NCBI RefSeq assembly: GCF_016124105.1
Contig: NZ_JADGMQ010000012.1
Coordinates: 62,001-126,000, forward strand
Length of the DNA: 64,000 bases
Direction of reading: 5' to 3'
DNA from: Aquamicrobium zhengzhouense
GTDB taxonomy: Bacteria; Pseudomonadota; Alphaproteobacteria; Rhizobiales; Rhizobiaceae
Shown here: positions 1 through 64,000 of the stretch, piece after piece
How the letters are laid out: every line of letters starts with the position of its first letter
Position numbering within the stretch: position 1 is the stretch's first letter
The notes under the pieces: generated by a model
What the model was told of the DNA's origin: nothing
Seen by the model: only the letters and a program-made list of their open reading frames with translations
The model's database searches: none
Program-made: the position numbers and the translations under genes

Positions 1-405
1 GCAGAATCCATCTGTTATGCGACCACGAACCGCCAGGAGGCCGTGAAGCAGGCTGCGCCGGGCACGGATCTGTTTCTGGTGGTCGGCGCGCCTAATTCAT
101 CGAATTCAAAGCGCCTCGTCGAGGTAGCCGAACGTTCAGGCGCGGCGCGCGGGTTGCTCGTTCAGCGCGCAGACGAAATTCCGTGGGATGAAATAGGCGA
201 CATCTCAGTTCTGGGACTGTCGGCTGGTGCGTCCGCACCCGAACTGATCGTCGATGAAATCATCGACGCCTTCCGCGCGCGCTTCGACGTTACCGTCGAA
301 CTGGCGATCACCGCGGAGGAAACTGAAAACTTCCCAGTCAACCGCGTGTTGCGCGACGTCGAACTGACGACCGCAGACATGGCATTCGTCAACGGAAACT
401 CCTGA
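1..405 (+). CDS. ispH: 4-hydroxy-3-methylbut-2-enyl diphosphate reductase, C-terminal part
   Basis: This is the 3' end of ispH; the frame is open from base 1, so the N-terminus lies outside the window. IspH is the [4Fe-4S] enzyme that makes IPP and DMAPP in the last step of the MEP isoprenoid pathway. The visible part opens with [12 protein letters not shown], a conserved stretch containing the last cluster cysteine, and contains the substrate-binding SSNSKRL and GLSAGASAP motifs. An internal GTG at base 43 is only a codon within the frame. The next gene, thrB, begins 4 bases after the stop, so the two are probably co-transcribed. Confidence 0.93.
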
Positions 406-409
406 CAAC

Positions 410-1378
410 ATGGCCGTCTACACTGATATCACCGAGCAGGAGCTTGGCGCGTTTCTGCGCGAGTATGACATTGGCGAACTGCTCTCCTACAAGGGGATTG
501 CCGAAGGGACCGAGAACTCAAACTTCCTCCTCCACACGACGACCACCTCGTTCATTCTGACCCTTTATGAAAAACGCGTTGATCCGGGTGATCTTCCGTT
601 CTTTCTCGGCTTGATGGAGCATCTCGCCAAGCGTGGGGTGACATGTCCGTTGCCGGTTGAGCGCAATGACGGCACTCTGATCGGCGAGGTTGCTGGACGC
701 CCTGCTGCAATCATCACTTTCCTTGAGGGGATGTGGCCGCGTCGTCCGACAGCGGTTCATTGCCGAGCCGTGGGCGAGGCGTTGGCGAAGTTGCACATAG
801 CCGGCGCTGACTTCGGCATGACACGGCCCAACGCGCTTTCGCTCGAGGGTTGGAAGACCTTATGGGCAGGCTGCCATGAGCGGGCCGATGAGGTCGAGCC
901 AGGACTGGTTGCCGAGGTAGAGGCAGATCTTTCAGCCATCAGCTCCGCGTGGCCGTCATCGCTGCCTGCCGGCGTCATCCACGCCGACCTCTTCCCGGAC
1001 AATGTCTTCTTCCTCGGCAACGAACTCTCGGGGCTGATCGACTTCTATTTCGCCTGTAACGATCTTCTCGTCTACGACGTCGCGACATGCCTCAACGCCT
1101 GGTGTTTTGAACGCGATCACGCTTTCAACATAACCAAGGCGACTGCTTTGCTCGCAGGCTATCAAAGTGTCCGTCCGCTGCAGCAGGAAGAGGTTGAGGC
1201 GCTGCCGCTTCTTTGCCGCGGCTCGGCACTTCGTTTCATGCTGACCCGCCTCTACGACTGGCTCAACGGCCCTGACGGGGCGATGGTGCAGAAGCGCGAT
1301 CCACTCGAATATGTGCGCAAGATGCGCTTTCATCGGCAGATCAGGTCGGCCAATGAATACGGTCTGGTTCAACAATGA
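410..1378 (+). CDS. thrB: Homoserine kinase (APH-fold type)
   Basis: Encodes 322 residues. It phosphorylates homoserine in threonine biosynthesis. It belongs to the aminoglycoside-phosphotransferase-like ThrB family usual in alphaproteobacteria, not the GHMP family of E. coli. The N-terminal [16 protein letters not shown] is typical of this family. The catalytic loop HADLFPDN and the metal-binding IDFYFACND follow in the second half. It starts 4 bases after ispH and its stop overlaps the ATG of rnhA by 4 bases, so the three genes form one unit. The partner gene thrC is about 7.5 kb away on the other strand. Confidence 0.93.
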
Positions 1379-1815
1379 AACGTGTAGAGATTTTCACCGA
1401 CGGGGCCTGTTCGGGAAATCCCGGTCCCGGCGGCTGGGGCGCTATCCTTCGTTTCAATGGCGTTACGAAGGAGCTTTCGGGCGGCGAGGCTGAGACCACC
1501 AACAACCGCATGGAGCTGCTGGCAGCCATCACGGCGCTCAACGCGCTTAAGGAGCCTTGCGAAGTCGACCTCTACACCGACAGCAAATACGTGATGGACG
1601 GCATTTCAAGCTGGATCCATGGCTGGAAGCGCAATGGCTGGCGCACGGCAGACAAGAAGCCGGTGAAAAACGCCGAGCTCTGGCAGGCGCTGGATGAGGC
1701 CAATCGCTGTCATAAGGTGAAGTGGAATTGGGTGAAGGGCCACGCCGGCCACCCGGAGAACGAACGCGCTGATGAATTAGCGCGCCACGGCATGGAGCCG
1801 TTCAAGAAGAAATAA
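1375..1815 (+). CDS. rnhA: Ribonuclease HI
   Basis: Encodes 146 residues, close to the usual ~155. It cleaves the RNA strand of RNA-DNA hybrids. All four catalytic acids are present: D9 in [17 protein letters not shown]47 in NNRMELL, D69 in YTDSKYV and D133 in ERADELA. The ATG overlaps the thrB stop (ATGA), which implies translational coupling. A strong inverted repeat follows directly. Confidence 0.96.
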
Positions 1816-1816
1816 G

Positions 1817-1851
1817 CGTTCAGGCCGCGCCGCAGGGGCGCGGCCTGAACG
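1817..1851. terminator. Bidirectional terminator-like hairpin
   Basis: A perfect 15-bp GC-rich inverted repeat (1817-1831 with 1837-1851, 5-base loop) lies between the convergent rnhA and peroxiredoxin genes. There is no clear T-tract on either side, so it may work as a structural end rather than a classic intrinsic terminator. Confidence 0.6.
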
Positions 1852-1857
1852 TATGTG

Positions 1858-2340
1858 TCACAGCTGTTCGAGGACGGCGGCCGCGCCGGAATTTGCGACG
1901 CCTGCGCTCTCTTCAATGTTTAGCTGCTTGACGACGCCATCCTCGACGATCATCGAGAAGCGCTGGTTGCGTACGCCAAGGCCGCGCTCCGTCAGGTCCA
2001 GTTCGAGACCTGTCGCCTTTGCAAAATTACCGCTGCCATCGGCGAGGTGGACGATCTTGCCCTCAGAGCCGGTGAAGCGAGCCCAGGCACCCATCACAAA
2101 CACGTCGTTGACCGCGACCACAGCGATCGTGTCGACGCCCTTGGCCAGGATCGCATCGTAGTTTTCGAGATAGCCTGGCAGGTGGTTGTTGTTGCAGGTG
2201 GGGGTGAATGCGCCCGGAACGCCGAACAAGACGACTTTCTTGCCGCCGAAGATTTCAGCAGTGCTGAGGCTCTTCGGCCCGTCTTCAGTCATGGTGGCAA
2301 ACGTCAGGTCAGGCAGCTTCTGGCCAACAGCAATTGTCAT
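1858..2340 (-). CDS. Peroxiredoxin, Prx5 (AhpC/TSA-Redoxin) family
   Basis: Encodes 160 residues, the normal size for the Prx5 group. It is a thiol peroxidase for hydrogen peroxide and organic peroxides. The peroxidatic cysteine is C49 in the motif PGAFTPTC. The start motif (MTIAVGQKLPDLTF) is typical. No second cysteine in the position of AhpC-type resolving residues is obvious, so a glutaredoxin or thioredoxin probably serves as reductant (inference). The next gene on this strand is the DsbD-N-like protein 70 bases upstream. Confidence 0.9.
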   Translation of the reverse strand: MTIAVGQKLPDLTFATMTEDGPKSLSTAEIFGGKKVVLFGVPGAFTPTCNNNHLPGYLENYDAILAKGVDTIAVVAVNDVFVMGAWARFTGSEGKIVHLADGSGNFAKATGLELDLTERGLGVRNQRFSMIVEDGVVKQLNIEESAGVANSGAAAVLEQL

Positions 2341-2410
2341 GATTTCCTCGTTATTTATCGGGGGCGAGTGGGATCAGCGTTACCCGGTCAGGCTACGATT
2401 GGCAACGTGA

Positions 2411-3220
2411 CTAACGCAGCGAAAGCTGGCCGGTATAGGCACCATCACTGGTCAGAAGCGTATAGGCCAGATCCCCGGCTTGTGCGCCGGGCGCGCTGAA
2501 CGCGATAGGCACGCGAAATCGCGTCGACGAGCCAGTGGTCGATGTTTCAATTTCAGGTACTTCCAGCGTCAAGCCTTCATTGCCAGCCAGAAAAAGATCG
2601 AGGGCGGACATACCGTCCGGTAGCCGGGCTTCTACAATCAAGGCATCGTCCTCGCGCGCGATGAGCTCAAGCTTCATCGTTTCTTCCAAGGATGGAGGAA
2701 GCGCTGCAAAAGCCGATGCCACCATCTGGGCGTCTTCGGCGCTGTTTCCGTTTCCTTCAAGGGAAAACGAAAGTTCTGCCTGAACAGGGATACAGATCAT
2801 CTCGCAAACGCCAAGGAAAGCATTCGCCGTGAACTCACGACGGTCGGACGCGTCCTTCGGTACCCGCATTGTCAGGGCCAGAGAAACCGAATGATCGTAT
2901 CCGGTCCATTGGGTGTAACCGTCATCAAATCGCTGGGGAGGCGGGAAACCGATTTCCACTTCCGCGGGCGCCCCATCCAGTGCGGCGCTGATCTGCGGCG
3001 GCACGCCGGAGGCGCCGGGGTCCATCCAATAAGTCTTCCAGCCGGGTGCCAGATCGATCTGCAGCGCGCCGCGGATGTAGCCCTCAGCGTCTGGAGCGCC
3101 AGCGGTTACTATGCGAATGGAGCCACCCTCGACGTTGTGCCAGTCGCTAGACGCGGCCTGTGCCGCCTGAGCTGCTGCGAGAGATAAGATCAAAAGTGCT
3201 GAGATGCGTGAAAGGAGCAT
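2411..3220 (-). CDS. Periplasmic DsbD N-terminal-domain-like protein
   Basis: Encodes 269 residues with an N-terminal signal peptide ending near AQAAQA. The body resembles the N-terminal (DsbC-binding) domain of the thiol-disulfide interchange protein DsbD (PF11412-type). It contains LAPGWKTYWMDPGASGVPP and a cysteine pair in GVCEMICIPV. Full DsbD continues with an eight-helix membrane domain and a thioredoxin domain. Neither is encoded here, so this is a stand-alone periplasmic module. It lies on the same strand as the peroxiredoxin, which suggests redox housekeeping, but its partner is unknown. Confidence 0.75.
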   Translation of the reverse strand: MLLSRISALLILSLAAAQAAQAASSDWHNVEGGSIRIVTAGAPDAEGYIRGALQIDLAPGWKTYWMDPGASGVPPQISAALDGAPAEVEIGFPPPQRFDDGYTQWTGYDHSVSLALTMRVPKDASDRREFTANAFLGVCEMICIPVQAELSFSLEGNGNSAEDAQMVASAFAALPPSLEETMKLELIAREDDALIVEARLPDGMSALDLFLAGNEGLTLEVPEIETSTTGSSTRFRVPIAFSAPGAQAGDLAYTLLTSDGAYTGQLSLR

Positions 3221-3360
3221 GGCTGGAACATTGTCTTTCCGGCCGCATTAAGCAATCCGGGCGCAATAGCATAAGCATCATAATTGTGTGAGGGTTCAGC
3301 CGGTCTCAAAAGCGTACTGGCCAAGCAAGCGCGAATAGCGTTAGGCTCAAGGGTATGAAC

Positions 3361-3960
3361 ATGATGGGTTCGGATATGCAGGCCAAAAGCGGCTTCCTGG
3401 ATCACCAATTCCTCATCGCCATGCCGGGCATGCAGGATGAACGCTTCGCTCGCTCGGTCATCTACCTGTGCGCACATAGCGAAGAAGGTGCCATGGGCAT
3501 CATCATCAACCAGCTGCAGGAACTCGATTTCTCGGATCTTTTGATCCAGCTCGGTATCCTGGATGAGAAGCAGGCGATCCGGCTGCCGACGAAGGCGAGG
3601 GATCTTCAGATCTGCAATGGCGGGCCGGTCGATAGAAGTCGCGGTTTTGTCCTCCACAGTGATGATTACATGGTGGAATCGACGATGCCGGTGGCCGGGG
3701 AAATTTGCCTCACCGCTACGGTCGATATCCTGCGCGCCATCTCGGCCGGACGCGGGCCACGCCACGCTCTGATGGCGCTCGGCTATTCCGGCTGGGGTGC
3801 GGGACAGCTGGAGCAGGAGATCGCTGAAAACGGCTGGCTGACATGCCCGGCCAACATCGATTTGCTGTTCGATGGCGACATCGACAACAAATATGACCGT
3901 ATCCTAGCGCTGATCGGCGTGAACCCCACCCACCTTAGCACGCAAGCTGGTCACGCCTGA
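3361..3960 (+). CDS. YqgE/AlgH family protein (UPF0301)
   Basis: Encodes 199 residues. Conserved bacterial family of unclear biochemical role. Family hallmarks are [23 protein letters not shown] at the N-terminus, [22 protein letters not shown] and [16 protein letters not shown]. The ATG at 3361 is preferred over 3355 because AAGGG at 3349-3353 is 7 bases from it. It is divergent from the DsbD-N-like gene. Confidence 0.88.
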
Positions 3961-3972
3961 CGGCAAGTCCCG

Positions 3973-4070
3973 CCTAAAGCATTATTACATTTGAGCGGAG
4001 TCATGAGCTGAGCTTTAGGTTCTTGTTTCAACGCATGACGTAAGCCCGCGACCGGTTCCCTATTTCCAGA
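3973..4070. repeat. Rhizobiales-type intergenic palindromic repeat (degenerate)
   Basis: The gap between convergent yqgE and the EAL-protein gene holds a perfect 8-bp inverted repeat (CCTAAAGC at 3973-3980, GCTTTAGG at 4012-4019). This is followed by a tail with TTCTTGTTTCAACGCATGA and an ACCGGTTCCC stretch. The arrangement resembles the abundant short palindromic intergenic repeats of Mesorhizobium-like genomes. That assignment rests on memory of their consensus and has not been checked by alignment. Confidence 0.5.
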
Positions 4071-4078
4071 GACAGGCT

Positions 4079-6967
4079 TTAGACCTGAACGAGCGGGTAC
4101 TGCTCCTTCAGAAGCTTCATTGCTGCTTCCGATGAGAGGGGCGGACCGAACAGGAAGCTTTGGACGTACTCGCAGCCCATCTGACGCAATTCCAGCGCAT
4201 CGTTTTCATCCGCGACACCTTCCGCAACGACGGACAGGCCCAGATCATGCGCCATGTTGACCATGGAGCGGAGCAGGACGGTCCGCTTCGGGCTGGTGTC
4301 ATCGACGAAGCTGCGGTCGATCTTGATGGTGTCGAACGGGAAGCGGGTTAGATAGGAGAGGGACGAATATCCCGTCCCGAAATCATCGAGCGACAGCCCG
4401 ACACCAAGCTGCTTCAGACGGGTAAGCACGTGAGCCGATTGCTCTGGATTGTCCATCACCAGAGATTCGGTGAGCTCCAGCCGGAAACAGCGCGGATTGA
4501 GGTTTGCGCGCGCGACGACCGAACGGACATCACTGATCAGGTCACGGCGGATCAGCTGGCGGCTCGACAAGTTCACCGAGACGGATAGCGGCACATCGCC
4601 GATCTGCTTCAGCCACGAAGCCAGATCATCAGCGGCCTGCTGCATGCCGAACAAACCCAGCTGGACAATCAGGCCACAAGACTCAGCTACCGGGATGAAG
4701 TCGGCCGGGGCAATTGTGCCGCGCCGCGGATGCTCCCAGCGCAGCAAGGCCTCGAAACCAGCTACCGAACGATCTTCTAGCCGTACAATGGGCTGGTAAA
4801 CGAGGCGCAGTTCTTGTCGCTCAATGGCGCGGCGAAGGTCAGACTCAAGCTGGAGGCGATCGGTGCCGACGGAACGGAAGGCAGGGCGGAAAGGCTCTAT
4901 GCGATCGCCGCCGAAACGCTTTGCCTGATGCATGGCAAGCTCGGCGTCCTTGACCATGTCCTCTGCACTCGCCTGTGACGAGTTCCACGATACGAGGCCG
5001 ATGGAAGAGGCGAGGACAATCTCACGTTTGGCAAAGGTGATCGGAAGGTTGATAGCCTGCTTCACCGCCTCTGCAACGTCGGCAATCCGCTGTGAATTCT
5101 GCTCCGACAGGAGCAACATCGCGAACTGATCGCCAGCAAAGCGGGACAGCGAATCGCCGGGCTTCAGGAGGCGGTGCAGACGGCGCGATATCGTCAGGAG
5201 GATCGTATCGCCAGCCGAAATGCCGAGCCCTTCATTGACCACTTTGAAGCGGTCGATGTCGATGACGAGAACGGTCGGGCGGACATTTTCTTCCGTCTTG
5301 GCAATTGAAATGACAGCTTCGAGCCTGTTGAGGAAAAGCTCGCGCGAAGGCAGGCCGGTGAGGTTGTCGTGAACCGCATCGTGGAGGAGGCGCTCCTCCG
5401 ACTTTTTCTGCTCCGTCACGTCCACCAGTGTGCCGACGCACCGGATGATCTCACCGTCAGAGCCGATGACGGGACGCGCGCGCAGGATGAACCAGTGATA
5501 ATGCCCATCCGCGCCGCGCAGGCGGAAGGACTGCGATATCCGTCCGCGTCGATGCTCCAGAATGGCGTCGAGTGTTGTACGGAAGGTATCGCGATCATCG
5601 GCGTGGAGGGCTGGGAGCCAGTTCCGAGCAGGGCCATGCAATGCCCCCGCCTCCAGCCCGATCTGACGGCTGACATCAGGCTTGGTGATCACACGGTCGC
5701 GCATGACGTCCCAGTCCCAGACGATGTCTCCTGAACCGGTAACGGCCAGGGATTGGCGCTCCATGTCGCTGAACAGGCCCTGATGCAACGCACCGCCTGC
5801 AAATGCGTGCTGCATCACGGTGAAACCGATGAGCAGAATGATCAGCACGAGGCCGCCGCTGAGCGCGGGCTGAACAATGTCGTTGGCGAGCGATCCTGTA
5901 ACCGCCATCCATCCGCCAGCGAGCCAGACCAAAATCATCAGCCAGCTCGGGACAAGCATGATGGCGCGGTCATATCCCTGGAATGACAGGTAGATGATGA
6001 TCCCGAGGCCGACGATAGCTGTCAGGGCGAAGGAAAACCGCGCGATGCCTGCCGCGACTGCAGGGTCAAAATAGGCAACGCCAGCCAACAGACCGAGAGC
6101 CAGAACCCAGGCCGCTGTTCCGTAGCTGAAATGAAGGTGCCAGCGGTTGAGGTTCAGATAGGTGAACAGGAAAACAACCAGCGTCGCGGCCAGCGCGACT
6201 TCCGTCGCGGCGCGCCAAAGCCGCGCGTCCTGCGCCGAAATCGAGAGCATCTGGTTCAGGAAACCAAAGTCGATGCAGATATAGGCCAGAACTGCCCAGG
6301 AAAAGGCTGCGGTGGCAGGGAACATCGATGTGCCCTTCACCACGAACAAAATGGTCAGGAAGAGGGCCAGCAGACCCGCAATGCCGATGACGATGCCACG
6401 GAAGAGCGTGTAGGAATTGATCGTATCTTTGTACGCCTCGGGCTCCCACAGATAGACCTGTGGCAGGTCCGGGGATGAAAGTTCGGCGATGAAGGTAATG
6501 ATCGAGCCCGGGTTCAGCGTGACAAGAAAGACATCTGCATCACGGCTCGGCTGACGATCAAGCGCAAAGCCCTCGCTGGGCGTGATTGCTGCCATCCGGT
6601 TGGATCCGAGGTCGGGCCAGGCAAGTCCGGAGCCAACCAGCCTGAAATGCGGGGCGACAATCAGGCGATCGAGCTGCTCGTCCGTAGTGTTGGCCAGCGC
6701 GAAAACTGCCCAGTCACCGGTGGACCGTTCATCAAGCGCGCTCACCTCGATACGGCGCACGATGCCATCGAGCCCGGGGGCAGTGGAAACCTGGAAATTT
6801 TCTCCCTGATCCCGGTACAGTTCAACTGCGCGGGACAGGTCGAGGGCTACATCACTCTTGGAAATCGTGATGGGTTCTATTGCCTGAGCAGGCATCAGGG
6901 GCAGCACGCACAGCAGGATCATCGCTGCGCAGAGAGTTGATAGCGCCCTTCGAACCGTTGATCTCAC
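4079..6967 (-). CDS. Membrane c-di-GMP protein: 7TM-PAS-GGDEF(degenerate)-EAL
   Basis: Encodes 962 residues. Order: signal peptide (about 1-29), periplasmic sensor region to about 185, a block of about seven membrane helices (186-395), a PAS/PAC domain (about 405-525), GGDEF (about 530-690) and EAL (700-950). The GGDEF signature reads AGDQF at residues 611-615, so cyclase activity is doubtful. The EAL domain looks intact: EALLRW with E739, ELTES, DDFGTGYSSL with D861 and D862, KIDRSF and VAEGV. Likely a c-di-GMP phosphodiesterase with a regulatory GGDEF domain. It starts with GTG overlapping the rimJ-like stop by 4 bases, as the last gene of the thrC operon. Confidence 0.88.
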   Translation of the reverse strand: MRSTVRRALSTLCAAMILLCVLPLMPAQAIEPITISKSDVALDLSRAVELYRDQGENFQVSTAPGLDGIVRRIEVSALDERSTGDWAVFALANTTDEQLDRLIVAPHFRLVGSGLAWPDLGSNRMAAITPSEGFALDRQPSRDADVFLVTLNPGSIITFIAELSSPDLPQVYLWEPEAYKDTINSYTLFRGIVIGIAGLLALFLTILFVVKGTSMFPATAAFSWAVLAYICIDFGFLNQMLSISAQDARLWRAATEVALAATLVVFLFTYLNLNRWHLHFSYGTAAWVLALGLLAGVAYFDPAVAAGIARFSFALTAIVGLGIIIYLSFQGYDRAIMLVPSWLMILVWLAGGWMAVTGSLANDIVQPALSGGLVLIILLIGFTVMQHAFAGGALHQGLFSDMERQSLAVTGSGDIVWDWDVMRDRVITKPDVSRQIGLEAGALHGPARNWLPALHADDRDTFRTTLDAILEHRRGRISQSFRLRGADGHYHWFILRARPVIGSDGEIIRCVGTLVDVTEQKKSEERLLHDAVHDNLTGLPSRELFLNRLEAVISIAKTEENVRPTVLVIDIDRFKVVNEGLGISAGDTILLTISRRLHRLLKPGDSLSRFAGDQFAMLLLSEQNSQRIADVAEAVKQAINLPITFAKREIVLASSIGLVSWNSSQASAEDMVKDAELAMHQAKRFGGDRIEPFRPAFRSVGTDRLQLESDLRRAIERQELRLVYQPIVRLEDRSVAGFEALLRWEHPRRGTIAPADFIPVAESCGLIVQLGLFGMQQAADDLASWLKQIGDVPLSVSVNLSSRQLIRRDLISDVRSVVARANLNPRCFRLELTESLVMDNPEQSAHVLTRLKQLGVGLSLDDFGTGYSSLSYLTRFPFDTIKIDRSFVDDTSPKRTVLLRSMVNMAHDLGLSVVAEGVADENDALELRQMGCEYVQSFLFGPPLSSEAAMKLLKEQYPLVQV

Positions 6968-7566
6968 GATCGGCCTCTTGTTTCACTTGCCCTGCGATCA
7001 TCCGCAATCAGGGCGTAGATGAAGTGATCCTGCCAGACGCCATTAATGCGCAGGTAGGAGCGCAACAGGCCTTCGCGCGTAAATCCGGCTTTTTGAAGCA
7101 CATGGATAGAACGTGCATTTGTTGGAATACAGGCCGCCTCGATCCGGTGCAACCTCATCGCGCCGAACGCATGCGAAATCAACGCTTCCATTGCGTCCTG
7201 CATGTAGCCTTTTCCCGCGTGGCGCTCACCCATCCAATAGCCGACTTGGGCAGTCTGGGCGACGCCGTAGCGTATATTCCCGATCGTGATGCCGCCTACA
7301 AGCTGGCGGTTTACGTTCTCGAAGATCAGGTAAGCGATGGCGGAACCCATCGCAAATTCTTGGCGGTAGCGACGAATGCGGCTGCGCCAGCCGCTGCGAT
7401 CGAGCTCGTCGGGAGCCCATCTGGGCTCCCAAGGTTCAAGAAATGCGCGGCTTTCGTCGCGTAGTGCGGCCCATTCCCGATAATCGGATGGGCGCGGGAA
7501 GCGAAGCGTTACGGATTTTCCCTTCAACGCCGGAGGTTCGCGGCGGAGAAAGGGGAAATCCAACAT
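6964..7566 (-). CDS. RimJ/RimL-like GNAT N-acetyltransferase
   Basis: Encodes 200 residues of the GNAT fold. The acetyl-CoA-binding motif A is seen in GYWMGERHAGKGYMQDAM. It is followed by HRIEAACIPTNARSIHVLQKAGF, which is characteristic of the RimJ/RimL group that acetylates protein N-termini such as ribosomal protein S5. The true substrate here is not shown. It lies 16 bases downstream of the M16 peptidase gene and overlaps the next start codon, so it belongs to the same operon. Confidence 0.85.
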   Translation of the reverse strand: MLDFPFLRREPPALKGKSVTLRFPRPSDYREWAALRDESRAFLEPWEPRWAPDELDRSGWRSRIRRYRQEFAMGSAIAYLIFENVNRQLVGGITIGNIRYGVAQTAQVGYWMGERHAGKGYMQDAMEALISHAFGAMRLHRIEAACIPTNARSIHVLQKAGFTREGLLRSYLRINGVWQDHFIYALIADDRRASETRGRS

Positions 7567-7582
7567 GCGCCGCGCCTTGGTT

Positions 7583-8869
7583 CTAAACGGCGAGCTTGCG
7601 CTCTGCAGGCTCGGGCAGCGCGCTGCTTATCGCTTCGTAAGCTGGAAGCTTGCTGACAGGGCCGACTGCCGCGATGGTGGGGCGGGTCGAGAAAAGACGC
7701 TGCGACAGATCACGCAACCTTTCCACCGTCAGGGCGCCAAGCCGTTCCATCAGCTCCTCTTTCACGACAGGAGCGCCAAACAAAAGCATCTGGCGTGCAA
7801 TCTGCGAGGCTCTGCTGGAAGCGCTTTCCTCCGACATGATCAGTCCGGCGCGGTATTGCGCACGTGCGCGATCAAGCTCTTGCTGCGAGATGGAATCGCC
7901 AGCTTTTTCGAGTTCCTTGGCGATGACCGGGACGAGCTTGCCGATGCCGCGCTTGTCCGTCGCGGCATGGATGCCGAAAATGCCGGTGTCCGAAAAGCCC
8001 CAGTGGAACGCGTAAACGGAATAGCAAAGACCATGCTTTTCACGCACTTCCTGAAACAGGCGGGATGACATGCCGCCGCCAAGAATCATGGAGAGCACCT
8101 GCGATGCGTAGAAATCACGCACGTGGTAGGCTCGACCTTCGAAGCCGAGAACTATCTGCACATCCATAAGGTCGCGTGTTTCGCGAAAGTCTCCGCCGAC
8201 ATAGTGGGCGGAATGCGGCTCCTCGACCTGCGCATGCGGACGGAAGCTTCCGAACCTCTTTTCGACCTCACGCACGAACTCGTCGTGATCGACACCACCC
8301 GCAGCAACCACGACCATCCGGTCGGCTCCGTATTGGCGCTCGATGAAGGTGCGCAGGTCCTTCGATGTAAAGGATTGGACCGTTTCGGGTGTTCCAAGGA
8401 TGGAACGTCCCAGCGTTTGGTTCAGATACGCAGTTTCGGTGAAACGATCGAACACGACATCATCCGGCGTGTCATGCGCAGCGCCGATCTCTTGCAAGAT
8501 CACCTGCTGCTCGCGCTCAAGCTCCATCGGATCGAATTTCGAATCCGTAAGAATGTCTGCGAGAAGGTCAATGGCCAATGGCACGTTGTCCTTCAGGACA
8601 CGCGCATAAAACGACGTCGACTCGACGCTGGTGGCGGCGTTGATCTCACCACCCACGTCTTCAATTTCCGATGCGATCTTCCAAGCGCTACGGCTTCCAG
8701 TACCCTTGAAAGCCATGTGTTCGAGAAGATGGGCGAGGCCATGCTCGTCATCGCGCTCGTTGCGAGCACCCGACTTTACCCATACTCCCAATGCGACGGA
8801 TTCGAAATTCGGAATGGTTTCGGTCGCGACTGTCAGGCCGTTCGACAGACGGCTTACCTCAACACCCAT
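7583..8869 (-). CDS. M16 family zinc metallopeptidase (processing-peptidase-like)
   Basis: Encodes 428 residues, the one-chain size typical of alphaproteobacterial homologues of the mitochondrial processing peptidase beta subunit. The inverted zinc motif HxxEH is HLLEH at residues 47-51, and the downstream glutamate lies in NAATSVESTSFYA. The second half carries GGGMSSRLFQEVREKHGLCYSVYAF, the usual C-terminal M16 hallmark. It starts 14 bases after the thrC stop. The natural substrate is unknown. Confidence 0.9.
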   Translation of the reverse strand: MGVEVSRLSNGLTVATETIPNFESVALGVWVKSGARNERDDEHGLAHLLEHMAFKGTGSRSAWKIASEIEDVGGEINAATSVESTSFYARVLKDNVPLAIDLLADILTDSKFDPMELEREQQVILQEIGAAHDTPDDVVFDRFTETAYLNQTLGRSILGTPETVQSFTSKDLRTFIERQYGADRMVVVAAGGVDHDEFVREVEKRFGSFRPHAQVEEPHSAHYVGGDFRETRDLMDVQIVLGFEGRAYHVRDFYASQVLSMILGGGMSSRLFQEVREKHGLCYSVYAFHWGFSDTGIFGIHAATDKRGIGKLVPVIAKELEKAGDSISQQELDRARAQYRAGLIMSEESASSRASQIARQMLLFGAPVVKEELMERLGALTVERLRDLSQRLFSTRPTIAAVGPVSKLPAYEAISSALPEPAERKLAV

Positions 8870-8883
8870 AAAGTCCTGACTCC

Positions 8884-10284
8884 CTAGACTTGGGTCGCCC
8901 TTGTCAGACGGCCGATATGATCTTCCACCATTTTGGGGTCCGATGGAAGCACTGTAAACTTCTCATCCCGCTCCATCAAATTGCCGAGCCAATGCGGTAG
9001 GGCCGGGGATACATCTGCGGCCTGTTCTACCGCTGCCGGAAACTTGGCCGGATGTGCCGTTGAAAGCACGATCATCGGCGCGTCCGACTTTGCCTGCTCG
9101 CGCGCAACCTTGATGGCGGTCGCGGTGTGCGGGTCGGCCAGATAACCGGAAGCATCGAGGACGCTGCGGATCGTGGCAGCCGTTTCATCCATCGATGAGC
9201 GTCCGGCAGAGAATTCAGCGCGGATGCGCTCTAGCTCGTCTGCGGCAATCGTGAACTGTCCCGACTGCTTCAGGCTTTGCATGTAACGAATGACCGTGTC
9301 CGCGTTGCGGCCAGCAGCTTCGAACAGGAGGCGCTCGAAATTGGAAGAGACCTGGATGTCCATCGACGGAGAGGTCGTCTCGATGACACCGCGCGTCTCA
9401 TAAGTGCCGGTTGCCAGTGTGCGGGCCAGAATGTCGTTGTCGTTGGTGGCGATGACCAGCTTCTCGATCGGCAGGCCCATGCGCTTGGCTGCATAACCGG
9501 CAAAGATGTCGCCGAAATTGCCGGTCGGTACGGTAAACGAGACTGGGCGGTCGGGCGCACCAACCGAAAGGGCTGACGAGAAATAATAGACGATCTGGGC
9601 CATGATTCGGGCCCAGTTGATCGAGTTGACGCCCGCGAGCTGGACGCGATCGCGGAAGGCATGGTTGTTGAACATGCCCTTGACGATGTCCTGGCAGTCG
9701 TCAAAATTACCCTCGACCGCGATGGCATGGACGTTGGATGCGGTGGAAGCGGTCATCTGTCGCTGCTGGACCGGCGAAACGCGGTTATGCGGGAACAGGA
9801 TGAAGATGTCGGTGCGATCGCGTCCGCCAAAGGCTTCGATTGCTGCGCCGCCGGTGTCGCCGGACGTCGCACCTGCAATGGTCGCACGCTGTCCGCGCTC
9901 GGCAAGGACATGGTCCATCAGACGCGCCAGGAGTTGCATCGCAACGTCCTTGAATGCGAGCGTCGGGCCGTGGAACAGCTCGAGCACATACTCGTTCGCA
10001 CCAGTCTGGACGATCGGGCAGACCGCGTCGTGCCTGAAGGTCGCGTATGCCTCGTGGACGATACGGGAGAAGGTTTCGGCCTCGATCTCGCCTTCCACGA
10101 AGGGGGTGAGGAGGCGGACGGCGAGCTCAGGGTATGACAGACCACGCAGCGAACGAATCTCGTTCGCAGTCAGGGTCGGCCATTCAGCCGGTACGTAAAG
10201 ACCGCCATCGCGAGCCAGCCCTGCCAGCAATACATCGCGAAATCCGAGTTCGGGCGCGCTGCCCCTGGTGCTCACATAGCGCAT
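8884..10284 (-). CDS. thrC: Threonine synthase
   Basis: Encodes 466 residues. PLP enzyme converting O-phosphohomoserine to threonine. The start at 10284 (MRYVSTRGSAPELGF) is the canonical threonine-synthase N-terminus; an upstream ATG at 10335 would add 17 non-conserved residues. The PLP lysine is K112 in GPTLAFKDVAMQ, and the phosphate-binding ATSGDTGGAA loop follows. It is the first gene of the minus-strand operon thrC, M16 peptidase, rimJ-like, EAL protein. Confidence 0.95.
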   Translation of the reverse strand: MRYVSTRGSAPELGFRDVLLAGLARDGGLYVPAEWPTLTANEIRSLRGLSYPELAVRLLTPFVEGEIEAETFSRIVHEAYATFRHDAVCPIVQTGANEYVLELFHGPTLAFKDVAMQLLARLMDHVLAERGQRATIAGATSGDTGGAAIEAFGGRDRTDIFILFPHNRVSPVQQRQMTASTASNVHAIAVEGNFDDCQDIVKGMFNNHAFRDRVQLAGVNSINWARIMAQIVYYFSSALSVGAPDRPVSFTVPTGNFGDIFAGYAAKRMGLPIEKLVIATNDNDILARTLATGTYETRGVIETTSPSMDIQVSSNFERLLFEAAGRNADTVIRYMQSLKQSGQFTIAADELERIRAEFSAGRSSMDETAATIRSVLDASGYLADPHTATAIKVAREQAKSDAPMIVLSTAHPAKFPAAVEQAADVSPALPHWLGNLMERDEKFTVLPSDPKMVEDHIGRLTRATQV

Positions 10285-10403
10285 AGTGGACTGTCCATTT
10301 TGTCGTCGACGATGATCGATGGGTAAAAACCGCAAACGCCCCGTCGCATTTTCGTTGCTGCGTTGATATAGAACGGCAGCTTTGCTGGAGGGAAGTGCAG
10401 TTT

Positions 10404-10979
10404 ATGGTGGCACCAGTATCTGGACGCGGCTCGGCCGCAGTTTTTACCGTTATAGGCCTGGCGCTCGCCCTTTCCGGCTGCCAGAGCAATCCGTTGTCTG
10501 TTCTGGGCGGAGGTAGCAGCGAACCGCAGCAGGTGCAAACTCTTCCTGAAGGGAAGGTGACGCAAGAGGAGCTTCTTGCCTATTGCCCGGCAGTATCGAT
10601 GCGCGAGCTCAGGGCTGTACACGATACGTATCAGCGTGGTGGCGATGGCGATGCCTCGAAACTGGTTTACCGCGCGACGTTGGCAGACGCGACGCGCGCC
10701 TGCACCTATGGCGGCGGCATGACCAATCTGACGATCGCCGTTGCCGGTCGTGTAATTCCAGGTCCGGCAGGTGCTGTCGGTACCGCCCAGCTTCCGCTTC
10801 AGCTGACCGTTTACCGGGACAATGAAGTCATTCAGGACAAGACGGTGAACCACCCGGTCGCGATTGCCGACACTGTCGGTGCAACCCAATTCGTGCTCAC
10901 CGATACGACAATCTCGATTCCGAACCCGCAAGAGCGCAACATTCGCGTCCTTGTCGGCTTCAACCCGCCGAAGCGATAG
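10404..10979 (+). CDS. Conserved hypothetical lipoprotein
   Basis: Encodes 191 residues. The N-terminus has a hydrophobic segment followed by the lipobox ALSGC, with the lipidated cysteine at C26, so it should be anchored to a membrane. The mature part begins with a Ser/Gly-rich linker and then a compact domain with two further cysteines (in AYCPAVS and ACTYGG). I do not recognise the domain. ATG at 10404 is chosen because GGAGGG at 10387-10392 sits 11 bases upstream; a GTG at 10395 would be too close. It is divergent from thrC and followed by a hairpin. Confidence 0.75.
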   Translation: MVAPVSGRGSAAVFTVIGLALALSGCQSNPLSVLGGGSSEPQQVQTLPEGKVTQEELLAYCPAVSMRELRAVHDTYQRGGDGDASKLVYRATLADATRACTYGGGMTNLTIAVAGRVIPGPAGAVGTAQLPLQLTVYRDNEVIQDKTVNHPVAIADTVGATQFVLTDTTISIPNPQERNIRVLVGFNPPKR

Positions 10980-10987
10980 CACTTCGC

Positions 10988-11030
10988 GCTGAGCATTTCC
11001 GCGAGTTGCATATCGTCGGAGATGCTCAGC
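10988..11030. terminator. Terminator-like hairpin between convergent genes
   Basis: Inverted repeat with GCTGAGCAT (10988-10996) facing ATGCTCAGC (11022-11030), extended inward to about 14 pairs including one G-T. It lies between the convergent lipoprotein and HAD genes. No T-tract is present. Confidence 0.5.
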
Positions 11031-11038
11031 AGCTTCAA

Positions 11039-11746
11039 TCAAGCGCCTTCCGACCATTCTGAAAGGGCAGCGAGCACTGCCGGGAAATCTGCCCAGCGGT
11101 GGATGACCGTTTCCGCTCCAGCTTCAGTGAGAAGATCCGCGTGGCCCGGATGCGTGTGGGACGCACCGGTAAAGCCGATCACGCGCATACCTGCTGCCCT
11201 TGCGCCCGCGATCCCGTGCACTGAATCCTCGATCACGAAGCAACGCTTGGGTGCTGCTTCCATCTTTTCAGCTGCGTAAAGGAATACGTCAGGAGCCGGC
11301 TTTGGTTTGGCCGAAGGCGTGTCGAGGGGCGAAAAGATCGTGTTCTCGAAGAAGGGCAGGAGCCTCGTCTTCGTGAGCATCATCTCCAGCCGCTTCTGGC
11401 CAGAGTTCGAACAGATGCAGCGCCTGGTAGTCACAGAGGCAACTGCTGCGTGGACACCTTCGATTGCCTTGAGCTCAGCGGCAAGCCGACGATCAACGAG
11501 CTTTTCTGCCTCGTCGATCATGGTTGCCTGGAAGAGTTGTGACGATTCCTGCTCGATGCGCAGCATCATCTCCTTGAAGGTGAGGCCGGCATAAGCCCGT
11601 GCGAGATCTTCGGCTTCTATCGGAAAACCGGCTTTCGTCAGAAGGTCCGCTTCGACGCGGGCCGCGACGATCTCTGAATCAACAAGTACGCCATCGCAGT
11701 CGAATATGACGAGATCGATTCCTGACACTGGCGCTACTCCAAGCAT
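11039..11746 (-). CDS. HAD-superfamily hydrolase (phosphoglycolate-phosphatase/CbbY-like)
   Basis: Encodes 235 residues. Motif I is DLVIFDCDGVLVDSE with nucleophile D16 and D18, the later motif is FVIEDSVHGI, and the Lys region is KPKPAPDVFL. These are typical of HAD subfamily IA phosphatases and phosphomutases. Start at 11746 is preferred because the in-frame extension to 11812 does not look like HAD sequence. The substrate cannot be told from sequence. It is divergent from ccrM. Confidence 0.83.
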   Translation of the reverse strand: MLGVAPVSGIDLVIFDCDGVLVDSEIVAARVEADLLTKAGFPIEAEDLARAYAGLTFKEMMLRIEQESSQLFQATMIDEAEKLVDRRLAAELKAIEGVHAAVASVTTRRCICSNSGQKRLEMMLTKTRLLPFFENTIFSPLDTPSAKPKPAPDVFLYAAEKMEAAPKRCFVIEDSVHGIAGARAAGMRVIGFTGASHTHPGHADLLTEAGAETVIHRWADFPAVLAALSEWSEGA

Positions 11747-11818
11747 GTTCACGGTGCAGCCGCGCGGCTTACACCATGCGGGTCGCTCCGGCAAATTCCA
11801 AAGGTTCACCAAAAATTT

Positions 11819-13007
<1,189 letters not shown>

Positions 13008-13029
13008 GGCACTGCTCAACCCGAACAAA

Positions 13030-13054
13030 AAAGGCCGCCTGAGTTGCGGCCTTT
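13030..13054. terminator. Bidirectional intrinsic terminator
   Basis: Perfect 9-bp stem AAAGGCCGC (13030-13038) and GCGGCCTTT (13046-13054) with a 7-base loop. Flanking A and T runs serve both the ccrM and the convergent HAD/mutY transcripts. Confidence 0.75.
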
Positions 13055-13061
13055 CTGCTTT

Positions 13062-13670
13062 TCAGAGGACCCCGTAGCGAACGAGGTCAGCGCGAAAAGT
13101 TGCGCTGTCCGAGTACAGAACCGCGTTCCATCCGGCAGCTCTGGCCCCTTCAACATTGGGAGCACTGTCATCCACGAAGAGCGTAGCCGACGGCGTGAGC
13201 CCGAACGTATCTGCGTGCAGCCGGTAGATCGCCTGATCCGGCTTGATCAGCTTGACGTCGCCTGAAACGGTCACGCCGCGCGGCTTCTTCAGAAAGGGGA
13301 ACATTTCCTTCGCCTCGGCAAAGGTATCGCTCGCGAAGTTCGTGAGCATTGTCACGTCGCGACCGTCGGCAATCAGTTCCTCCAGGATTTCGACAGTGGC
13401 GTCATATGCGTGCGGCACCATCTCGGCCCAGTGCCGACGGAAGCTGCGGATCAGCTCTTCCTTGTCGGGATGTTCGGCGATGAGCACGGCTTCCGCCTCA
13501 TCCCACCTTCGTCCGCGGTCCTGCTCGAGGTTCCATTCATGCGTGCAGACTGTCGAGAAGAATGCAGCCCTTTCACCATCGTCGGGGATCAATCGCCGAA
13601 AGGGCAGATTGGGATCGTAGTGGATCAGCACCTTGCCAATATCAAACACGATGTGACGAATCTCGCTCAT
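13062..13670 (-). CDS. HAD-superfamily phosphatase, subfamily IA (YihX-like)
   Basis: Encodes 202 residues. The first motif reads FDIGKVLIHYDP with nucleophile D10; the second acidic position is Gly, as is usual for the YihX-like DxG group. The later motifs are MLTNFA, LIKPDQAIY and LFVDDSAPNVEGA. Its ATG overlaps the mutY stop by 4 bases (ATGA), so it is translated with mutY. Substrate unknown; sugar phosphates are usual for relatives. Confidence 0.82.
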   Translation of the reverse strand: MSEIRHIVFDIGKVLIHYDPNLPFRRLIPDDGERAAFFSTVCTHEWNLEQDRGRRWDEAEAVLIAEHPDKEELIRSFRRHWAEMVPHAYDATVEILEELIADGRDVTMLTNFASDTFAEAKEMFPFLKKPRGVTVSGDVKLIKPDQAIYRLHADTFGLTPSATLFVDDSAPNVEGARAAGWNAVLYSDSATFRADLVRYGVL

Positions 13671-14785
13671 GCCGTTCCTTTCCGATCAGGCCGCTTCTTG
13701 GTGGCCCCTGGTATGGCTGCCTCGATTGCCTTCTTCATGACAGTTGGGAGCGCTTCTCCGGGGATCTGCTCGGGGGGAGACCACCAAGCGTCCGGGACAG
13801 CGGGCAACTCCTTGATGTCAGCCCGCCAGACGGTAAGCGCCAGTTCGAAATGAGTGAAGACGTGTCGAATGGCACCGGCAGGGCGCCATTCGGCGGCAAA
13901 GGGGGCCGCCTCGATTGTGGTGGCCCCATCCTGCCTAGAGTTCCAGTCGCTCGTGGGTGGCTCGCTCATTCCGCCGAGCAAACCTGATTCGGGGCGGGTT
14001 CGCAGGAGGATTGCACCATCGTCGCGCACGGCAATAAACGCCGCGCCCTGCCTTAACGGTTTCGCCTTCTTCGCGGCCTTGGCCGGATAAATTTCGGGAT
14101 CGCCATTTGCCAGCGCGGCGCAATGCTCCTTAATCGGACACAGCATGCATTTGGGTCGTTTCGGCGAGCAGATCGTTGCGCCAAGATCCATCATCGCCTG
14201 GGCAAAATCGCCCGGCCGGTCAAAGGGAAGAATCTCCGTGACGCGCTGCTTTATCTCGATCTTCGCTGCGGGTAGCGGGGTTGCAATCGCATAGAGCCGG
14301 GAGATCACCCGCTCGATGTTGCCGTCGACCACGGCGGCGGGACGGTTGAAGGCGATAGAAGCGATTGCAGCAGCCGTATACGGGCCGATGCCGGGCAATG
14401 AGCGCAGCTGTTCCTCAGTCTCGGGAAACACACCCGCGTACTGAGTTGCGATTGTTTCGGCGCAAGCCTTCAAGTTTCGGGCTCGAGAATAGTAGCCAAG
14501 GCCAGCCCACGCACGCATCACGTCAGAATTATCTGCCGCGGCCAACGCAAACACATCCGGCCATTGCTCGACGAAAGCCGTGAAGTAGGATTTGACGGCC
14601 TCAACTGTTGTCTGCTGAAGCATGACCTCTGAAAGCCAGATGCAGTAGGGATCTGGCCGCACGCCTAGTTTCAGGTCACGCGGAGGCACTCGCCATGGTA
14701 ATTCACGATGGTGCGCGTCGTACCAATCAAGCAATGCCGATGCGACCTGATTTGCGCCGCGATTGATGCTAGGGTGCGCCTTCAT
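13667..14785 (-). CDS. mutY: A/G-specific adenine DNA glycosylase
   Basis: Encodes 372 residues. It removes adenine mispaired with 8-oxoguanine. It has the catalytic E53 in SEVMLQQT, the helix-hairpin-helix LPGIGPYTA, D154 in VVDGN and a complete [4Fe-4S] loop with spacing C-X6-C-X2-C-X5-C. The C-terminal NUDIX-like 8-oxoG recognition domain follows (around residues 245-360). It is divergent from the DUF721 gene over a 33-base gap, which must hold both promoters. Confidence 0.95.
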   Translation of the reverse strand: MKAHPSINRGANQVASALLDWYDAHHRELPWRVPPRDLKLGVRPDPYCIWLSEVMLQQTTVEAVKSYFTAFVEQWPDVFALAAADNSDVMRAWAGLGYYSRARNLKACAETIATQYAGVFPETEEQLRSLPGIGPYTAAAIASIAFNRPAAVVDGNIERVISRLYAIATPLPAAKIEIKQRVTEILPFDRPGDFAQAMMDLGATICSPKRPKCMLCPIKEHCAALANGDPEIYPAKAAKKAKPLRQGAAFIAVRDDGAILLRTRPESGLLGGMSEPPTSDWNSRQDGATTIEAAPFAAEWRPAGAIRHVFTHFELALTVWRADIKELPAVPDAWWSPPEQIPGEALPTVMKKAIEAAIPGATKKRPDRKGTA

Positions 14786-14818
14786 TCATTACTCGACTGA
14801 CCGCAATGGAGAAAGCTC

Positions 14819-15313
14819 ATGGCAGGGAAACGCCACCGCGGCAATGCTGTGCCCGTTAGCGATCTGGCCGCGGGCGTCCTCGATCCGCTGCTGCGCAAGC
14901 GTGCCGGCATCAATATCGGGCTGCTCCAGTCCTGGGAAGAAATAGCAGGTCCCCGCCTTGCTGCGGTCACGCGACCGGAAAAGATCGTCTGGCCGCGCAG
15001 GCTGCGCGAGGACGATCCGTTCGAACCGGCAACGCTGGTCGTTGCCTGCGATGGCTCTGCCGCTTTTCGCCTGCAGCATGAGACGGGCGAAATAATTGCG
15101 CGTGTGAACGCGTTTCTTGGGTTCATGGCGGTAGCGAGGATCAAGATCGTACAGAAGTCGGTAGCGCCGCCGGTAAAGCCGAAACCCAAGCTGCGGCCCT
15201 TGAGCGGTGCGGAACAACAGATGATCGACGGCATGGTCGACGGGATCGAGGACGAGGGACTGCGCCAGTCGCTGGCAAATCTCGGGCGCTCGATGCTGGG
15301 CGAGCGACGCTGA
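14819..15313 (+). CDS. DUF721 / DciA-like protein
   Basis: Encodes 164 residues. The N-terminal 100 residues match the DUF721 pattern (VSDLAAGVLDPLLRKRAG, SWEEIAGPRLAAVTRPEKI, LVVACDGSAAFRLQHE). This domain is found in DciA, the helicase operator of bacteria lacking DnaC/DnaI. A role in replicative helicase loading is inferred from family. It precedes the DsbA-like gene and smc on the same strand, an arrangement also known in other Rhizobiales. Confidence 0.82.
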   Translation: MAGKRHRGNAVPVSDLAAGVLDPLLRKRAGINIGLLQSWEEIAGPRLAAVTRPEKIVWPRRLREDDPFEPATLVVACDGSAAFRLQHETGEIIARVNAFLGFMAVARIKIVQKSVAPPVKPKPKLRPLSGAEQQMIDGMVDGIEDEGLRQSLANLGRSMLGERR

Positions 15314-15442
15314 GCCTGCGCTCTTTCGCGCTTTCGTGAACATTGGCGAGCGCGATTAGATTGGAAACCAATGAGATTTGTCCTATTCGGCTTCTATAGA
15401 ATTCAGAGCGACGTCTCAAATTTGTCCGTTAACAGGTGATTT

Positions 15443-16138
15443 ATGACCGGTATTCTCTCGCGCAGGACAGTTCTTGGTTCGCTGGCAGCCGTATCGGCGG
15501 CCTCTTTGCTGGCTGCTTGCAGTGATTCCAACAGTGGAAGTGCACAGGCGCAAACCACGACCGGTTCGACCTCCAACGTTCCCTCGCCAAGCGGGAAAGT
15601 TGATATGACAAAGGTGCTGGCCGAAGGCTCGCTCCCCGATAAGGTTATTGGCAATGATGACGCGCCGATCACCATCGTCGAATATGCCTCGATGACCTGC
15701 GGACATTGCGCAAATTTCCATCGCAACACACTGCCGGAGATCAAGAAAAACTATATCGACAGCGGCAAGGCGCGTTTGATTCTTCGCGAATTCCCGTTTG
15801 ATCCGCGCGCAGAAGCCGGCTTCATGCTTGCGCGTTGTGCCGACGACAAATATTTTGCGATGATCGACGTGCTGTTCCAGCAGCAGCAGAACTGGGCTGG
15901 TGTTGAAAATGCGCGTGATGCGCTGCTTCAGATTGCCCGACTCGGCGGTTTTTCACAGGAGTCCTTTGAGGCCTGCTTGACGGACCAGAACCTTCTGGAT
16001 CAAGTCAGACAGGTACGGGACCGCGGCGCAAAGGAATTCAACGTCGATTCCACGCCCACCTTCTTCATCAACGGAAACGTTTACAAGGGGGCACTGAGGG
16101 TTGAGGAGATGTCTGCCATCCTCGACAGCATGCTCTAG
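15443..16138 (+). CDS. DsbA-family thiol-disulfide oxidoreductase lipoprotein
   Basis: Encodes 231 residues. The N-terminus combines twin arginines (SRRTVLGSL) with a lipobox (LLAAC, cysteine 26), so it looks like an exported lipoprotein, perhaps by the Tat route. A Ser/Thr-rich linker leads to a thioredoxin-fold domain with the active-site pair C86-G-H-C89 and the cis-Pro segment STPTFFINGN. It resembles the DsbA/BdbD group that forms or isomerises disulfides in the periplasm. It is 57 bases upstream of smc. Confidence 0.88.
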   Translation: MTGILSRRTVLGSLAAVSAASLLAACSDSNSGSAQAQTTTGSTSNVPSPSGKVDMTKVLAEGSLPDKVIGNDDAPITIVEYASMTCGHCANFHRNTLPEIKKNYIDSGKARLILREFPFDPRAEAGFMLARCADDKYFAMIDVLFQQQQNWAGVENARDALLQIARLGGFSQESFEACLTDQNLLDQVRQVRDRGAKEFNVDSTPTFFINGNVYKGALRVEEMSAILDSML

Positions 16139-16195
16139 TCGCACATCAACTGCGACAGCGTTTTCGCGCGCGCCGAATCTTGAAGAGGCGCGCGC

Positions 16196-19100
16196 ATGAA
16201 ATTTTCCCGGCTTCGCCTTCTTGGCTTCAAATCTTTCGTAGAGCCTAGCGAGTTCGTCATCGAGAGGGGACTGACCGGCGTTGTCGGCCCCAACGGCTGC
16301 GGCAAGTCCAATCTCGTCGAAGCGTTGCGCTGGGTGATGGGCGAAAGCTCGTACAAGAATATGCGCGCGTCCGGCATGGACGACGTCATTTTCTCCGGCT
16401 CGGCCACGCGCCCCGCACGTAATACCGCCGAAGTCACCCTTTTCCTCGACAATACGGATCGCAGCGCCCCGCCCGCTTTCAACGATGCGGATGAGCTGCA
16501 GGTCTCCCGCCGCATTGAGCGCGAGGCGGGTTCTGTCTATCGCATCAACGGCAAGGAAGCGCGCGCAAAGGATGTGCAGCTTCTCTTTGCTGACCAGTCG
16601 ACTGGCGCGCGCTCCCCGTCAATGGTGGGGCAGGGGCGGATCGGCGAGCTGATTCAGGCAAAGCCACAGGCCCGTCGCGCTCTTCTGGAAGAGGCAGCCG
16701 GTATCTCCGGGCTCTACACGCGTCGCCATGAGGCAGAGCTTCGGCTGCGCGCCGCCGAACAAAATCTGGAGCGCCTTGATGACGTCGTGGGCGAGCTCGA
16801 GAGCCAGATAGAGAGCCTCAAACGTCAGGCGCGCCAGGCTACGCGCTTCCGCAATCTTTCTGCGGAAATCCGCAAGGCGGAAGCGATTGTTCTGCACCTG
16901 CGCTGGTCGCAGGCAAAAGCACAGGAAGCTGAGGCAAAATCGGCCCTATCCGCTGCGACGGTGCTCGTCGGTGACCGGGCGGCCGCGCAGATGAGCGCAG
17001 CGCGCGAACAGGCGATCGGTGCACATCATCTGCCAAAGCTACGAGATGAAGCTGTTGCGGCGGCTGCAACCGTTCAACGGCTGACAATCGCCAAGACCCA
17101 GCTGGAAGACGAAGCAAGCAGAATGCGGGCGCGTGCCGCAGAGCTGCAGAAGCGACTTTCGCAGTTCGACGATGATATTGCCCGCGAAGAACGCATGGTT
17201 CGCGACAATTCCGAGGTGCTCGCGCGCCTCGATGAGGAAGAGCGAGCGCTGAACGCGGAGGATGCCGGATCGAGCGAGCGGGAAGCTCAGACGCGGGCCG
17301 AGTTTGAAGAGGCTCAGGCGCGTCTTTCCGCCAGTGAAGCGGCACTCGCCAAGCTGACTTCCGAGCGCGCAGAGGCGGCAGCAACGCGGGCGCAGGCTGA
17401 GCGCGCGCTGCGCGATTCGACGGAGCGCCGCGACCGGCTGATGCGTCAGCTCTCCGAGATCGACCGCGAAGCGTCGGAGATTTCGGGCCAGATTGTTGCC
17501 CTCGCTGATCCGGCTGAAAAGCGGGAGCTTGCTGAAGAAGCCGAAGAAAGAGCGGTTCACGCGGAAGAAGCAGTCGCAATTGCCGAGGAGGCGGTAGCGG
17601 AGGCCCGAGAAGCAGAAGCGGCGGCACGACCGCCACTTGCGGAGGCGCGGGCCAGGCTTCAGGGCGTTGAAACGGAGGCGCGGACCCTTGCCAAGATGCT
17701 CAGCGCGGTTTCTGGCGAAGGCTTTCCGGCGGTCCTTGATGAGGTCCGTGTCGAGCGCGGCTATGAGACCGCATTTGGTGCGGCTTTAGGCGAGGACATT
17801 GATCTGCCGCTCGACCCCGGCGCGCCTGCGCATTGGGGCGAAGTCGAGCCGATGGAGCGTGACCCGGCCCTTCCTGCGGGCGTCCAGCTTCTTTCCGAGA
17901 TGGTACGTGGGCCGAAGCAATTGGCGCGTCGCCTCGCGCAGATTGGCATTTGTGACGATGCACAGGGTCCGGAACTGCAGCGGCAACTCCAGGTCGGGCA
18001 GGTCCTTGTCAGCCGCAGCGGAGCTGTCTGGCGTTGGGACGGAGTAACGGCTTCTGCGGACGCACCGACAGCCGCTGCGCTGCGGCTTGCTCAGAAAAAC
18101 CGCCTCGCAGAACTTGAAATCGAAGCGCAGGAAGCGGCGGATGCGCTGAACTTCGCCGATGAAGGCCTCGCCAAGGCTGAAGCACGCGTGCGGCAGGCGG
18201 TCGACGAGGAAAGACGCGCCAGGGAAGCGCTTCGCGAGGCGCAGCGTCTCGCAGGTGAAGCGCGCGATGCGCTCGCCCGAGCCGAAAAGGCTTCGGGGGA
18301 ACTGTCGAGCCGACGCGATGCGCTGGTAGATGCGCGTGAACGGCTGGCAGAGACTGCCTCCGAGGCTGCGGAGAGCGTGGAAGAGGCACAGATGGCGCTG
18401 GAAGATGCGCCGGACCTTACCGAGTTGCAGTTGCAGCTTGAGCGCCTTGCACGCGATGTCTCCGAAGACCGCGCACGCCTCGCCGATGCGCGCGCGGCCC
18501 ACGAGGGCCTTGGGCGGGAAGCCGAAGCACGCACCCGGCGCCTTGCAGCTATCCTGCTGGAACGCAAATCCTGGATCGAGCGTGCCAGCAATGCCGACAG
18601 ACAGATCGAATCGCTGCGTGAGCGGCGTGCGGAGGCCGAAGCCGAATACGAGGCTCTGGCAGAAGCCCCGGACGAAATTGACGAGCGCCGTCGCGGCCTG
18701 ATGTCGGAGCTTTCTAAAGCCGAGTCTGCACAGCGCGAGGCGGCAGACAAACTCCAGATAGCCGAAACGAAGCAGGCCGCTGCCGACAAGGCGGCCGCCG
18801 ACGCTATTCAGGCTCTGTCGGAGGCCAGAGAGGCGAGGGGGCGCGCAGAAGAGCGGCTGACTGCCGCCGACGAACGGCGAAAGGAAGCCGAGGCACGTAT
18901 TCAGGAAGTGCTGAACGTGCCGGCACATCTGGTGCTGAAGCATGCAGGGCTCGATGCTGACGCCCCTCTTCCGGATATAGGGGAGACCGAGCGCAATCTC
19001 GAGCGTTTGAAGATTGAGCGTGAACGGCTTGGCGCGGTCAATCTGCGTGCTGAAGAGGAACAGCGCGAACTCGTCGAGCGGCATGGCACGATCATCTCGG

Positions 19101-19654
19101 AACGTGAAGATGTGATCGAGGCGATCCGCAAGCTGAGGCAGGCGATCCAGAGCCTCAACCGAGAGGGACGCGAACGATTGCTGGCCGCGTTTGAGGTGGT
19201 CAATACGCAGTTCCAGCGACTGTTCACCCACCTCTTTGGCGGAGGAACTGCCGAACTGCAGCTGATCGAATCCGACGATCCGTTGGAAGCGGGGCTCGAG
19301 ATTCTCGCTCGTCCGCCGGGCAAGAAGCCGCAGACTATGACCCTGCTTTCGGGCGGAGAGCAGGCACTCACTGCGATGGCGCTGATATTTGCGGTGTTCC
19401 TGACGAACCCCGCACCAATCTGCGTGCTGGACGAGGTGGATGCCCCGCTTGATGACCATAATGTCGAGCGCTTCTGCAACCTGATGGACGAAATGGCCTC
19501 ATCGACGGAGACGCGTTTCGTCGTCATCACTCACAACCCGATCACGATGGCGCGGATGAACCGGCTCTTTGGTGTGACCATGGCAGAGCAGGGCGTCAGC
19601 CAGCTGGTATCAGTCGACCTGGAGACGGCGGCAGAACTCGCCGAGGCAAGCTAA
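16196..19654 (+). CDS. smc: Chromosome segregation protein SMC
   Basis: Encodes 1152 residues, normal for bacterial SMC. The head ATPase has Walker A GPNGCGKS at residues 31-38 and, at the C-terminus, signature LLSGGEQALTAMAL with Walker B VLDEVDAPLDD. Between them are two long Ala/Glu/Arg-rich coiled coils separated by the hinge region (around residues 500-620, with GFPAVLDEVRVERGYETAFGAALG). It works with ScpA/ScpB in condensing and segregating the chromosome; those genes are not in the window. Confidence 0.96.
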   Translation: MKFSRLRLLGFKSFVEPSEFVIERGLTGVVGPNGCGKSNLVEALRWVMGESSYKNMRASGMDDVIFSGSATRPARNTAEVTLFLDNTDRSAPPAFNDADELQVSRRIEREAGSVYRINGKEARAKDVQLLFADQSTGARSPSMVGQGRIGELIQAKPQARRALLEEAAGISGLYTRRHEAELRLRAAEQNLERLDDVVGELESQIESLKRQARQATRFRNLSAEIRKAEAIVLHLRWSQAKAQEAEAKSALSAATVLVGDRAAAQMSAAREQAIGAHHLPKLRDEAVAAAATVQRLTIAKTQLEDEASRMRARAAELQKRLSQFDDDIAREERMVRDNSEVLARLDEEERALNAEDAGSSEREAQTRAEFEEAQARLSASEAALAKLTSERAEAAATRAQAERALRDSTERRDRLMRQLSEIDREASEISGQIVALADPAEKRELAEEAEERAVHAEEAVAIAEEAVAEAREAEAAARPPLAEARARLQGVETEARTLAKMLSAVSGEGFPAVLDEVRVERGYETAFGAALGEDIDLPLDPGAPAHWGEVEPMERDPALPAGVQLLSEMVRGPKQLARRLAQIGICDDAQGPELQRQLQVGQVLVSRSGAVWRWDGVTASADAPTAAALRLAQKNRLAELEIEAQEAADALNFADEGLAKAEARVRQAVDEERRAREALREAQRLAGEARDALARAEKASGELSSRRDALVDARERLAETASEAAESVEEAQMALEDAPDLTELQLQLERLARDVSEDRARLADARAAHEGLGREAEARTRRLAAILLERKSWIERASNADRQIESLRERRAEAEAEYEALAEAPDEIDERRRGLMSELSKAESAQREAADKLQIAETKQAAADKAAADAIQALSEAREARGRAEERLTAADERRKEAEARIQEVLNVPAHLVLKHAGLDADAPLPDIGETERNLERLKIERERLGAVNLRAEEEQRELVERHGTIISEREDVIEAIRKLRQAIQSLNREGRERLLAAFEVVNTQFQRLFTHLFGGGTAELQLIESDDPLEAGLEILARPPGKKPQTMTLLSGGEQALTAMALIFAVFLTNPAPICVLDEVDAPLDDHNVERFCNLMDEMASSTETRFVVITHNPITMARMNRLFGVTMAEQGVSQLVSVDLETAAELAEAS

Positions 19655-19966
19655 TGCGCTCTGCAGGCCTAGACGCTAACCGCGAATAATTGTGGTCATC
19701 CCTGACCGAGTTTTGCTGTCCATCAGCCTGAACCTGTCATGGGGCGGGGCATTGCCTTTAGGCGACTTCAGTTGATACTGAGGAAGCGCTGAGCGTCCGT
19801 GTGAAGGCCCGGCGTTGTACTTTGGACGCATGTACATACCGATGATTGAACTGCGGCACCATACGCCGTCGGTCGTTCTTGCTTTCACCGCCTTCGAGAC
19901 GTAACGCTCTGCCTTGAGGGGCTGATGGTCGACATCGGTCAATAGTGCGAAAGGCAAGCGGCTGCC
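19655..19966. other. Intergenic region between smc and ppdK
   Basis: 312 bases with no gene on the plus strand. It should hold the ppdK promoter, but I see no convincing -35/-10 pair. On the minus strand an open frame at 19676-19837 could encode 53 residues starting MYMRPKYNAGPSHGR. It lacks a clear ribosome-binding site and I treat it only as a candidate. Confidence 0.5.
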
Positions 19967-22633
19967 ATGTACAAGTGGGTTTACAGCTTCGGAGGAGGCA
20001 AGGCCGAGGGGACGGCAGAGGATCGGGCTCTGCTTGGCGGCAAGGGCGCCAACCTCGCCGAGATGTGTAACCTTGGATTGTCCGTTCCGCCTGGTTTCAC
20101 CATTACCACGGAAGTTTGCCGCTGGTTCTATGACAATGCGCGGAGTTTCCCACCCCAACTGGAAGAGCAAGTACTGGCTGCGCTTGATGACGTTGCGGAG
20201 ATCACCGGACGTCGTTTTGGCGATCCAGAGGCGCCGCTTCTCGTGTCGGTGCGCTCCGGCTCCAGAGCGTCCATGCCAGGCATGATGGATACCGTCCTCA
20301 ATCTTGGCCTCAACGACCAGACGGTGGAGGCGTTGGCGCGCGATTCAGGCGATGCCCGCTTTGCCTATGACAGCTATCGCCGCTTCATCCAGATGTATTG
20401 TGATGTCGTCCTTGGAGTGGATGACGAATATTTCGAAGAAATTCTCGAGGATGAGAAGGCACGGCGAGGGTACGAATACGATACTGATCTGACAGCTGAG
20501 GACTGGCAGCAGACCATCAAGCTCTACAAGGACAAGATCATTGAGGAGATCGATGAGCCATTTCCGCAGGACCCGCATAAGCAATTGTGGGGAGCAATCG
20601 GAGCTGTCTTCTTCAGCTGGATGAATCCGCGCGCGATCATCTACCGCCGCCTGCACAACATTCCTGAAAGCTGGGGCACCGCCGTCAACATCCAGGCGAT
20701 GGTGTTCGGCAATATGGGCGAGACATCCGCCACAGGCGTCGCTTTCACGCGCAATCCCTCGACCGGGGAGCAGCAGCTTTACGGCGAGTTTCTGATCAAC
20801 GCACAGGGCGAAGACGTGGTGGCGGGGATTCGCACTCCGCAAAACCTGACCGAGGAAGCGCGGATCGCAGCAGGGTCAGACCGCCCCTCAATGGAAAAGG
20901 CGATGCCGGAAGCTTTCGCCGAATTCGTGAAGATCGCCGAAAAGCTGGAGCGCCATTACCGCGACATGCAGGATCTCGAGTTCACGATTGAGCGTGGACG
21001 CCTCTGGATGCTGCAGACGCGCTCCGGAAAGCGCACCGCCCGCGCGGCGCTCAAGATCGCGGTTGATATGGCGAAAGAAGGTCTCATCACCGAAGGTGAG
21101 GCTGTTTCACGCATTGACCCTGCCTCGCTTGACCAGCTGCTGCATCCAACGATCGATCCGTCTGCCAAGCGCGACGTCATCGGGGTCGGATTGCCTGCCT
21201 CGCCTGGCGCTGCAACGGGAGAGATCGTCTTCACCTCCGATGAAGCGGAAGAAATGCGGGGGCAAAATCGCAAGGCGATCCTGGTCCGTGTCGAGACAAG
21301 CCCGGAAGATATTCACGGCATGCATGCTGCGGAAGGCATTTTGACGACCCGAGGCGGCATGACGAGCCACGCCGCTGTCGTGGCGCGTGGCATGGGCAAG
21401 CCTTGCGTATCCGGCGCAGGTACGCTGCGCGTCGATGCGCGCACCGGCACGCTGACCGCGATGGGGCGCACCTTCCGTCGAGGTGACGTCATCACGATCG
21501 ATGGAACCAGCGGTCAGGTGCTGAAGGGGGCCGTCCCGATGCTACAGCCCGAACTCTCTGGCGATTTTGCCGCGATCATGAGCTGGGCGGACAAGCTTCG
21601 GCGCATGAAGGTGCGCACGAATGCCGAGACGCCGGCTGATGCCCGTATGGCGCGCTCCTTCGGCGCTGAAGGGATCGGGCTTTGCCGCACGGAGCACATG
21701 TTCTTCGACAATGATCGCATTGCGGCGATGCGGGAAATGATCCTGGCAGATACCGAAGCCGGACGACGCGCTGCGCTCGCGAAATTGTTGCCGATGCAGC
21801 GCTCGGACTTCATCGAATTGTTCGAGATCATGGCCGGGCTTCCGGTGACCATCCGGCTGCTTGACCCGCCGCTCCACGAATTTCTGCCAAAAACCGAGCA
21901 GGAAATTGCCGACGTGGCTGCCTTGATGAAGGTGCCGGCAGACAAGCTTCGCCAGCGCACCGAGGCGCTGCACGAGTTCAATCCGATGCTTGGACATCGC
22001 GGCTGTCGCCTCGCGGTATCCTATCCGGAGATCGCCGAGATGCAGGCGCGGGCGATTTTTGAAGCGGCGGCCGAGGCGGGCAAGAAGACGGGAAGCCCCG
22101 TTGTGCCGGAGATCATGATACCGCTGGTGGGCCTCATGAAAGAGCTTGCCTATGTGAAGGCGCGTATCGACGCTGTCGCAGATGCTGTCATGAAAGAGAC
22201 CTCGACGACGTTCGACTATCTGGTTGGCACGATGATCGAGCTTCCACGGGCAGCGTTGCGAGCAAATGTCATCGCGGAAGCTGCCGAATTCTTCTCTTTC
22301 GGCACCAATGATCTGACACAGACGACCTTCGGGATCTCCCGTGACGACGCATCATCCTTCCTTGAGACCTACCGTCAAAAGGGCATCGTTGAGCAGGATC
22401 CATTCATTTCCCTCGACCTCGATGGTGTCGGCGAACTGATACGGATGGCGTCCGAGCGTGGGCGTGAGACGAAGCCGGGGCTGAAACTGGGCATCTGTGG
22501 TGAACATGGAGGCGATCCGCGCTCTATCCATTTTTGCGAGGAAGTGGGGCTGGACTATGTGTCCTGCTCACCGTTTCGCGTGCCAATCGCAAGGCTAGCG
22601 GCGGCGCAGGCTGCGGTGAAGCAGCAGGGGTAG
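19967..22633 (+). CDS. ppdK: Pyruvate, phosphate dikinase
   Basis: Encodes 888 residues, the full family length. It interconverts pyruvate, ATP and phosphate with PEP, AMP and pyrophosphate. The N-terminal ATP-grasp domain starts with GGKGANLAEM. The central swivelling domain has the phosphorylated histidine in LTTRGGMTSHAAVVARGMGK, and the C-terminal PEP/pyruvate barrel has the cysteine motif LGICGEHGGDP. In rhizobia PPDK provides PEP during growth on C4 acids. The stop is 5 bases before the first mosaic repeat. Confidence 0.96.
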   Translation: MYKWVYSFGGGKAEGTAEDRALLGGKGANLAEMCNLGLSVPPGFTITTEVCRWFYDNARSFPPQLEEQVLAALDDVAEITGRRFGDPEAPLLVSVRSGSRASMPGMMDTVLNLGLNDQTVEALARDSGDARFAYDSYRRFIQMYCDVVLGVDDEYFEEILEDEKARRGYEYDTDLTAEDWQQTIKLYKDKIIEEIDEPFPQDPHKQLWGAIGAVFFSWMNPRAIIYRRLHNIPESWGTAVNIQAMVFGNMGETSATGVAFTRNPSTGEQQLYGEFLINAQGEDVVAGIRTPQNLTEEARIAAGSDRPSMEKAMPEAFAEFVKIAEKLERHYRDMQDLEFTIERGRLWMLQTRSGKRTARAALKIAVDMAKEGLITEGEAVSRIDPASLDQLLHPTIDPSAKRDVIGVGLPASPGAATGEIVFTSDEAEEMRGQNRKAILVRVETSPEDIHGMHAAEGILTTRGGMTSHAAVVARGMGKPCVSGAGTLRVDARTGTLTAMGRTFRRGDVITIDGTSGQVLKGAVPMLQPELSGDFAAIMSWADKLRRMKVRTNAETPADARMARSFGAEGIGLCRTEHMFFDNDRIAAMREMILADTEAGRRAALAKLLPMQRSDFIELFEIMAGLPVTIRLLDPPLHEFLPKTEQEIADVAALMKVPADKLRQRTEALHEFNPMLGHRGCRLAVSYPEIAEMQARAIFEAAAEAGKKTGSPVVPEIMIPLVGLMKELAYVKARIDAVADAVMKETSTTFDYLVGTMIELPRAALRANVIAEAAEFFSFGTNDLTQTTFGISRDDASSFLETYRQKGIVEQDPFISLDLDGVGELIRMASERGRETKPGLKLGICGEHGGDPRSIHFCEEVGLDYVSCSPFRVPIARLAAAQAAVKQQG

Positions 22634-22638
22634 ACACA

Positions 22639-22844
22639 AGACGCCAAGCCGCCCCCATCGTCGCTTCGCGACACTTCCCCCGCATGCGGGGGAAGATCCC
22701 GGAGAGGTGGTTCGCCAAGGTTGATCTTCCCAGCGGTTTCCAAGGTTCGCGGGAGCGTTGCCGATGATCCTCCCCACGTGTGGGGGAGGTGGTCCGGAGG
22801 ACCGGAGGGGGCTCATAGAGGACAATCGTTCAGGTATTACCGCA
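22639..22844. repeat. Palindromic mosaic repeat, copy 1
   Basis: The first of two tandemly placed copies. It is made of a 69-base block (22639-22707) containing a perfect 22-base palindrome centred on GCATGC (22674-22695). A 28-base block follows (22744-22771), then a hairpin-forming stretch around CCCCACGTGTGGGG, and a tail at 22823-22844. It resembles the RIME/REP-like intergenic mosaic elements of rhizobia. No protein is encoded. Confidence 0.75.
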
Positions 22845-22869
22845 GCGCCGGAGTAGGGTCTGGTGCGTC

Positions 22870-23042
22870 AGACGCCAAGCCGCCCCCATCGTCGCTTCGC
22901 GACACTTCCCCCGCATGCGGGGGAAGATCCCGGAGAGGCGATTTGCCTGGTTCGCGGGAGCGTTGCCGATGATCCTTCCCCAAAAGTGGAGGGGGTAGTC
23001 AGGAGAGGGCTTGTCGAGGCCAATCCCTCAGATACTACCGCA
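22870..23042. repeat. Palindromic mosaic repeat, copy 2
   Basis: The 69-base block at 22870-22938 is identical to copy 1 by eye, including the 22-base palindrome (22905-22926). The 28-base block is at 22949-22976. The tail at 23021-23042 matches copy 1 at 18 of 22 positions. The tail runs over the stop codon of the ABC-F gene (23035-23037). Confidence 0.75.
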
Positions 23043-24654
23043 ATCCCGGTGCCTCGCGGCCGGTGCTGGCGACGTATTCCGTGTAGCCGCCGCCGTAGGT
23101 TCGGGGACCGTCTTCACCCAGCTCGAGCACGCGGTTTGAGAGTGCGGCAAGGAAGTGGCGATCGTGCGAGACAAACAGCATCGCGCCTTCATATTTCGAC
23201 AGCGCGTCGACCAGCATTTCCTTGGTCGCGATATCGAGATGGTTGGTAGGCTCGTCAAGCACGAGGAAGTTCGGCGGGTTGAAAAGCATGATCGCCATCA
23301 CGAGGCGCGCTTTTTCGCCGCCTGAAAGAATACGGCAGCGCTTCTCGACATCGTCGCCGGTAAAGCCAAAGCAACCAGCAAGTGCGCGCAAAGGGGCCTG
23401 ACCGGCCTGCGGGAATTCGCGCTCCAGCGCCTGAAGGATCGTGAGCTCGCCATCCAAAACTTCCATGGCGTGCTGCGCAAAATATCCCATCTTCACGCTC
23501 GGGCCGCGCGTGACCGTGCCTGCGTCCGGTTCCGAGGATCCTGCGATCAGCTTGAGAAGCGTGGACTTGCCCGCGCCATTCGCACCAAGGACGCACCAAC
23601 GCTCGCGGCGGCGAACCTGGAAGTCGAGGCCTTCGTAGATGACCCGCGAACCATATGCCTTTTGGACGCCCTTGACGGTGGCAACATCCTCGCCGCAGCG
23701 CGGCGCAGGCTGAAACTCGAAGCGCACGGTCTGACGTCTCTTCGGCGGCTGGACCTTGTCGATCTTGTCGAGCTTCTTGACCCGGCTTTGCACCTGGGCT
23801 GCGTGTGATGCGCGCGCCTTGAAACGCTCGATAAACGCGATTTCCTTGGCGAGCATCGCCTGCTGCCGCTCGAACTGAGCTTGCTGCTGCGCTTCCGACA
23901 GTGCGCGCTGCTCGAGATAAAATTCGTAGTCGCCGGAGTAGCTGGTGAGCGTGCCTGAGTCGATTTCGATGATCTTGGTCACGATGCGGTTCATGAATTC
24001 GCGGTCGTGCGAGGTCATGAGGATCGTGCCCTCATAGGCGTTCAAAAAGTTTTCCAGCCAGATCAGGCTTTCAATGTCGAGGTGGTTGCTCGGCTCATCA
24101 AGCAGCATCGCATCCGGGCGCATCATGAGGATCTTGGCGAGGGCAACGCGCATCTTCCAGCCGCCGGAGAGCTTGCCGACATCGCCGTCCATCATTTCTT
24201 GCGAGAAACCGAGGCCGTCGAGAACTTCGCGTGCGCGTCCGTCGAGCGAGTAGCCGTCGATTTCGTCAAAGCGGCTCTGAACCTCACCGTAACGCTCGAT
24301 GACCGCGTCCATCTGGTCGGCCTGATCCGGGTCGCCCATGGCTGCCTCAAGCTCGGCCATTTCGGCGATCATCGCGCTCACCGGGCCGATGGCCTCCATG
24401 ACTTCCGCGACGACGCTGCGCCCTGCCATTTCGCCAACGTCCTGGCTGAAATAGCCGATGGTGACGCCGCGATCGACGGAGACCTGACCTTCATCGGGGG
24501 CTTCCTGCCCCGTGATCATTCGAAACAGCGTCGTTTTGCCGGCACCATTTGGCCCGACGAGACCGATCTTCTCACCCCGTTGGAGCGCGGCAGAGGCTTC
24601 GATGAAGACGATCTGCTGGCCGTTCTGCTTGCTGATATTTTCGAGGCGAATCAT
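23035..24654 (-). CDS. ABC-F family ATPase (ribosome-associated)
   Basis: Encodes 539 residues with two ABC cassettes and no membrane domain. Cassette 1 has Walker A GPNGAGKT (34-41) and signature LSGGWKMR with DEPSNHLD. Cassette 2 has GANGAGKS, LSGGEKAR and DEPTNHLD. A charged linker (about 240-310, rich in Arg, Lys and Gln) separates them, as in EttA/Uup/YbiT-type factors that bind the ribosomal E site. The function is translational by family inference; resistance is not implied. The last codons and stop lie in a mosaic repeat. Confidence 0.92.
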   Translation of the reverse strand: MIRLENISKQNGQQIVFIEASAALQRGEKIGLVGPNGAGKTTLFRMITGQEAPDEGQVSVDRGVTIGYFSQDVGEMAGRSVVAEVMEAIGPVSAMIAEMAELEAAMGDPDQADQMDAVIERYGEVQSRFDEIDGYSLDGRAREVLDGLGFSQEMMDGDVGKLSGGWKMRVALAKILMMRPDAMLLDEPSNHLDIESLIWLENFLNAYEGTILMTSHDREFMNRIVTKIIEIDSGTLTSYSGDYEFYLEQRALSEAQQQAQFERQQAMLAKEIAFIERFKARASHAAQVQSRVKKLDKIDKVQPPKRRQTVRFEFQPAPRCGEDVATVKGVQKAYGSRVIYEGLDFQVRRRERWCVLGANGAGKSTLLKLIAGSSEPDAGTVTRGPSVKMGYFAQHAMEVLDGELTILQALEREFPQAGQAPLRALAGCFGFTGDDVEKRCRILSGGEKARLVMAIMLFNPPNFLVLDEPTNHLDIATKEMLVDALSKYEGAMLFVSHDRHFLAALSNRVLELGEDGPRTYGGGYTEYVASTGREAPGLR

Positions 24655-24732
24655 CGTGAGGGGACCTTGAGCCAGAGTTCCGGTCCCTTAGGCGATGAAC
24701 AGGCTTCAAGAAAAGCAGGCGAATGTCATTTT

Positions 24733-25122
24733 CTACCTGGTAGCGCGTGCGCGAGCCCAGCTTTGCGCGAGGTCGGCATAGGCGATGGCGAGTGACGCAA
24801 GTGGCAGTTCCGAACGAGACGCCGGTATTACTTCGATAGCTCCGCCATTGCCAGGGATCGAAATCACCGCGAACTCCGGAGCATCTTCCTGAGTGAAGGC
24901 GACCGCGCCGACCCATCGCTGATCGTGTCCCGCGCCGAGTTTTACCTGAAAGATCAAAACCCCGCCGACGCTCTCGACCGTCTCGCGGATAATCTGCTCG
25001 CATAAATCATCGCGCGTGTCGCGTTTGCCCAACGCAAGCTCTAGCTCGACCGCTTCAAGAGCTGCCGCAAACAACGGCGGCGGTGGTTTCAGTTCTGGTG
25101 AGAGCGTTTCGCTCACAATCAT
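24733..25122 (-). CDS. Conserved hypothetical protein
   Basis: Encodes 129 residues, with no signal peptide or membrane segment. It is a small alpha/beta-looking protein with an acidic first half and a hydrophobic core (GGVLIFQVKLGAGHDQRWVGAVAF). I do not recognise the family. It lies 78 bases upstream of the ABC-F gene on the same strand and is divergent from the acyl-CoA ligase gene, which supports it as a real gene. Confidence 0.6.
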   Translation of the reverse strand: MIVSETLSPELKPPPPLFAAALEAVELELALGKRDTRDDLCEQIIRETVESVGGVLIFQVKLGAGHDQRWVGAVAFTQEDAPEFAVISIPGNGGAIEVIPASRSELPLASLAIAYADLAQSWARARATR

Positions 25123-25275
25123 GCGTCAGCCTCGACAGTTTCCTGAAGCCGAACGCCGCGCGACCTGATGGGTCCACAATGGTCGCGGCAACGTCTTGCT
25201 CTGATCTTTACATCCTCTGGACAGCGGGGCCAAACCGGCAAACACTGAATGGGTAACGCAATGAGGAGGAACACG

Positions 25276-26904
25276 ATGCTCGGACTGATGCAGGAATGGC
25301 CTCTGCTCTGTCACAAGATACTGGATCACGCCGCACGGCAGCATGGCGAACGGGAGGTGGTCTCACGTTCTATCGAAGGACCTGTGGTGCGGCAGACCTA
25401 CGCCCAATTGCGTAGTCGTGCGCTGAAAGTGGCCCAGAGGCTGCATCAGGGAGGTTATAAAGTTGGCGATCGGGTTGCGACCCTTGCCTGGAATACCGGG
25501 CGGCATCTCGAAGTCTGGTACGGCACCAACGGCATCGGTGCGATCTATCACACGCTCAATCCGCGCCTGTTTCCGGATCAGCTTGCGTGGATTATGAACC
25601 ATGCCGAGGACAGGATCCTGTTTGTCGATCTGACATTCGTCCCCCTCGCAGAAAAGCTGGTGCCGCAGGTGCCGAGCATTGAGAAAGTGATCGTCCTTAC
25701 CGATACTGCACACATGCCCCAGACGGTTCTGCCGGGTGCAGTGGCCTATGAGGAATGGCTTGACGAGGTCGACGGCGATTTTACCTGGCTGCCTCAGGAG
25801 GAAAACGCCGCAAGCGGTATGTGCTACACATCCGGCACCACCGGAGATCCGAAGGGCGTCGTCTATTCGCATCGCTCGAACGTGCTGCATGCGATGATGG
25901 CGTGCCAGCCGGATGCCATGTGTCTGTCGGCACGTGATGTCGTGCTGCCCGTCGTGCCCATGTTTCATGCCAATGCCTGGGGGCTGGCACACAGCACACC
26001 GATGACAGGCGCGAAGCTGGTGATGCCGGGAGCGCGGCTGGATGGAGAGGCGCTCTATGAGTTGCTGGATTCGGAGAAGGTAACCTTCACCGCGGCCGTG
26101 CCGACGGTGTGGATGATGCTGCTCCAATATCTCGAGCAGACGGCGAAGAAATTGCCTTATCTGAAGCGGGTGGTGATCGGCGGCTCTGCGTGCCCACGCG
26201 CCATGACCGAGCGGTTCGAGCGCGATTATGGGGTCGAGGTCATCCATGCCTGGGGCATGACGGAGATGAGTCCGCTCGGCTCGCTGTGCAGCATGAAGCC
26301 CCAACATTCAGACCTCGCCGGGGACGCGCTTCTCGACGTGAAGCAAAAGCAGGGCTTCGCGCCCTTCGGCGTCGAAATGAAGGTTGCCGATGACGATGAC
26401 AATGAATTGCCATGGGACGGGAAGACCTTCGGCCGATTGAAGGTAAGGGGGCCGGCTGTGGCGCGTGCCTATTACGGAGGAGAGGGCAGCGAGCAGTTCG
26501 ACGCCGACAACTGGTTCGACACAGGCGATGTCGCTCACATTGACGAGAACGGCTACATGCAAGTGACGGACCGCGCCAAAGACGTCATCAAGTCCGGTGG
26601 TGAGTGGATCTCGACGATCGAGCTTGAAAACCTCGCGGTCGCGCATCCTGACGTTGCCGAAGCCGCAGTTATCGGCGTTGCACACCCGAAATGGGACGAA
26701 CGGCCATTGCTGGTCGTGGTGCCAAAGCCGGGAAAGCAGCCACAGAAAGAGGAGCTGCTCGCTTTCTTTCAAGGCAAGATCGCGAAATGGTGGACGCCGG
26801 ACGATGTCGCGTTCGTTGAAGAGATTCCTCACACCGCAACCGGAAAGATTCAGAAGACCACATTGCGGGAGCAGTTCCGGGAGTACCGCCTTCCAACGGA
26901 CTGA
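25276..26904 (+). CDS. Fatty-acyl-CoA ligase (AMP-forming)
   Basis: Encodes 542 residues. It activates a carboxylic acid as acyl-AMP and then acyl-CoA. The adenylation signatures are [29 protein letters not shown]-like [17 protein letters not shown]-like [12 protein letters not shown] and the C-terminal lysine in [11 protein letters not shown]. It looks like the AlkK/DmdB group (medium-chain or methylthiopropionate ligases); the chain length cannot be told. The start at 25276 is supported by AGGAGG at 25264-25269, 6 bases upstream. Confidence 0.9.
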
Positions 26905-26998
26905 TCGGAAACTGGCCCTGAAATCGATATCGCCTCAGGGCCACATACTCTAGATTGCCGGCAGATTCGTTGCTCCGGGTGGGCATGGCATGGCTTCA

Positions 26999-27823
26999 AT
27001 GACAATCTTGATGGAACGCAGGACTTCGCGCTCAGCCGGATGGGCGCGGAAGTTTGCGAACTTCTCACTGGTATTGTTGTTGGTAGCCAGCCTCGGGCAC
27101 CGGTACGGGTTGGTGGAGACATTGGCGTTCCTTTGGGTGCTCGCGCTGGTTCCACTGCTGGCTATCATGGCGCTGTTTCTCGCAGCGCTGGGCTTTCACC
27201 GTCTTTGGCATTACGGAGCAAAAGGCGGTCGTGCCTCACTGATGGCAACGCTTGTCTCGCTGCTGGTCCTTGCACCGTTCATTTACAGCGCAGTGCTCTA
27301 TCTTCAGCACCCGCATCTTGCCGACATCACCACGGACCCCGAGCAGCCACCCGCCTATGTGTTGGCGCAGTGGCGACGTACGACGGATATGAACACGCTC
27401 GGCAATTTTTCCGTGGAGGAGGTCGCGCTCCAGGCCAGTGCGTATCCGAACTTGCGCGGCCGGCGCTTCGACGGATCAATGGACCGCGTGCTCAAAGCGA
27501 TAAAAGTCGTCGTTGAGCGGGAGGGCTGGGTGCCTGTGCAGCGCCTGCCATCGGAAACGCAGGACGAAAGGCTCTCTTTCGAGGTGGTTGCACCAACCTG
27601 GCTGTTGCGCTTCCCTTCCGACGGTGTTGTCCGCATGGTCGACGAAGGCGAAGCGGTGTTCGTCGATCTGCGCCTGAGCCAGCGTTATTTCTGGCATGAC
27701 CTTGGCAGCGGTGCGCGCCGTATCGAGCGTTTCATGGCTGCACTTGACGCTGAATTTGACCGGCAGTCTCTGGAGATCATCGATATCCCCGCGTCAGCGG
27801 GGGAGGAAGATTCCGGAGATTGA
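26999..27823 (+). CDS. DUF1499 membrane protein
   Basis: Encodes about 274 residues. Three hydrophobic segments lie in the first 110 residues, followed by a soluble DUF1499-like domain. That domain contains YPNLRGRRFDGSMDRVLKAI, EVVAPTWLLRFPSDGVVRMVDEG and VFVDLRLSQRYFWHDLGSGARRIERFM. Its function is not established. The start is uncertain (26999 or 27011). The last dozen residues (DIPASAGEEDSGD) are encoded by a palindromic repeat, and the gene overlaps the convergent MBL gene by 30 bases. Confidence 0.78.
   Translation: MTILMERRTSRSAGWARKFANFSLVLLLVASLGHRYGLVETLAFLWVLALVPLLAIMALFLAALGFHRLWHYGAKGGRASLMATLVSLLVLAPFIYSAVLYLQHPHLADITTDPEQPPAYVLAQWRRTTDMNTLGNFSVEEVALQASAYPNLRGRRFDGSMDRVLKAIKVVVEREGWVPVQRLPSETQDERLSFEVVAPTWLLRFPSDGVVRMVDEGEAVFVDLRLSQRYFWHDLGSGARRIERFMAALDAEFDRQSLEIIDIPASAGEEDSGD
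27786..27823. repeat. Partial copy of the palindromic mosaic repeat inside two gene ends
   Basis: A hairpin with stem CCCCGC/GCGGGG around a GTCA loop is followed by GGAAGATTCCGGAGAT. It closely parallels the CCGCATGCGG...GGAAGATCCCGGAGAG block of the 22.6-23.0 kb repeats. Both convergent genes (DUF1499 and MBL) end within it. Confidence 0.6.
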
Positions 27824-28699
27824 GGGCTCTCCCTCTGCTGCCACCAGATCTCGTGTGACCATGTCCTCGAGATGAGCAAGGACGGAAAGGGCTGCGGCTT
27901 TATGCAGTCGGGGATCCGTGTCGCGATAGATGGCAGCTACCATCTCGGCGATGGTTCGGTCGCCGCTGCGAATCCGTTCGAGGATCGCCCGCTCACGCAT
28001 CTTCCGATGCGTTTTCAGCCCGCGCAGGAAAGCCGCTGGTTGACGTACCGGCCCACCGTGCCCCGGAAGATAGGCCACGTCTTCCCTAAGCATGAGTTTG
28101 TCGAGCGAAGCCATGTAGTCTGACATGGCGCCATCGGGCGGCGCTACGATGGTGGTCGCCCAGGCCATGACGTGGTCTGCGGAGAAGAGGATGCCGGTGC
28201 CTTCAAGGGCAAAGGCAAGATGGTTCGCCGTGTGGCCAGGCGTGTAGATCGCGCGAAGGCTCCATCCATCTCCGTCAACAACTTCGTCATCGGACAAGGT
28301 GATGTCCGGGGCGAAGTCCGTGTCGGCACTCGCATCGAGCGGATTGCTCTCGCCGATCCGGAGGGGGCGGGCAGGGCGGTGTGGCCCTTCCGCGTAGATC
28401 GTTGCGCCGGTAACCTCCTTCAGCCGGACCGCGAGCGGGGAGTGGTCGGAGTGAGTGTGCGAGACCAGAATGTGGCTGACCGGACGCTCGCCAACCGCCC
28501 GAAGGATAGCCTGAAAATGGTTTTCGCTTATGGGGCCGGGATCGATAACGGCCAAGCTCTCTGTACCGACAATATAGGTGTTGGTGCCGTGGAATGTGAA
28601 CGGACTTGGATTGTCCGCCGTGATTCGAGTGACGCCTGGCGCCACCTGAACAGCCTCTCCGTGGCGGGGCTCAAATGTGTTGTCGAAGTCCAGAGCCAT
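27794..28699 (-). CDS. MBL-fold metallo-hydrolase
   Basis: Encodes 301 residues. The zinc motif HTHSDHSPLA matches HxHxDH, with later metal ligands in IYTPGHTANHLAF and FSADHVMAW; a C-terminal winged-helix-like segment follows. The layout is like LACTB2/endoribonuclease-like MBL proteins. The substrate is unknown. ATG at 28699 is preferred over a GTG at 28702. The C-terminal SISGIFLPR and stop are contributed by the repeat at 27786-27823. Confidence 0.85.
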   Translation of the reverse strand: MALDFDNTFEPRHGEAVQVAPGVTRITADNPSPFTFHGTNTYIVGTESLAVIDPGPISENHFQAILRAVGERPVSHILVSHTHSDHSPLAVRLKEVTGATIYAEGPHRPARPLRIGESNPLDASADTDFAPDITLSDDEVVDGDGWSLRAIYTPGHTANHLAFALEGTGILFSADHVMAWATTIVAPPDGAMSDYMASLDKLMLREDVAYLPGHGGPVRQPAAFLRGLKTHRKMRERAILERIRSGDRTIAEMVAAIYRDTDPRLHKAAALSVLAHLEDMVTRDLVAAEGEPSISGIFLPR

Positions 28700-28810
28700 C
28701 ACCTTATCCCTGTATGGTCAGCATCGCGGTGCGAAACGAGTTGCCGCATATCATGGAAGGTCATATAGGGAAAACCTTGTATTGCCTTCCGGATCCTGAT
28801 GGAGAACCCG

Positions 28811-29401
28811 ATGTCAGCTGCAGTTCTTTCCCGTCCGCTTATCTCGCTCGCCTTGCCGGACAAAGGCATCGCGCGCTACGCGACACTGGGTTTTCTGGCT
28901 ATCGCCGGTACGTTGCTGCTTACCCTTGCCGCAAAGACCAAGGTCGTCCTTGGACCTGTCGACCTCTATCTGGGCAACTTTGCCGTTCTGGCTCTCGCTG
29001 CAGCCTACGGTTCGCGCCTCGGCCTTGCGACCTTCATGCTTTATCTCGCAGAAGGCGCTGCGGGCTTTCCAGTCTTTCAGAGCAGCCCGGAGAAGGGCAT
29101 CGGCCTTGCCTACATGCTGGGTACCACCGGTGGCTACCTTGTCGGGATGATCGCCGCGACCGCGATGGTTGGCTGGGCTGCTGATCGTGGCTGGGCAGAG
29201 AAGCCGTTCCGTCTCTTCGCAGTCATGGTTGCTGCCGTCGCTGCGGTCCTGGTCGCTGGTTACGCCTGGCTTTCGGTTCTTATCGGCGCGGAAGCTGCCT
29301 GGCAGTTCGGCGTTGTGCCGTTCATCGTTCCGGACCTCGTCAAGGCTGCGCTGGCCGCATCGGTCGTCCCCGCTGTGTGGGCACTCATCCGCCGCAGCTA
29401 A
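28811..29401 (+). CDS. bioY: Biotin transporter BioY
   Basis: Encodes 196 residues with about six membrane helices. The BioY features are TKVVLGPVDLYLGNFAVLALAAAYGSRLG, EGAAGFPVF and GGYLVGMIAAT. It is the substrate-binding S component of the biotin ECF transporter. No bioM or bioN is adjacent, so it acts alone or with distant partners. ATG at 28811 has GGAGA 5 bases upstream. I looked for, and did not see, a BioR palindrome (TTATnnATAA) in the leader. A strong terminator follows. Confidence 0.93.
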   Translation: MSAAVLSRPLISLALPDKGIARYATLGFLAIAGTLLLTLAAKTKVVLGPVDLYLGNFAVLALAAAYGSRLGLATFMLYLAEGAAGFPVFQSSPEKGIGLAYMLGTTGGYLVGMIAATAMVGWAADRGWAEKPFRLFAVMVAAVAAVLVAGYAWLSVLIGAEAAWQFGVVPFIVPDLVKAALAASVVPAVWALIRRS

Positions 29402-29423
29402 GTGAACGTAAGGTGCAAATGAT

Positions 29424-29452
29424 AAAGGCCGGTCGCGAGACCGGCCTTTTTT
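29424..29452 (+). terminator. Rho-independent terminator of bioY
   Basis: Perfect 11-bp stem AAAGGCCGGTC / GACCGGCCTTT with a GCGA loop, followed by TTT. It may also serve the convergent aminotransferase gene through the matching A run. Confidence 0.85.
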
Positions 29453-29474
29453 GTTGTCTGTGTGATCGAGGCCT

Positions 29475-30590
29475 TTAGCCGAGGAAGTCGTTGATCGTCT
29501 TGATGATCCGATCCTGATCCTCGGTCGAGAGATATGGGTGCATCGGCAGGCACAGGATGCGGGAAGGAAGTTCCTCGGAGATCTTCAACCCACCAGGCGC
29601 AGTCTGGTAGCGGTTGTAGGCAACCTGCTGATGCAGTGGCTTCACGTAATAGATCACTGACGGAATGCCCTGCTGGGCAAGGTGAGCCTTCAATTCGTCG
29701 CGGCGATCCGTCTCGATGGCGTACTGTGCCCAGGCTGAGCGGCTTCCGGCGGCAACTTCCGGGACCTTGGCCACGGAGCGCAGCCCGTCATTGTAGCGGC
29801 GTGCCACGACCTGGCGCTTTTCCATCTCGTCCTCGAGGATGGCGAGCTTCTCAATCAGGATTGCAGCCTGGATCGTATCGAGGCGCGAATTTACGCCCAC
29901 GCGGATGTTGTCGTACTGCGTTTCGCCCTTGCCATGGAAAGCAAGTGAGCGCAGCGTCTCGGCAATCTCATCGTCATCGGTGAACATCGCGCCGCCATCG
30001 CCGTAGCAGCCGAGAGGCTTGGCAGGGTAGAAGCTGGTCGATCCGATATGGCCAAAACTGCCGCACATTGCGTTGCCCAGCTTTCCACCGATCGACTGAG
30101 CGGCGTCTTCGATAACGACCAGATTGTACTTTTCCGCGACTGCCCTGATTGCGGTGTAGTCCGCGGGAAGGCCGAACAGGTCAACTGGGATAATGGCACG
30201 CGGAGTAAGGCGGCCCTCCGAGACAACCATTTCGATCGCAGCCTCAAGGCTCTTCACGTCGATGTTGTAGGTGTCCGGATCGATCTCGATGAAGACGGGT
30301 TCGGCCTGACGCAGTGCAATGACTTCGGCCGTTGCAGCGAATGTGAAGGAGGGACAGAACACTGCATCGCCCGGGCCAATATTGTGGGCCATGAGGGGCA
30401 GCATTAGCGCGTCGGTACCATTGGCGCAGCCGATCACATGCTTGACGCCGACATATTCCGCGAGCTTCTTTTCGAACTCGGCCACCTGAGGCCCGAGAAT
30501 ATAACGCCCATCAGCAACAACCGCTTCGATCGCTGCATTGAGCTTGTCGCTGATGCGCTCCCGCTGAGCGCCGAGGTCGATGAACTGCAT
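29475..30590 (-). CDS. DegT/DnrJ/EryC1 sugar aminotransferase (WbpE-like)
   Basis: Encodes 371 residues. PLP-dependent transaminase for nucleotide sugars. It has the PLP lysine in FYPAKPLGCYGDGGA, IEDAAQSIGG, and the N-terminal FIDLGAQRERI with ANGTDAL. Overall it resembles WbpE/WlbE, which aminate UDP-3-keto-GlcNAcA in lipopolysaccharide sugar synthesis (family memory, not aligned). Start at 30590 is preferred over the upstream frame because GGAAG sits near it. It is divergent from the GT25/ligase fusion, which suits cell-surface polysaccharide synthesis. Confidence 0.85.
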   Translation of the reverse strand: MQFIDLGAQRERISDKLNAAIEAVVADGRYILGPQVAEFEKKLAEYVGVKHVIGCANGTDALMLPLMAHNIGPGDAVFCPSFTFAATAEVIALRQAEPVFIEIDPDTYNIDVKSLEAAIEMVVSEGRLTPRAIIPVDLFGLPADYTAIRAVAEKYNLVVIEDAAQSIGGKLGNAMCGSFGHIGSTSFYPAKPLGCYGDGGAMFTDDDEIAETLRSLAFHGKGETQYDNIRVGVNSRLDTIQAAILIEKLAILEDEMEKRQVVARRYNDGLRSVAKVPEVAAGSRSAWAQYAIETDRRDELKAHLAQQGIPSVIYYVKPLHQQVAYNRYQTAPGGLKISEELPSRILCLPMHPYLSTEDQDRIIKTINDFLG

Positions 30591-30869
30591 GTTCTTCCGT
30601 TCTTCTTTGTGGTCGGGCAACACAACATGTACTGCCGCTCCCAATGGTGTTCCATTGCACCCAGCCCGGGCAGGCGAAAGATGCAGCGGTTCAATATCTG
30701 CTTCCCTAATTCATCAGGGAGTTTTTCCAAACAGGCACGGCGGCATGTGCACCATAAAATGGCGCTGAATATGGCATACAGCCTACCGCAGCCAAAGCGA
30801 ATGCCGTAGATGCTTAGAAAGTCGAATCGATTGACAGCTGGTGGCGCAAACGCGACTAGGGAGCCGCAA

Positions 30870-33041
30870 ATGACCCTTGAGAGGAGTTCAGCGTCTGCAA
30901 GTTCGAACATGTTGGGCAGCGACCAGTCAGTGACAAGAGATACCCGGATCGGAAAGGGTGACGCGCTGCGTGCCTATGTGATCAATCTGGCGAAGAACCC
31001 GCAGCGCTGGGAGGCAATTGCACGCTCGGCTGCCGATTTTGCTCCCGGGATCGAGCTCGTTCGTATCGATGCGGTGAATGGCCGCGCGCCGGAACATGCC
31101 GGACGCGAGGCGGCAGATGTGCCCACCTTTGAGCGGTTGAACGGCCGCGACATGCTGCCGGGCGAATATGGCTGCTACCTCAGCCATCTCGAAGCGCTTC
31201 GCCAGTTTTTGGATGATGGCAGCCAGTACGGACTGATCCTTGAAGATGACGTTGCTTTCGAGGAGGGGAGTGAAGCCCGGATACGCGCAATTATCAACGA
31301 GCTGCCGGCTTTTGGTGCCGTGAAGCTCGTGAATCATCGCGCCAAGTTCCTCGTAGAGCTTCTCAGCACCAGCGAGCATGACAGGATCGGGCGGACCGTC
31401 CACGGACCGCAGGGTTCGGCTGCAGCCTACCTCGTTACTCGCGAAGCTGCACAGCGATTGCTCGACGCGCTGAGCACAATGACGTTGCCATGGGACGTTG
31501 CGCTGGAAGGGGCATGGCACCACGGCACCGAGATTTTCAGTGTCGAGAAAAACGTCCTTGCTTTCACGGAAGAGCGCGAGAAGTCGGACATTAGCGGTGG
31601 CGGGTACGCAAAGGCCAAATATCCCTGGTACCAACGCTTCGGTGCGGCTTCCGCACGATCGCGAGATTATCGCCGGCGGATCGGCTATGCATTCACGCGA
31701 CCGGATCATGCCGGGGTCGCCCAAGCCGAGCCTTTACCGTGGCAGCAGATGGCGGCGGGCATTCTCTTTCTCGCCTTCATCTCTGCGGTGTGGCTTGAAT
31801 CAGATGCTTACAGGATTTCGGGCGGACTGCTGATCCTCGCGGCACTCTGGCGCTATTACAGCAAGGACATCTGGGATTATCGACGTCTTCCCGAAATCGG
31901 CTGGATGGGGCGCTTCTGTCTTCTTTGGGGGGCGTATGTCCTCATTCGGTTCGGGATCAGCCTGAGCACGGAGCCGGACAAGGGGATAGGCTCTTCAGAA
32001 GGCATCTATCTGCTGCCTGCACTGTACCCGACGCTGGGCTATGCGATGTATCTTTTCGTCCGCAGGCCCTTCCTCATTGCCTCGATATTCATGGTGGTCA
32101 GCCTCGCTGCGTTGGGCTTCGGCATCGACTATCTGGGACCGGAAATACGTGCGCGTGCGCGCCTCCAGAACAACCCGATCCATGCGTCCGTTGCGGTAGG
32201 GCTGATTTGCCTGTGCGCGGTTCCTTACGCAGTGCACGCCCTTCGCCGGCGCGATCTGGGGATGGCGCTGAGGGGGACACTCGCAGCGCTGTCCCTGTTG
32301 GTTTTCATCCTTTCGGGCATCGCGATCTATAATCTTTGGTCGAAGGGCGTCTGGCTGGCGATGATCGTCGCGCTGCCCGTTCTGCTGATGACGATGATTG
32401 CGGCAGGGAGCCGAACCGGGAAACAGATCGCAGTGGCCGCTGCGCTGATTGCGCTCGCAGGTGTGGTCCTGAACTATCAGACATTGGTGCAAGTAGCGGG
32501 AGGAACCGTCGGGACCACCGCACTCCTTCTTGCAGAACTCCAGCAAGGCAATTCGGCGACGGATACCCTTCGCGTGCTTATTTCTGATCCATCGACGCAG
32601 GCCAGCGAGATGGAGAGAATGAAGATCTGGTACAACGCTCTCAGCTTGTGGGGCGAGAACCCGCTGTTAGGCGCTGGCGTGGGTTGGCTGAGCCGCTGGA
32701 GCCTGCAACTCTACGCCACGCCCTACAACCTTCTGCACAACGGTTATCTGGAAGTCGCCGTGCGCTACGGCTGGACGGGGCTGGCATTCTACGGCGTGTT
32801 GTTCGGCTGGACGGTGATTACCGTCTACAAGGCCGCACGACTGCGGCTCATCGACGTTTCAGCGCTTCAGGCTTATGTCGCGACGCTGATGTTTTTCGCG
32901 GTGACTCTCGTAAGCAATTCCAACATCAGGTTGGCAATTGGCGAGACGTATATGTGGTTTGCCGCAGGGTTCGCGTTCTATTGCCACTTCTTGCTTGTCG
33001 AACAAAAGAGGCGGGAAGCTGCCTCTCTTCACACTCGCTGA
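30870..33041 (+). CDS. Fusion: glycosyltransferase family 25 + O-antigen ligase/polymerase
   Basis: Encodes 723 residues. Residues about 30-235 are a cytoplasmic GT25 (LPS glycosyltransferase) domain: AYVINLAKNPQRWE, the YGCYLSHLEAL motif and acidic LILEDDV with E125-D127. From about 290 the chain has 10-12 hydrophobic helices with Wzy_C/WaaL hallmarks: LWSKGVWLAMIVALP, then NPLLGAGVGW followed by LLHNGYLEVAVRYGWTGLAFY in the large periplasmic loop. The ATG at 30870 has AGGGAG 6 bases upstream. Such a transferase-ligase fusion is unusual. It may link sugar addition with polymer transfer at the inner membrane (inference). Confidence 0.85.
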   Translation: MTLERSSASASSNMLGSDQSVTRDTRIGKGDALRAYVINLAKNPQRWEAIARSAADFAPGIELVRIDAVNGRAPEHAGREAADVPTFERLNGRDMLPGEYGCYLSHLEALRQFLDDGSQYGLILEDDVAFEEGSEARIRAIINELPAFGAVKLVNHRAKFLVELLSTSEHDRIGRTVHGPQGSAAAYLVTREAAQRLLDALSTMTLPWDVALEGAWHHGTEIFSVEKNVLAFTEEREKSDISGGGYAKAKYPWYQRFGAASARSRDYRRRIGYAFTRPDHAGVAQAEPLPWQQMAAGILFLAFISAVWLESDAYRISGGLLILAALWRYYSKDIWDYRRLPEIGWMGRFCLLWGAYVLIRFGISLSTEPDKGIGSSEGIYLLPALYPTLGYAMYLFVRRPFLIASIFMVVSLAALGFGIDYLGPEIRARARLQNNPIHASVAVGLICLCAVPYAVHALRRRDLGMALRGTLAALSLLVFILSGIAIYNLWSKGVWLAMIVALPVLLMTMIAAGSRTGKQIAVAAALIALAGVVLNYQTLVQVAGGTVGTTALLLAELQQGNSATDTLRVLISDPSTQASEMERMKIWYNALSLWGENPLLGAGVGWLSRWSLQLYATPYNLLHNGYLEVAVRYGWTGLAFYGVLFGWTVITVYKAARLRLIDVSALQAYVATLMFFAVTLVSNSNIRLAIGETYMWFAAGFAFYCHFLLVEQKRREAASLHTR

Positions 33042-33094
33042 CAATGCCTGATTAATCGGGATAAGAAGAGCGGGATCGCGAAAGGGTTCTGACG

Positions 33095-33126
33095 CCCGCG
33101 TTGACCAGATCTTCTGTCAACGCGGG
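33095..33126. terminator. Bidirectional terminator-like hairpin
   Basis: Perfect 11-bp stem CCCGCGTTGAC / GTCAACGCGGG with a 10-base loop, between the convergent fusion gene and the ferredoxin reductase gene. No T-tract is seen. Confidence 0.6.
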
Positions 33127-33142
33127 TGGATCGAGCTTGAGA

Positions 33143-34357
33143 CTAGGCGGTTACCGCGCTCAGCGTTTTCCTGACGTCGAAATGGTGCTCGGCAAGTACA
33201 TGGTACGGGGTGCCAATAAGACGCCGTGCGGCCATGTGGACGCCGGCTGCGTTGACTGTTTCAACTGCGATGAGAGTATCGTTGTTGAACGCAAGTACCA
33301 CAGGTTCGCCTGCAGGCGTTGTTGTCTGCTCGTGACGGTCGGCACCTGCGCCAATCCCTACGATCTGCAGCTTGATCTTGCCCTGGTCGCTCCAGAACCA
33401 CGGCAGCGCGGAGTAGGGTGCGTCTTCCCCCTTTGCGAGGCGGCGGGCGATATGGCGCGCGTGGTCGACGGCGGCCTGCACCGACTCCAGTCGCACCGTG
33501 CCATTATCCGGCAGCGGAAAGCGCGCGCAGTCACCGAGCGCTGAGATTGCAGGATCGGACGTGAGCAGGCGACCGTCGACGATGACACCGTCGTTGCAGC
33601 TAAGCCCTGCCTGCTCGGCCAATTCCACGGAAGGGCGCACACCTGCCGCGACGAGGACAAGGCTTCCGTCGATCACGGTGCCGTCGTTTAGGATCACACC
33701 GTCTGCTTCACCTGCGTCGTCAAGACGAACAGAGGAAGCTGCAGTGCCTAGAATGATCTTCGTTCCCTGCGAGCGGTGAAGGTCCAGGAACCATCGCGAC
33801 ATTGCTGGCGAGATCGCGCGCGCCATCAGGCGAGGTCCAGCTTCAACGACGGCTACTTCGACGCCGGCGTCCCGTGCCATTGCAGCGAATTCGAGGCCGA
33901 TGAAGCCGCCACCAATGACGACGGCACGCTTGGTCGAAGCCATTTTGTTACGAAGAGCTGTTGCGTCCTCAAGTGTGCGCAGCTGGAAGACGCCCGGCGC
34001 ATTGATCCCCGCAATTGGCGGGGCCCAGTTGGCGGCGCCGGTGGCGAGGATCAGATGCGCGTAGGTGATGTTCTCCCCATTTGAGAGCGTGACGCTTTTT
34101 CTCTCGCGATCGATCTGTGTGACACGCACGCCATCGCGATAATCGATTTCAGAACGTTCGAAAAACGAGGTGGGACGCAAGATCAGGCGATCCGCTATCC
34201 CGTCAGCCATGTAGGCCTTCGACAGGGGCGGGCGCTGATAGGGCAGGCCGGGCTCTTCACCGATAAGCGTTATATTGCCGGTGAGACCATCCTGGCGTAG
34301 CGACATCGCAGCCTGCATCCCGCCCTGTCCGGCACCGACGATGACGATGCGTTCCAT
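33143..34357 (-). CDS. Ferredoxin reductase (putidaredoxin-reductase type, FAD)
   Basis: Encodes 404 residues. N-terminal FAD Rossmann motif IVIVGAGQGGMQAA, NAD(P)-binding VVIGGGFIGLEFAAMARD and the second FAD motif AISALGDCARF. The C-terminal domain contains WFWSDQGKIKLQIVG, as in putidaredoxin, rhodocoxin and palustrisredoxin reductases. It passes electrons from NADH to the [2Fe-2S] ferredoxin encoded 10 bases upstream, and so to the P450. It is the last gene of the P450 operon. The start at 34357 (MERIVIVG) is canonical. Confidence 0.92.
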   Translation of the reverse strand: MERIVIVGAGQGGMQAAMSLRQDGLTGNITLIGEEPGLPYQRPPLSKAYMADGIADRLILRPTSFFERSEIDYRDGVRVTQIDRERKSVTLSNGENITYAHLILATGAANWAPPIAGINAPGVFQLRTLEDATALRNKMASTKRAVVIGGGFIGLEFAAMARDAGVEVAVVEAGPRLMARAISPAMSRWFLDLHRSQGTKIILGTAASSVRLDDAGEADGVILNDGTVIDGSLVLVAAGVRPSVELAEQAGLSCNDGVIVDGRLLTSDPAISALGDCARFPLPDNGTVRLESVQAAVDHARHIARRLAKGEDAPYSALPWFWSDQGKIKLQIVGIGAGADRHEQTTTPAGEPVVLAFNNDTLIAVETVNAAGVHMAARRLIGTPYHVLAEHHFDVRKTLSAVTA

Positions 34358-34367
34358 CCGGGCTGCC

Positions 34368-34688
34368 TCAGATCTGAGTTTCGGGCAGACGCACGACGAT
34401 GCCGTCAAGCTCTGCGTTCATCTTGACCTGGCACGACAGGCGGCTTTGGGGGCGAACCTCGGATGTCGCGCTCTCGAGCATGTCCTCTTCGCCGTCATTG
34501 CGCGGGCCTGCAGCCTCAAGCCACGCATCATCAATGTAGCAATGGCATGTGGCGCACATCATGGAGCCGCCGCATTCACCAACAATGCCGTTAACGTCAT
34601 TGGTGATGGCAGCCTGCATCAGGCTTTCGCCCTCGTCGACTTCGACCTGCGTGGTGGTGCCGTCAAAGGCAATGAAGGTTGCATTCAT
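34368..34688 (-). CDS. [2Fe-2S] ferredoxin, putidaredoxin type
   Basis: Encodes 106 residues, exactly the length class of putidaredoxin. The cluster ligands are C39, C45, C48 and C86 (C-X5-C-X2-C-X37-C), the same numbering as in putidaredoxin. It also has the family ending (VRLPETQI). It should shuttle single electrons from the reductase encoded next to it to the CYP199-like P450 encoded 3 kb upstream in the same operon. Confidence 0.95.
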   Translation of the reverse strand: MNATFIAFDGTTTQVEVDEGESLMQAAITNDVNGIVGECGGSMMCATCHCYIDDAWLEAAGPRNDGEEDMLESATSEVRPQSRLSCQVKMNAELDGIVVRLPETQI

Positions 34689-34739
34689 GTCTTTACCTCA
34701 AATTGTGGACCCGCCCGGCAAAGCCACGCGGGGAATGCG

Positions 34740-36056
34740 TCAGCGCATGAGTTCAGGCAGGAACAGGGTGATCTGCGGGTAGATGATCAGGAGCGCCATC
34801 ACGAAGACTTCAGCTAGCAGGAACCAGCCGACACCGCGGTAGATCGTCCAGATCGGGACCTTGTCTCCGACGACCGATTTCACGACGAAGACATTCATGC
34901 CGAGCGGCGGTGTGATCATTCCGATCTCGACATATTTCACGACGATGATGCCGAACCAGATGAGGTCCAGGCCGAGCGCCTTAATCATCGGCAGGAACAC
35001 CGGCATCGTGATCAGCATGATGCCGAGCGGATCCAGGAACATGCCGAGGATCAGGTAGATCGCCGAGATTGCGAGAATGACCAGGATCGGATCGCCTGCG
35101 AAACCGGACATCATGTCGGCTAGAAGACCGGAAACGCCGGTCAGCGACAGAAGGCGCGTGTACATGACGGCGCCCATGCCGACGAAGAAGATCTGAGCCG
35201 TCGCGGACATCGACTCCTTGAGGGAGGCTGCGACGCCTTCCATGTTGATACGGCCCTGTAGGACAGCGATCAGGAGCGCGAGTGCGGCACCGACCGCACC
35301 GGCTTCGGTCGGAGTAACGATGCCGCTGTAGAGGCCGCCCACGACGCCACCGATCAGTGCGATGACTGGCCAGATCTCTCGCAACGAGCGCATGCGCTCG
35401 GCCTTGAGGGTCTGCAATTCGTTGTCGTCGAGACGCGGGGCAAGTTGTGGGTTCATCCAGCAACGGATCAGAATAAGCATCGTGTAGGCGAGGCCAGTCA
35501 GAAGCCCCGGAATCACGCCGGCAACCAGCAGGCGGGAAATGGAAACTTCCGCGAAGACACCGTAAAGGACCAGCAGGATCGACGGTGGGATGACAGCCGC
35601 CAAAGTACCTGCGGATGCGACAACACCGGTCGCCAGTGCGCGGTCGTATCCGGCGCGAAGCATTTCAGGGATCGCGAGGCGTCCCATTGCCGCGGCGGAT
35701 GCGAGCGAGGAGCCACATGCGGCAGCGAAGCCGACAGAGGCCATATTCGCAGCGACCGCCAGGCCGCCAGGGAGTGCCGAGAACCATAGTCGTGCTGCAC
35801 GAAAGAGAGCGGTCGAAATGCCTGAATGGTTCGCGATGGCACCCATCAGCAGAAACATCGGGATCGCGGTCAGGTCCCAATTTGCTGCGAAGGTGAACGG
35901 GGTTTCGCGCAGGATCGACCATGCAACGTTAAAGTTGCGCACATAGGCTAGGCCGAGAACCGACACCACACCAAGCGCAACGCCAATTGGCACGCGCAGG
36001 GCAATCAGCCCGAGGATGATGCCGAGTGTGGTGAGACCGAAAGTGAGAGCATCCAT
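34740..36056 (-). CDS. TRAP transporter large permease (DctM-like)
   Basis: Encodes 438 residues with about 12 membrane helices. DctM hallmarks: ALRVPIGVALG at the start, PEMLRAGYDRALATGVVASAGTLAAVIPPS and the EAGAVGAALALLIAVLQG segment. It is the ion-coupled channel subunit of a tripartite carboxylate importer. The ATG at 36056 overlaps the last base of the small-subunit stop (TAATG), so the two are coupled; the upstream in-frame extension is not used. Confidence 0.92.
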   Translation of the reverse strand: MDALTFGLTTLGIILGLIALRVPIGVALGVVSVLGLAYVRNFNVAWSILRETPFTFAANWDLTAIPMFLLMGAIANHSGISTALFRAARLWFSALPGGLAVAANMASVGFAAACGSSLASAAAMGRLAIPEMLRAGYDRALATGVVASAGTLAAVIPPSILLVLYGVFAEVSISRLLVAGVIPGLLTGLAYTMLILIRCWMNPQLAPRLDDNELQTLKAERMRSLREIWPVIALIGGVVGGLYSGIVTPTEAGAVGAALALLIAVLQGRINMEGVAASLKESMSATAQIFFVGMGAVMYTRLLSLTGVSGLLADMMSGFAGDPILVILAISAIYLILGMFLDPLGIMLITMPVFLPMIKALGLDLIWFGIIVVKYVEIGMITPPLGMNVFVVKSVVGDKVPIWTIYRGVGWFLLAEVFVMALLIIYPQITLFLPELMR

Positions 36057-36568
36057 TATTTTGCCTCCCCGGTTTCGATCTTGTGGCCGGTAAGGCGCGC
36101 AAGGAGGCGGAAGATCATGACAAGCGCCATGGCGCCACCTGCTACGGGCAGGAACCAGCGCGTTGGCCAGACCGGCAGGTAACCGCCGATGATTTCCCAC
36201 ACCTCACCGCGACGTGTGCGAGCAAGGGCGGACAGGGTGCTCTGCCAGACAAAGGCGCTGACATAGATGATGACGAGGACGTCAACGAGGACGGCGATGA
36301 CGTGGCGAAGTGGCCCGGGCAGGCTTCCGATGAAAATATCGGCCGTTACGTGTTCGTCGCGTAACGTGACCCATGCCAAGGGAAGGAAGGCCAGCGCGAT
36401 CATGTAGTAGGTCGCGGTGATCTCGCCGGTGCCGGGCAGCGGGTAATTTAGGAATGTGCGCGACGCGACGTCTACGGTCACGTGCAGCATCATGAGCGCA
36501 CCTGCAGCCAACGCGACATAAAACAGTGCGTTGGAAAGCAGGTTCGCGAGCGCGTTGATCTTTTTCAT
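36056..36568 (-). CDS. TRAP transporter small permease (DctQ-like)
   Basis: Encodes 170 residues with four hydrophobic helices. The family features are YPLPGTGEITATYYMIALAFLPLAWVTLRDEHVTADIF and the C-terminal WFLPVAGGAMALVMIFRLLARLTGH. It pairs with the large permease encoded immediately downstream. A strong hairpin separates it from the receptor gene upstream. Confidence 0.92.
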   Translation of the reverse strand: MKKINALANLLSNALFYVALAAGALMMLHVTVDVASRTFLNYPLPGTGEITATYYMIALAFLPLAWVTLRDEHVTADIFIGSLPGPLRHVIAVLVDVLVIIYVSAFVWQSTLSALARTRRGEVWEIIGGYLPVWPTRWFLPVAGGAMALVMIFRLLARLTGHKIETGEAK

Positions 36569-36604
36569 CGACGATTTCTCGCTGACTCTTTGGCTTTTAC
36601 AAAA

Positions 36605-36632
36605 AGGAGGCGCCCATTTGCGGGCGCCTCCT
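36605..36632 (-). terminator. Hairpin with T-tract between TRAP receptor and permease genes
   Basis: Perfect 11-bp inverted repeat (36605-36615 with 36622-36632). Read on the minus strand it is followed by TTTTT, the form of an intrinsic terminator. Placed between the receptor and permease genes, it probably causes partial termination, or protects the receptor mRNA, so that the binding protein is made in excess (inference). Confidence 0.65.
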
Positions 36633-36652
36633 AGCCTTGGGAGGTTAAGGGA

Positions 36653-37756
36653 TTAGAGCGAGGACGCGTCTACCTTGGAGAAGACTTCGGTCCAGAGACG
36701 CTCGGAGAATGCGTCGACGTCGTTACCGATTTCGGCCGCGATCGGCTTCCACTTCTCGATTGCAGCGAAGTAATTGTCGATCAACGTTGCCGGGTCGGCA
36801 ACACCCAGTTGCTCTCCTGCCTTGATCAGGCGTTCACGATCGGTCGCCGCGAAACCTTCAACGAGGGCGCGCAGGTCATCAGCCGGTGCGACCAGTTCCA
36901 CACCGTTCTCGGCAACCTGGTTCTGGAAGCTTTCTTCGTCGCGCAGAACGTAGTTGCTGATGGTGTGGCGCGCAGTGATCCGGGCCGAAGCGCGCATCGC
37001 AGCGATCTGCTCTTCCTCGGACATTTCGGTGAACACGTCGCGATTCAGCAGGAAGCCGAGCGCCGGAGCCGAGTTGCCGAGCGGCAGGTCGGTTACGAAT
37101 TTGGCGTACTCGCCATAGCCATAGGTTTGCAGCCACTCACGCGTTGCCATCAGGCAGTCGAGGCCGCCCTTCTGCAGCAAACCGACCGTGTCTGTGAGGG
37201 TGGTGGACGTCGGGGTTGCACCAGACATCGTTGCCATCTCAGCGAAGCCGCCAGTTGCACGGACGCGCTTTCCGTTGAGGTCGGCCATGCTGGAGATCGC
37301 GCTGGTGCACATCAGGCGATAGGACGCCGATGCAAAGCCACCGAACGGGACGACATTGTTGTCCTTGGATTCTTCAATGCAGGACGGGCAGTTGAGGAAT
37401 ACGGTTTCCGCCGCAGCGGCAGCAACCGCGACCGTGTTATCGCCCGGCACGACAATCGAGTATAGCAGTGTCAGGGACGGCATCGCATCCGGGTTGTAAA
37501 CCGGGATCTGCAAGCCAGCCTGCATCAAGCCATCTGCAACTGCGGAAAGAGTGCCACGACCATCAGCCAGCTGGCCGCCAGAAATCAGCTCCCACTTGGT
37601 CCCTACCTCTTTCTCGATCTGCTCGAAGGCTTCCGGCAGTGCGTCGGTGTTGAGGTAGTCGGAAGCCGGGGGCCAGGAACCGTAAATCGGGTTCTGTGCA
37701 ACGGCAGCAGTGGTCATGAGCGCTAGCGCTCCGGCACCTAGAATAGACAGTTTCAT
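36653..37756 (-). CDS. TRAP transporter periplasmic substrate-binding protein (DctP-like)
   Basis: Encodes 367 residues. Signal peptide MKLSILGAGALALMTTAAVAQ, then a DctP-type solute-binding fold with GGQLADGRGTLSAVADGLMQAGL, DLNGKRVRATGG and a run around GLDCLMATREWLQTYGYGEYAKFVTDLPLG. Two cysteines in LNCPSC and one in LMCTS could form disulfides. The ligand is probably an organic acid; from context perhaps an aromatic carboxylate. It follows the P450 gene by 54 bases. Confidence 0.9.
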   Translation of the reverse strand: MKLSILGAGALALMTTAAVAQNPIYGSWPPASDYLNTDALPEAFEQIEKEVGTKWELISGGQLADGRGTLSAVADGLMQAGLQIPVYNPDAMPSLTLLYSIVVPGDNTVAVAAAAAETVFLNCPSCIEESKDNNVVPFGGFASASYRLMCTSAISSMADLNGKRVRATGGFAEMATMSGATPTSTTLTDTVGLLQKGGLDCLMATREWLQTYGYGEYAKFVTDLPLGNSAPALGFLLNRDVFTEMSEEEQIAAMRASARITARHTISNYVLRDEESFQNQVAENGVELVAPADDLRALVEGFAATDRERLIKAGEQLGVADPATLIDNYFAAIEKWKPIAAEIGNDVDAFSERLWTEVFSKVDASSL

Positions 37757-37810
37757 CAGAAAAATATTCCTCCACGGAAATACGCACCGAGGCGCGTTGA
37801 GGTTTGGGCC

Positions 37811-39019
37811 TTATGCAGGCGTCACTTCTACGGGAATGGAGTGGTATCCCCGCAGCCAGTTGATGTAGACGCGCTCGGGCGCGCCGGTGAGTTCGATCCG
37901 CTTGACCTTGCGAGCCAGCGCGGTGAGCACGGACTCCGCCTCGAGGCGAGCGACCATCTGGCCGACACAGGCGTGGATGCCAGTACCGAAGGCGAGGTGC
38001 CCCACGGTCTTTCGGTTGAGGTCGAAGTCGTCAGGACGCTCCCAGCGCTGAGGATCGCGGTTGGCGGATGCCAGCCACATCAGCACCTTTTCCTCCGCTC
38101 CCAGCGCAACGCCGGCAAGCTCCGTTGCTTCACGCGTGGTCCTGCCAATAACCGGGCTCGGTGCCATGAAGCGCAGACCTTCGTCGAATGCCTGCCGGGC
38201 CATGGATGGATTGGCGTGGAGGAGGTCCCACTGCTCCGGTCGCTCTATCAGCGCCATCAATGTGTTGCCAATGCCGAAGACGGTTGTGTCGATGCCAGCC
38301 GAGATGAAGGCGCGCACGAGCATGCCCGCATCCTCATGGCTGATTTCGCCCGAATGTGCTGCCGCGTAGATTTCGGTGCCGAATCCGCCTTCGATGAGGT
38401 TCTCCTCGGCCATCTGCGCTGCAACGTATTCGAAGGTGCCTTGCTCTTCGACGATCTTGCGCGCCGCGAGGTACCGCTCGTTCTTCGGGCCCATCGCGTT
38501 GAAGTTGAGTTCCGAGTACGGCATCAGATGATGGCGGCCTTCAGGGCGCAATCCGACTGCTTCTGGCAGAACCTTGAACGGAAATGCGAATGCAAGGTCG
38601 GCACCAAGATCAAAACGGCGCTGCTCGATCAGGCGATCAACCATTTCCTCCGCGACGCCCCGGAAATACGCCGCCAGCTTGCGCATCGCACCTGCCGACA
38701 AGATACGCGCCAGGACGCGGCGGTTCGGCGTGTGAACGGGGGGGTCGGCCTCCAGGATGACCGAGGGCTTCCGCCACGGCTCATCGCGTACCACATTGGT
38801 CAGGCCGGTCCCGTAGGCCGAAGAGAAGCGCTGCCAGTCGTTGAAAATCTCGCGAATGATCGCGTCACGACCAGAGATCCAAAACCCGTATTTGGGCACC
38901 CAAACAACATCGCCGGCCTCACGAATGGCGCGGTCAAGTTCGATCGGGTTGTCGACGGCCTCGTCGCTGAACGGATCAATGTCCAGCGTAGGCCTGTCGT
39001 TGAGAATGTCTTTCTGCAT
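37811..39019 (-). CDS. Cytochrome P450, CYP199-like
   Basis: Encodes 402 residues. The heme-thiolate motif FGTGIHACVGQ carries C351, and the I-helix has AGIDTT (241-246) after R236 and S240. From memory it resembles Rhodopseudomonas CYP199A proteins: PWRKPSVILEADPP, GGFGTEI, and the ending LRGYHSIPVEVTPA. Residues R83 and S86 correspond to the Arg/Ser pair that holds the benzoate carboxylate in CYP199A4. A para-substituted aromatic acid is therefore a reasonable substrate guess. The start at 39019 has GGAGGA upstream; the frame upstream to 39307 is not conserved. Confidence 0.92.
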   Translation of the reverse strand: MQKDILNDRPTLDIDPFSDEAVDNPIELDRAIREAGDVVWVPKYGFWISGRDAIIREIFNDWQRFSSAYGTGLTNVVRDEPWRKPSVILEADPPVHTPNRRVLARILSAGAMRKLAAYFRGVAEEMVDRLIEQRRFDLGADLAFAFPFKVLPEAVGLRPEGRHHLMPYSELNFNAMGPKNERYLAARKIVEEQGTFEYVAAQMAEENLIEGGFGTEIYAAAHSGEISHEDAGMLVRAFISAGIDTTVFGIGNTLMALIERPEQWDLLHANPSMARQAFDEGLRFMAPSPVIGRTTREATELAGVALGAEEKVLMWLASANRDPQRWERPDDFDLNRKTVGHLAFGTGIHACVGQMVARLEAESVLTALARKVKRIELTGAPERVYINWLRGYHSIPVEVTPA

Positions 39020-39042
39020 GCTTTGAGTGTCCTCCGCGCGTT

Positions 39043-39055
39043 GTTTAATTAGCAA
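39043..39055 (-). promoter_or_regulatory. Candidate operator in front of the P450 gene
   Basis: On the minus strand the sequence TTGCTAATTAAAC lies inside a larger GTTG...CAAC inverted repeat, 24 bases before the P450 start. Nearly the same sequence (TTGCAATTAAAC) lies in front of the kinase gene at 40806-40817. Possible site for the divergent MarR regulator (inference). Confidence 0.4.
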
Positions 39056-39110
39056 CAAGTTTATTTTGCAAGTGGCTAGACGCGCAGTTGTGGTGGTTAG
39101 TTGTGAACTT

Positions 39111-40787
39111 TTAGCGGGTGCTGGCGGCTGCGGCCTCAAGCCAGATGGCGACGGCGACGGCGCCTGGATCCGGATGCCCGATGACGCGATCACCGACATA
39201 GCTTGAACGTCCGCGGCGGGCAGCGAGGTTGCATGTGGCCTCGGCTCCTTCGCGTGCAGCCTTCGCCGCAGCTTCGAGTCGTTCAGCAGGGGAGCCCGCT
39301 TCTGCAAGAGCGTTCATCGCGGGAACTAGCGCATCGACCATAGTGCGGTCGCCCGGCATCGCGCCGCCGAGCTCCTGAAGGGCCTGAACGCCGCCAGCAA
39401 AAGCTGCTCCCAGCAAGGAGCCTGCGTCACCATCAGTTCCTTCAAGTGCATTTGCTGCACCAATCGCAAGAATGGCGTAGAGCGGACCTGAAGTGCCGCC
39501 CGTTGAGCGGCGGACCACCGCGCCCACATGACGCCAGAATGCTGCGCCTTCAAGCTGTGCAAGAACGTCCCGTTCGGCGATAAGCGCCTCGGAACCGCCA
39601 GCGAGGGAGCGTCCGATGTCACCGTCGCCCACGATCTGGTCCATGCGGGTGAGCTCTGGTTCAGCGTCAATGAGCGCTTTACAGCCTGCCATCAGCGCTG
39701 ACAGGACGGCCGGATCCGTCTGGCCAGATGCTGCGGGCGCTTGCGGTAATTGCGGTGCCGGCAGGGTCTCGCCCTGCAGAAGGCCAGGGCGCATCCATGC
39801 GGGCGCATTGGTCGGCGCGTCCAGTGATGCGAGGCGTTCATCGTCGAGCAGCATCAGCGACAGGGAAATGCCTGCCATGTCGATCGCGGTCAGGAAGGTG
39901 CCAGCCCACACGCGTTCGACCTTAAGCCCGAGCGATGCGCAGGCAGCCAACGCGTCGCCAGCAACGATGGAGACTTCCATGGGCGGCGTCGAGCCAAGGT
40001 TGTTGACCAGCAGCGCAACGCGGTCCCCCGCCTTCAGCCCACGGTCGGCGACTATGGTTTCGATCAGACGACGCGAAAGCTCGACCGAGGTGCTGTGTGG
40101 TACACGAGCAAGCCCGGCTTCGCCGTGGATGCCGAGGCCTAATTCGATCTCGTTTTCGCCGAGCTCGAAGTTCGGCGTTCCCGCGGCCGGCACGATGCAC
40201 GGGCTGAGTGCTACGCCCATCGAGCCGGTGACGGATGCCGCTGCCTGCGCCCGCGCCTTGACTTCATCGAGCGAAAGGCCCGCTTCCGCAGCTGCGCCGG
40301 CGATCTTGTGGATCAGTACCGTGCCAGCAATACCGCGACGGCCAGCGGTCTTTTCGGCCGAGCCCAGCGCGCTGTCGTCATCCACGATGACGATGTCGGT
40401 GCGTATGCCTTCGCCGCGCGCAATCTGTGCTGCAAGGCCGAAATTGAGGCGATCGCCGGTGTAGTTCTTGACGATCAAGAGAACACCACCCGGACCTGCA
40501 ACCGCACGGATGGCCGTGAGAACAGCATCGGTTGAGGGTGAGGCGAAGACGTCGCCAGCGACCGCTGCCGTAAGCATGCCCTGACCGACATAACCAGCAT
40601 GCGCCGGCTCGTGGCCTGAACCACCGCCCGAGATCAGCGCGACTTTGCCGCTGGCCGCAAATTCGGCTGCGTCCGCACGGACGACAATTGTGGTGCCGTC
40701 AACAAGACGCAGGCCATTCGTCGTCGCCACGAGCCCTGCCAGCGCCTGCGGCACCACATCCTTCACCGCGTTGATCAGCTTTTTCAT
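39111..40787 (-). CDS. Dihydroxyacetone kinase, ATP-dependent single-chain (DhaK-DhaL)
   Basis: Encodes 558 residues. The N-terminal DAK1 domain (1-330) has SGGGSGHEPAHAGYVGQGML and the covalent substrate histidine H221 in GLGIHGEAG. A Pro/Ala linker near 345 leads to the DAK2 (DhaL) ATP-binding domain with GDGDIGRSLAGG. The fused form uses ATP rather than the PTS. The substrate may be dihydroxyacetone or a tetrulose-like sugar. The start at 40787 (MKKLINA) has GAGAGGGA upstream. It is the first gene of the operon and divergent from marR; its presence beside a P450 is unexplained. Confidence 0.9.
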   Translation of the reverse strand: MKKLINAVKDVVPQALAGLVATTNGLRLVDGTTIVVRADAAEFAASGKVALISGGGSGHEPAHAGYVGQGMLTAAVAGDVFASPSTDAVLTAIRAVAGPGGVLLIVKNYTGDRLNFGLAAQIARGEGIRTDIVIVDDDSALGSAEKTAGRRGIAGTVLIHKIAGAAAEAGLSLDEVKARAQAAASVTGSMGVALSPCIVPAAGTPNFELGENEIELGLGIHGEAGLARVPHSTSVELSRRLIETIVADRGLKAGDRVALLVNNLGSTPPMEVSIVAGDALAACASLGLKVERVWAGTFLTAIDMAGISLSLMLLDDERLASLDAPTNAPAWMRPGLLQGETLPAPQLPQAPAASGQTDPAVLSALMAGCKALIDAEPELTRMDQIVGDGDIGRSLAGGSEALIAERDVLAQLEGAAFWRHVGAVVRRSTGGTSGPLYAILAIGAANALEGTDGDAGSLLGAAFAGGVQALQELGGAMPGDRTMVDALVPAMNALAEAGSPAERLEAAAKAAREGAEATCNLAARRGRSSYVGDRVIGHPDPGAVAVAIWLEAAAASTR

Positions 40788-40805
40788 CAATCCCTCTCTT
40801 GCAGT

Positions 40806-40817
40806 TTGCAATTAAAC
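40806..40817 (+). promoter_or_regulatory. Candidate operator in the marR-kinase promoter region
   Basis: TTGCAATTAAAC within GTTTGCAATTAAAC lies in the 73-base divergent gap between marR and the kinase gene. It matches 12 of 13 positions, with one gap, of the sequence before the P450 gene. Probable autoregulatory and operon operator of the MarR protein (inference). Confidence 0.4.
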
Positions 40818-40860
40818 TCGCACACAGCTACACGCTGCTTTCCATACGAAATGAGTACCC

Positions 40861-41349
40861 ATGACAGATCAGGACGTCATCACCGAGGCAGGAAAATCAG
40901 TTAAGGCCGAACGTTACGTGCCTTACTATCTGTCGCTCTTGAATAACCGCCTGTCCTGGGGTGGCTCGCAGCTCTACCTTAAGCTGTTTGATATTGGTCT
41001 GAACGAGTGGCGAATCTTGTCTGCGCTGCGAAATGAACCTGGTATTCAGGCGCTGCGCATTTGCGAGATGATCACACTCAATAAATCTGTTGTCAGCCGA
41101 TCGACGCGCCGCCTTGAAGAGATGAAACTTGTTGAGGCTCGACTGGAGCAGGGCAAGCGTCTGCTTTGGCTGCTTCCACGAGGTGCAGAGCTTCACGATC
41201 AGATCATCGAGATTGCTTATCGCCGGCAGGACGCGTTGCTGGATGGCTTTGACCAGAAAGATCTGGACACGCTTTACGGACTGCTTGAGCGGATGCGGCA
41301 AAATCTCAAGAAGGTCGACAAAGTCGACAACGAACTGCTGCAGCGCTAG
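40861..41349 (+). CDS. MarR-family transcriptional regulator
   Basis: Encodes 162 residues. Winged helix-turn-helix: NEWRILSALRNEPGIQALRICEMITLNKSVVSRSTRRLEEMKLVEARLEQGKRLLWLLPRG, with dimerisation helices at both ends. MarR proteins usually repress a neighbouring operon and release DNA on binding an aromatic or phenolic ligand. Its position divergent from the kinase-P450-TRAP operon makes that operon the likely target. Confidence 0.9.
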   Translation: MTDQDVITEAGKSVKAERYVPYYLSLLNNRLSWGGSQLYLKLFDIGLNEWRILSALRNEPGIQALRICEMITLNKSVVSRSTRRLEEMKLVEARLEQGKRLLWLLPRGAELHDQIIEIAYRRQDALLDGFDQKDLDTLYGLLERMRQNLKKVDKVDNELLQR

Positions 41350-41459
41350 GCGCGGGCGAGAAGAATAATCCGCCGAGGGTGCGCACAGATTGCGCGCCAC
41401 GCATCCCGCTCCTGCTGAGTATGTCGACATCCGCACTCCTCCAACTGCCGTATGGTTTA

Positions 41460-41484
41460 TATAGCAATCTGTTGCTATAGCAAC
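41460..41484. promoter_or_regulatory. Operator-like palindrome with three TTGCTATA half-sites
   Basis: TATAGCAA at 41460-41467 is followed, after 4 bases, by TTGCTATA (41472-41479). The latter is also part of a perfect 14-base palindrome, GTTGCTATAGCAAC (41471-41484). It lies 110 bases after marR and 129 bases before tRNA-Gln. No gene start is nearby, so its target is unclear. Confidence 0.45.
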
Positions 41485-41612
41485 TAGCTCCGTCGACGCG
41501 AAGCGCGAGGGTCGGATGAGCACCCAAGGTGCCAAGCAGGCATGGGCGGCTAAAGACGTGGCTCACCGTTCCGGTGCGAGCGGTCGTGTAAACATCAACT
41601 GACGGAGATTGA

Positions 41613-41687
41613 TGGCTGGGGCGCCTGGATTCGAACCAGGGAATGGCGGTACCAAAAACCGCTGCCTTACCGCTTGGCTACGCCCCA
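41613..41687 (-). tRNA. tRNA-Gln (TTG anticodon)
   Basis: 75 bases including the encoded CCA. On the minus strand it begins TGGGGCGTAGCCAAGCGGTA, has the anticodon loop TTTTGGT with TTG, the T-arm GGTTCGAATCC and ends GCCCCAGCCA. All four stems pair. Confidence 0.96.
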
Positions 41688-41952
41688 ACGTTAGATGCCG
41701 CGTTCCTAGCGCGTGATCTTCGGTTCGTAAAGATGGAACTTTGAGATGTTCACCGTTCGGGCCTCGGAACGGCGAGGCGGGCATTTTCTGCGCGAGCGGC
41801 GAGCGCCGCAAAACGCCACCTGCTCGTTTGCCGAAATTAGATGATGAGACCTCGCTGATAGCCAGCAGAAATGGGACATTTCCTTTGCCGTAGTAAGTAT
41901 TCGTCAGCGGCGTCCCCGTCAGGCTGAGTTCCAGAAGAGTAGCAGGTCAAAA

Positions 41953-42858
41953 ATGCTAGCCAGACTTTCCCACCTCGACAGGCTCGAGGCGGAAGCTATT
42001 CACATTTTTCGTGAAGTTGCAGCAAGCTTCGACAATCCGGTGATGCTCTATTCCATAGGTAAGGACTCTTCTGTCCTGCTGCATTTGGCAATGAAGGCAT
42101 TTTACCCGGCCAAACCGCCATTCCCTCTGCTGCATGTGGATACGACCTGGAAGTTTCGCGAGATGATCGCCTTCCGCGACGCCACAGCGCAACGGCTGGG
42201 CCTGGACCTCATTGTCCACATCAATGAGGAGGGCGTTGCCCAAGGGATCAATCCGATTGATTCGGGGTCATCCGTCCACACCCACATCATGAAAACGCTA
42301 GGGCTGCGTCAGGCGCTCGAACTGCATGGCTTCGATGCCGCATTTGGGGGCGCGCGGCGGGATGAAGAAAAGAGCAGGGCCAAGGAGCGCATCTTCTCGT
42401 TCAGGGACGACCACCACAGCTGGGACCCGAAGAACCAGCGCCCGGAGATGTGGAGGATTTACAATACCCGCATAAGACAGGGCGAATCGATCCGCGTCTT
42501 CCCGCTCTCCAATTGGACCGAGCTCGATATCTGGCAGTACATCCTGCAGGAAGACATACCAATCGTGCCGCTTTACCTCGCCGCGGAAAGGCCGGTGATC
42601 GAGCGCGACGGCATGCTCATCATGCTGGATGATGAGCGCCTGAAGTTACGGCCAGGCGAAAAAATCCAGACACGCAAGGTGAGGTTCCGCACCCTCGGCT
42701 GCTACCCGCTGACTGGTGCCATGGAATCTGACGCCACCACCTTGGATGCAGTTGTTGGCGAGATGCTGAACACGCGTGTTTCGGAGAGGCAGGGCCGGCT
42801 GATTGACCGCGACGAAGCTGGCTCCATGGAGAAGAAAAAGCGCGAGGGATATTTCTGA
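41953..42858 (+). CDS. cysD: Sulfate adenylyltransferase subunit 2
   Basis: Encodes 301 residues. PP-loop ATP pyrophosphatase fold: [25 protein letters not shown] and [21 protein letters not shown]. With CysN it makes adenosine 5'-phosphosulfate from sulfate and ATP. The cysNC start follows one base after its stop (TGACATG). The 265 bases between tRNA-Gln and this gene hold its leader, with no other gene seen and no recognised sulfur-regulator site. Confidence 0.96.
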
Positions 42859-42859
42859 C

Positions 42860-44767
42860 ATGCTGCACGATATCTCCGCGACCAGGACAGGCGCTTCCGA
42901 CATTCGAAGCTACCTTGCCGAGCAGGAACGAAAGACGATGCTGCGGTTCCTGACCTGCGGCTCGGTTGATGATGGCAAATCGACCCTGATCGGCAGGCTT
43001 CTTTATGACACGCGACTGGTATTCGAGGATCAACTCGCAACGCTGCAATGCGATTCCGCGCGTTATGGCACAGCGGATGAGGAGCTTGATTTCGCCCTGC
43101 TGGTGGATGGTCTGGAGGCAGAGCGTGAGCAGGGCATCACCATTGATGTCGCCTACCGCTTTTTCGCGACCGCCAAGCGCAAGTTCATCGTCGCGGACAC
43201 GCCGGGCCATCTGCAGTACACGCGCAACATGGCGACGGGAGCGTCCATTGCCGATCTGGCGATCGTGCTCGTGGATGCTCGCCGCGGTGTCCTGCCACAA
43301 ACCAAGCGGCACTCATACATCGCCTCACTGCTTGGTATCCGGCACATCCTGCTGGCTGTGAACAAAATCGACCTCGTCGGCCACGATCAGGCGGTATTCG
43401 AGGAGATTGCCGAGAGCTATCGGAAGGCAACCGCCGGGCTTGGCTTCGCATCAGTGGTGCCGATCCCTGTCTCGGCCAGATATGGGATAAACGTTGCGGC
43501 GCGGTCGCCTCAGACGAGCTGGTACGAGGGGCCGACAATGGTCGAGCACCTTGAGAATATCGAGGTTGATGAGGACGGAACGACCAAGCCCTTTCGTTTC
43601 CCCATCCAATATGTCAACCGGCCCAATCTCGACTTCAGGGGTTTCGCGGGCACCATCGCCTCGGGGACTGTGGAGCGCGGGGATGAGATCGTCGTCGCGA
43701 AATCCGGAAAGACCTCGCGGGTGAAGCGGATCGTTTCAGCTGGCGGCGATCTTGAGGCCGCACGGGAAGGACAGGCCGTCACCCTCGTTCTGGAAGATGA
43801 GATTGAGGCCTCGCGCGGAAACCTGCTGACTGCGCCTGATGCCCGGCCCCATGTTTCCAATCAGCTCGCCGCGAGCATCGTCTGGTTTGGGGAGCAGGCG
43901 ATGGCGTCCGGCCGTCAGTATATCTTGCGAACGGAGACGGATAGCGTCTCCGCCACTGTCACGGCGCTGAAGCATCGCATCAACATTGACGATTTCGCAC
44001 ATGAGGCTTCAAAGACCCTGGAGATCAACGAAGTCGGTGTGTGCAATCTGTCGCTTCAGGCACCGATCGCCTTCGATAATTTCATCGATAACCGCGCGAC
44101 GGGCGCGTTCGTTCTGATCGACCGGATCAGCAATGCAACGGTCGCCGCCGGTATGATCCTGCATCCGCTGCGCCGCGCCGAGAACATTCACTGGCAGGCG
44201 CTTGATGTCGATAAGGCGGCAAGGGCTGCGCAAAAGCATCAAAAGCCCGTGGTGCTGTGGTTCACCGGCCTGTCCGGTTCAGGAAAATCCACAATCGCAA
44301 ATCTTCTCGAGCGAAAATTGCACGCCGGCGGCAGGCACACCTACCTGCTGGATGGCGACAATGTGCGCCACGGCCTGAACCGCGATCTGGGATTCGCCGA
44401 GGCCGACAGAGTGGAGAATATCCGTCGGGTCGGGGAAGTTGCCAAGCTCATGGCGGATGCCGGGCTTATCGTGCTTGCCTCGTTCATCTCGCCGTTTCGG
44501 GCCGAACGCGACAGCGTGCGTGAGCTGCTTCCCGCGGGCGAGTTCGTCGAGATATTTGTCGATACGCCTTTGGCAGAATGCGCCGAGCGGGATCCGAAAG
44601 GTCTTTACCGGAAGGCGAAGGCAGGGGAATTGACCAACTTCACAGGCATCGATTCTCGCTACGAAGCACCTGAGCACCCGGAGGTAAGACTTGAGACCGT
44701 CGGGCAGTCGCCCGAGGAGACGGTAGCGGCGCTGGAAAGCTGGTTAATCGAGAACGGCTATTGCTGA
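42860..44767 (+). CDS. cysNC: Sulfate adenylyltransferase subunit 1 / adenylylsulfate kinase fusion
   Basis: Encodes 635 residues. The N-terminal GTPase (CysN) has GSVDDGKS at 34-41, DTPGHLQY and NKIDLV, followed by EF-Tu-like beta-barrel domains. The C-terminal APS kinase (CysC) has the P-loop GLSGSGKS at 470-477, [15 protein letters not shown] and the [23 protein letters not shown] segment. The fusion makes PAPS directly and is the NodQ-type arrangement common in rhizobia. No nod gene context is seen, so this is probably the housekeeping copy. Confidence 0.96.
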
Positions 44768-44796
44768 CCCTTGCGCGGAATAGTAACGCCGGTGTC

Positions 44797-45603
44797 ATGC
44801 TGGATCATGACACCGACGCCGAGATTCTGAAATTTTGCGAGCAACTTGCGCTTGATGCAGGGCGGCGCATCATGGAGATCGTTCACGAGGGCTTTTCCGC
44901 CGAACTGAAGATGGACAGCTCGCCGGTGACGCTGGCCGACCGGGAAGCTGAGCGGATCATCCTTGAGGGATTAAGATCGCGGTACCCGCAAATTCCGGTG
45001 GTCGCGGAGGAAGAGGCCGCTGCCGGCCGTGAACCGCAGAATGTCGGGAGCGTCTTCTTCCTTGTCGATCCTCTCGACGGAACACGCGAATTCGTTCGTG
45101 GCGGAGACGACTACACGGTGAATATCGGCCTCGTTCGCGCAGGGGTTCCGGTAGCTGGCGTCATCTACGCGCCTGCGCGATTCGCGCTCTATTCCGGGGC
45201 GGAAGGCGGCGCATGGGAGATCCCCGCTGACGCCCAGCATGTGGCGAAAGATCGACGTGCTATTCAGGTGCGCAGCGCGACAGAGCCGCTGAAGATCGTG
45301 GCGAGCCGTTCGCACAACACGCCGGAGACCGACGAATTCATTGCTCGGTACAAAGGGGCGGAGCGGATGACAGTAGGCTCCTCGCTCAAATTTTGCCTTC
45401 TGGCGAGCGGTCAGGCCGATCTTTACCCGCGCATGGGACGGACCATGCAGTGGGACACAGCTGCGGGCGATGCAATCCTTCGCGCCGCTGGCGGGATTAC
45501 CCGCGAACTGGATGGGGCGCCCTACCGATACGGGCCGGGCCTGACGCCTGGCGACGAAGATTTCGCCAACCGGCATTTTATCGCCGAGGGCCGTCTCGCC
45601 TGA
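44797..45603 (+). CDS. cysQ: 3'(2'),5'-bisphosphate nucleotidase
   Basis: Encodes about 268 residues of the inositol-monophosphatase fold. Metal motifs: AEEEAAAGREPQ, DPLDGTREFVRGGDDYTVNIGL and the C-terminal QWDTAAGDAILRAAGG. It hydrolyses PAP to AMP and so clears the by-product of PAPS use, which suits its place directly after cysNC. The start is uncertain: ATG 44797 or 44806, or a TTG at 44761 that would overlap cysNC. Confidence 0.9.
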   Translation: MLDHDTDAEILKFCEQLALDAGRRIMEIVHEGFSAELKMDSSPVTLADREAERIILEGLRSRYPQIPVVAEEEAAAGREPQNVGSVFFLVDPLDGTREFVRGGDDYTVNIGLVRAGVPVAGVIYAPARFALYSGAEGGAWEIPADAQHVAKDRRAIQVRSATEPLKIVASRSHNTPETDEFIARYKGAERMTVGSSLKFCLLASGQADLYPRMGRTMQWDTAAGDAILRAAGGITRELDGAPYRYGPGLTPGDEDFANRHFIAEGRLA

Positions 45604-46527
45604 TCAGGAAAGCTCGTCACGCCAAGGCGGATTTGCGCCGGAGCGTGAAACGGTGATCGCAGCGATTCTTGCGGCAAACTCCAGAACTTCCTGAAGCTGA
45701 TCTGGCGATATGGTTGCAAGCGCATGCTTGGAAAGAAGGTTCCGGTCTGAAAGGGCAGCAAGCAGGGCAGCGTTAAACGCGTCGCCTGCTCCTACGGTGT
45801 CAACGACATCTGCCCTGGGGGCGGCCACTTCCACCCGGGCAATTGCGCTGTAGGCCACCGCGCCTTGGGCTCCGCGAGTTAACACGACCAGCTTCGGGCC
45901 CATGTTCAACCAGCGCATGGCAATTTCATCGCCGGTGCCGCTCTCCTCGAACCAGGCGAGATCCTCGTCTGACAGCTTCACAATATCCGCCATCGAGATC
46001 ATGCGACGTAGACGCGCCCGATGGCGCTCTTTGTCGGCAATGAAGGCGCTGCGAATGTTCGGATCGAGCATGGTGACGCGGTTCTCATGCTCACGGCGCA
46101 TCAGGGTCTCGTAAGTAGAGCCGCATGGCTCGGGGATGAGACTGATGCAGGAAAAATGCAGGGCCGTGATGGCCGGTGGCAGATCAGGAAGATCTTGTTC
46201 CGTCACCATCCTCCCAGCCGAATTTTCATCGAAGAATGTGTAAGACGCGTCGCCTTGTTCGAGGTGGACGAAGGCCAGGGTGGTCGGGCGCGAAGAATAG
46301 CGAACCAAGGACAGATCGACGCCGCTTGCTTCAAGTGCCGCGCTCAGCTTCCGCCCGAAAAGGTCGTCCGATAGACCGGAGAAGAATCCGGTTCGAACGC
46401 CGAGACGTCCGAGCGCGATGGCGGTGTTGAAGACCGCGCCGCCGACATGCGGAACGTAGGCGTCCTTGCCGGTTCTGGTCGCGCCAGGCAGCATGTCGAT
46501 CAGAGCCTCGCCGCAGCACAGGATCAT
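45604..46527 (-). CDS. PfkB-family carbohydrate kinase (fructokinase-like)
   Basis: Encodes 307 residues. N-terminal CCGEALIDMLPG and GGAVFNTAIALGRLG, and the C-terminal ATP-binding and catalytic motif DTVGAGDAFNAALLAAL. It most resembles fructokinases. It ends next to cysQ (convergent, no gap) and is divergent from the glycogen operon across 137 bases, which may hint at shared regulation of hexose use. Confidence 0.87.
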   Translation of the reverse strand: MILCCGEALIDMLPGATRTGKDAYVPHVGGAVFNTAIALGRLGVRTGFFSGLSDDLFGRKLSAALEASGVDLSLVRYSSRPTTLAFVHLEQGDASYTFFDENSAGRMVTEQDLPDLPPAITALHFSCISLIPEPCGSTYETLMRREHENRVTMLDPNIRSAFIADKERHRARLRRMISMADIVKLSDEDLAWFEESGTGDEIAMRWLNMGPKLVVLTRGAQGAVAYSAIARVEVAAPRADVVDTVGAGDAFNAALLAALSDRNLLSKHALATISPDQLQEVLEFAARIAAITVSRSGANPPWRDELS

Positions 46528-46664
46528 GGTTCACCCTCCAAAGACGCTGTTGCATAATGATTTGAGCGGGGCGCATCAATCCGCTAGCATTCCCTGCGTG
46601 CCGGGAAGTCGGAACAAAATACTCGCGTCGTATATTCGGCAGCGTTGCTCAAAGGAAATGAGCG

Positions 46665-49130
46665 TTGGATAAGACTTCTTCTCCGGCAGTTGAGGCTGCT
46701 CCCCGCCAGTTTGTCGTCAGCGACCTCGCAGACGAACTGATTGAATGTCTGAAATATCGAGTCGGCAAGGAGCCCTCGGTCGCAACGCGGCACGACTGGC
46801 TGTCGGCGGCCATCAAGGTGGTTCGGGATCGGCTGATCGATCGATGGATCGAGTCAACGCGAAGGGCCTATGAGAATGGCGACAAGCGCGTCTACTATCT
46901 GTCGATGGAGTTCCTGATCGGTCGGCTGATGCGCGACGCCTTCTCGAACCTCGGCATGATGGAAGACATGCGCGAAGCGCTCGCCGCTCATGATGTCGAT
47001 ATCGATCTGATCGCGGCTCTGGAGCCTGATGCGGCGCTGGGAAATGGCGGACTTGGACGCCTTGCCGCCTGCTTCATGGAATCGATGGCGAGCCTTGATA
47101 TCCCCGCACATGGATATGGCATTCGGTACGTCCATGGCCTTTTCCGTCAGGAGATCCATGATGGTTATCAGGTTGAGCTTCCGGAGACCTGGCTCGATCA
47201 CGGAAACCCCTGGGAGTTCGAGCGGCGCGAAGGGGCGTATGAAATCGGATTCGGCGGCAGCGTGAGGTCAGTTGCTTCTCAGGAGGGAAGGGGCGAGCGC
47301 CAGATATGGAAGCCTACGGAACGTTTTCTCGCAGTGCCATTCGACACCCCGATAGCTGGCTGGCGCGGAAAGCGGGTGAACAGCCTGCGCCTGTGGTCGG
47401 CAATGCCGGTAGACCCGATCCTGCTGGATGCGTTCAACGCGGGCGACCACATTGGCGCCTTGAGGGAAAGCAACAAGGCGGAGGCTCTGACGCGGGTGCT
47501 GTATCCGGCCGACAGCCATCCGGCGGGACAGGAATTGAGGCTGCGACAAGAGTACTTTTTCTCGGCAGCCTCCGTTCAGGACATCGTGCGCCGGCACCTG
47601 TCGAAATATCCTGATCTTCATTCACTTCCCGATAAGGTCACGATCCACCTGAACGACACGCATCCGGCGATTGCCGTGGCGGAATTGATGCGGCTCTTGA
47701 TGGATGTTCATGGCCATGGCTTCGACAGCGCATGGGCCATTGCCAAACAGACCTTTGCCTACACCAACCACACATTGCTGCCGGAGGCACTGGAAAGCTG
47801 GCCCGTCCCGCTTTTCGAGCGGCTGTTGCCCCGGCACATGCAGATCATCTACGCCATCAATGCCGAGGTGCTGCTTGAGGTGCGATCCTCCGGCCGCTTC
47901 AACGATGACGAAATCCGCGAGATTTCACTGATTTACGAAGGCGGCGAGCGGCGGGTCCGCATGGGAAATCTTGCATTCGTGGGGGCTTTTTCGGTCAACG
48001 GCGTATCTGCTCTCCACACGGATCTGATGAAGCAGACGGTGTTTTCCGACCTGCACAAGCTGTATCCGGATAGGATCAACAACAAGACCAACGGCATCAC
48101 CCAGCGCCGCTGGCTGTTTCAGTGTAATCCGAGGCTGACGACGCTGATCCGCGACACTATCGGGGATCGCTTCCTTGATGACATCGAGGCGCTGAGCGAA
48201 CTCGATGCGTATGCTGAAGATCATGAATTTCAGCAACAATTCTCGGCGGTGAAGCGGGCAAACAAGGAGCAGCTGGTGAAAGTGGTCAGCGAGCGTCTGG
48301 GGGTACGCTTGGATCCCACAGCCTTGTTCGACGTTCAGATCAAACGCATTCATGAGTATAAGCGGCAGCTGCTTAACATCATCGAAGCGGTATCGCTTTA
48401 TGACCAGATAAGGTCTCACCCCGAAAGGGACTGGCTGCCCCGCGTAAAGTTCTTCGCCGGCAAGGCGGCCCCGAGCTATCACAATGCAAAGCTCATCATC
48501 AAATTGGCCAATGACGTTGCGCGGGTGATCAACAGCGACCCCTCGGTTCGAGGGCTGCTGAAGGTGGTGTTCATTCCGAACTACAATGTCTCGACTGCTG
48601 AGATCATGATCCCGGCGGCGGACCTTTCGGAGCAGATTTCCACCGCAGGACTGGAAGCTTCCGGCACCGGAAACATGAAATTTGCGTTGAACGGCGCGCT
48701 GACCATCGGGACGCTGGATGGCGCGAATGTCGAGCTAAGGGAGCATGTGGGTGATGAGAACATCGTCATCTTCGGCCTGACCGCGCAGGAGGTGGCCCAG
48801 TGGAAGGCACAGGATTATCGACCCGGCGAGATCATAGAACGTTCTGCCGAATTGAAGCAGGCTTTGGAGGCGATCGGCACGGGTGTGTTCTCGCCTGACG
48901 ATCCGGGTCGGTACGGGGAGTTGATCTCCGGCATTTACAAGCAAGACACGTTCATGGTTGCAGCCGATTTCGACGCGTATTCGTCTGCGCAGCGTCACGT
49001 GGATGAACTTTGGCGTACCCCGGCGCGTTGGCATCGAATGGCGATCCACAACACGGCGCGGGTGGGCTGGTTTTCTTCTGATCGCACCATCCGCCAATAT
49101 GCGAGCGAGATCTGGCGCGTCCCCGTATGA
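46665..49130 (+). CDS. glgP: Glycogen phosphorylase
   Basis: Encodes 821 residues, full length for the GT35 family. It releases glucose-1-phosphate from glycogen. It contains [17 protein letters not shown] near the N-terminus, HLNDTHPA, and the PLP lysine motif [27 protein letters not shown]. The likely start is TTG at 46665 with AAAGGA about 8 bases before; the nearby ATG at 46659 runs into a stop. It is the first gene of the glycogen operon. Confidence 0.95.
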
Positions 49131-51307
49131 AACCAGAGAGCACACAGAGTTCGAGAACGGCGCAGGCGGACATCGATGCCATCATGAAGGGTGCTCATCG
49201 CGATCCCTTCTCCGTTCTGGGACTGCAATCCGCTGGAAATGCCTTCATCGCGCGCTGCTTCATTCCGCATGCTGATGAGGTGGCGGCCTTCACCCTCGGT
49301 GGGGAGGAATGTGGCGCATTGGAACGGCGGGATGAACGCGGATTCTTTGAAGGTCCGCTCACGATCTCCAGCCGACAAGCTGTTCGTTATCGCGCGCGAA
49401 ATGCCGGCGGCGAATGGTGGGTCGGCGACCCGTATTCCTTCGGGCCGGTCTTAGGGCCGATGGACGATTATTACATCGGCGAAGGCTCGCATCTGCGGCT
49501 CTTCGACAAGTTGGGCGGCCACCCCTTGCATCATGAAGGCGCAGATGGCGTTCATTTCGCTGTCTGGGCACCTAATGCAAGGCGCGTTTCGGTCGTCGGA
49601 CAATTCAACGATTGGGACGGTCGACGTCATCCCATGCGCAAGCGCATCGACACCGGGATCTGGGAGATTTTCATCCCCGATGTCGCCATCGGTTGCATCT
49701 ACAAATACGAGATCTTGGGTGCCGGCGGTGAGGTCTTGCCACTGAAGGCTGACCCGTTCGCGTTCCGGGCGGAATTTCGTCCGGCTACTGGTTCAGTCGT
49801 GGATGGGAAGCCCGACCATGAGTGGGGCGACGAAGCGCATCGCGAGTTCTGGAAGTCTGCAGATCCGCGCCGTCAGCCGATTTCGATCTACGAAGTTCAT
49901 GCCGGGTCATGGCGCAAGCCAGAGGATGGCTCCTTCCTGACCTGGGACGAGTTGGCAGATCAATTGATCCCCTACGTCGTCAGCATGGGCTTCACACATA
50001 TCGAGTTCCTGCCGATCAGCGAACATCCTTACGACCCTTCTTGGGGTTACCAGACGACCGGGCTTTTCGCCCCATCGGCGAGGTTCGGTGAGCCGGAGGG
50101 TTTCGCGCGCTTTGTCGACGGTGCCCACCGCGCGGGGATCGGGGTTATCCTCGACTGGGTGCCCGCGCATTTCCCAATGGATGCGCATGGCCTCGCCATG
50201 TTCGACGGGACCGCGCTTTACGAACATGCGGATCCGCGAAAGGGGTTTCACCCGGATTGGCACACGGCAATCTACAATTTCGGTCGCCGCGAAGTGATGG
50301 CGTACCTCGTCAACAACGCCATCTACTGGGCCGAGACGTTCCACGTCGACGGACTGCGGGTGGATGCGGTGGCTTCCATGCTCTACCTCGATTATTCGCG
50401 AAAGGCAGGCGAGTGGATACCCAACGAGCACGGCGGGCGGGAAAACCTCGATGCAGTTGCCTTCCTGCGCAAGATGAACGCGGAAGTTTACCGCGCACAT
50501 CCGGGCATCGTGACCATCGCGGAAGAATCGACGTCATGGCCGAAAGTTTCCCATCCGGTTCACGAAGGCGGGCTGGGCTTTGGCTTCAAATGGAACATGG
50601 GTTTCATGAACGACACGCTGCGTTACATGAGCCACGAGGCCGTGCACCGGAAGCACCATCACCGCGATATCACCTTCGGGCTTCTCTACGCATTCTCTGA
50701 AAATTTCGTGCTGCCTCTCAGCCATGACGAGGTGGTGCATGGCAAGCGCTCGTTGATTAACAAGATGTCGGGCGATGAGTGGCAGCGCTTTGCCAACCTA
50801 CGCGCCTACTACGCTTTCATGTGGGGCTACCCCGGAAAGAAGCTGTTGTTCATGGGCCAGGAATTTGCCCAGCTACGTGAATGGAGTGAAGAGCGCGGAC
50901 TCGACTGGCAGTTGCTGGAGCAGCCGGCGCATGATGGGGTGCGGCGCCTGGTTCAAGATCTCAATCGTATCTACCGGGATATTCCGGCGCTTCATGCACG
51001 AGATTGCGAGGGAGAGGGATTCCGTTGGCTGATTGCTGACGATGACGAGCATTCCGTGTTCGCCTGGGAGCGTCGCGCACCGAACGAACCCAGCGTCGTC
51101 GTGATCAGCAACTTTACGCCGTGTCCACGCGAGAATTATGTCGTGCCTATGCCCCAAGACGGGACCTGGCGCGAAGCAATTAATACCGATGCTGATTTTT
51201 ACGGGGGAAGTGGAAAGGGGAACGGAGGTAAGGTGGTCGCTGAAGGAGGGAACGCCAAGCTGTTCCTGCCGCCGCTAGCTACCCTTATTCTCGAATATAT
51301 GGGTTGA
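49127..51307 (+). CDS. glgB: 1,4-alpha-glucan branching enzyme
   Basis: Encodes 726 residues. A GH13 enzyme forming alpha-1,6 branches. An N-terminal CBM48-like module is followed by the catalytic barrel with [25 protein letters not shown] (nucleophile Asp), TIAEEST (acid Glu) and [12 protein letters not shown] (transition-state Asp), then an all-beta C-domain. The ATG overlaps the glgP stop by 4 bases. Confidence 0.96.
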
Positions 51308-51329
51308 ACGCCCGGTGGAGGGACTGCTG

Positions 51330-52589
51330 ATGGACAAGAGGCCTCAGCCATTGGCGCGAGACGCCATGGCCTACGTGCTCGCGGGTGGTCGAGGTAGCCG
51401 CCTCGCGGAACTGACGGACGTTCGCGCAAAGCCTGCTGTCTATTTCGGCGGCAAAACCCGCATCATTGATTTCGCGCTGTCCAACGCCTTGAACTCTGGC
51501 ATACGCCGTATTGGTGTTGCGACACAGTATAAGGCCCATTCTTTGATCAGGCACTTGCAGCGCGGATGGAATTTCTTCCGGACCGAGCGCAACGAAAGTT
51601 TCGACATTCTGCCGGCAAGCCAGCGGGTCTCGGAGACGCAATGGTATGAAGGCACCGCTGATGCGGTCTTTCAGAACATCGATATCATCGAGGACTACGG
51701 TGTCGAATACATGGTCATCCTCGCCGGTGATCACATCTACAAGATGGACTATGAGCTGATGCTGCGTCAGCACGTCAACGCCAATGCCGACGTCACCATA
51801 GGGTGTCTGGAAGTCCCTCGCGCGGAGGCAACCGGTTTCGGCGTCATGCATGTCGACGCGAACGATCGCGTCCTTCAGTTCGTGGAGAAGCCTGCAGATC
51901 CACCAGGAATGCCGGACAAGCCTGAGATGGCACTGGCTTCGATGGGCATCTATGTTTTCCGCACCTCCTTCCTGATGGATCAGCTGCGCCGCGATGCGCA
52001 TGATCCGCAATCGAGCCGAGATTTCGGCAAGGACATCATCCCCTATGTTGTGAAGCATGGAAAAGCAGTTGCCCATCGCTTCACTACCTCATGTGTGCGC
52101 TCCAGTCTGGAAACAGAGGCCTATTGGCGAGATGTGGGCACGATTGATGCCTATTGGGCTGCCAATATCGATTTGACAGATGTGACACCCGAACTTGATA
52201 TTTACGATCGCGACTGGCCGGTCTGGTCCTATGCGGAGGTCAAACCGCCTGCGAAATTCGTTCACGACGAAGACGGACGACGTGGGACCGCCGTATCCTC
52301 CTTGATCGCGGGCGACTGCATCATCTCCGGAGCAGCCTTGAAGAGGAGCCTTCTGTTCACCGGTGTGCGGGTAAATTCCTTTTCATCACTGGAAGATGCC
52401 GTCGTGCTTCCGGGCTGTGTCATCGGCCGTAACGCGACGCTGCAAAAGGTTGTCCTCGACCGCGGGGTACGGATTCCGGAAGGGCTTTCCGTGGGATTTG
52501 ACGATGAACTGGACAAGAAGCGCTTTCGTGTATCAGAAGGCGGGGTGCGCCTCATCACGCAGGCAATGATAGACAGGCTGGGCAATTAA
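51330..52589 (+). CDS. glgC: Glucose-1-phosphate adenylyltransferase
   Basis: Encodes 419 residues. It makes ADP-glucose, the regulated step of glycogen synthesis. The N-terminus has [21 protein letters not shown] and [18 protein letters not shown]. The substrate site includes [10 protein letters not shown]. The C-terminal left-handed beta-helix carries [27 protein letters not shown] 51330 is chosen over an upstream in-frame GTG because GGAGGG lies at 51317-51322, about 7 bases before it. Confidence 0.96.
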
Positions 52590-52593
52590 CCAG

Positions 52594-54039
52594 ATGCAGG
52601 TTCTTTCGGTTGCGTCCGAAATGTTCCCCTTCATCAAGACAGGGGGCCTGGCAGACGTCACAGGAGCGTTGCCTCACGCGCTCGCGTCGCATGGAATTTT
52701 CGTGCGCAGCATGCTTCCCTGTTATCCGGCACTGAAAAGCAGATTGTCCGCAAAGAGCTCGATCGCACACCGGTACAACGATCTGTTCGGTGGTCCTGCG
52801 AGTATCATCGAAGCTCAGATAGAAGGGCATCACCTCCTCCTTCTGGACGCGCCGCATCTGTTTGAACGCGCTGGTGGCGCGTATGGGGACGATGGCGGCG
52901 GAGATTGGGCGGATAATTGGGCGCGGTTTGCAGCATTTGCGCGCGCTGCTGCGGACGTTGCTGCGGGTGAGATCAAGGGTTGGAAGCCGGATGTCGTTCA
53001 CGCACATGATTGGCAGGCCGCGATGACCCTTGCCTACATGCGCTATGATGAGCGACCGGCGGCGCCCTCCGTGATGACGGTGCACAACCTTGCGTTTCAG
53101 GGCCGCTTCCCGGCGGGGATCTTCCCTCAGCTGAAGTTGCCGCCAGAGGCGATGGCGATCGATGGCGTCGAATATTTTGGCGGGGTCGGTTATCTCAAGG
53201 CCGGTCTTCAGGCCGCGTCCGTCATCACTTCCGTCAGCCCAACCTATGTGCAGGAAATTCGGACGCCCGAGTTCGGCATGGGGTTGGATGGTCTGCTCAA
53301 CGGGCGGGAGAACGATCTTTTCGGGATCCTCAACGGCATCGACACGAGTGATTGGGATCCGGAGACGGACCGCCATCTTGCTGCAACCTACTCGGCCCGG
53401 ACGTTGCAGCGCCGTGCCGCGAACCGTAGGGTGCTCTTGGATCGTTTTCAACTCGATGATGATGGCTCGCCGCTTCTGTGCGTGATCTCTCGCCTTACCT
53501 GGCAGAAGGGGATGGATATCCTCGCGGCAGAAATTGCAAGGATTGTTGGGCTGGGAGCCCAGCTCGCAGTGCTGGGCTCGGGTGACAGCGCGCTGGAAGG
53601 CGCGTTCATTGCTGCTGCCTCGCGCCATCATGGCCGCGTTGGCGTGGTGACCGGCTATGACGAGGCGCTGGCTCATCTTCTGCAAGGTGGGGCTGATGCC
53701 ATCCTGATCCCATCACGTTTCGAGCCTTGCGGCCTGACGCAGCTTTACGGGTTGCGCTATGGCTGCATCCCGATGGTGTCGCGCACGGGCGGTCTGGCCG
53801 ATACCATCATCGATGCAAATCACGCTGCGTTGTCCGCTGGCGTCGCGACGGGTTTTCAGTTTAACCCGGGCTCGGGCGACGCGATCGTGGAAGCCGTCCA
53901 TCGGCTTATCGCGGTTCATCGCAATCGCAGCGCATGGACCAGCCTGCAAAGGCAAGCGATGAAAACCGACGTTTCATGGAATGCGAGCGCGAGCGAGTAC
54001 GCTCAGCTTTTTCGCTCATTGGTCTCGTCAGGAGAGTAA
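52594..54039 (+). CDS. glgA: Glycogen synthase (ADP-glucose)
   Basis: Encodes 481 residues of the GT5 family. It has the N-terminal KTGGLADVTGALP ADP-glucose site, HAHDWQAAMT, and the C-terminal SRFEPCGLTQLYGLRYG with the retaining-GT glutamate. It extends alpha-1,4 glucan chains. It begins 4 bases after glgC. Confidence 0.96.
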   Translation: MQVLSVASEMFPFIKTGGLADVTGALPHALASHGIFVRSMLPCYPALKSRLSAKSSIAHRYNDLFGGPASIIEAQIEGHHLLLLDAPHLFERAGGAYGDDGGGDWADNWARFAAFARAAADVAAGEIKGWKPDVVHAHDWQAAMTLAYMRYDERPAAPSVMTVHNLAFQGRFPAGIFPQLKLPPEAMAIDGVEYFGGVGYLKAGLQAASVITSVSPTYVQEIRTPEFGMGLDGLLNGRENDLFGILNGIDTSDWDPETDRHLAATYSARTLQRRAANRRVLLDRFQLDDDGSPLLCVISRLTWQKGMDILAAEIARIVGLGAQLAVLGSGDSALEGAFIAAASRHHGRVGVVTGYDEALAHLLQGGADAILIPSRFEPCGLTQLYGLRYGCIPMVSRTGGLADTIIDANHAALSAGVATGFQFNPGSGDAIVEAVHRLIAVHRNRSAWTSLQRQAMKTDVSWNASASEYAQLFRSLVSSGE

Positions 54040-55670
<1,631 letters not shown>

Positions 55671-55671
<1 letters not shown>

Positions 55672-57509
55672 TGATGCCCGACCTGCGGCATGGCGCGCAG
55701 GTTGAGGACGGCGGCGTTCGCTTCACCGCCTGGTCGGCGAGCGCCGAGCGCATGTGGGTCTCTCTCTTCGAACGAGCCGGGACAGAGACAGCCCGTGTCG
55801 AGATGGAGAGGTCCGGAGAGATTTTCACGGTCTGGTTGCCAGACTTGAGACCGGGCCAGCTTTATGGGTACCGCGCGGATGGCGTCTACGAGCCACGAAG
55901 CGGCCTGTGGTTCGATCCCGAAAGATTGCTTGTCGATCCATATGCGCTGGCTATTGATCAGCCCTTCCGGAATCACCCGGAATTATTTGCAAGGCGAGGG
56001 CAGGGTGGTGATACCGCGCCCTTCTTGCCGAAGTCGGTGGTCGTTCAGCCGGAAGCATTTTCCCTCGTACCAGCAGTTTATTCTCCCGGCGGCCTGATCT
56101 ACGAGATCAATGTTCGCAGCTTCACCATTCTGCATCCGGAGATTCCGGTAGAGCAGCGGGGCACGATCGGTGCTTTGGCGCATCCGTCCATTCTCGCTCA
56201 TTTCCAAAAGCTGCACGTCGCGGCGGTCGAATTGATGCCGATAGCCGCGTGGATGGATGAGCGTCATCTGCCGCCTCTCGGCCTGCGGAATGTGTGGGGA
56301 TACAACCCGGTCGCGTTCATGGCGCTTGATCCGCGCATCGCGCCTGGTGGATGGGCGGAGCTCCAGCAAACCGTGAGAGCGCTGCATGATTGCGGTATAG
56401 GTGTGATCATCGATGTCGTCTTCAACCACACCGCCGAAAGTGATGAGCAGGGTGCCACACTTTCGCTTCGGGGGCTGGACGCACGGGCCTATTTTCGCCA
56501 CGCGGACGATGGAACCCTGATCAACGACACGGGCACTGGCAACACGCTGAACTGCGAGCATGAGCAGACCCAAAGGCTGATCCTCGACAGCTTGCGTGCA
56601 TATATCCGCTGCGCCGGAGTGGATGGTTTCAGGTTCGACCTTGCGACCATTTTGGGCCGCACGCCGAGCGGATTTTCAGCGGAAGCGAAATTGCTGCAAA
56701 CCCTGGCCAGTGACCCAGAGATCTCCAGCCGGGTGCTCATCGCCGAACCTTGGGATGTCGGACCCGACGGGTATCAGCTTGGCCAGTTTCTTGCGCCTTT
56801 TCTGGAGTGGAATGACCGCTATCGAGACGATGTTCGCCGGTTTTGGCGGGGCGATGGTGGTATGGTTCCGACGCTGGCGACACGGCTGGCGGGTTCCTCA
56901 GATATATTTGCTGGCGAGGCAACGCGCACCGTCAACTTCATTGCCGCGCATGATGGAATGACGCTGGCTGACATCGTTGCGTATGAAAGAAAGCACAATG
57001 ACGCAAACGGTGAACACAACCGGGACGGACATGACGAAAATCTGTCATGGAACCATGGAGTCGAGGGGCACACCCCGCGCGCAGATGTGATTGCGAAGCG
57101 GGCGCGGTCCGTGCGCCGCCTTCTTGCGACACTGTTTATGTCACGCGGCACATTGATGTTGACTGCTGGAGATGAGTTTGGCCGCTCGCAGCAAGGCAAC
57201 AACAATGCTTACGCGCAAGACAACGCCATCACCTGGATCGACTGGGATAACAGGGATCGCGAGCTGGAGGAGTTCGTTACGTACCTTGCGAAGCTGCGTT
57301 CAGAATATGAGGTCCTGCGTGGTGTCAGCTTTCTGACAGACGATGACGTGACCTGGCTCGATGAAGCAGGGAAGCCGATGGATGGGGACAAGTGGAGTGA
57401 TCCGGAGACGCGAAGCCTGCAACTAGGTCTCGGCGATTTGAAGATCACACTTGGGCCAGACGAGGTGCTGATCGAGGACAAAACCGGAGAGGTTTTGATC
57501 CGGTGCTAG
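55671..57509 (+). CDS. glgX: Glycogen debranching enzyme
   Basis: Encodes 612 residues, somewhat shorter than E. coli GlgX (657). GH13 isoamylase type: CBM48 start VRFTAWSASAERMWVSLF, LMPIAAWMDE, VIIDVVFNHTAE, GFRFDLATILGR (nucleophile), LIAEPWDVG (acid) and AAHDGMTLADIVAYERKHNDANGE. It trims limit dextrins left by GlgP. It starts at ATGATG overlapping the pgm stop, so either codon may be used. It is the last gene of the operon and convergent with tadG. Confidence 0.94.
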
Positions 57510-57512
57510 ATA

Positions 57513-59234
57513 TTACTGCACCAGAAACGCACGTCCGCAGTTCGCGTCATAGACCTTGATTTCTGCTTCACCGAGAGAGACTCCGAGAACCGACAGGAGC
57601 CTGTAGAGCAGATCGTCGATCGGCGTCGCTACATTCTGAATTGCACCCGTCAGCTTCCCCAGCGTGTTCGGTGGCAGGGTCAAAAGTGGGATGCCCAGGA
57701 GGCCCAATTCGAGCCGGGCAGATAAGGAAAGGCTGGAGAACAGAGAGCCGGTCAGTGACGAAAGATAGTCACGTGTATTCACCGTGCGGGCGACTGGCGG
57801 CTTCATGTCTGCTTTCGTAAACGTCATTGAAGTAAACTTGGTATTCGACATTTCTGCCTGGGCTTGCCCGGTTATGCTCACAAGCGGAAGATCTATGAGG
57901 CGGGCTGGCGAACGTGCCATGGGGTTGGCGAAGCCACCGAGTTTCGATCTGTCGACCTCGGCGAGATAAAGATTCACAATTCCGGGCCGCGCTTCGATCT
58001 CGACCTTTCGATTATTAAAGCCACCATCGCATGTGATGCTCTTCAGGCGGGCTTCGCCATACGCTGCCTCGAGGTAGAGCGGCAGCCGGATTCGAGCCCC
58101 AAGCAAGCTAAGCAAGTCCCGAGGAGTGCCAATCTCGACTGTGATTGCCAGTCTCGTCTGAGCGGTGCGAACCAGAGAGCCCGCTTCGCCTACGGTCAGC
58201 CAGCCCGAGTGCTGCGGCGGTTCACCTATTGCCAGCGACACGACAGCACTCAGGAGGCCGGTCTGCGCTCCTAGATCCAGAGCGACCTGCTTGCCACGGC
58301 CTGCAATCGCTGCGCTCATCATCAGGAATTCCAGCGCATTCATGTCGACACCGACCTGGCGAATGGATGCTGCCGTCAGTTCGCCGTTCCCGAAATCCAC
58401 CAGATCAGAGAGCTTAATGGGCAGTACGGAGCCATTCGTCGTCTGGTTTACGAGAGAGTTCAGAGCGGTGAGCGCCGGCCCCTGTATCTCGCCGGTGCTC
58501 CTCATTGTTTTCGCAATTTTTCCGATCGTCAGGTTCGCGCCCAAAACCTCATCATAGCTCCCCGCGCCTACATCGAGGTCCAGCGCAAGCGCGTCGATAA
58601 ACGAGAGCAGCTTGACGTTCGTATCCAGCAGCGCTTCGTAGTCCATCAGTGATAGTGATATTTGTGAGCCTGTAAGGCCGGAGAGGAGGCTGTTGATTAT
58701 GCCTCCATCTAACCGCGCCAATCGGGAACCAATGGAAAAGGCTGCGACCGGAGTTGCCGATGCGACGCCGGTTACAACTATCTCCGGAGGAGGGATCAAC
58801 GCTCCGGCGAAATAGCGTGTACCCAAGGTGCGATAGGTGACACGAGCCGCGTTTTTCGTCGCGCCCGCAGGATCGAAACGCGCTGCCGAATCGATCTCCT
58901 TACGCGCTGAATAATGCCCGGTGGTGACAAGGAGGCGGTCGCGGGCTCCTGGTCCTGACAACTCGGAATTTCTGCCTACAACCAAGGCAGCGACGCCATT
59001 GTCGGACATCGTTCTTTGGGCATTTGCGGTGGCTAGGGTGGGATTTAAGGCCGCAGCGATGGCGGCGAGATCTGCGAGTGCCTGGGCCTGGCGCTTCTCG
59101 ACGTAGAGCGACCCGCTGTCTACTGCTATCGCGGCAAGGACAATGGCGGCAGGTGCGGTGAGAGCGGTCATGATTGCAAAGTGGCCGGATCGCGCCTTGA
59201 GGAATTTGCTCAGAAGCGGTCGCAGGCGATACAT
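57513..59234 (-). CDS. TadG-like pilus-assembly/adhesion protein
   Basis: Encodes 573 residues. A single N-terminal membrane helix (SGHFAIMTALTAPAAIVLAAIAVDSG) is followed by YVEKRQAQALADLAAIAAAL, the Tad/TadG signature. The rest is a large extracytoplasmic domain with a C-terminal cysteine pair (TCDGG, DANCGR). Its ATG overlaps the stop of the TadE-like gene (TGATG). No tadA, B, C or cpa secretion genes lie in the window, so this pair is an orphan. Confidence 0.82.
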   Translation of the reverse strand: MYRLRPLLSKFLKARSGHFAIMTALTAPAAIVLAAIAVDSGSLYVEKRQAQALADLAAIAAALNPTLATANAQRTMSDNGVAALVVGRNSELSGPGARDRLLVTTGHYSARKEIDSAARFDPAGATKNAARVTYRTLGTRYFAGALIPPPEIVVTGVASATPVAAFSIGSRLARLDGGIINSLLSGLTGSQISLSLMDYEALLDTNVKLLSFIDALALDLDVGAGSYDEVLGANLTIGKIAKTMRSTGEIQGPALTALNSLVNQTTNGSVLPIKLSDLVDFGNGELTAASIRQVGVDMNALEFLMMSAAIAGRGKQVALDLGAQTGLLSAVVSLAIGEPPQHSGWLTVGEAGSLVRTAQTRLAITVEIGTPRDLLSLLGARIRLPLYLEAAYGEARLKSITCDGGFNNRKVEIEARPGIVNLYLAEVDRSKLGGFANPMARSPARLIDLPLVSITGQAQAEMSNTKFTSMTFTKADMKPPVARTVNTRDYLSSLTGSLFSSLSLSARLELGLLGIPLLTLPPNTLGKLTGAIQNVATPIDDLLYRLLSVLGVSLGEAEIKVYDANCGRAFLVQ

Positions 59235-59677
59235 CACGCCCCTCCGATCCTGATTGTTGATCGCCGTGAGATCGTGGTTGACGGCATCGAGATACCGTCA
59301 AAAAGCCCCCAGATCGGCAGATCTCGTGCGTCGTAGCTGACCTCAACGTTGAACTGGCTGGGATCTAGCGGGCTGTCGCCAACTGTAACGCTAAGCTTGT
59401 TCGGATCGATGAAGAGATACCCGTCCGCGTTGCGAACGATGAAGCCCTCCGCCATCGAGCGACGCTCGCCGCTGTCAATGCCAGCGATGGCAGCTCGCGC
59501 GGTATCTGCTGCAAGCTGCTGCACCGAGTGGCTCGCCCCGAAATAGATGCCGTAGGCAGTCATGCCAAGGAAGAGGAGGAGATACAGCGGTGCGAGCATG
59601 GCAAACTCGACCGCTGTCGCCCCCGAGGACGATCCGAGGAATTTCTCCTTGCGAAGTTTCTCGTCACGTGTGCTCAT
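59234..59677 (-). CDS. TadE-like minor pseudopilin
   Basis: Encodes 147 residues. The TadE motif GATAVEFAMLAPLYLLLFLG has the prepilin-type glutamate E24, followed by a hydrophobic helix and a short extracellular region. Start 59677 is preferred to 59722. It is translated with the TadG-like gene and is divergent from the EEP gene. Confidence 0.85.
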   Translation of the reverse strand: MSTRDEKLRKEKFLGSSSGATAVEFAMLAPLYLLLFLGMTAYGIYFGASHSVQQLAADTARAAIAGIDSGERRSMAEGFIVRNADGYLFIDPNKLSVTVGDSPLDPSQFNVEVSYDARDLPIWGLFDGISMPSTTISRRSTIRIGGA

Positions 59678-59888
59678 GGGATCATCTAAGCAGCACGTTA
59701 TGGATGTAATACTTCTCTTCAACGCAATTTATGGGTGTATGAAGTTGCAAGCAGTGCGTCGCTTGAATGCAACGGCATGTTGATCTGTTCGTTATAATTC
59801 GCGCCGCAAGATCATCTTTCCGCCATCTCGAGATGGAATTGCCAATCGCAGTTGATTACATTGCAACCGAAACGAGAGCTCCGCCGCC

Positions 59889-60743
59889 ATGACATCAACC
59901 AAACGCAACGGGTCGCCCTTCAAATGGACAGACGGTGTGTTCGGGTTGGCAAAAGCGAAGGGCAAGGCAATTTCGCATGTCGTGCACCACAGCGGAGCGT
60001 CGGAAGGCGACACGTTGATCGCGTCCTACAACATCCACAAAGGTGTCGGCCTTGATCGCCGGTTTGATCCCGCACGCATCATCTCCGTTCTTCGTGAGAT
60101 CGACGCCGACGTGGTTGCGCTTCAGGAGGCGACGCGCCGCTTTGGCGAGCGGATATGTCTGCTTGACCTCAAGATGCTGGAGCGGGAGTGCGGCCTGCTG
60201 GCTGTTCCGCCTCTTCGCCCGGGCCAGAACCATGGCTGGCATGGGAACATCATCCTGTTTCGTGAAGGAAGCGTCGAAGAGATGAGGCAAATCGATCTGC
60301 CCGGCATCGAACCACGCGGCGCCTTGATCATCGACCTCACTCTGCCCGCCGGGCCGTTGCGGATCATCGCTGCCCATCTTGGGCTGTTGCGGCATTCGCG
60401 CGCCAGACAGGTCGAAACCTTGCTTGCCGAAGCGGAGGCAGAAGACGGACGCCCGACGCTTCTGATGGGCGATCTCAACGAATGGCGTCTGGGACGCCGG
60501 TCATCGCTGCAGAAGCTTGCGCCGTCCTTCGGTCCGTTGCACGCGTCGGTGCCGAGCTTCCCCGCGTCATTCCCTGTTCTTGCGCTTGACCGGGTGCTGG
60601 CGAAGCCGCACGATCTCATTACGGGGCTTGAGCTGCACGATACGCCGCTTGCTCGCATCGCCTCGGATCATTTGCCGATCAAGGCGAATATTCAATTGGC
60701 TGATACCGCCAAGTCGGATGGGGCGGATCTGGCGGCTGCCTGA
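59889..60743 (+). CDS. Endonuclease/exonuclease/phosphatase (EEP) family protein
   Basis: Encodes 284 residues. EEP-fold motifs in order: IASYNIHKGVGLDRRFD, DVVALQEA, LMGDLNEWR and the C-terminal SDHLPI, with the metal and catalytic residues in place. Members act on nucleic acids, phospholipids or phosphate esters; the substrate is not evident. No signal peptide is visible. The ribosome-binding site is weak. The XRE gene follows 17 bases downstream. Confidence 0.82.
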   Translation: MTSTKRNGSPFKWTDGVFGLAKAKGKAISHVVHHSGASEGDTLIASYNIHKGVGLDRRFDPARIISVLREIDADVVALQEATRRFGERICLLDLKMLERECGLLAVPPLRPGQNHGWHGNIILFREGSVEEMRQIDLPGIEPRGALIIDLTLPAGPLRIIAAHLGLLRHSRARQVETLLAEAEAEDGRPTLLMGDLNEWRLGRRSSLQKLAPSFGPLHASVPSFPASFPVLALDRVLAKPHDLITGLELHDTPLARIASDHLPIKANIQLADTAKSDGADLAAA

Positions 60744-60760
60744 ACTTTCAAGGAGGGGAC

Positions 60761-61067
60761 ATGCCGATTACATATTCGCAGTGCCGGGCTGCAAGAGCAT
60801 TGGCCGACCTGTCGAGAGACGCGCTGGCGTCCCTTTCCGGTGTGAGCGCGGAACTGATCGAAAGGTTTGAACGCAGGATCGAGACACCGGATGAAGGGGC
60901 TGTCAGGTCTCTTCAGGAAGCCCTGGAGGTGGCAGGTGTGCTGTTTCTGGCTGAAGATGGAAGGGGGCGGACCTGGCGTCCGGTTGAAATTCACGGCCTC
61001 TGAAACCAGGCGTATCGCCACTCTTGAAAATGAAGGCGGCATCGTCGCCTACGACGACGTACCCTAG
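60761..61067 (+). pseudogene. XRE-family helix-turn-helix regulator, frameshifted
   Basis: The intact frame runs 60761-61003 (80 residues) with an XRE helix-turn-helix: QCRAARALADLSRDALASLSGVSAELIERFERR. After VLFLAEDG it continues as non-family GRTWRPVEIHGL. The +1 frame instead gives GGPGVRLKFTASETRRI and LENEGG...DDVP up to 61067, the usual C-terminus of this rhizobial XRE group. One extra base near 60959-60967 (GGAAGGGGG) would explain the break. Removing it gives a protein of about 102 residues. Real mutation, sequencing error or recoding cannot be told apart here. Confidence 0.7.
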
Positions 61068-61191
61068 CCCGCTGGTCACGTTTGCGAGACCCGAGCATCC
61101 AGCGATGCACTGCCACTTGTCGATCTGGCGAAAACTTGTTGTGCTGCAGGTTGATGGATCGCCCGGGCGCAGATGAAGCGAGGAGGCAGGC

Positions 61192-62130
61192 GTGCGAATT
61201 TCAACTTCCATACCCAGCAGCGAGATTACACCGGAGAAGTTCTACTTCAATCGGCGTGCATTTCTTGCAGGCTCGCTTGGAGCCGCGGCTAGCCTTCTTC
61301 CTCTAAGCGCGGCCGCCAGCAGCCTTGACTACAAGCCTGGCCCATATGGGACCGACGAAGCCTGGTCCACATTCGCGGATATCACGACCTACAATAATTT
61401 TTATGAGTTCGGGACCGGCAAGGCTGATCCTTCGAACAACTCCGCTAATTTCAAACCGACCCCGTGGACGATCAGCGTCGACGGCCTCGTATCAAAGCCG
61501 ACGACCTTCGACCTCGACGACTTGATGGCCCTGGAGCTGGAAGAACGCGTCTATCGTATGCGCTGCGTGGAAGCCTGGTCGATGGTGATCCCGTGGATCG
61601 GTTTCCCGCTTTCCCGCATTCTCGACAAGGTCGAGCCGCTTGGCAGCGCAAAGTACGTCGCATTCGAAACGGTGGTGAGGCCAGAGGAGATTCCTGGACA
61701 GCGCGGACGGCTGTTTCAGACGTTGGATTGGCCCTATGTCGAAGGCCTGCGGCTTGATGAAGCTTGTCATCCGCTGACGATTCTCGCAACGGGGCTTTAT
61801 GGCCGCACTCTGCTGAACCAGAACGGGGCGCCGGTGCGTCTGGTGGTCCCGTGGAAGTACGGCTTCAAGGGTATAAAATCTATCGTGCGGATAACATTGG
61901 TGGAAAACCAGCCGGAGACAACCTGGCGCAACATGGCCCCGCAGGAATACGGCTTCTTTGCCAACGTCAATCCGGCTGTTGATCATCCCCGCTGGAGCCA
62001 GGCGACGGAAATACGTATCGGCGAGGGCGGCTTCTTCGGCGCAGCACGGCGAGAAACCTTGCCGTTCAACGGATATGGCGACGAGGTGGCCAGTCTTTAT
62101 GATGGAATGGATTTGAGGTCGTTCTACTAA
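61192..62130 (+). CDS. msrP: Protein-methionine-sulfoxide reductase catalytic subunit
   Basis: Encodes 312 residues. A Tat signal ([17 protein letters not shown], twin Arg 21-22) sends it to the periplasm. Molybdopterin-binding sulfite-oxidase fold with the metal-ligand cysteine C125 in [11 protein letters not shown]. It repairs oxidised methionines of envelope proteins. GTG at 61192 is supported by AGGAGG 5 bases upstream. The next gene begins on its last base (TAATG). Confidence 0.95.
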
Positions 62131-62765
62131 TGCAACCGCGCTGGTGGGGACCGGCGAGTATCTGGCTTGTCTACGGCGTCGGTTTCATTCCAGCGATCTG
62201 GTATTTCTGGCTGGGTGCCAGCGGGCAGCTGCCAGGCAACGCCGTCAAGATTTTCGAGCATCTTCTTGGCGTCTGGGCCCTTCGCTTTCTGCTGGCGACA
62301 CTTGCTGTCACCCCCTTGCGAGACCTTGCCGGGATAAATCTTCTGCGTTTCCGCCGTGCGCTGGGGCTTCTCGCCTTCTGGTATGTGCTGATGCACTTTG
62401 CGACCTACATGTTGCTCGACCAGCAGCTGAACTTACCCGAGATCGGCAAGGATATCGCCAAGCGCCCGTTTATCACGATTGGCATGGCGTGCCTGGTGTT
62501 CCTGCTTCCTCTGGCGCTGACCTCGAACAATTGGGCGATCCGCCGTCTGGGTCCGCGATGGAGAAGCCTCCACAAACTCGCCTATCTGATCGTCCTCGGC
62601 GGTGCTTTGCATTACACGATGGCGGTGAAGGTCGTTACTGCCGAGCCGTTCCTCTATTTCACGCTGGCAATCCTGCTGGTCGCCTATCGGCCGCTGAGAA
62701 GTCCGATTTTGAACTGGAAAAAGGATAGACGCCTGAAGACCGCGTCTACAACGTCGCGACAGTGA
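62130..62765 (+). CDS. msrQ: Protein-methionine-sulfoxide reductase heme-binding subunit
   Basis: Encodes 211 residues with six membrane helices of the ferric-reductase-like fold. Heme-ligand histidines are seen in WYVLMHFATYMLLDQ, RSLHKLAYLIV and GALHYTMAVK. It feeds electrons from the inner membrane to MsrP. Its start is coupled to the msrP stop. Confidence 0.95.
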   Translation: MQPRWWGPASIWLVYGVGFIPAIWYFWLGASGQLPGNAVKIFEHLLGVWALRFLLATLAVTPLRDLAGINLLRFRRALGLLAFWYVLMHFATYMLLDQQLNLPEIGKDIAKRPFITIGMACLVFLLPLALTSNNWAIRRLGPRWRSLHKLAYLIVLGGALHYTMAVKVVTAEPFLYFTLAILLVAYRPLRSPILNWKKDRRLKTASTTSRQ

Positions 62766-63324
62766 GCCATATAAAGGGCGCAATCCCGCAGCCACCCAAG
62801 CCGGCGCGCAGCTCGCCGCAAATTTCAGATGCTCATCCCGCCAGAGGCGTGCGCTGAGGGAGCGACGGAACGGCGCGGAAACAAAGATTCCGACGCCTTA
62901 AGGCATGAGGTTTATCCTCCGCGCACGGATGGAACCGCCTCAGCGCTTTCGGGTTGATGTTCCTCAACAAGAGGCCGGCGATGATCACCAAAGGCGGAAG
63001 ACGAGGCTGATCGCGGACGTCCGCCGAAGGGACCTGAGAAGGATGTGCTGGGACAGTCAGAGCGCAGCCACAAAGGCGGATCTAATGACAGCGTATCGAG
63101 CGCTGATCCTCGGGTGATTTTCGGCAAAGACGATGGCGGCGCACCTTTCCCTCTAGATCAGGACAGAGGCAATCGGCGCTGATCAGGAGACAACATCCGT
63201 TACGCTCTGCTGATAGCGACGTCACGACTCGCAAGAGGATTTGGCATGCGCGCACCAGGTACTAGAAAGGTGCGAGAGCGTCATAGGGTGGAGGGCTGCC
63301 GCAAGTCAGGAAGTTGTCATTGAT
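62766..63324. other. Gene-poor region downstream of msrQ
   Basis: About 560 bases in which I find no supported gene. Short frames on both strands (for example 62905-63117 plus and 62912-63127 minus) have no recognisable motifs or ribosome-binding sites. Next to a decayed regulator gene and a tRNA, it may be eroded mobile DNA. Confidence 0.45.
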
Positions 63325-63498
63325 ACGCAACTCGATGAAGCACCGTCGCTCGATCTCATCTGGGGAGCGGAAGGCGACACGCGGCCTTCATCAACCGAAC
63401 ATTTCGACAGACCCATCACATACTCAGCAAGGATGTGATGCCTGAAAAACCAGTCGGTGAGATGGGTCATCGACCGTCGCGACTGAGTTGCGTTTTTT
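63325..63498 (+). pseudogene. Remnant of a small helix-turn-helix DNA-binding protein gene
   Basis: One frame gives LDEAPSLDLIWGAEG up to about 63375. A second frame then gives AAFINRTFRQTHHILSKD and VMPEKPVGEM up to about 63462. A third frame gives VIDRR near 63468-63482. Joined, these follow the usual order of a short (about 70-residue) DNA-binding protein common in rhizobial accessory regions (DLIWGAExIA...R..RQ.HH.L...G.IPAK.VG). At least two frame changes are needed, so it is not functional. The ends are approximate. Confidence 0.6.
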
Positions 63499-63620
63499 AG
63501 GCGCGCGCAACCGAAGTCTGAATCGTGCTGTTCAACTAAAGTTATAAGGGTGGTGGCTATGGGGGGAGTTGCCGACCCGGTCGTTAGCGCCTCGATGAAA
63601 CGCGATAGTTCAGGGAAAAA

Positions 63621-63705
63621 TGGTGCCCAGGAGAGGACTCGAACCTCCACGCCTCGCGGCACACGGACCTGAACCGTGCGCGTCTACCAATTCCGCCACC
63701 TGGGC
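63621..63705 (-). tRNA. tRNA-Leu (CAG anticodon)
   Basis: 85 bases including CCA, with the long variable arm of a class II tRNA. On the minus strand it begins GCCCAGGTGGCGGAATTGGT, the anticodon stem-loop CACGG-TTCAGGT-CCGTG gives CAG, and it ends with T-arm GGTTCGAGTCC and CTGGGCACCA. Confidence 0.96.
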
Positions 63706-63754
63706 CTGTGACCACACGAAGTTTCTTTCGGCGCTTCGTGTGTGGTGCGCCGTC

Positions 63755-63783
63755 GATGTAGGCGGACCTTGCGTGCCTGTCAA
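63755..63783 (-). promoter_or_regulatory. Sigma-70-type promoter of tRNA-Leu
   Basis: On the minus strand TTGACA (63783-63778) and TACATC (63760-63755) are separated by 17 bases, about 50 bases before the mature tRNA. A 9-bp inverted repeat (63713-63721 with 63734-63742) lies in the leader between promoter and tRNA. Confidence 0.6.
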
Positions 63784-64000
63784 TGACAATTTCAATGAAT
63801 TTGCATCAGCTTGTGAAGAGTTTCCGTTAATGTGCGCGAGCAGCCTGTTTTGATGCGCAAACGGCACAGCTTCACGATGCGTAAGGCGGGGAAAACCCGC
63901 CCCGACGTGATGCTCCATATAGGCTTTGACAGCGCATCGAGATACAGCTAAGGGGTCCGAACTTTTCCAAGGGAAAAGGGACCATTGCGCGAGGGCCAAT
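63784..64000. other. Right end of window, no gene seen
   Basis: No supported coding region. An imperfect inverted repeat (GGTCC/GGACC flanking TTTTCC/GGAAAA, 63954-63983) is the only clear structure. Confidence 0.4.

Follow-up and report, generated by a model that had tools for sequence, protein, structure and literature searches.

What does a reading frame encode that joins a sugar transferase to a membrane protein resembling an O-antigen ligase, and how did its two halves come together? The question is raised by a 723-residue frame at 30870..33041 (+) of the window, the 64,000-nucleotide stretch of DNA analysed here, in which a family 25 glycosyltransferase (GT25) domain is followed by a Wzy_C domain. 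The gene very probably encodes a WadA-type bifunctional inner-membrane enzyme, composed of a GT25 core transferase and a WaaL-like O-antigen ligase, an assignment drawing on the frame itself, Pfam matches, a homologue in Aminobacter sp. J41, conserved residues, a structure model and published work (PMC9938171, PMC10920833). Its two-part architecture is already known from Brucella WadA, and the window protein is another such protein.

An intact frame that recurs in related genomes

The single 723-residue frame described in the earlier note is real: its translation has zero internal stops, and Aminobacter sp. J41 (G200:C38, locus L095) carries the same fusion at 69% identity over residues 28–719, again with no stop. 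The longest mechanical ORF starts 60 bases upstream, at 30810 (743 residues); the motif AGGGAG lies just 5' of the ATG at 30870, and the gene-caller start of the J41 protein aligns at this same ATG. Codon comparison with J41 gave pN 0.16 and pS 0.66 for the GT25 part, and pN 0.20 and pS 0.67 for the ligase part; both parts look to be under purifying selection between the window species and J41. Around the in-frame linker (residues ~277–289, 31698..31736, +), which is poorly conserved in this comparison, identity is 31% over residues 271–296 and pN is close to pS, the frame being kept but not the sequence.

The genus grouping used here places the window genome with Aminobacter sp. J41, and these two are the only ones of the eight genomes searched in the genus with a fused frame, so that even here the fusion is far from general. 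In a third (G098) GT25 is a separate gene, with a Wzy_C gene from another branch convergent to it, and the remaining five gave no match at E ≤ 0.001. At the G098 locus (L037:5842-10532) two genes precede that of GT25, one for a 448-residue protein whose TPR matches are weak and below the Pfam cut-off, the other for a 354-residue protein with no Pfam match. Across a family sample of 394 genomes, 99 had a match at E ≤ 1e-30 and eight contained nine unbroken fused frames (G000, G200, G353 with two, G382, G222, G275, G208 and G215), while in G263, G273 and G220 a single alignment runs through one TGA. The order sample (397 genomes) added one more fused genome, G691, all eight matching genomes lying within the same family, and the class sample (385 genomes) gave no match except in the window's own genome.

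A contig scan with the window protein alone found no relative; queried with nine aligned fused proteins, it gave 188 confirmed matches, of which the best 80 were kept and classed using a ligase threshold of 90 bits and a pair distance within 3 kb. These best 80 of 188 comprise 25 fused genes, 23 split adjacent pairs with GT25 followed by the ligase, one pair in reverse order, one on opposite strands, and 30 loci with GT25 only, a class in which a divergent ligase may be missed at 90 bits and 3 kb. Mesorhizobium accounts for 20 of the 25 fused genes (two from one genome), Hoeflea for two, and Oricola, Aminobacter and one other for one each. Split pairs of the same set, in which both protein families adjoin but as two polypeptides, occur for example in Nitratireductor, Fulvimarina, Aurantimonas, Aquamicrobium, Rhizobium, Pseudorhizobium, Shinella and Mesorhizobium xinjiangense. 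The fusions of Mesorhizobium, Hoeflea and Oricola share with the window protein a single-frame architecture, 38–43% identity and the invariant residues discussed below; as for neighbours, 12 of the 26 fused loci have ppdK within 6.5 kb and 10 have smc, but the window and J41 are not among them.

A sequencing or assembly error joining two neighbouring genes might produce such a frame, and the split relatives lend this some substance. Among the 23 split pairs (best 80 of 188 matches), two have a 4-base overlap of stop over ATG, measured to the earliest possible start (Fulvimarina L122, Rhizobium daejeonense L139), and another four share one frame across a gap of 3–21 bases (L099, L118, L119, L128), so that a small change could fuse the two. 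As an account of the window frame, however, this is refuted by the independent fused genomes, one of them at 69% identity, with fused genes in four named genera, and the GT25 tree, in which the fused proteins group as a single clade (SH-aLRT 97), also speaks against it, leaving it a vanishingly small probability. The frameshift or assembly join raised earlier as a doubt is thus ruled out by J41 and by the fused genes of Mesorhizobium, Hoeflea and Oricola. The novelty then implied for the fusion is not supported, since the WadA architecture has already been characterised and described in several genera (PMC9938171, PMC10920833); what may be new here is the census of paired genes.

Domains, predicted fold and likeness to WadA

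Both domains score above their Pfam cut-offs in the one frame, in agreement with the first reading: Glyco_transf_25 (PF01755) at residues 35–210 with 65.1 bits (cut-off 24), and Wzy_C (PF04932) at residues 477–641 with 43 bits (cut-off 31.7). The GT25 domain, of GT-A fold, spans residues ~34–276 (30969..31697, +) and is expected on the cytoplasmic face. The LILEDDV motif noticed in it at the outset is present, and its E125-D126-D127-V128 (EDD at 125–127) are invariant in all nine aligned fused proteins, window included. The O-antigen ligase (Wzy_C/GT121-type) membrane domain follows at residues 290–723 (31737..33038, +), with R583, H623 and R632 invariant in 9/9 fused proteins and in all 25 ligase halves aligned, whether from fused or split genes. 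A long loop (559–624) contains the first two of these, and R632 lies just beyond it.

An AlphaFold2 model based on an alignment of 42 sequences has a mean pLDDT of 90.1 and a pTM of 0.89. In a refined structural comparison re-examining the best Foldseek chains (998 aligned), this whole model matched WaaL (7tpg_B) at first rank (Z 22.9, rmsd 4.7, 376 residues aligned, model 289..711), and also human GLT25D1/COLGALT1 (9evj_A; Z 20.2, rmsd 3.0, 209 aligned, model 29..246). In a plain Foldseek search with the whole model the 50 rows listed are mostly matches to the GT25 half and do not include WaaL; modelled by itself, the ligase half (pLDDT 90.8) found 7tpg_B as its sole match at E ≤ 0.001 (2.3e-6; TM 0.57 and 0.61). 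No PDB chain was matched by the ligase half in sequence searches, either with a single sequence or with a 25-sequence profile. The likeness to WaaL (7TPG) lies in the predicted fold of residues 289–711 and in a conserved histidine at the end of the long loop, whereas WaaL stands alone as a protein (its chain has 403 residues) and shows 14% identity in the structural alignment. From the model we infer a topology with the N-terminus inside and the ligase site in the periplasm, which the helices and long loop 559–624 fit; the helix pair 515–534/536–558 makes the modelled helix count 12 or 13, and loop K and R counts agree only loosely with an inside N-terminus.

WaaL has two diphosphate-binding arginines, R191 and R265, and an acceptor-activating histidine, H313, according to the 2024 CAZy paper (PMC10920833). 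In the window protein the invariant R583 is a candidate for the second diphosphate arginine, and an SKGVW motif has a lysine where the first might be expected. Mesorhizobium sp. IRAMC:0171 has two fused paralogues (L117 and L123), of which L117 (the same as L060) is divergent, with SRSAW replacing SKGVW.

The closest known system is Brucella WadA (BAB1_0639). According to its published description, WadA attaches the terminal glucose of the core through a cytoplasmic glycosyltransferase domain (1–266) and ligates O-antigen in the periplasm through a ligase domain (267–703) with 12 transmembrane segments (PMC9938171). The same paper reports that WadA lacking most of the main periplasmic loop results in rough LPS, that the ligase domain complements, that R614A leaves very little smooth LPS, and that a B. 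abortus WaaL homologue exists but is not the main ligase (PMC9938171). In the CAZy paper WadA is GT25 joined to GT121, found in five genera including Mesorhizobium (PMC10920833), and the KdoII–glucose linkage, gene numbers and wadA primers were taken from two further papers (PMC6171495, PMC4107470).

The comparison with WadA uses these reported domain limits, residues and primers in place of an end-to-end alignment. The order of the domains is the same, the parts are of similar length and the membrane half is WaaL-like in both. Matched by position rather than by full alignment, WadA H605 and R614 correspond to H623 and R632 with an offset of 18 and the same nine-residue spacing; a WadA primer at about codon 680 reads AFGFAFY, and the window protein has AAGFAFY at 698, an offset again of 18. 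Near the EDD motif the offset, reckoned from amplicon sizes, is about 32, and its change to 18 further on suggests that the window protein has a longer N-terminus and a shorter linker than WadA. The genes also differ in composition: wadA, with 51% G+C in a 58% genome, is reported as probably acquired (PMC9938171), whereas the window gene (59.0%) matches its surroundings (59.3% for the window).

Among 35 genomes of the genus with an aminotransferase 96% identical to 4qgr, which we take to be a Brucella abortus structure, GT25 was found in 34, in frames of 194–365 residues; none is fused, since such frames are too short for a ligase, and these 35 probably do not include genomes carrying the published WadA. 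In the literature, Servais 2023 was the only report found on a bifunctional O-antigen ligase; searches for a glycosyltransferase family 25–O-antigen ligase fusion described as such, and for family 25 enzymes in the Rhizobium lipopolysaccharide core, found nothing, and one for wadA in Aminobacter nothing related, judging by titles. With the window protein, the bifunctional WadA class gains a member in an Aminobacter-group genome, although Aminobacter is possibly already among the five genera of PMC10920833.

Proposed function and genome setting

By analogy with WadA, the GT25 domain would add a terminal sugar (glucose in Brucella) to lipid A-core on the cytoplasmic side, MsbA would flip the core across the membrane after this addition, and the WaaL-like domain would join undecaprenyl-diphosphate-linked O-antigen to the GT25-added sugar in the periplasm, where H623 would activate the acceptor and arginines close to it would hold the diphosphate. 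The earlier note had a single protein adding the last sugar and then transferring or polymerising the glycan; the first course, sugar addition then transfer, is the WadA mechanism (PMC9938171), while the polymerase option is less likely.

An O-antigen-like polysaccharide cluster of the ABC-exporter type lies elsewhere in the genome (L180, G000:C23:140000-158000) and, judging by its genes, would be a donor supply for an O-antigen ligase. The scan, covering seven of the 13 frames of the stretch, found an ABC2 membrane protein, a Wzt_C ATPase and dTDP-rhamnose-type (rml-type) genes; a further protein of the cluster, 1363 residues long, combines methyltransferase, GT2, GT4 and RgpF domains. O-antigen of the ABC-exporter type as a rule needs no Wzy polymerase, and a whole-genome Wzy_C search gave no match on contig C23 at E ≤ 0.001.

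PF04932 is common to ligases and polymerases, and the C-terminal half might accordingly be a polymerase (Wzy or ExoQ-like) or a capsule or exopolysaccharide ligase, with the GT25 half adding a sugar to a lipid-linked repeat unit. As such a role would have it, several relatives adjoin genes that belong to surface-polysaccharide clusters, of the PF02397 (sugar-transferase) and Polysacc_synt_2 types (neighbour clusters c7 and c11, each judged from a scan of one representative). We nevertheless consider this improbable: a polymerase is less likely than a ligase because WaaL is the sole significant Foldseek match and the O-antigen-like cluster is of the ABC-exporter type, and the WadA counterparts of H623 and R632 are linked to ligase activity. 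Three other Wzy_C proteins are encoded in the genome, one adjoining a PF02397 sugar transferase and GT4, one adjoining GT2, and one below the Pfam cut-off; given these proteins, and given that the B. abortus WaaL homologue is not the main ligase, the fold alone cannot single out the ligase.

Protein O-oligosaccharyltransferases of the PglL/TfpM type have the Wzy_C fold too, and a role of the ligase half in O-linked protein glycosylation would agree with TfpM being the best, and only, ligase-like NCBIfam match of the fused protein. The score of this match is negligible, however (17.3 bits against a cut-off of 600, in a scan with nothing near any cut-off), and the related WadA acts on LPS, making protein glycosylation a highly improbable function. 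If the protein is instead the WadA-type core transferase and O-antigen ligase that we favour, its two functions are predicted to be matched to each other.

History of the two halves and neighbouring genes

The fusion would have arisen from an older adjacent gene pair, GT25 then ligase, and its likely origin is a co-directional pair of the kind still adjoining in many relatives. Trees of the two halves were built from 71 rows, namely the window, 50 named loci with both domains and 22 extra loci, with two duplicates dropped. In the GT25 tree the fused proteins require one change, whereas the ligase tree needs two, five unfused relatives falling among the fused rows: Aquamicrobium LC103, a Phyllobacteriaceae MAG and three loci with opposite genes. 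The trees, both of them 'quick' searches with several long branches, would fit a single fusion, perhaps followed by one split, and would also fit two fusions. The Phyllobacteriaceae MAG (bin61, L099) has its split pair in one frame, with 21 bases from stop to start, beside or among the fused rows, and is possibly a fused gene split again.

At the three opposite-gene loci the halves do not share one common history, since the GT25 tree places their GT25s at a distance from the fused clade. In six loci (L037, L054 and L090–L093) the ligases next to GT25 lie behind a very long branch of 4.9 changes per column, but their GT25 partners are much closer to other GT25s: those of L054, L090, L092 and L093 form a neighbouring clade, that of L091 stands alone and that of L037 is nested among split rows. 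Ligase partners thus appear to have been exchanged in GT25 pairs. We tentatively propose, as a reading a shade short of probable, that a matched GT25–ligase pair is conserved across Rhizobiaceae-type bacteria; that its ligase was replaced at least once by a deep-branch member, with a GT25 of the same family being retained; and that the pair was welded once or twice in the Mesorhizobium–Aminobacter–Hoeflea–Oricola group, with perhaps one re-split. If true, this would mean that the GT25 writes the acceptor sugar that is read by its own partner ligase.

The neighbouring gene (29475..30644, −) encodes a divergent DegT/WbpE-like sugar aminotransferase (PF01041; 613 bits to 4qgr, 345 bits to WbpE), and both in the window and in J41 the fused gene is divergent from it. 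It had been put forward as support for a surface-glycan role, support that now appears weak: an orthologue (≥50% identity) lies within 6.5 kb of GT25 in five of the 51 loci with both domains, window included, and strong 4qgr matches occur in 37 of 116 genomes, from 36 of 109 family genera, including genomes of 1.1–1.5 Mb. Two further loci (L074, L076) have a member of the aminotransferase cluster close by. With linkage in 5/51 loci, a part for the aminotransferase in the fused-gene system is not supported; its breadth across genera, even in such small genomes, suggests that it may be a lipid A or core sugar gene.

Elsewhere in the window, positions 46665-57509 hold a glycogen-type run comprising a phosphorylase, a branching enzyme, a starch-type synthase, a phosphoglucomutase and a CBM48 amylase-family protein. 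The block at 33143-39019 (−) includes a cytochrome P450 (PF00067) together with a ferredoxin reductase, a ferredoxin and a TRAP transporter, the last three named by reading their translations, and is possibly an uptake-and-oxidation unit.
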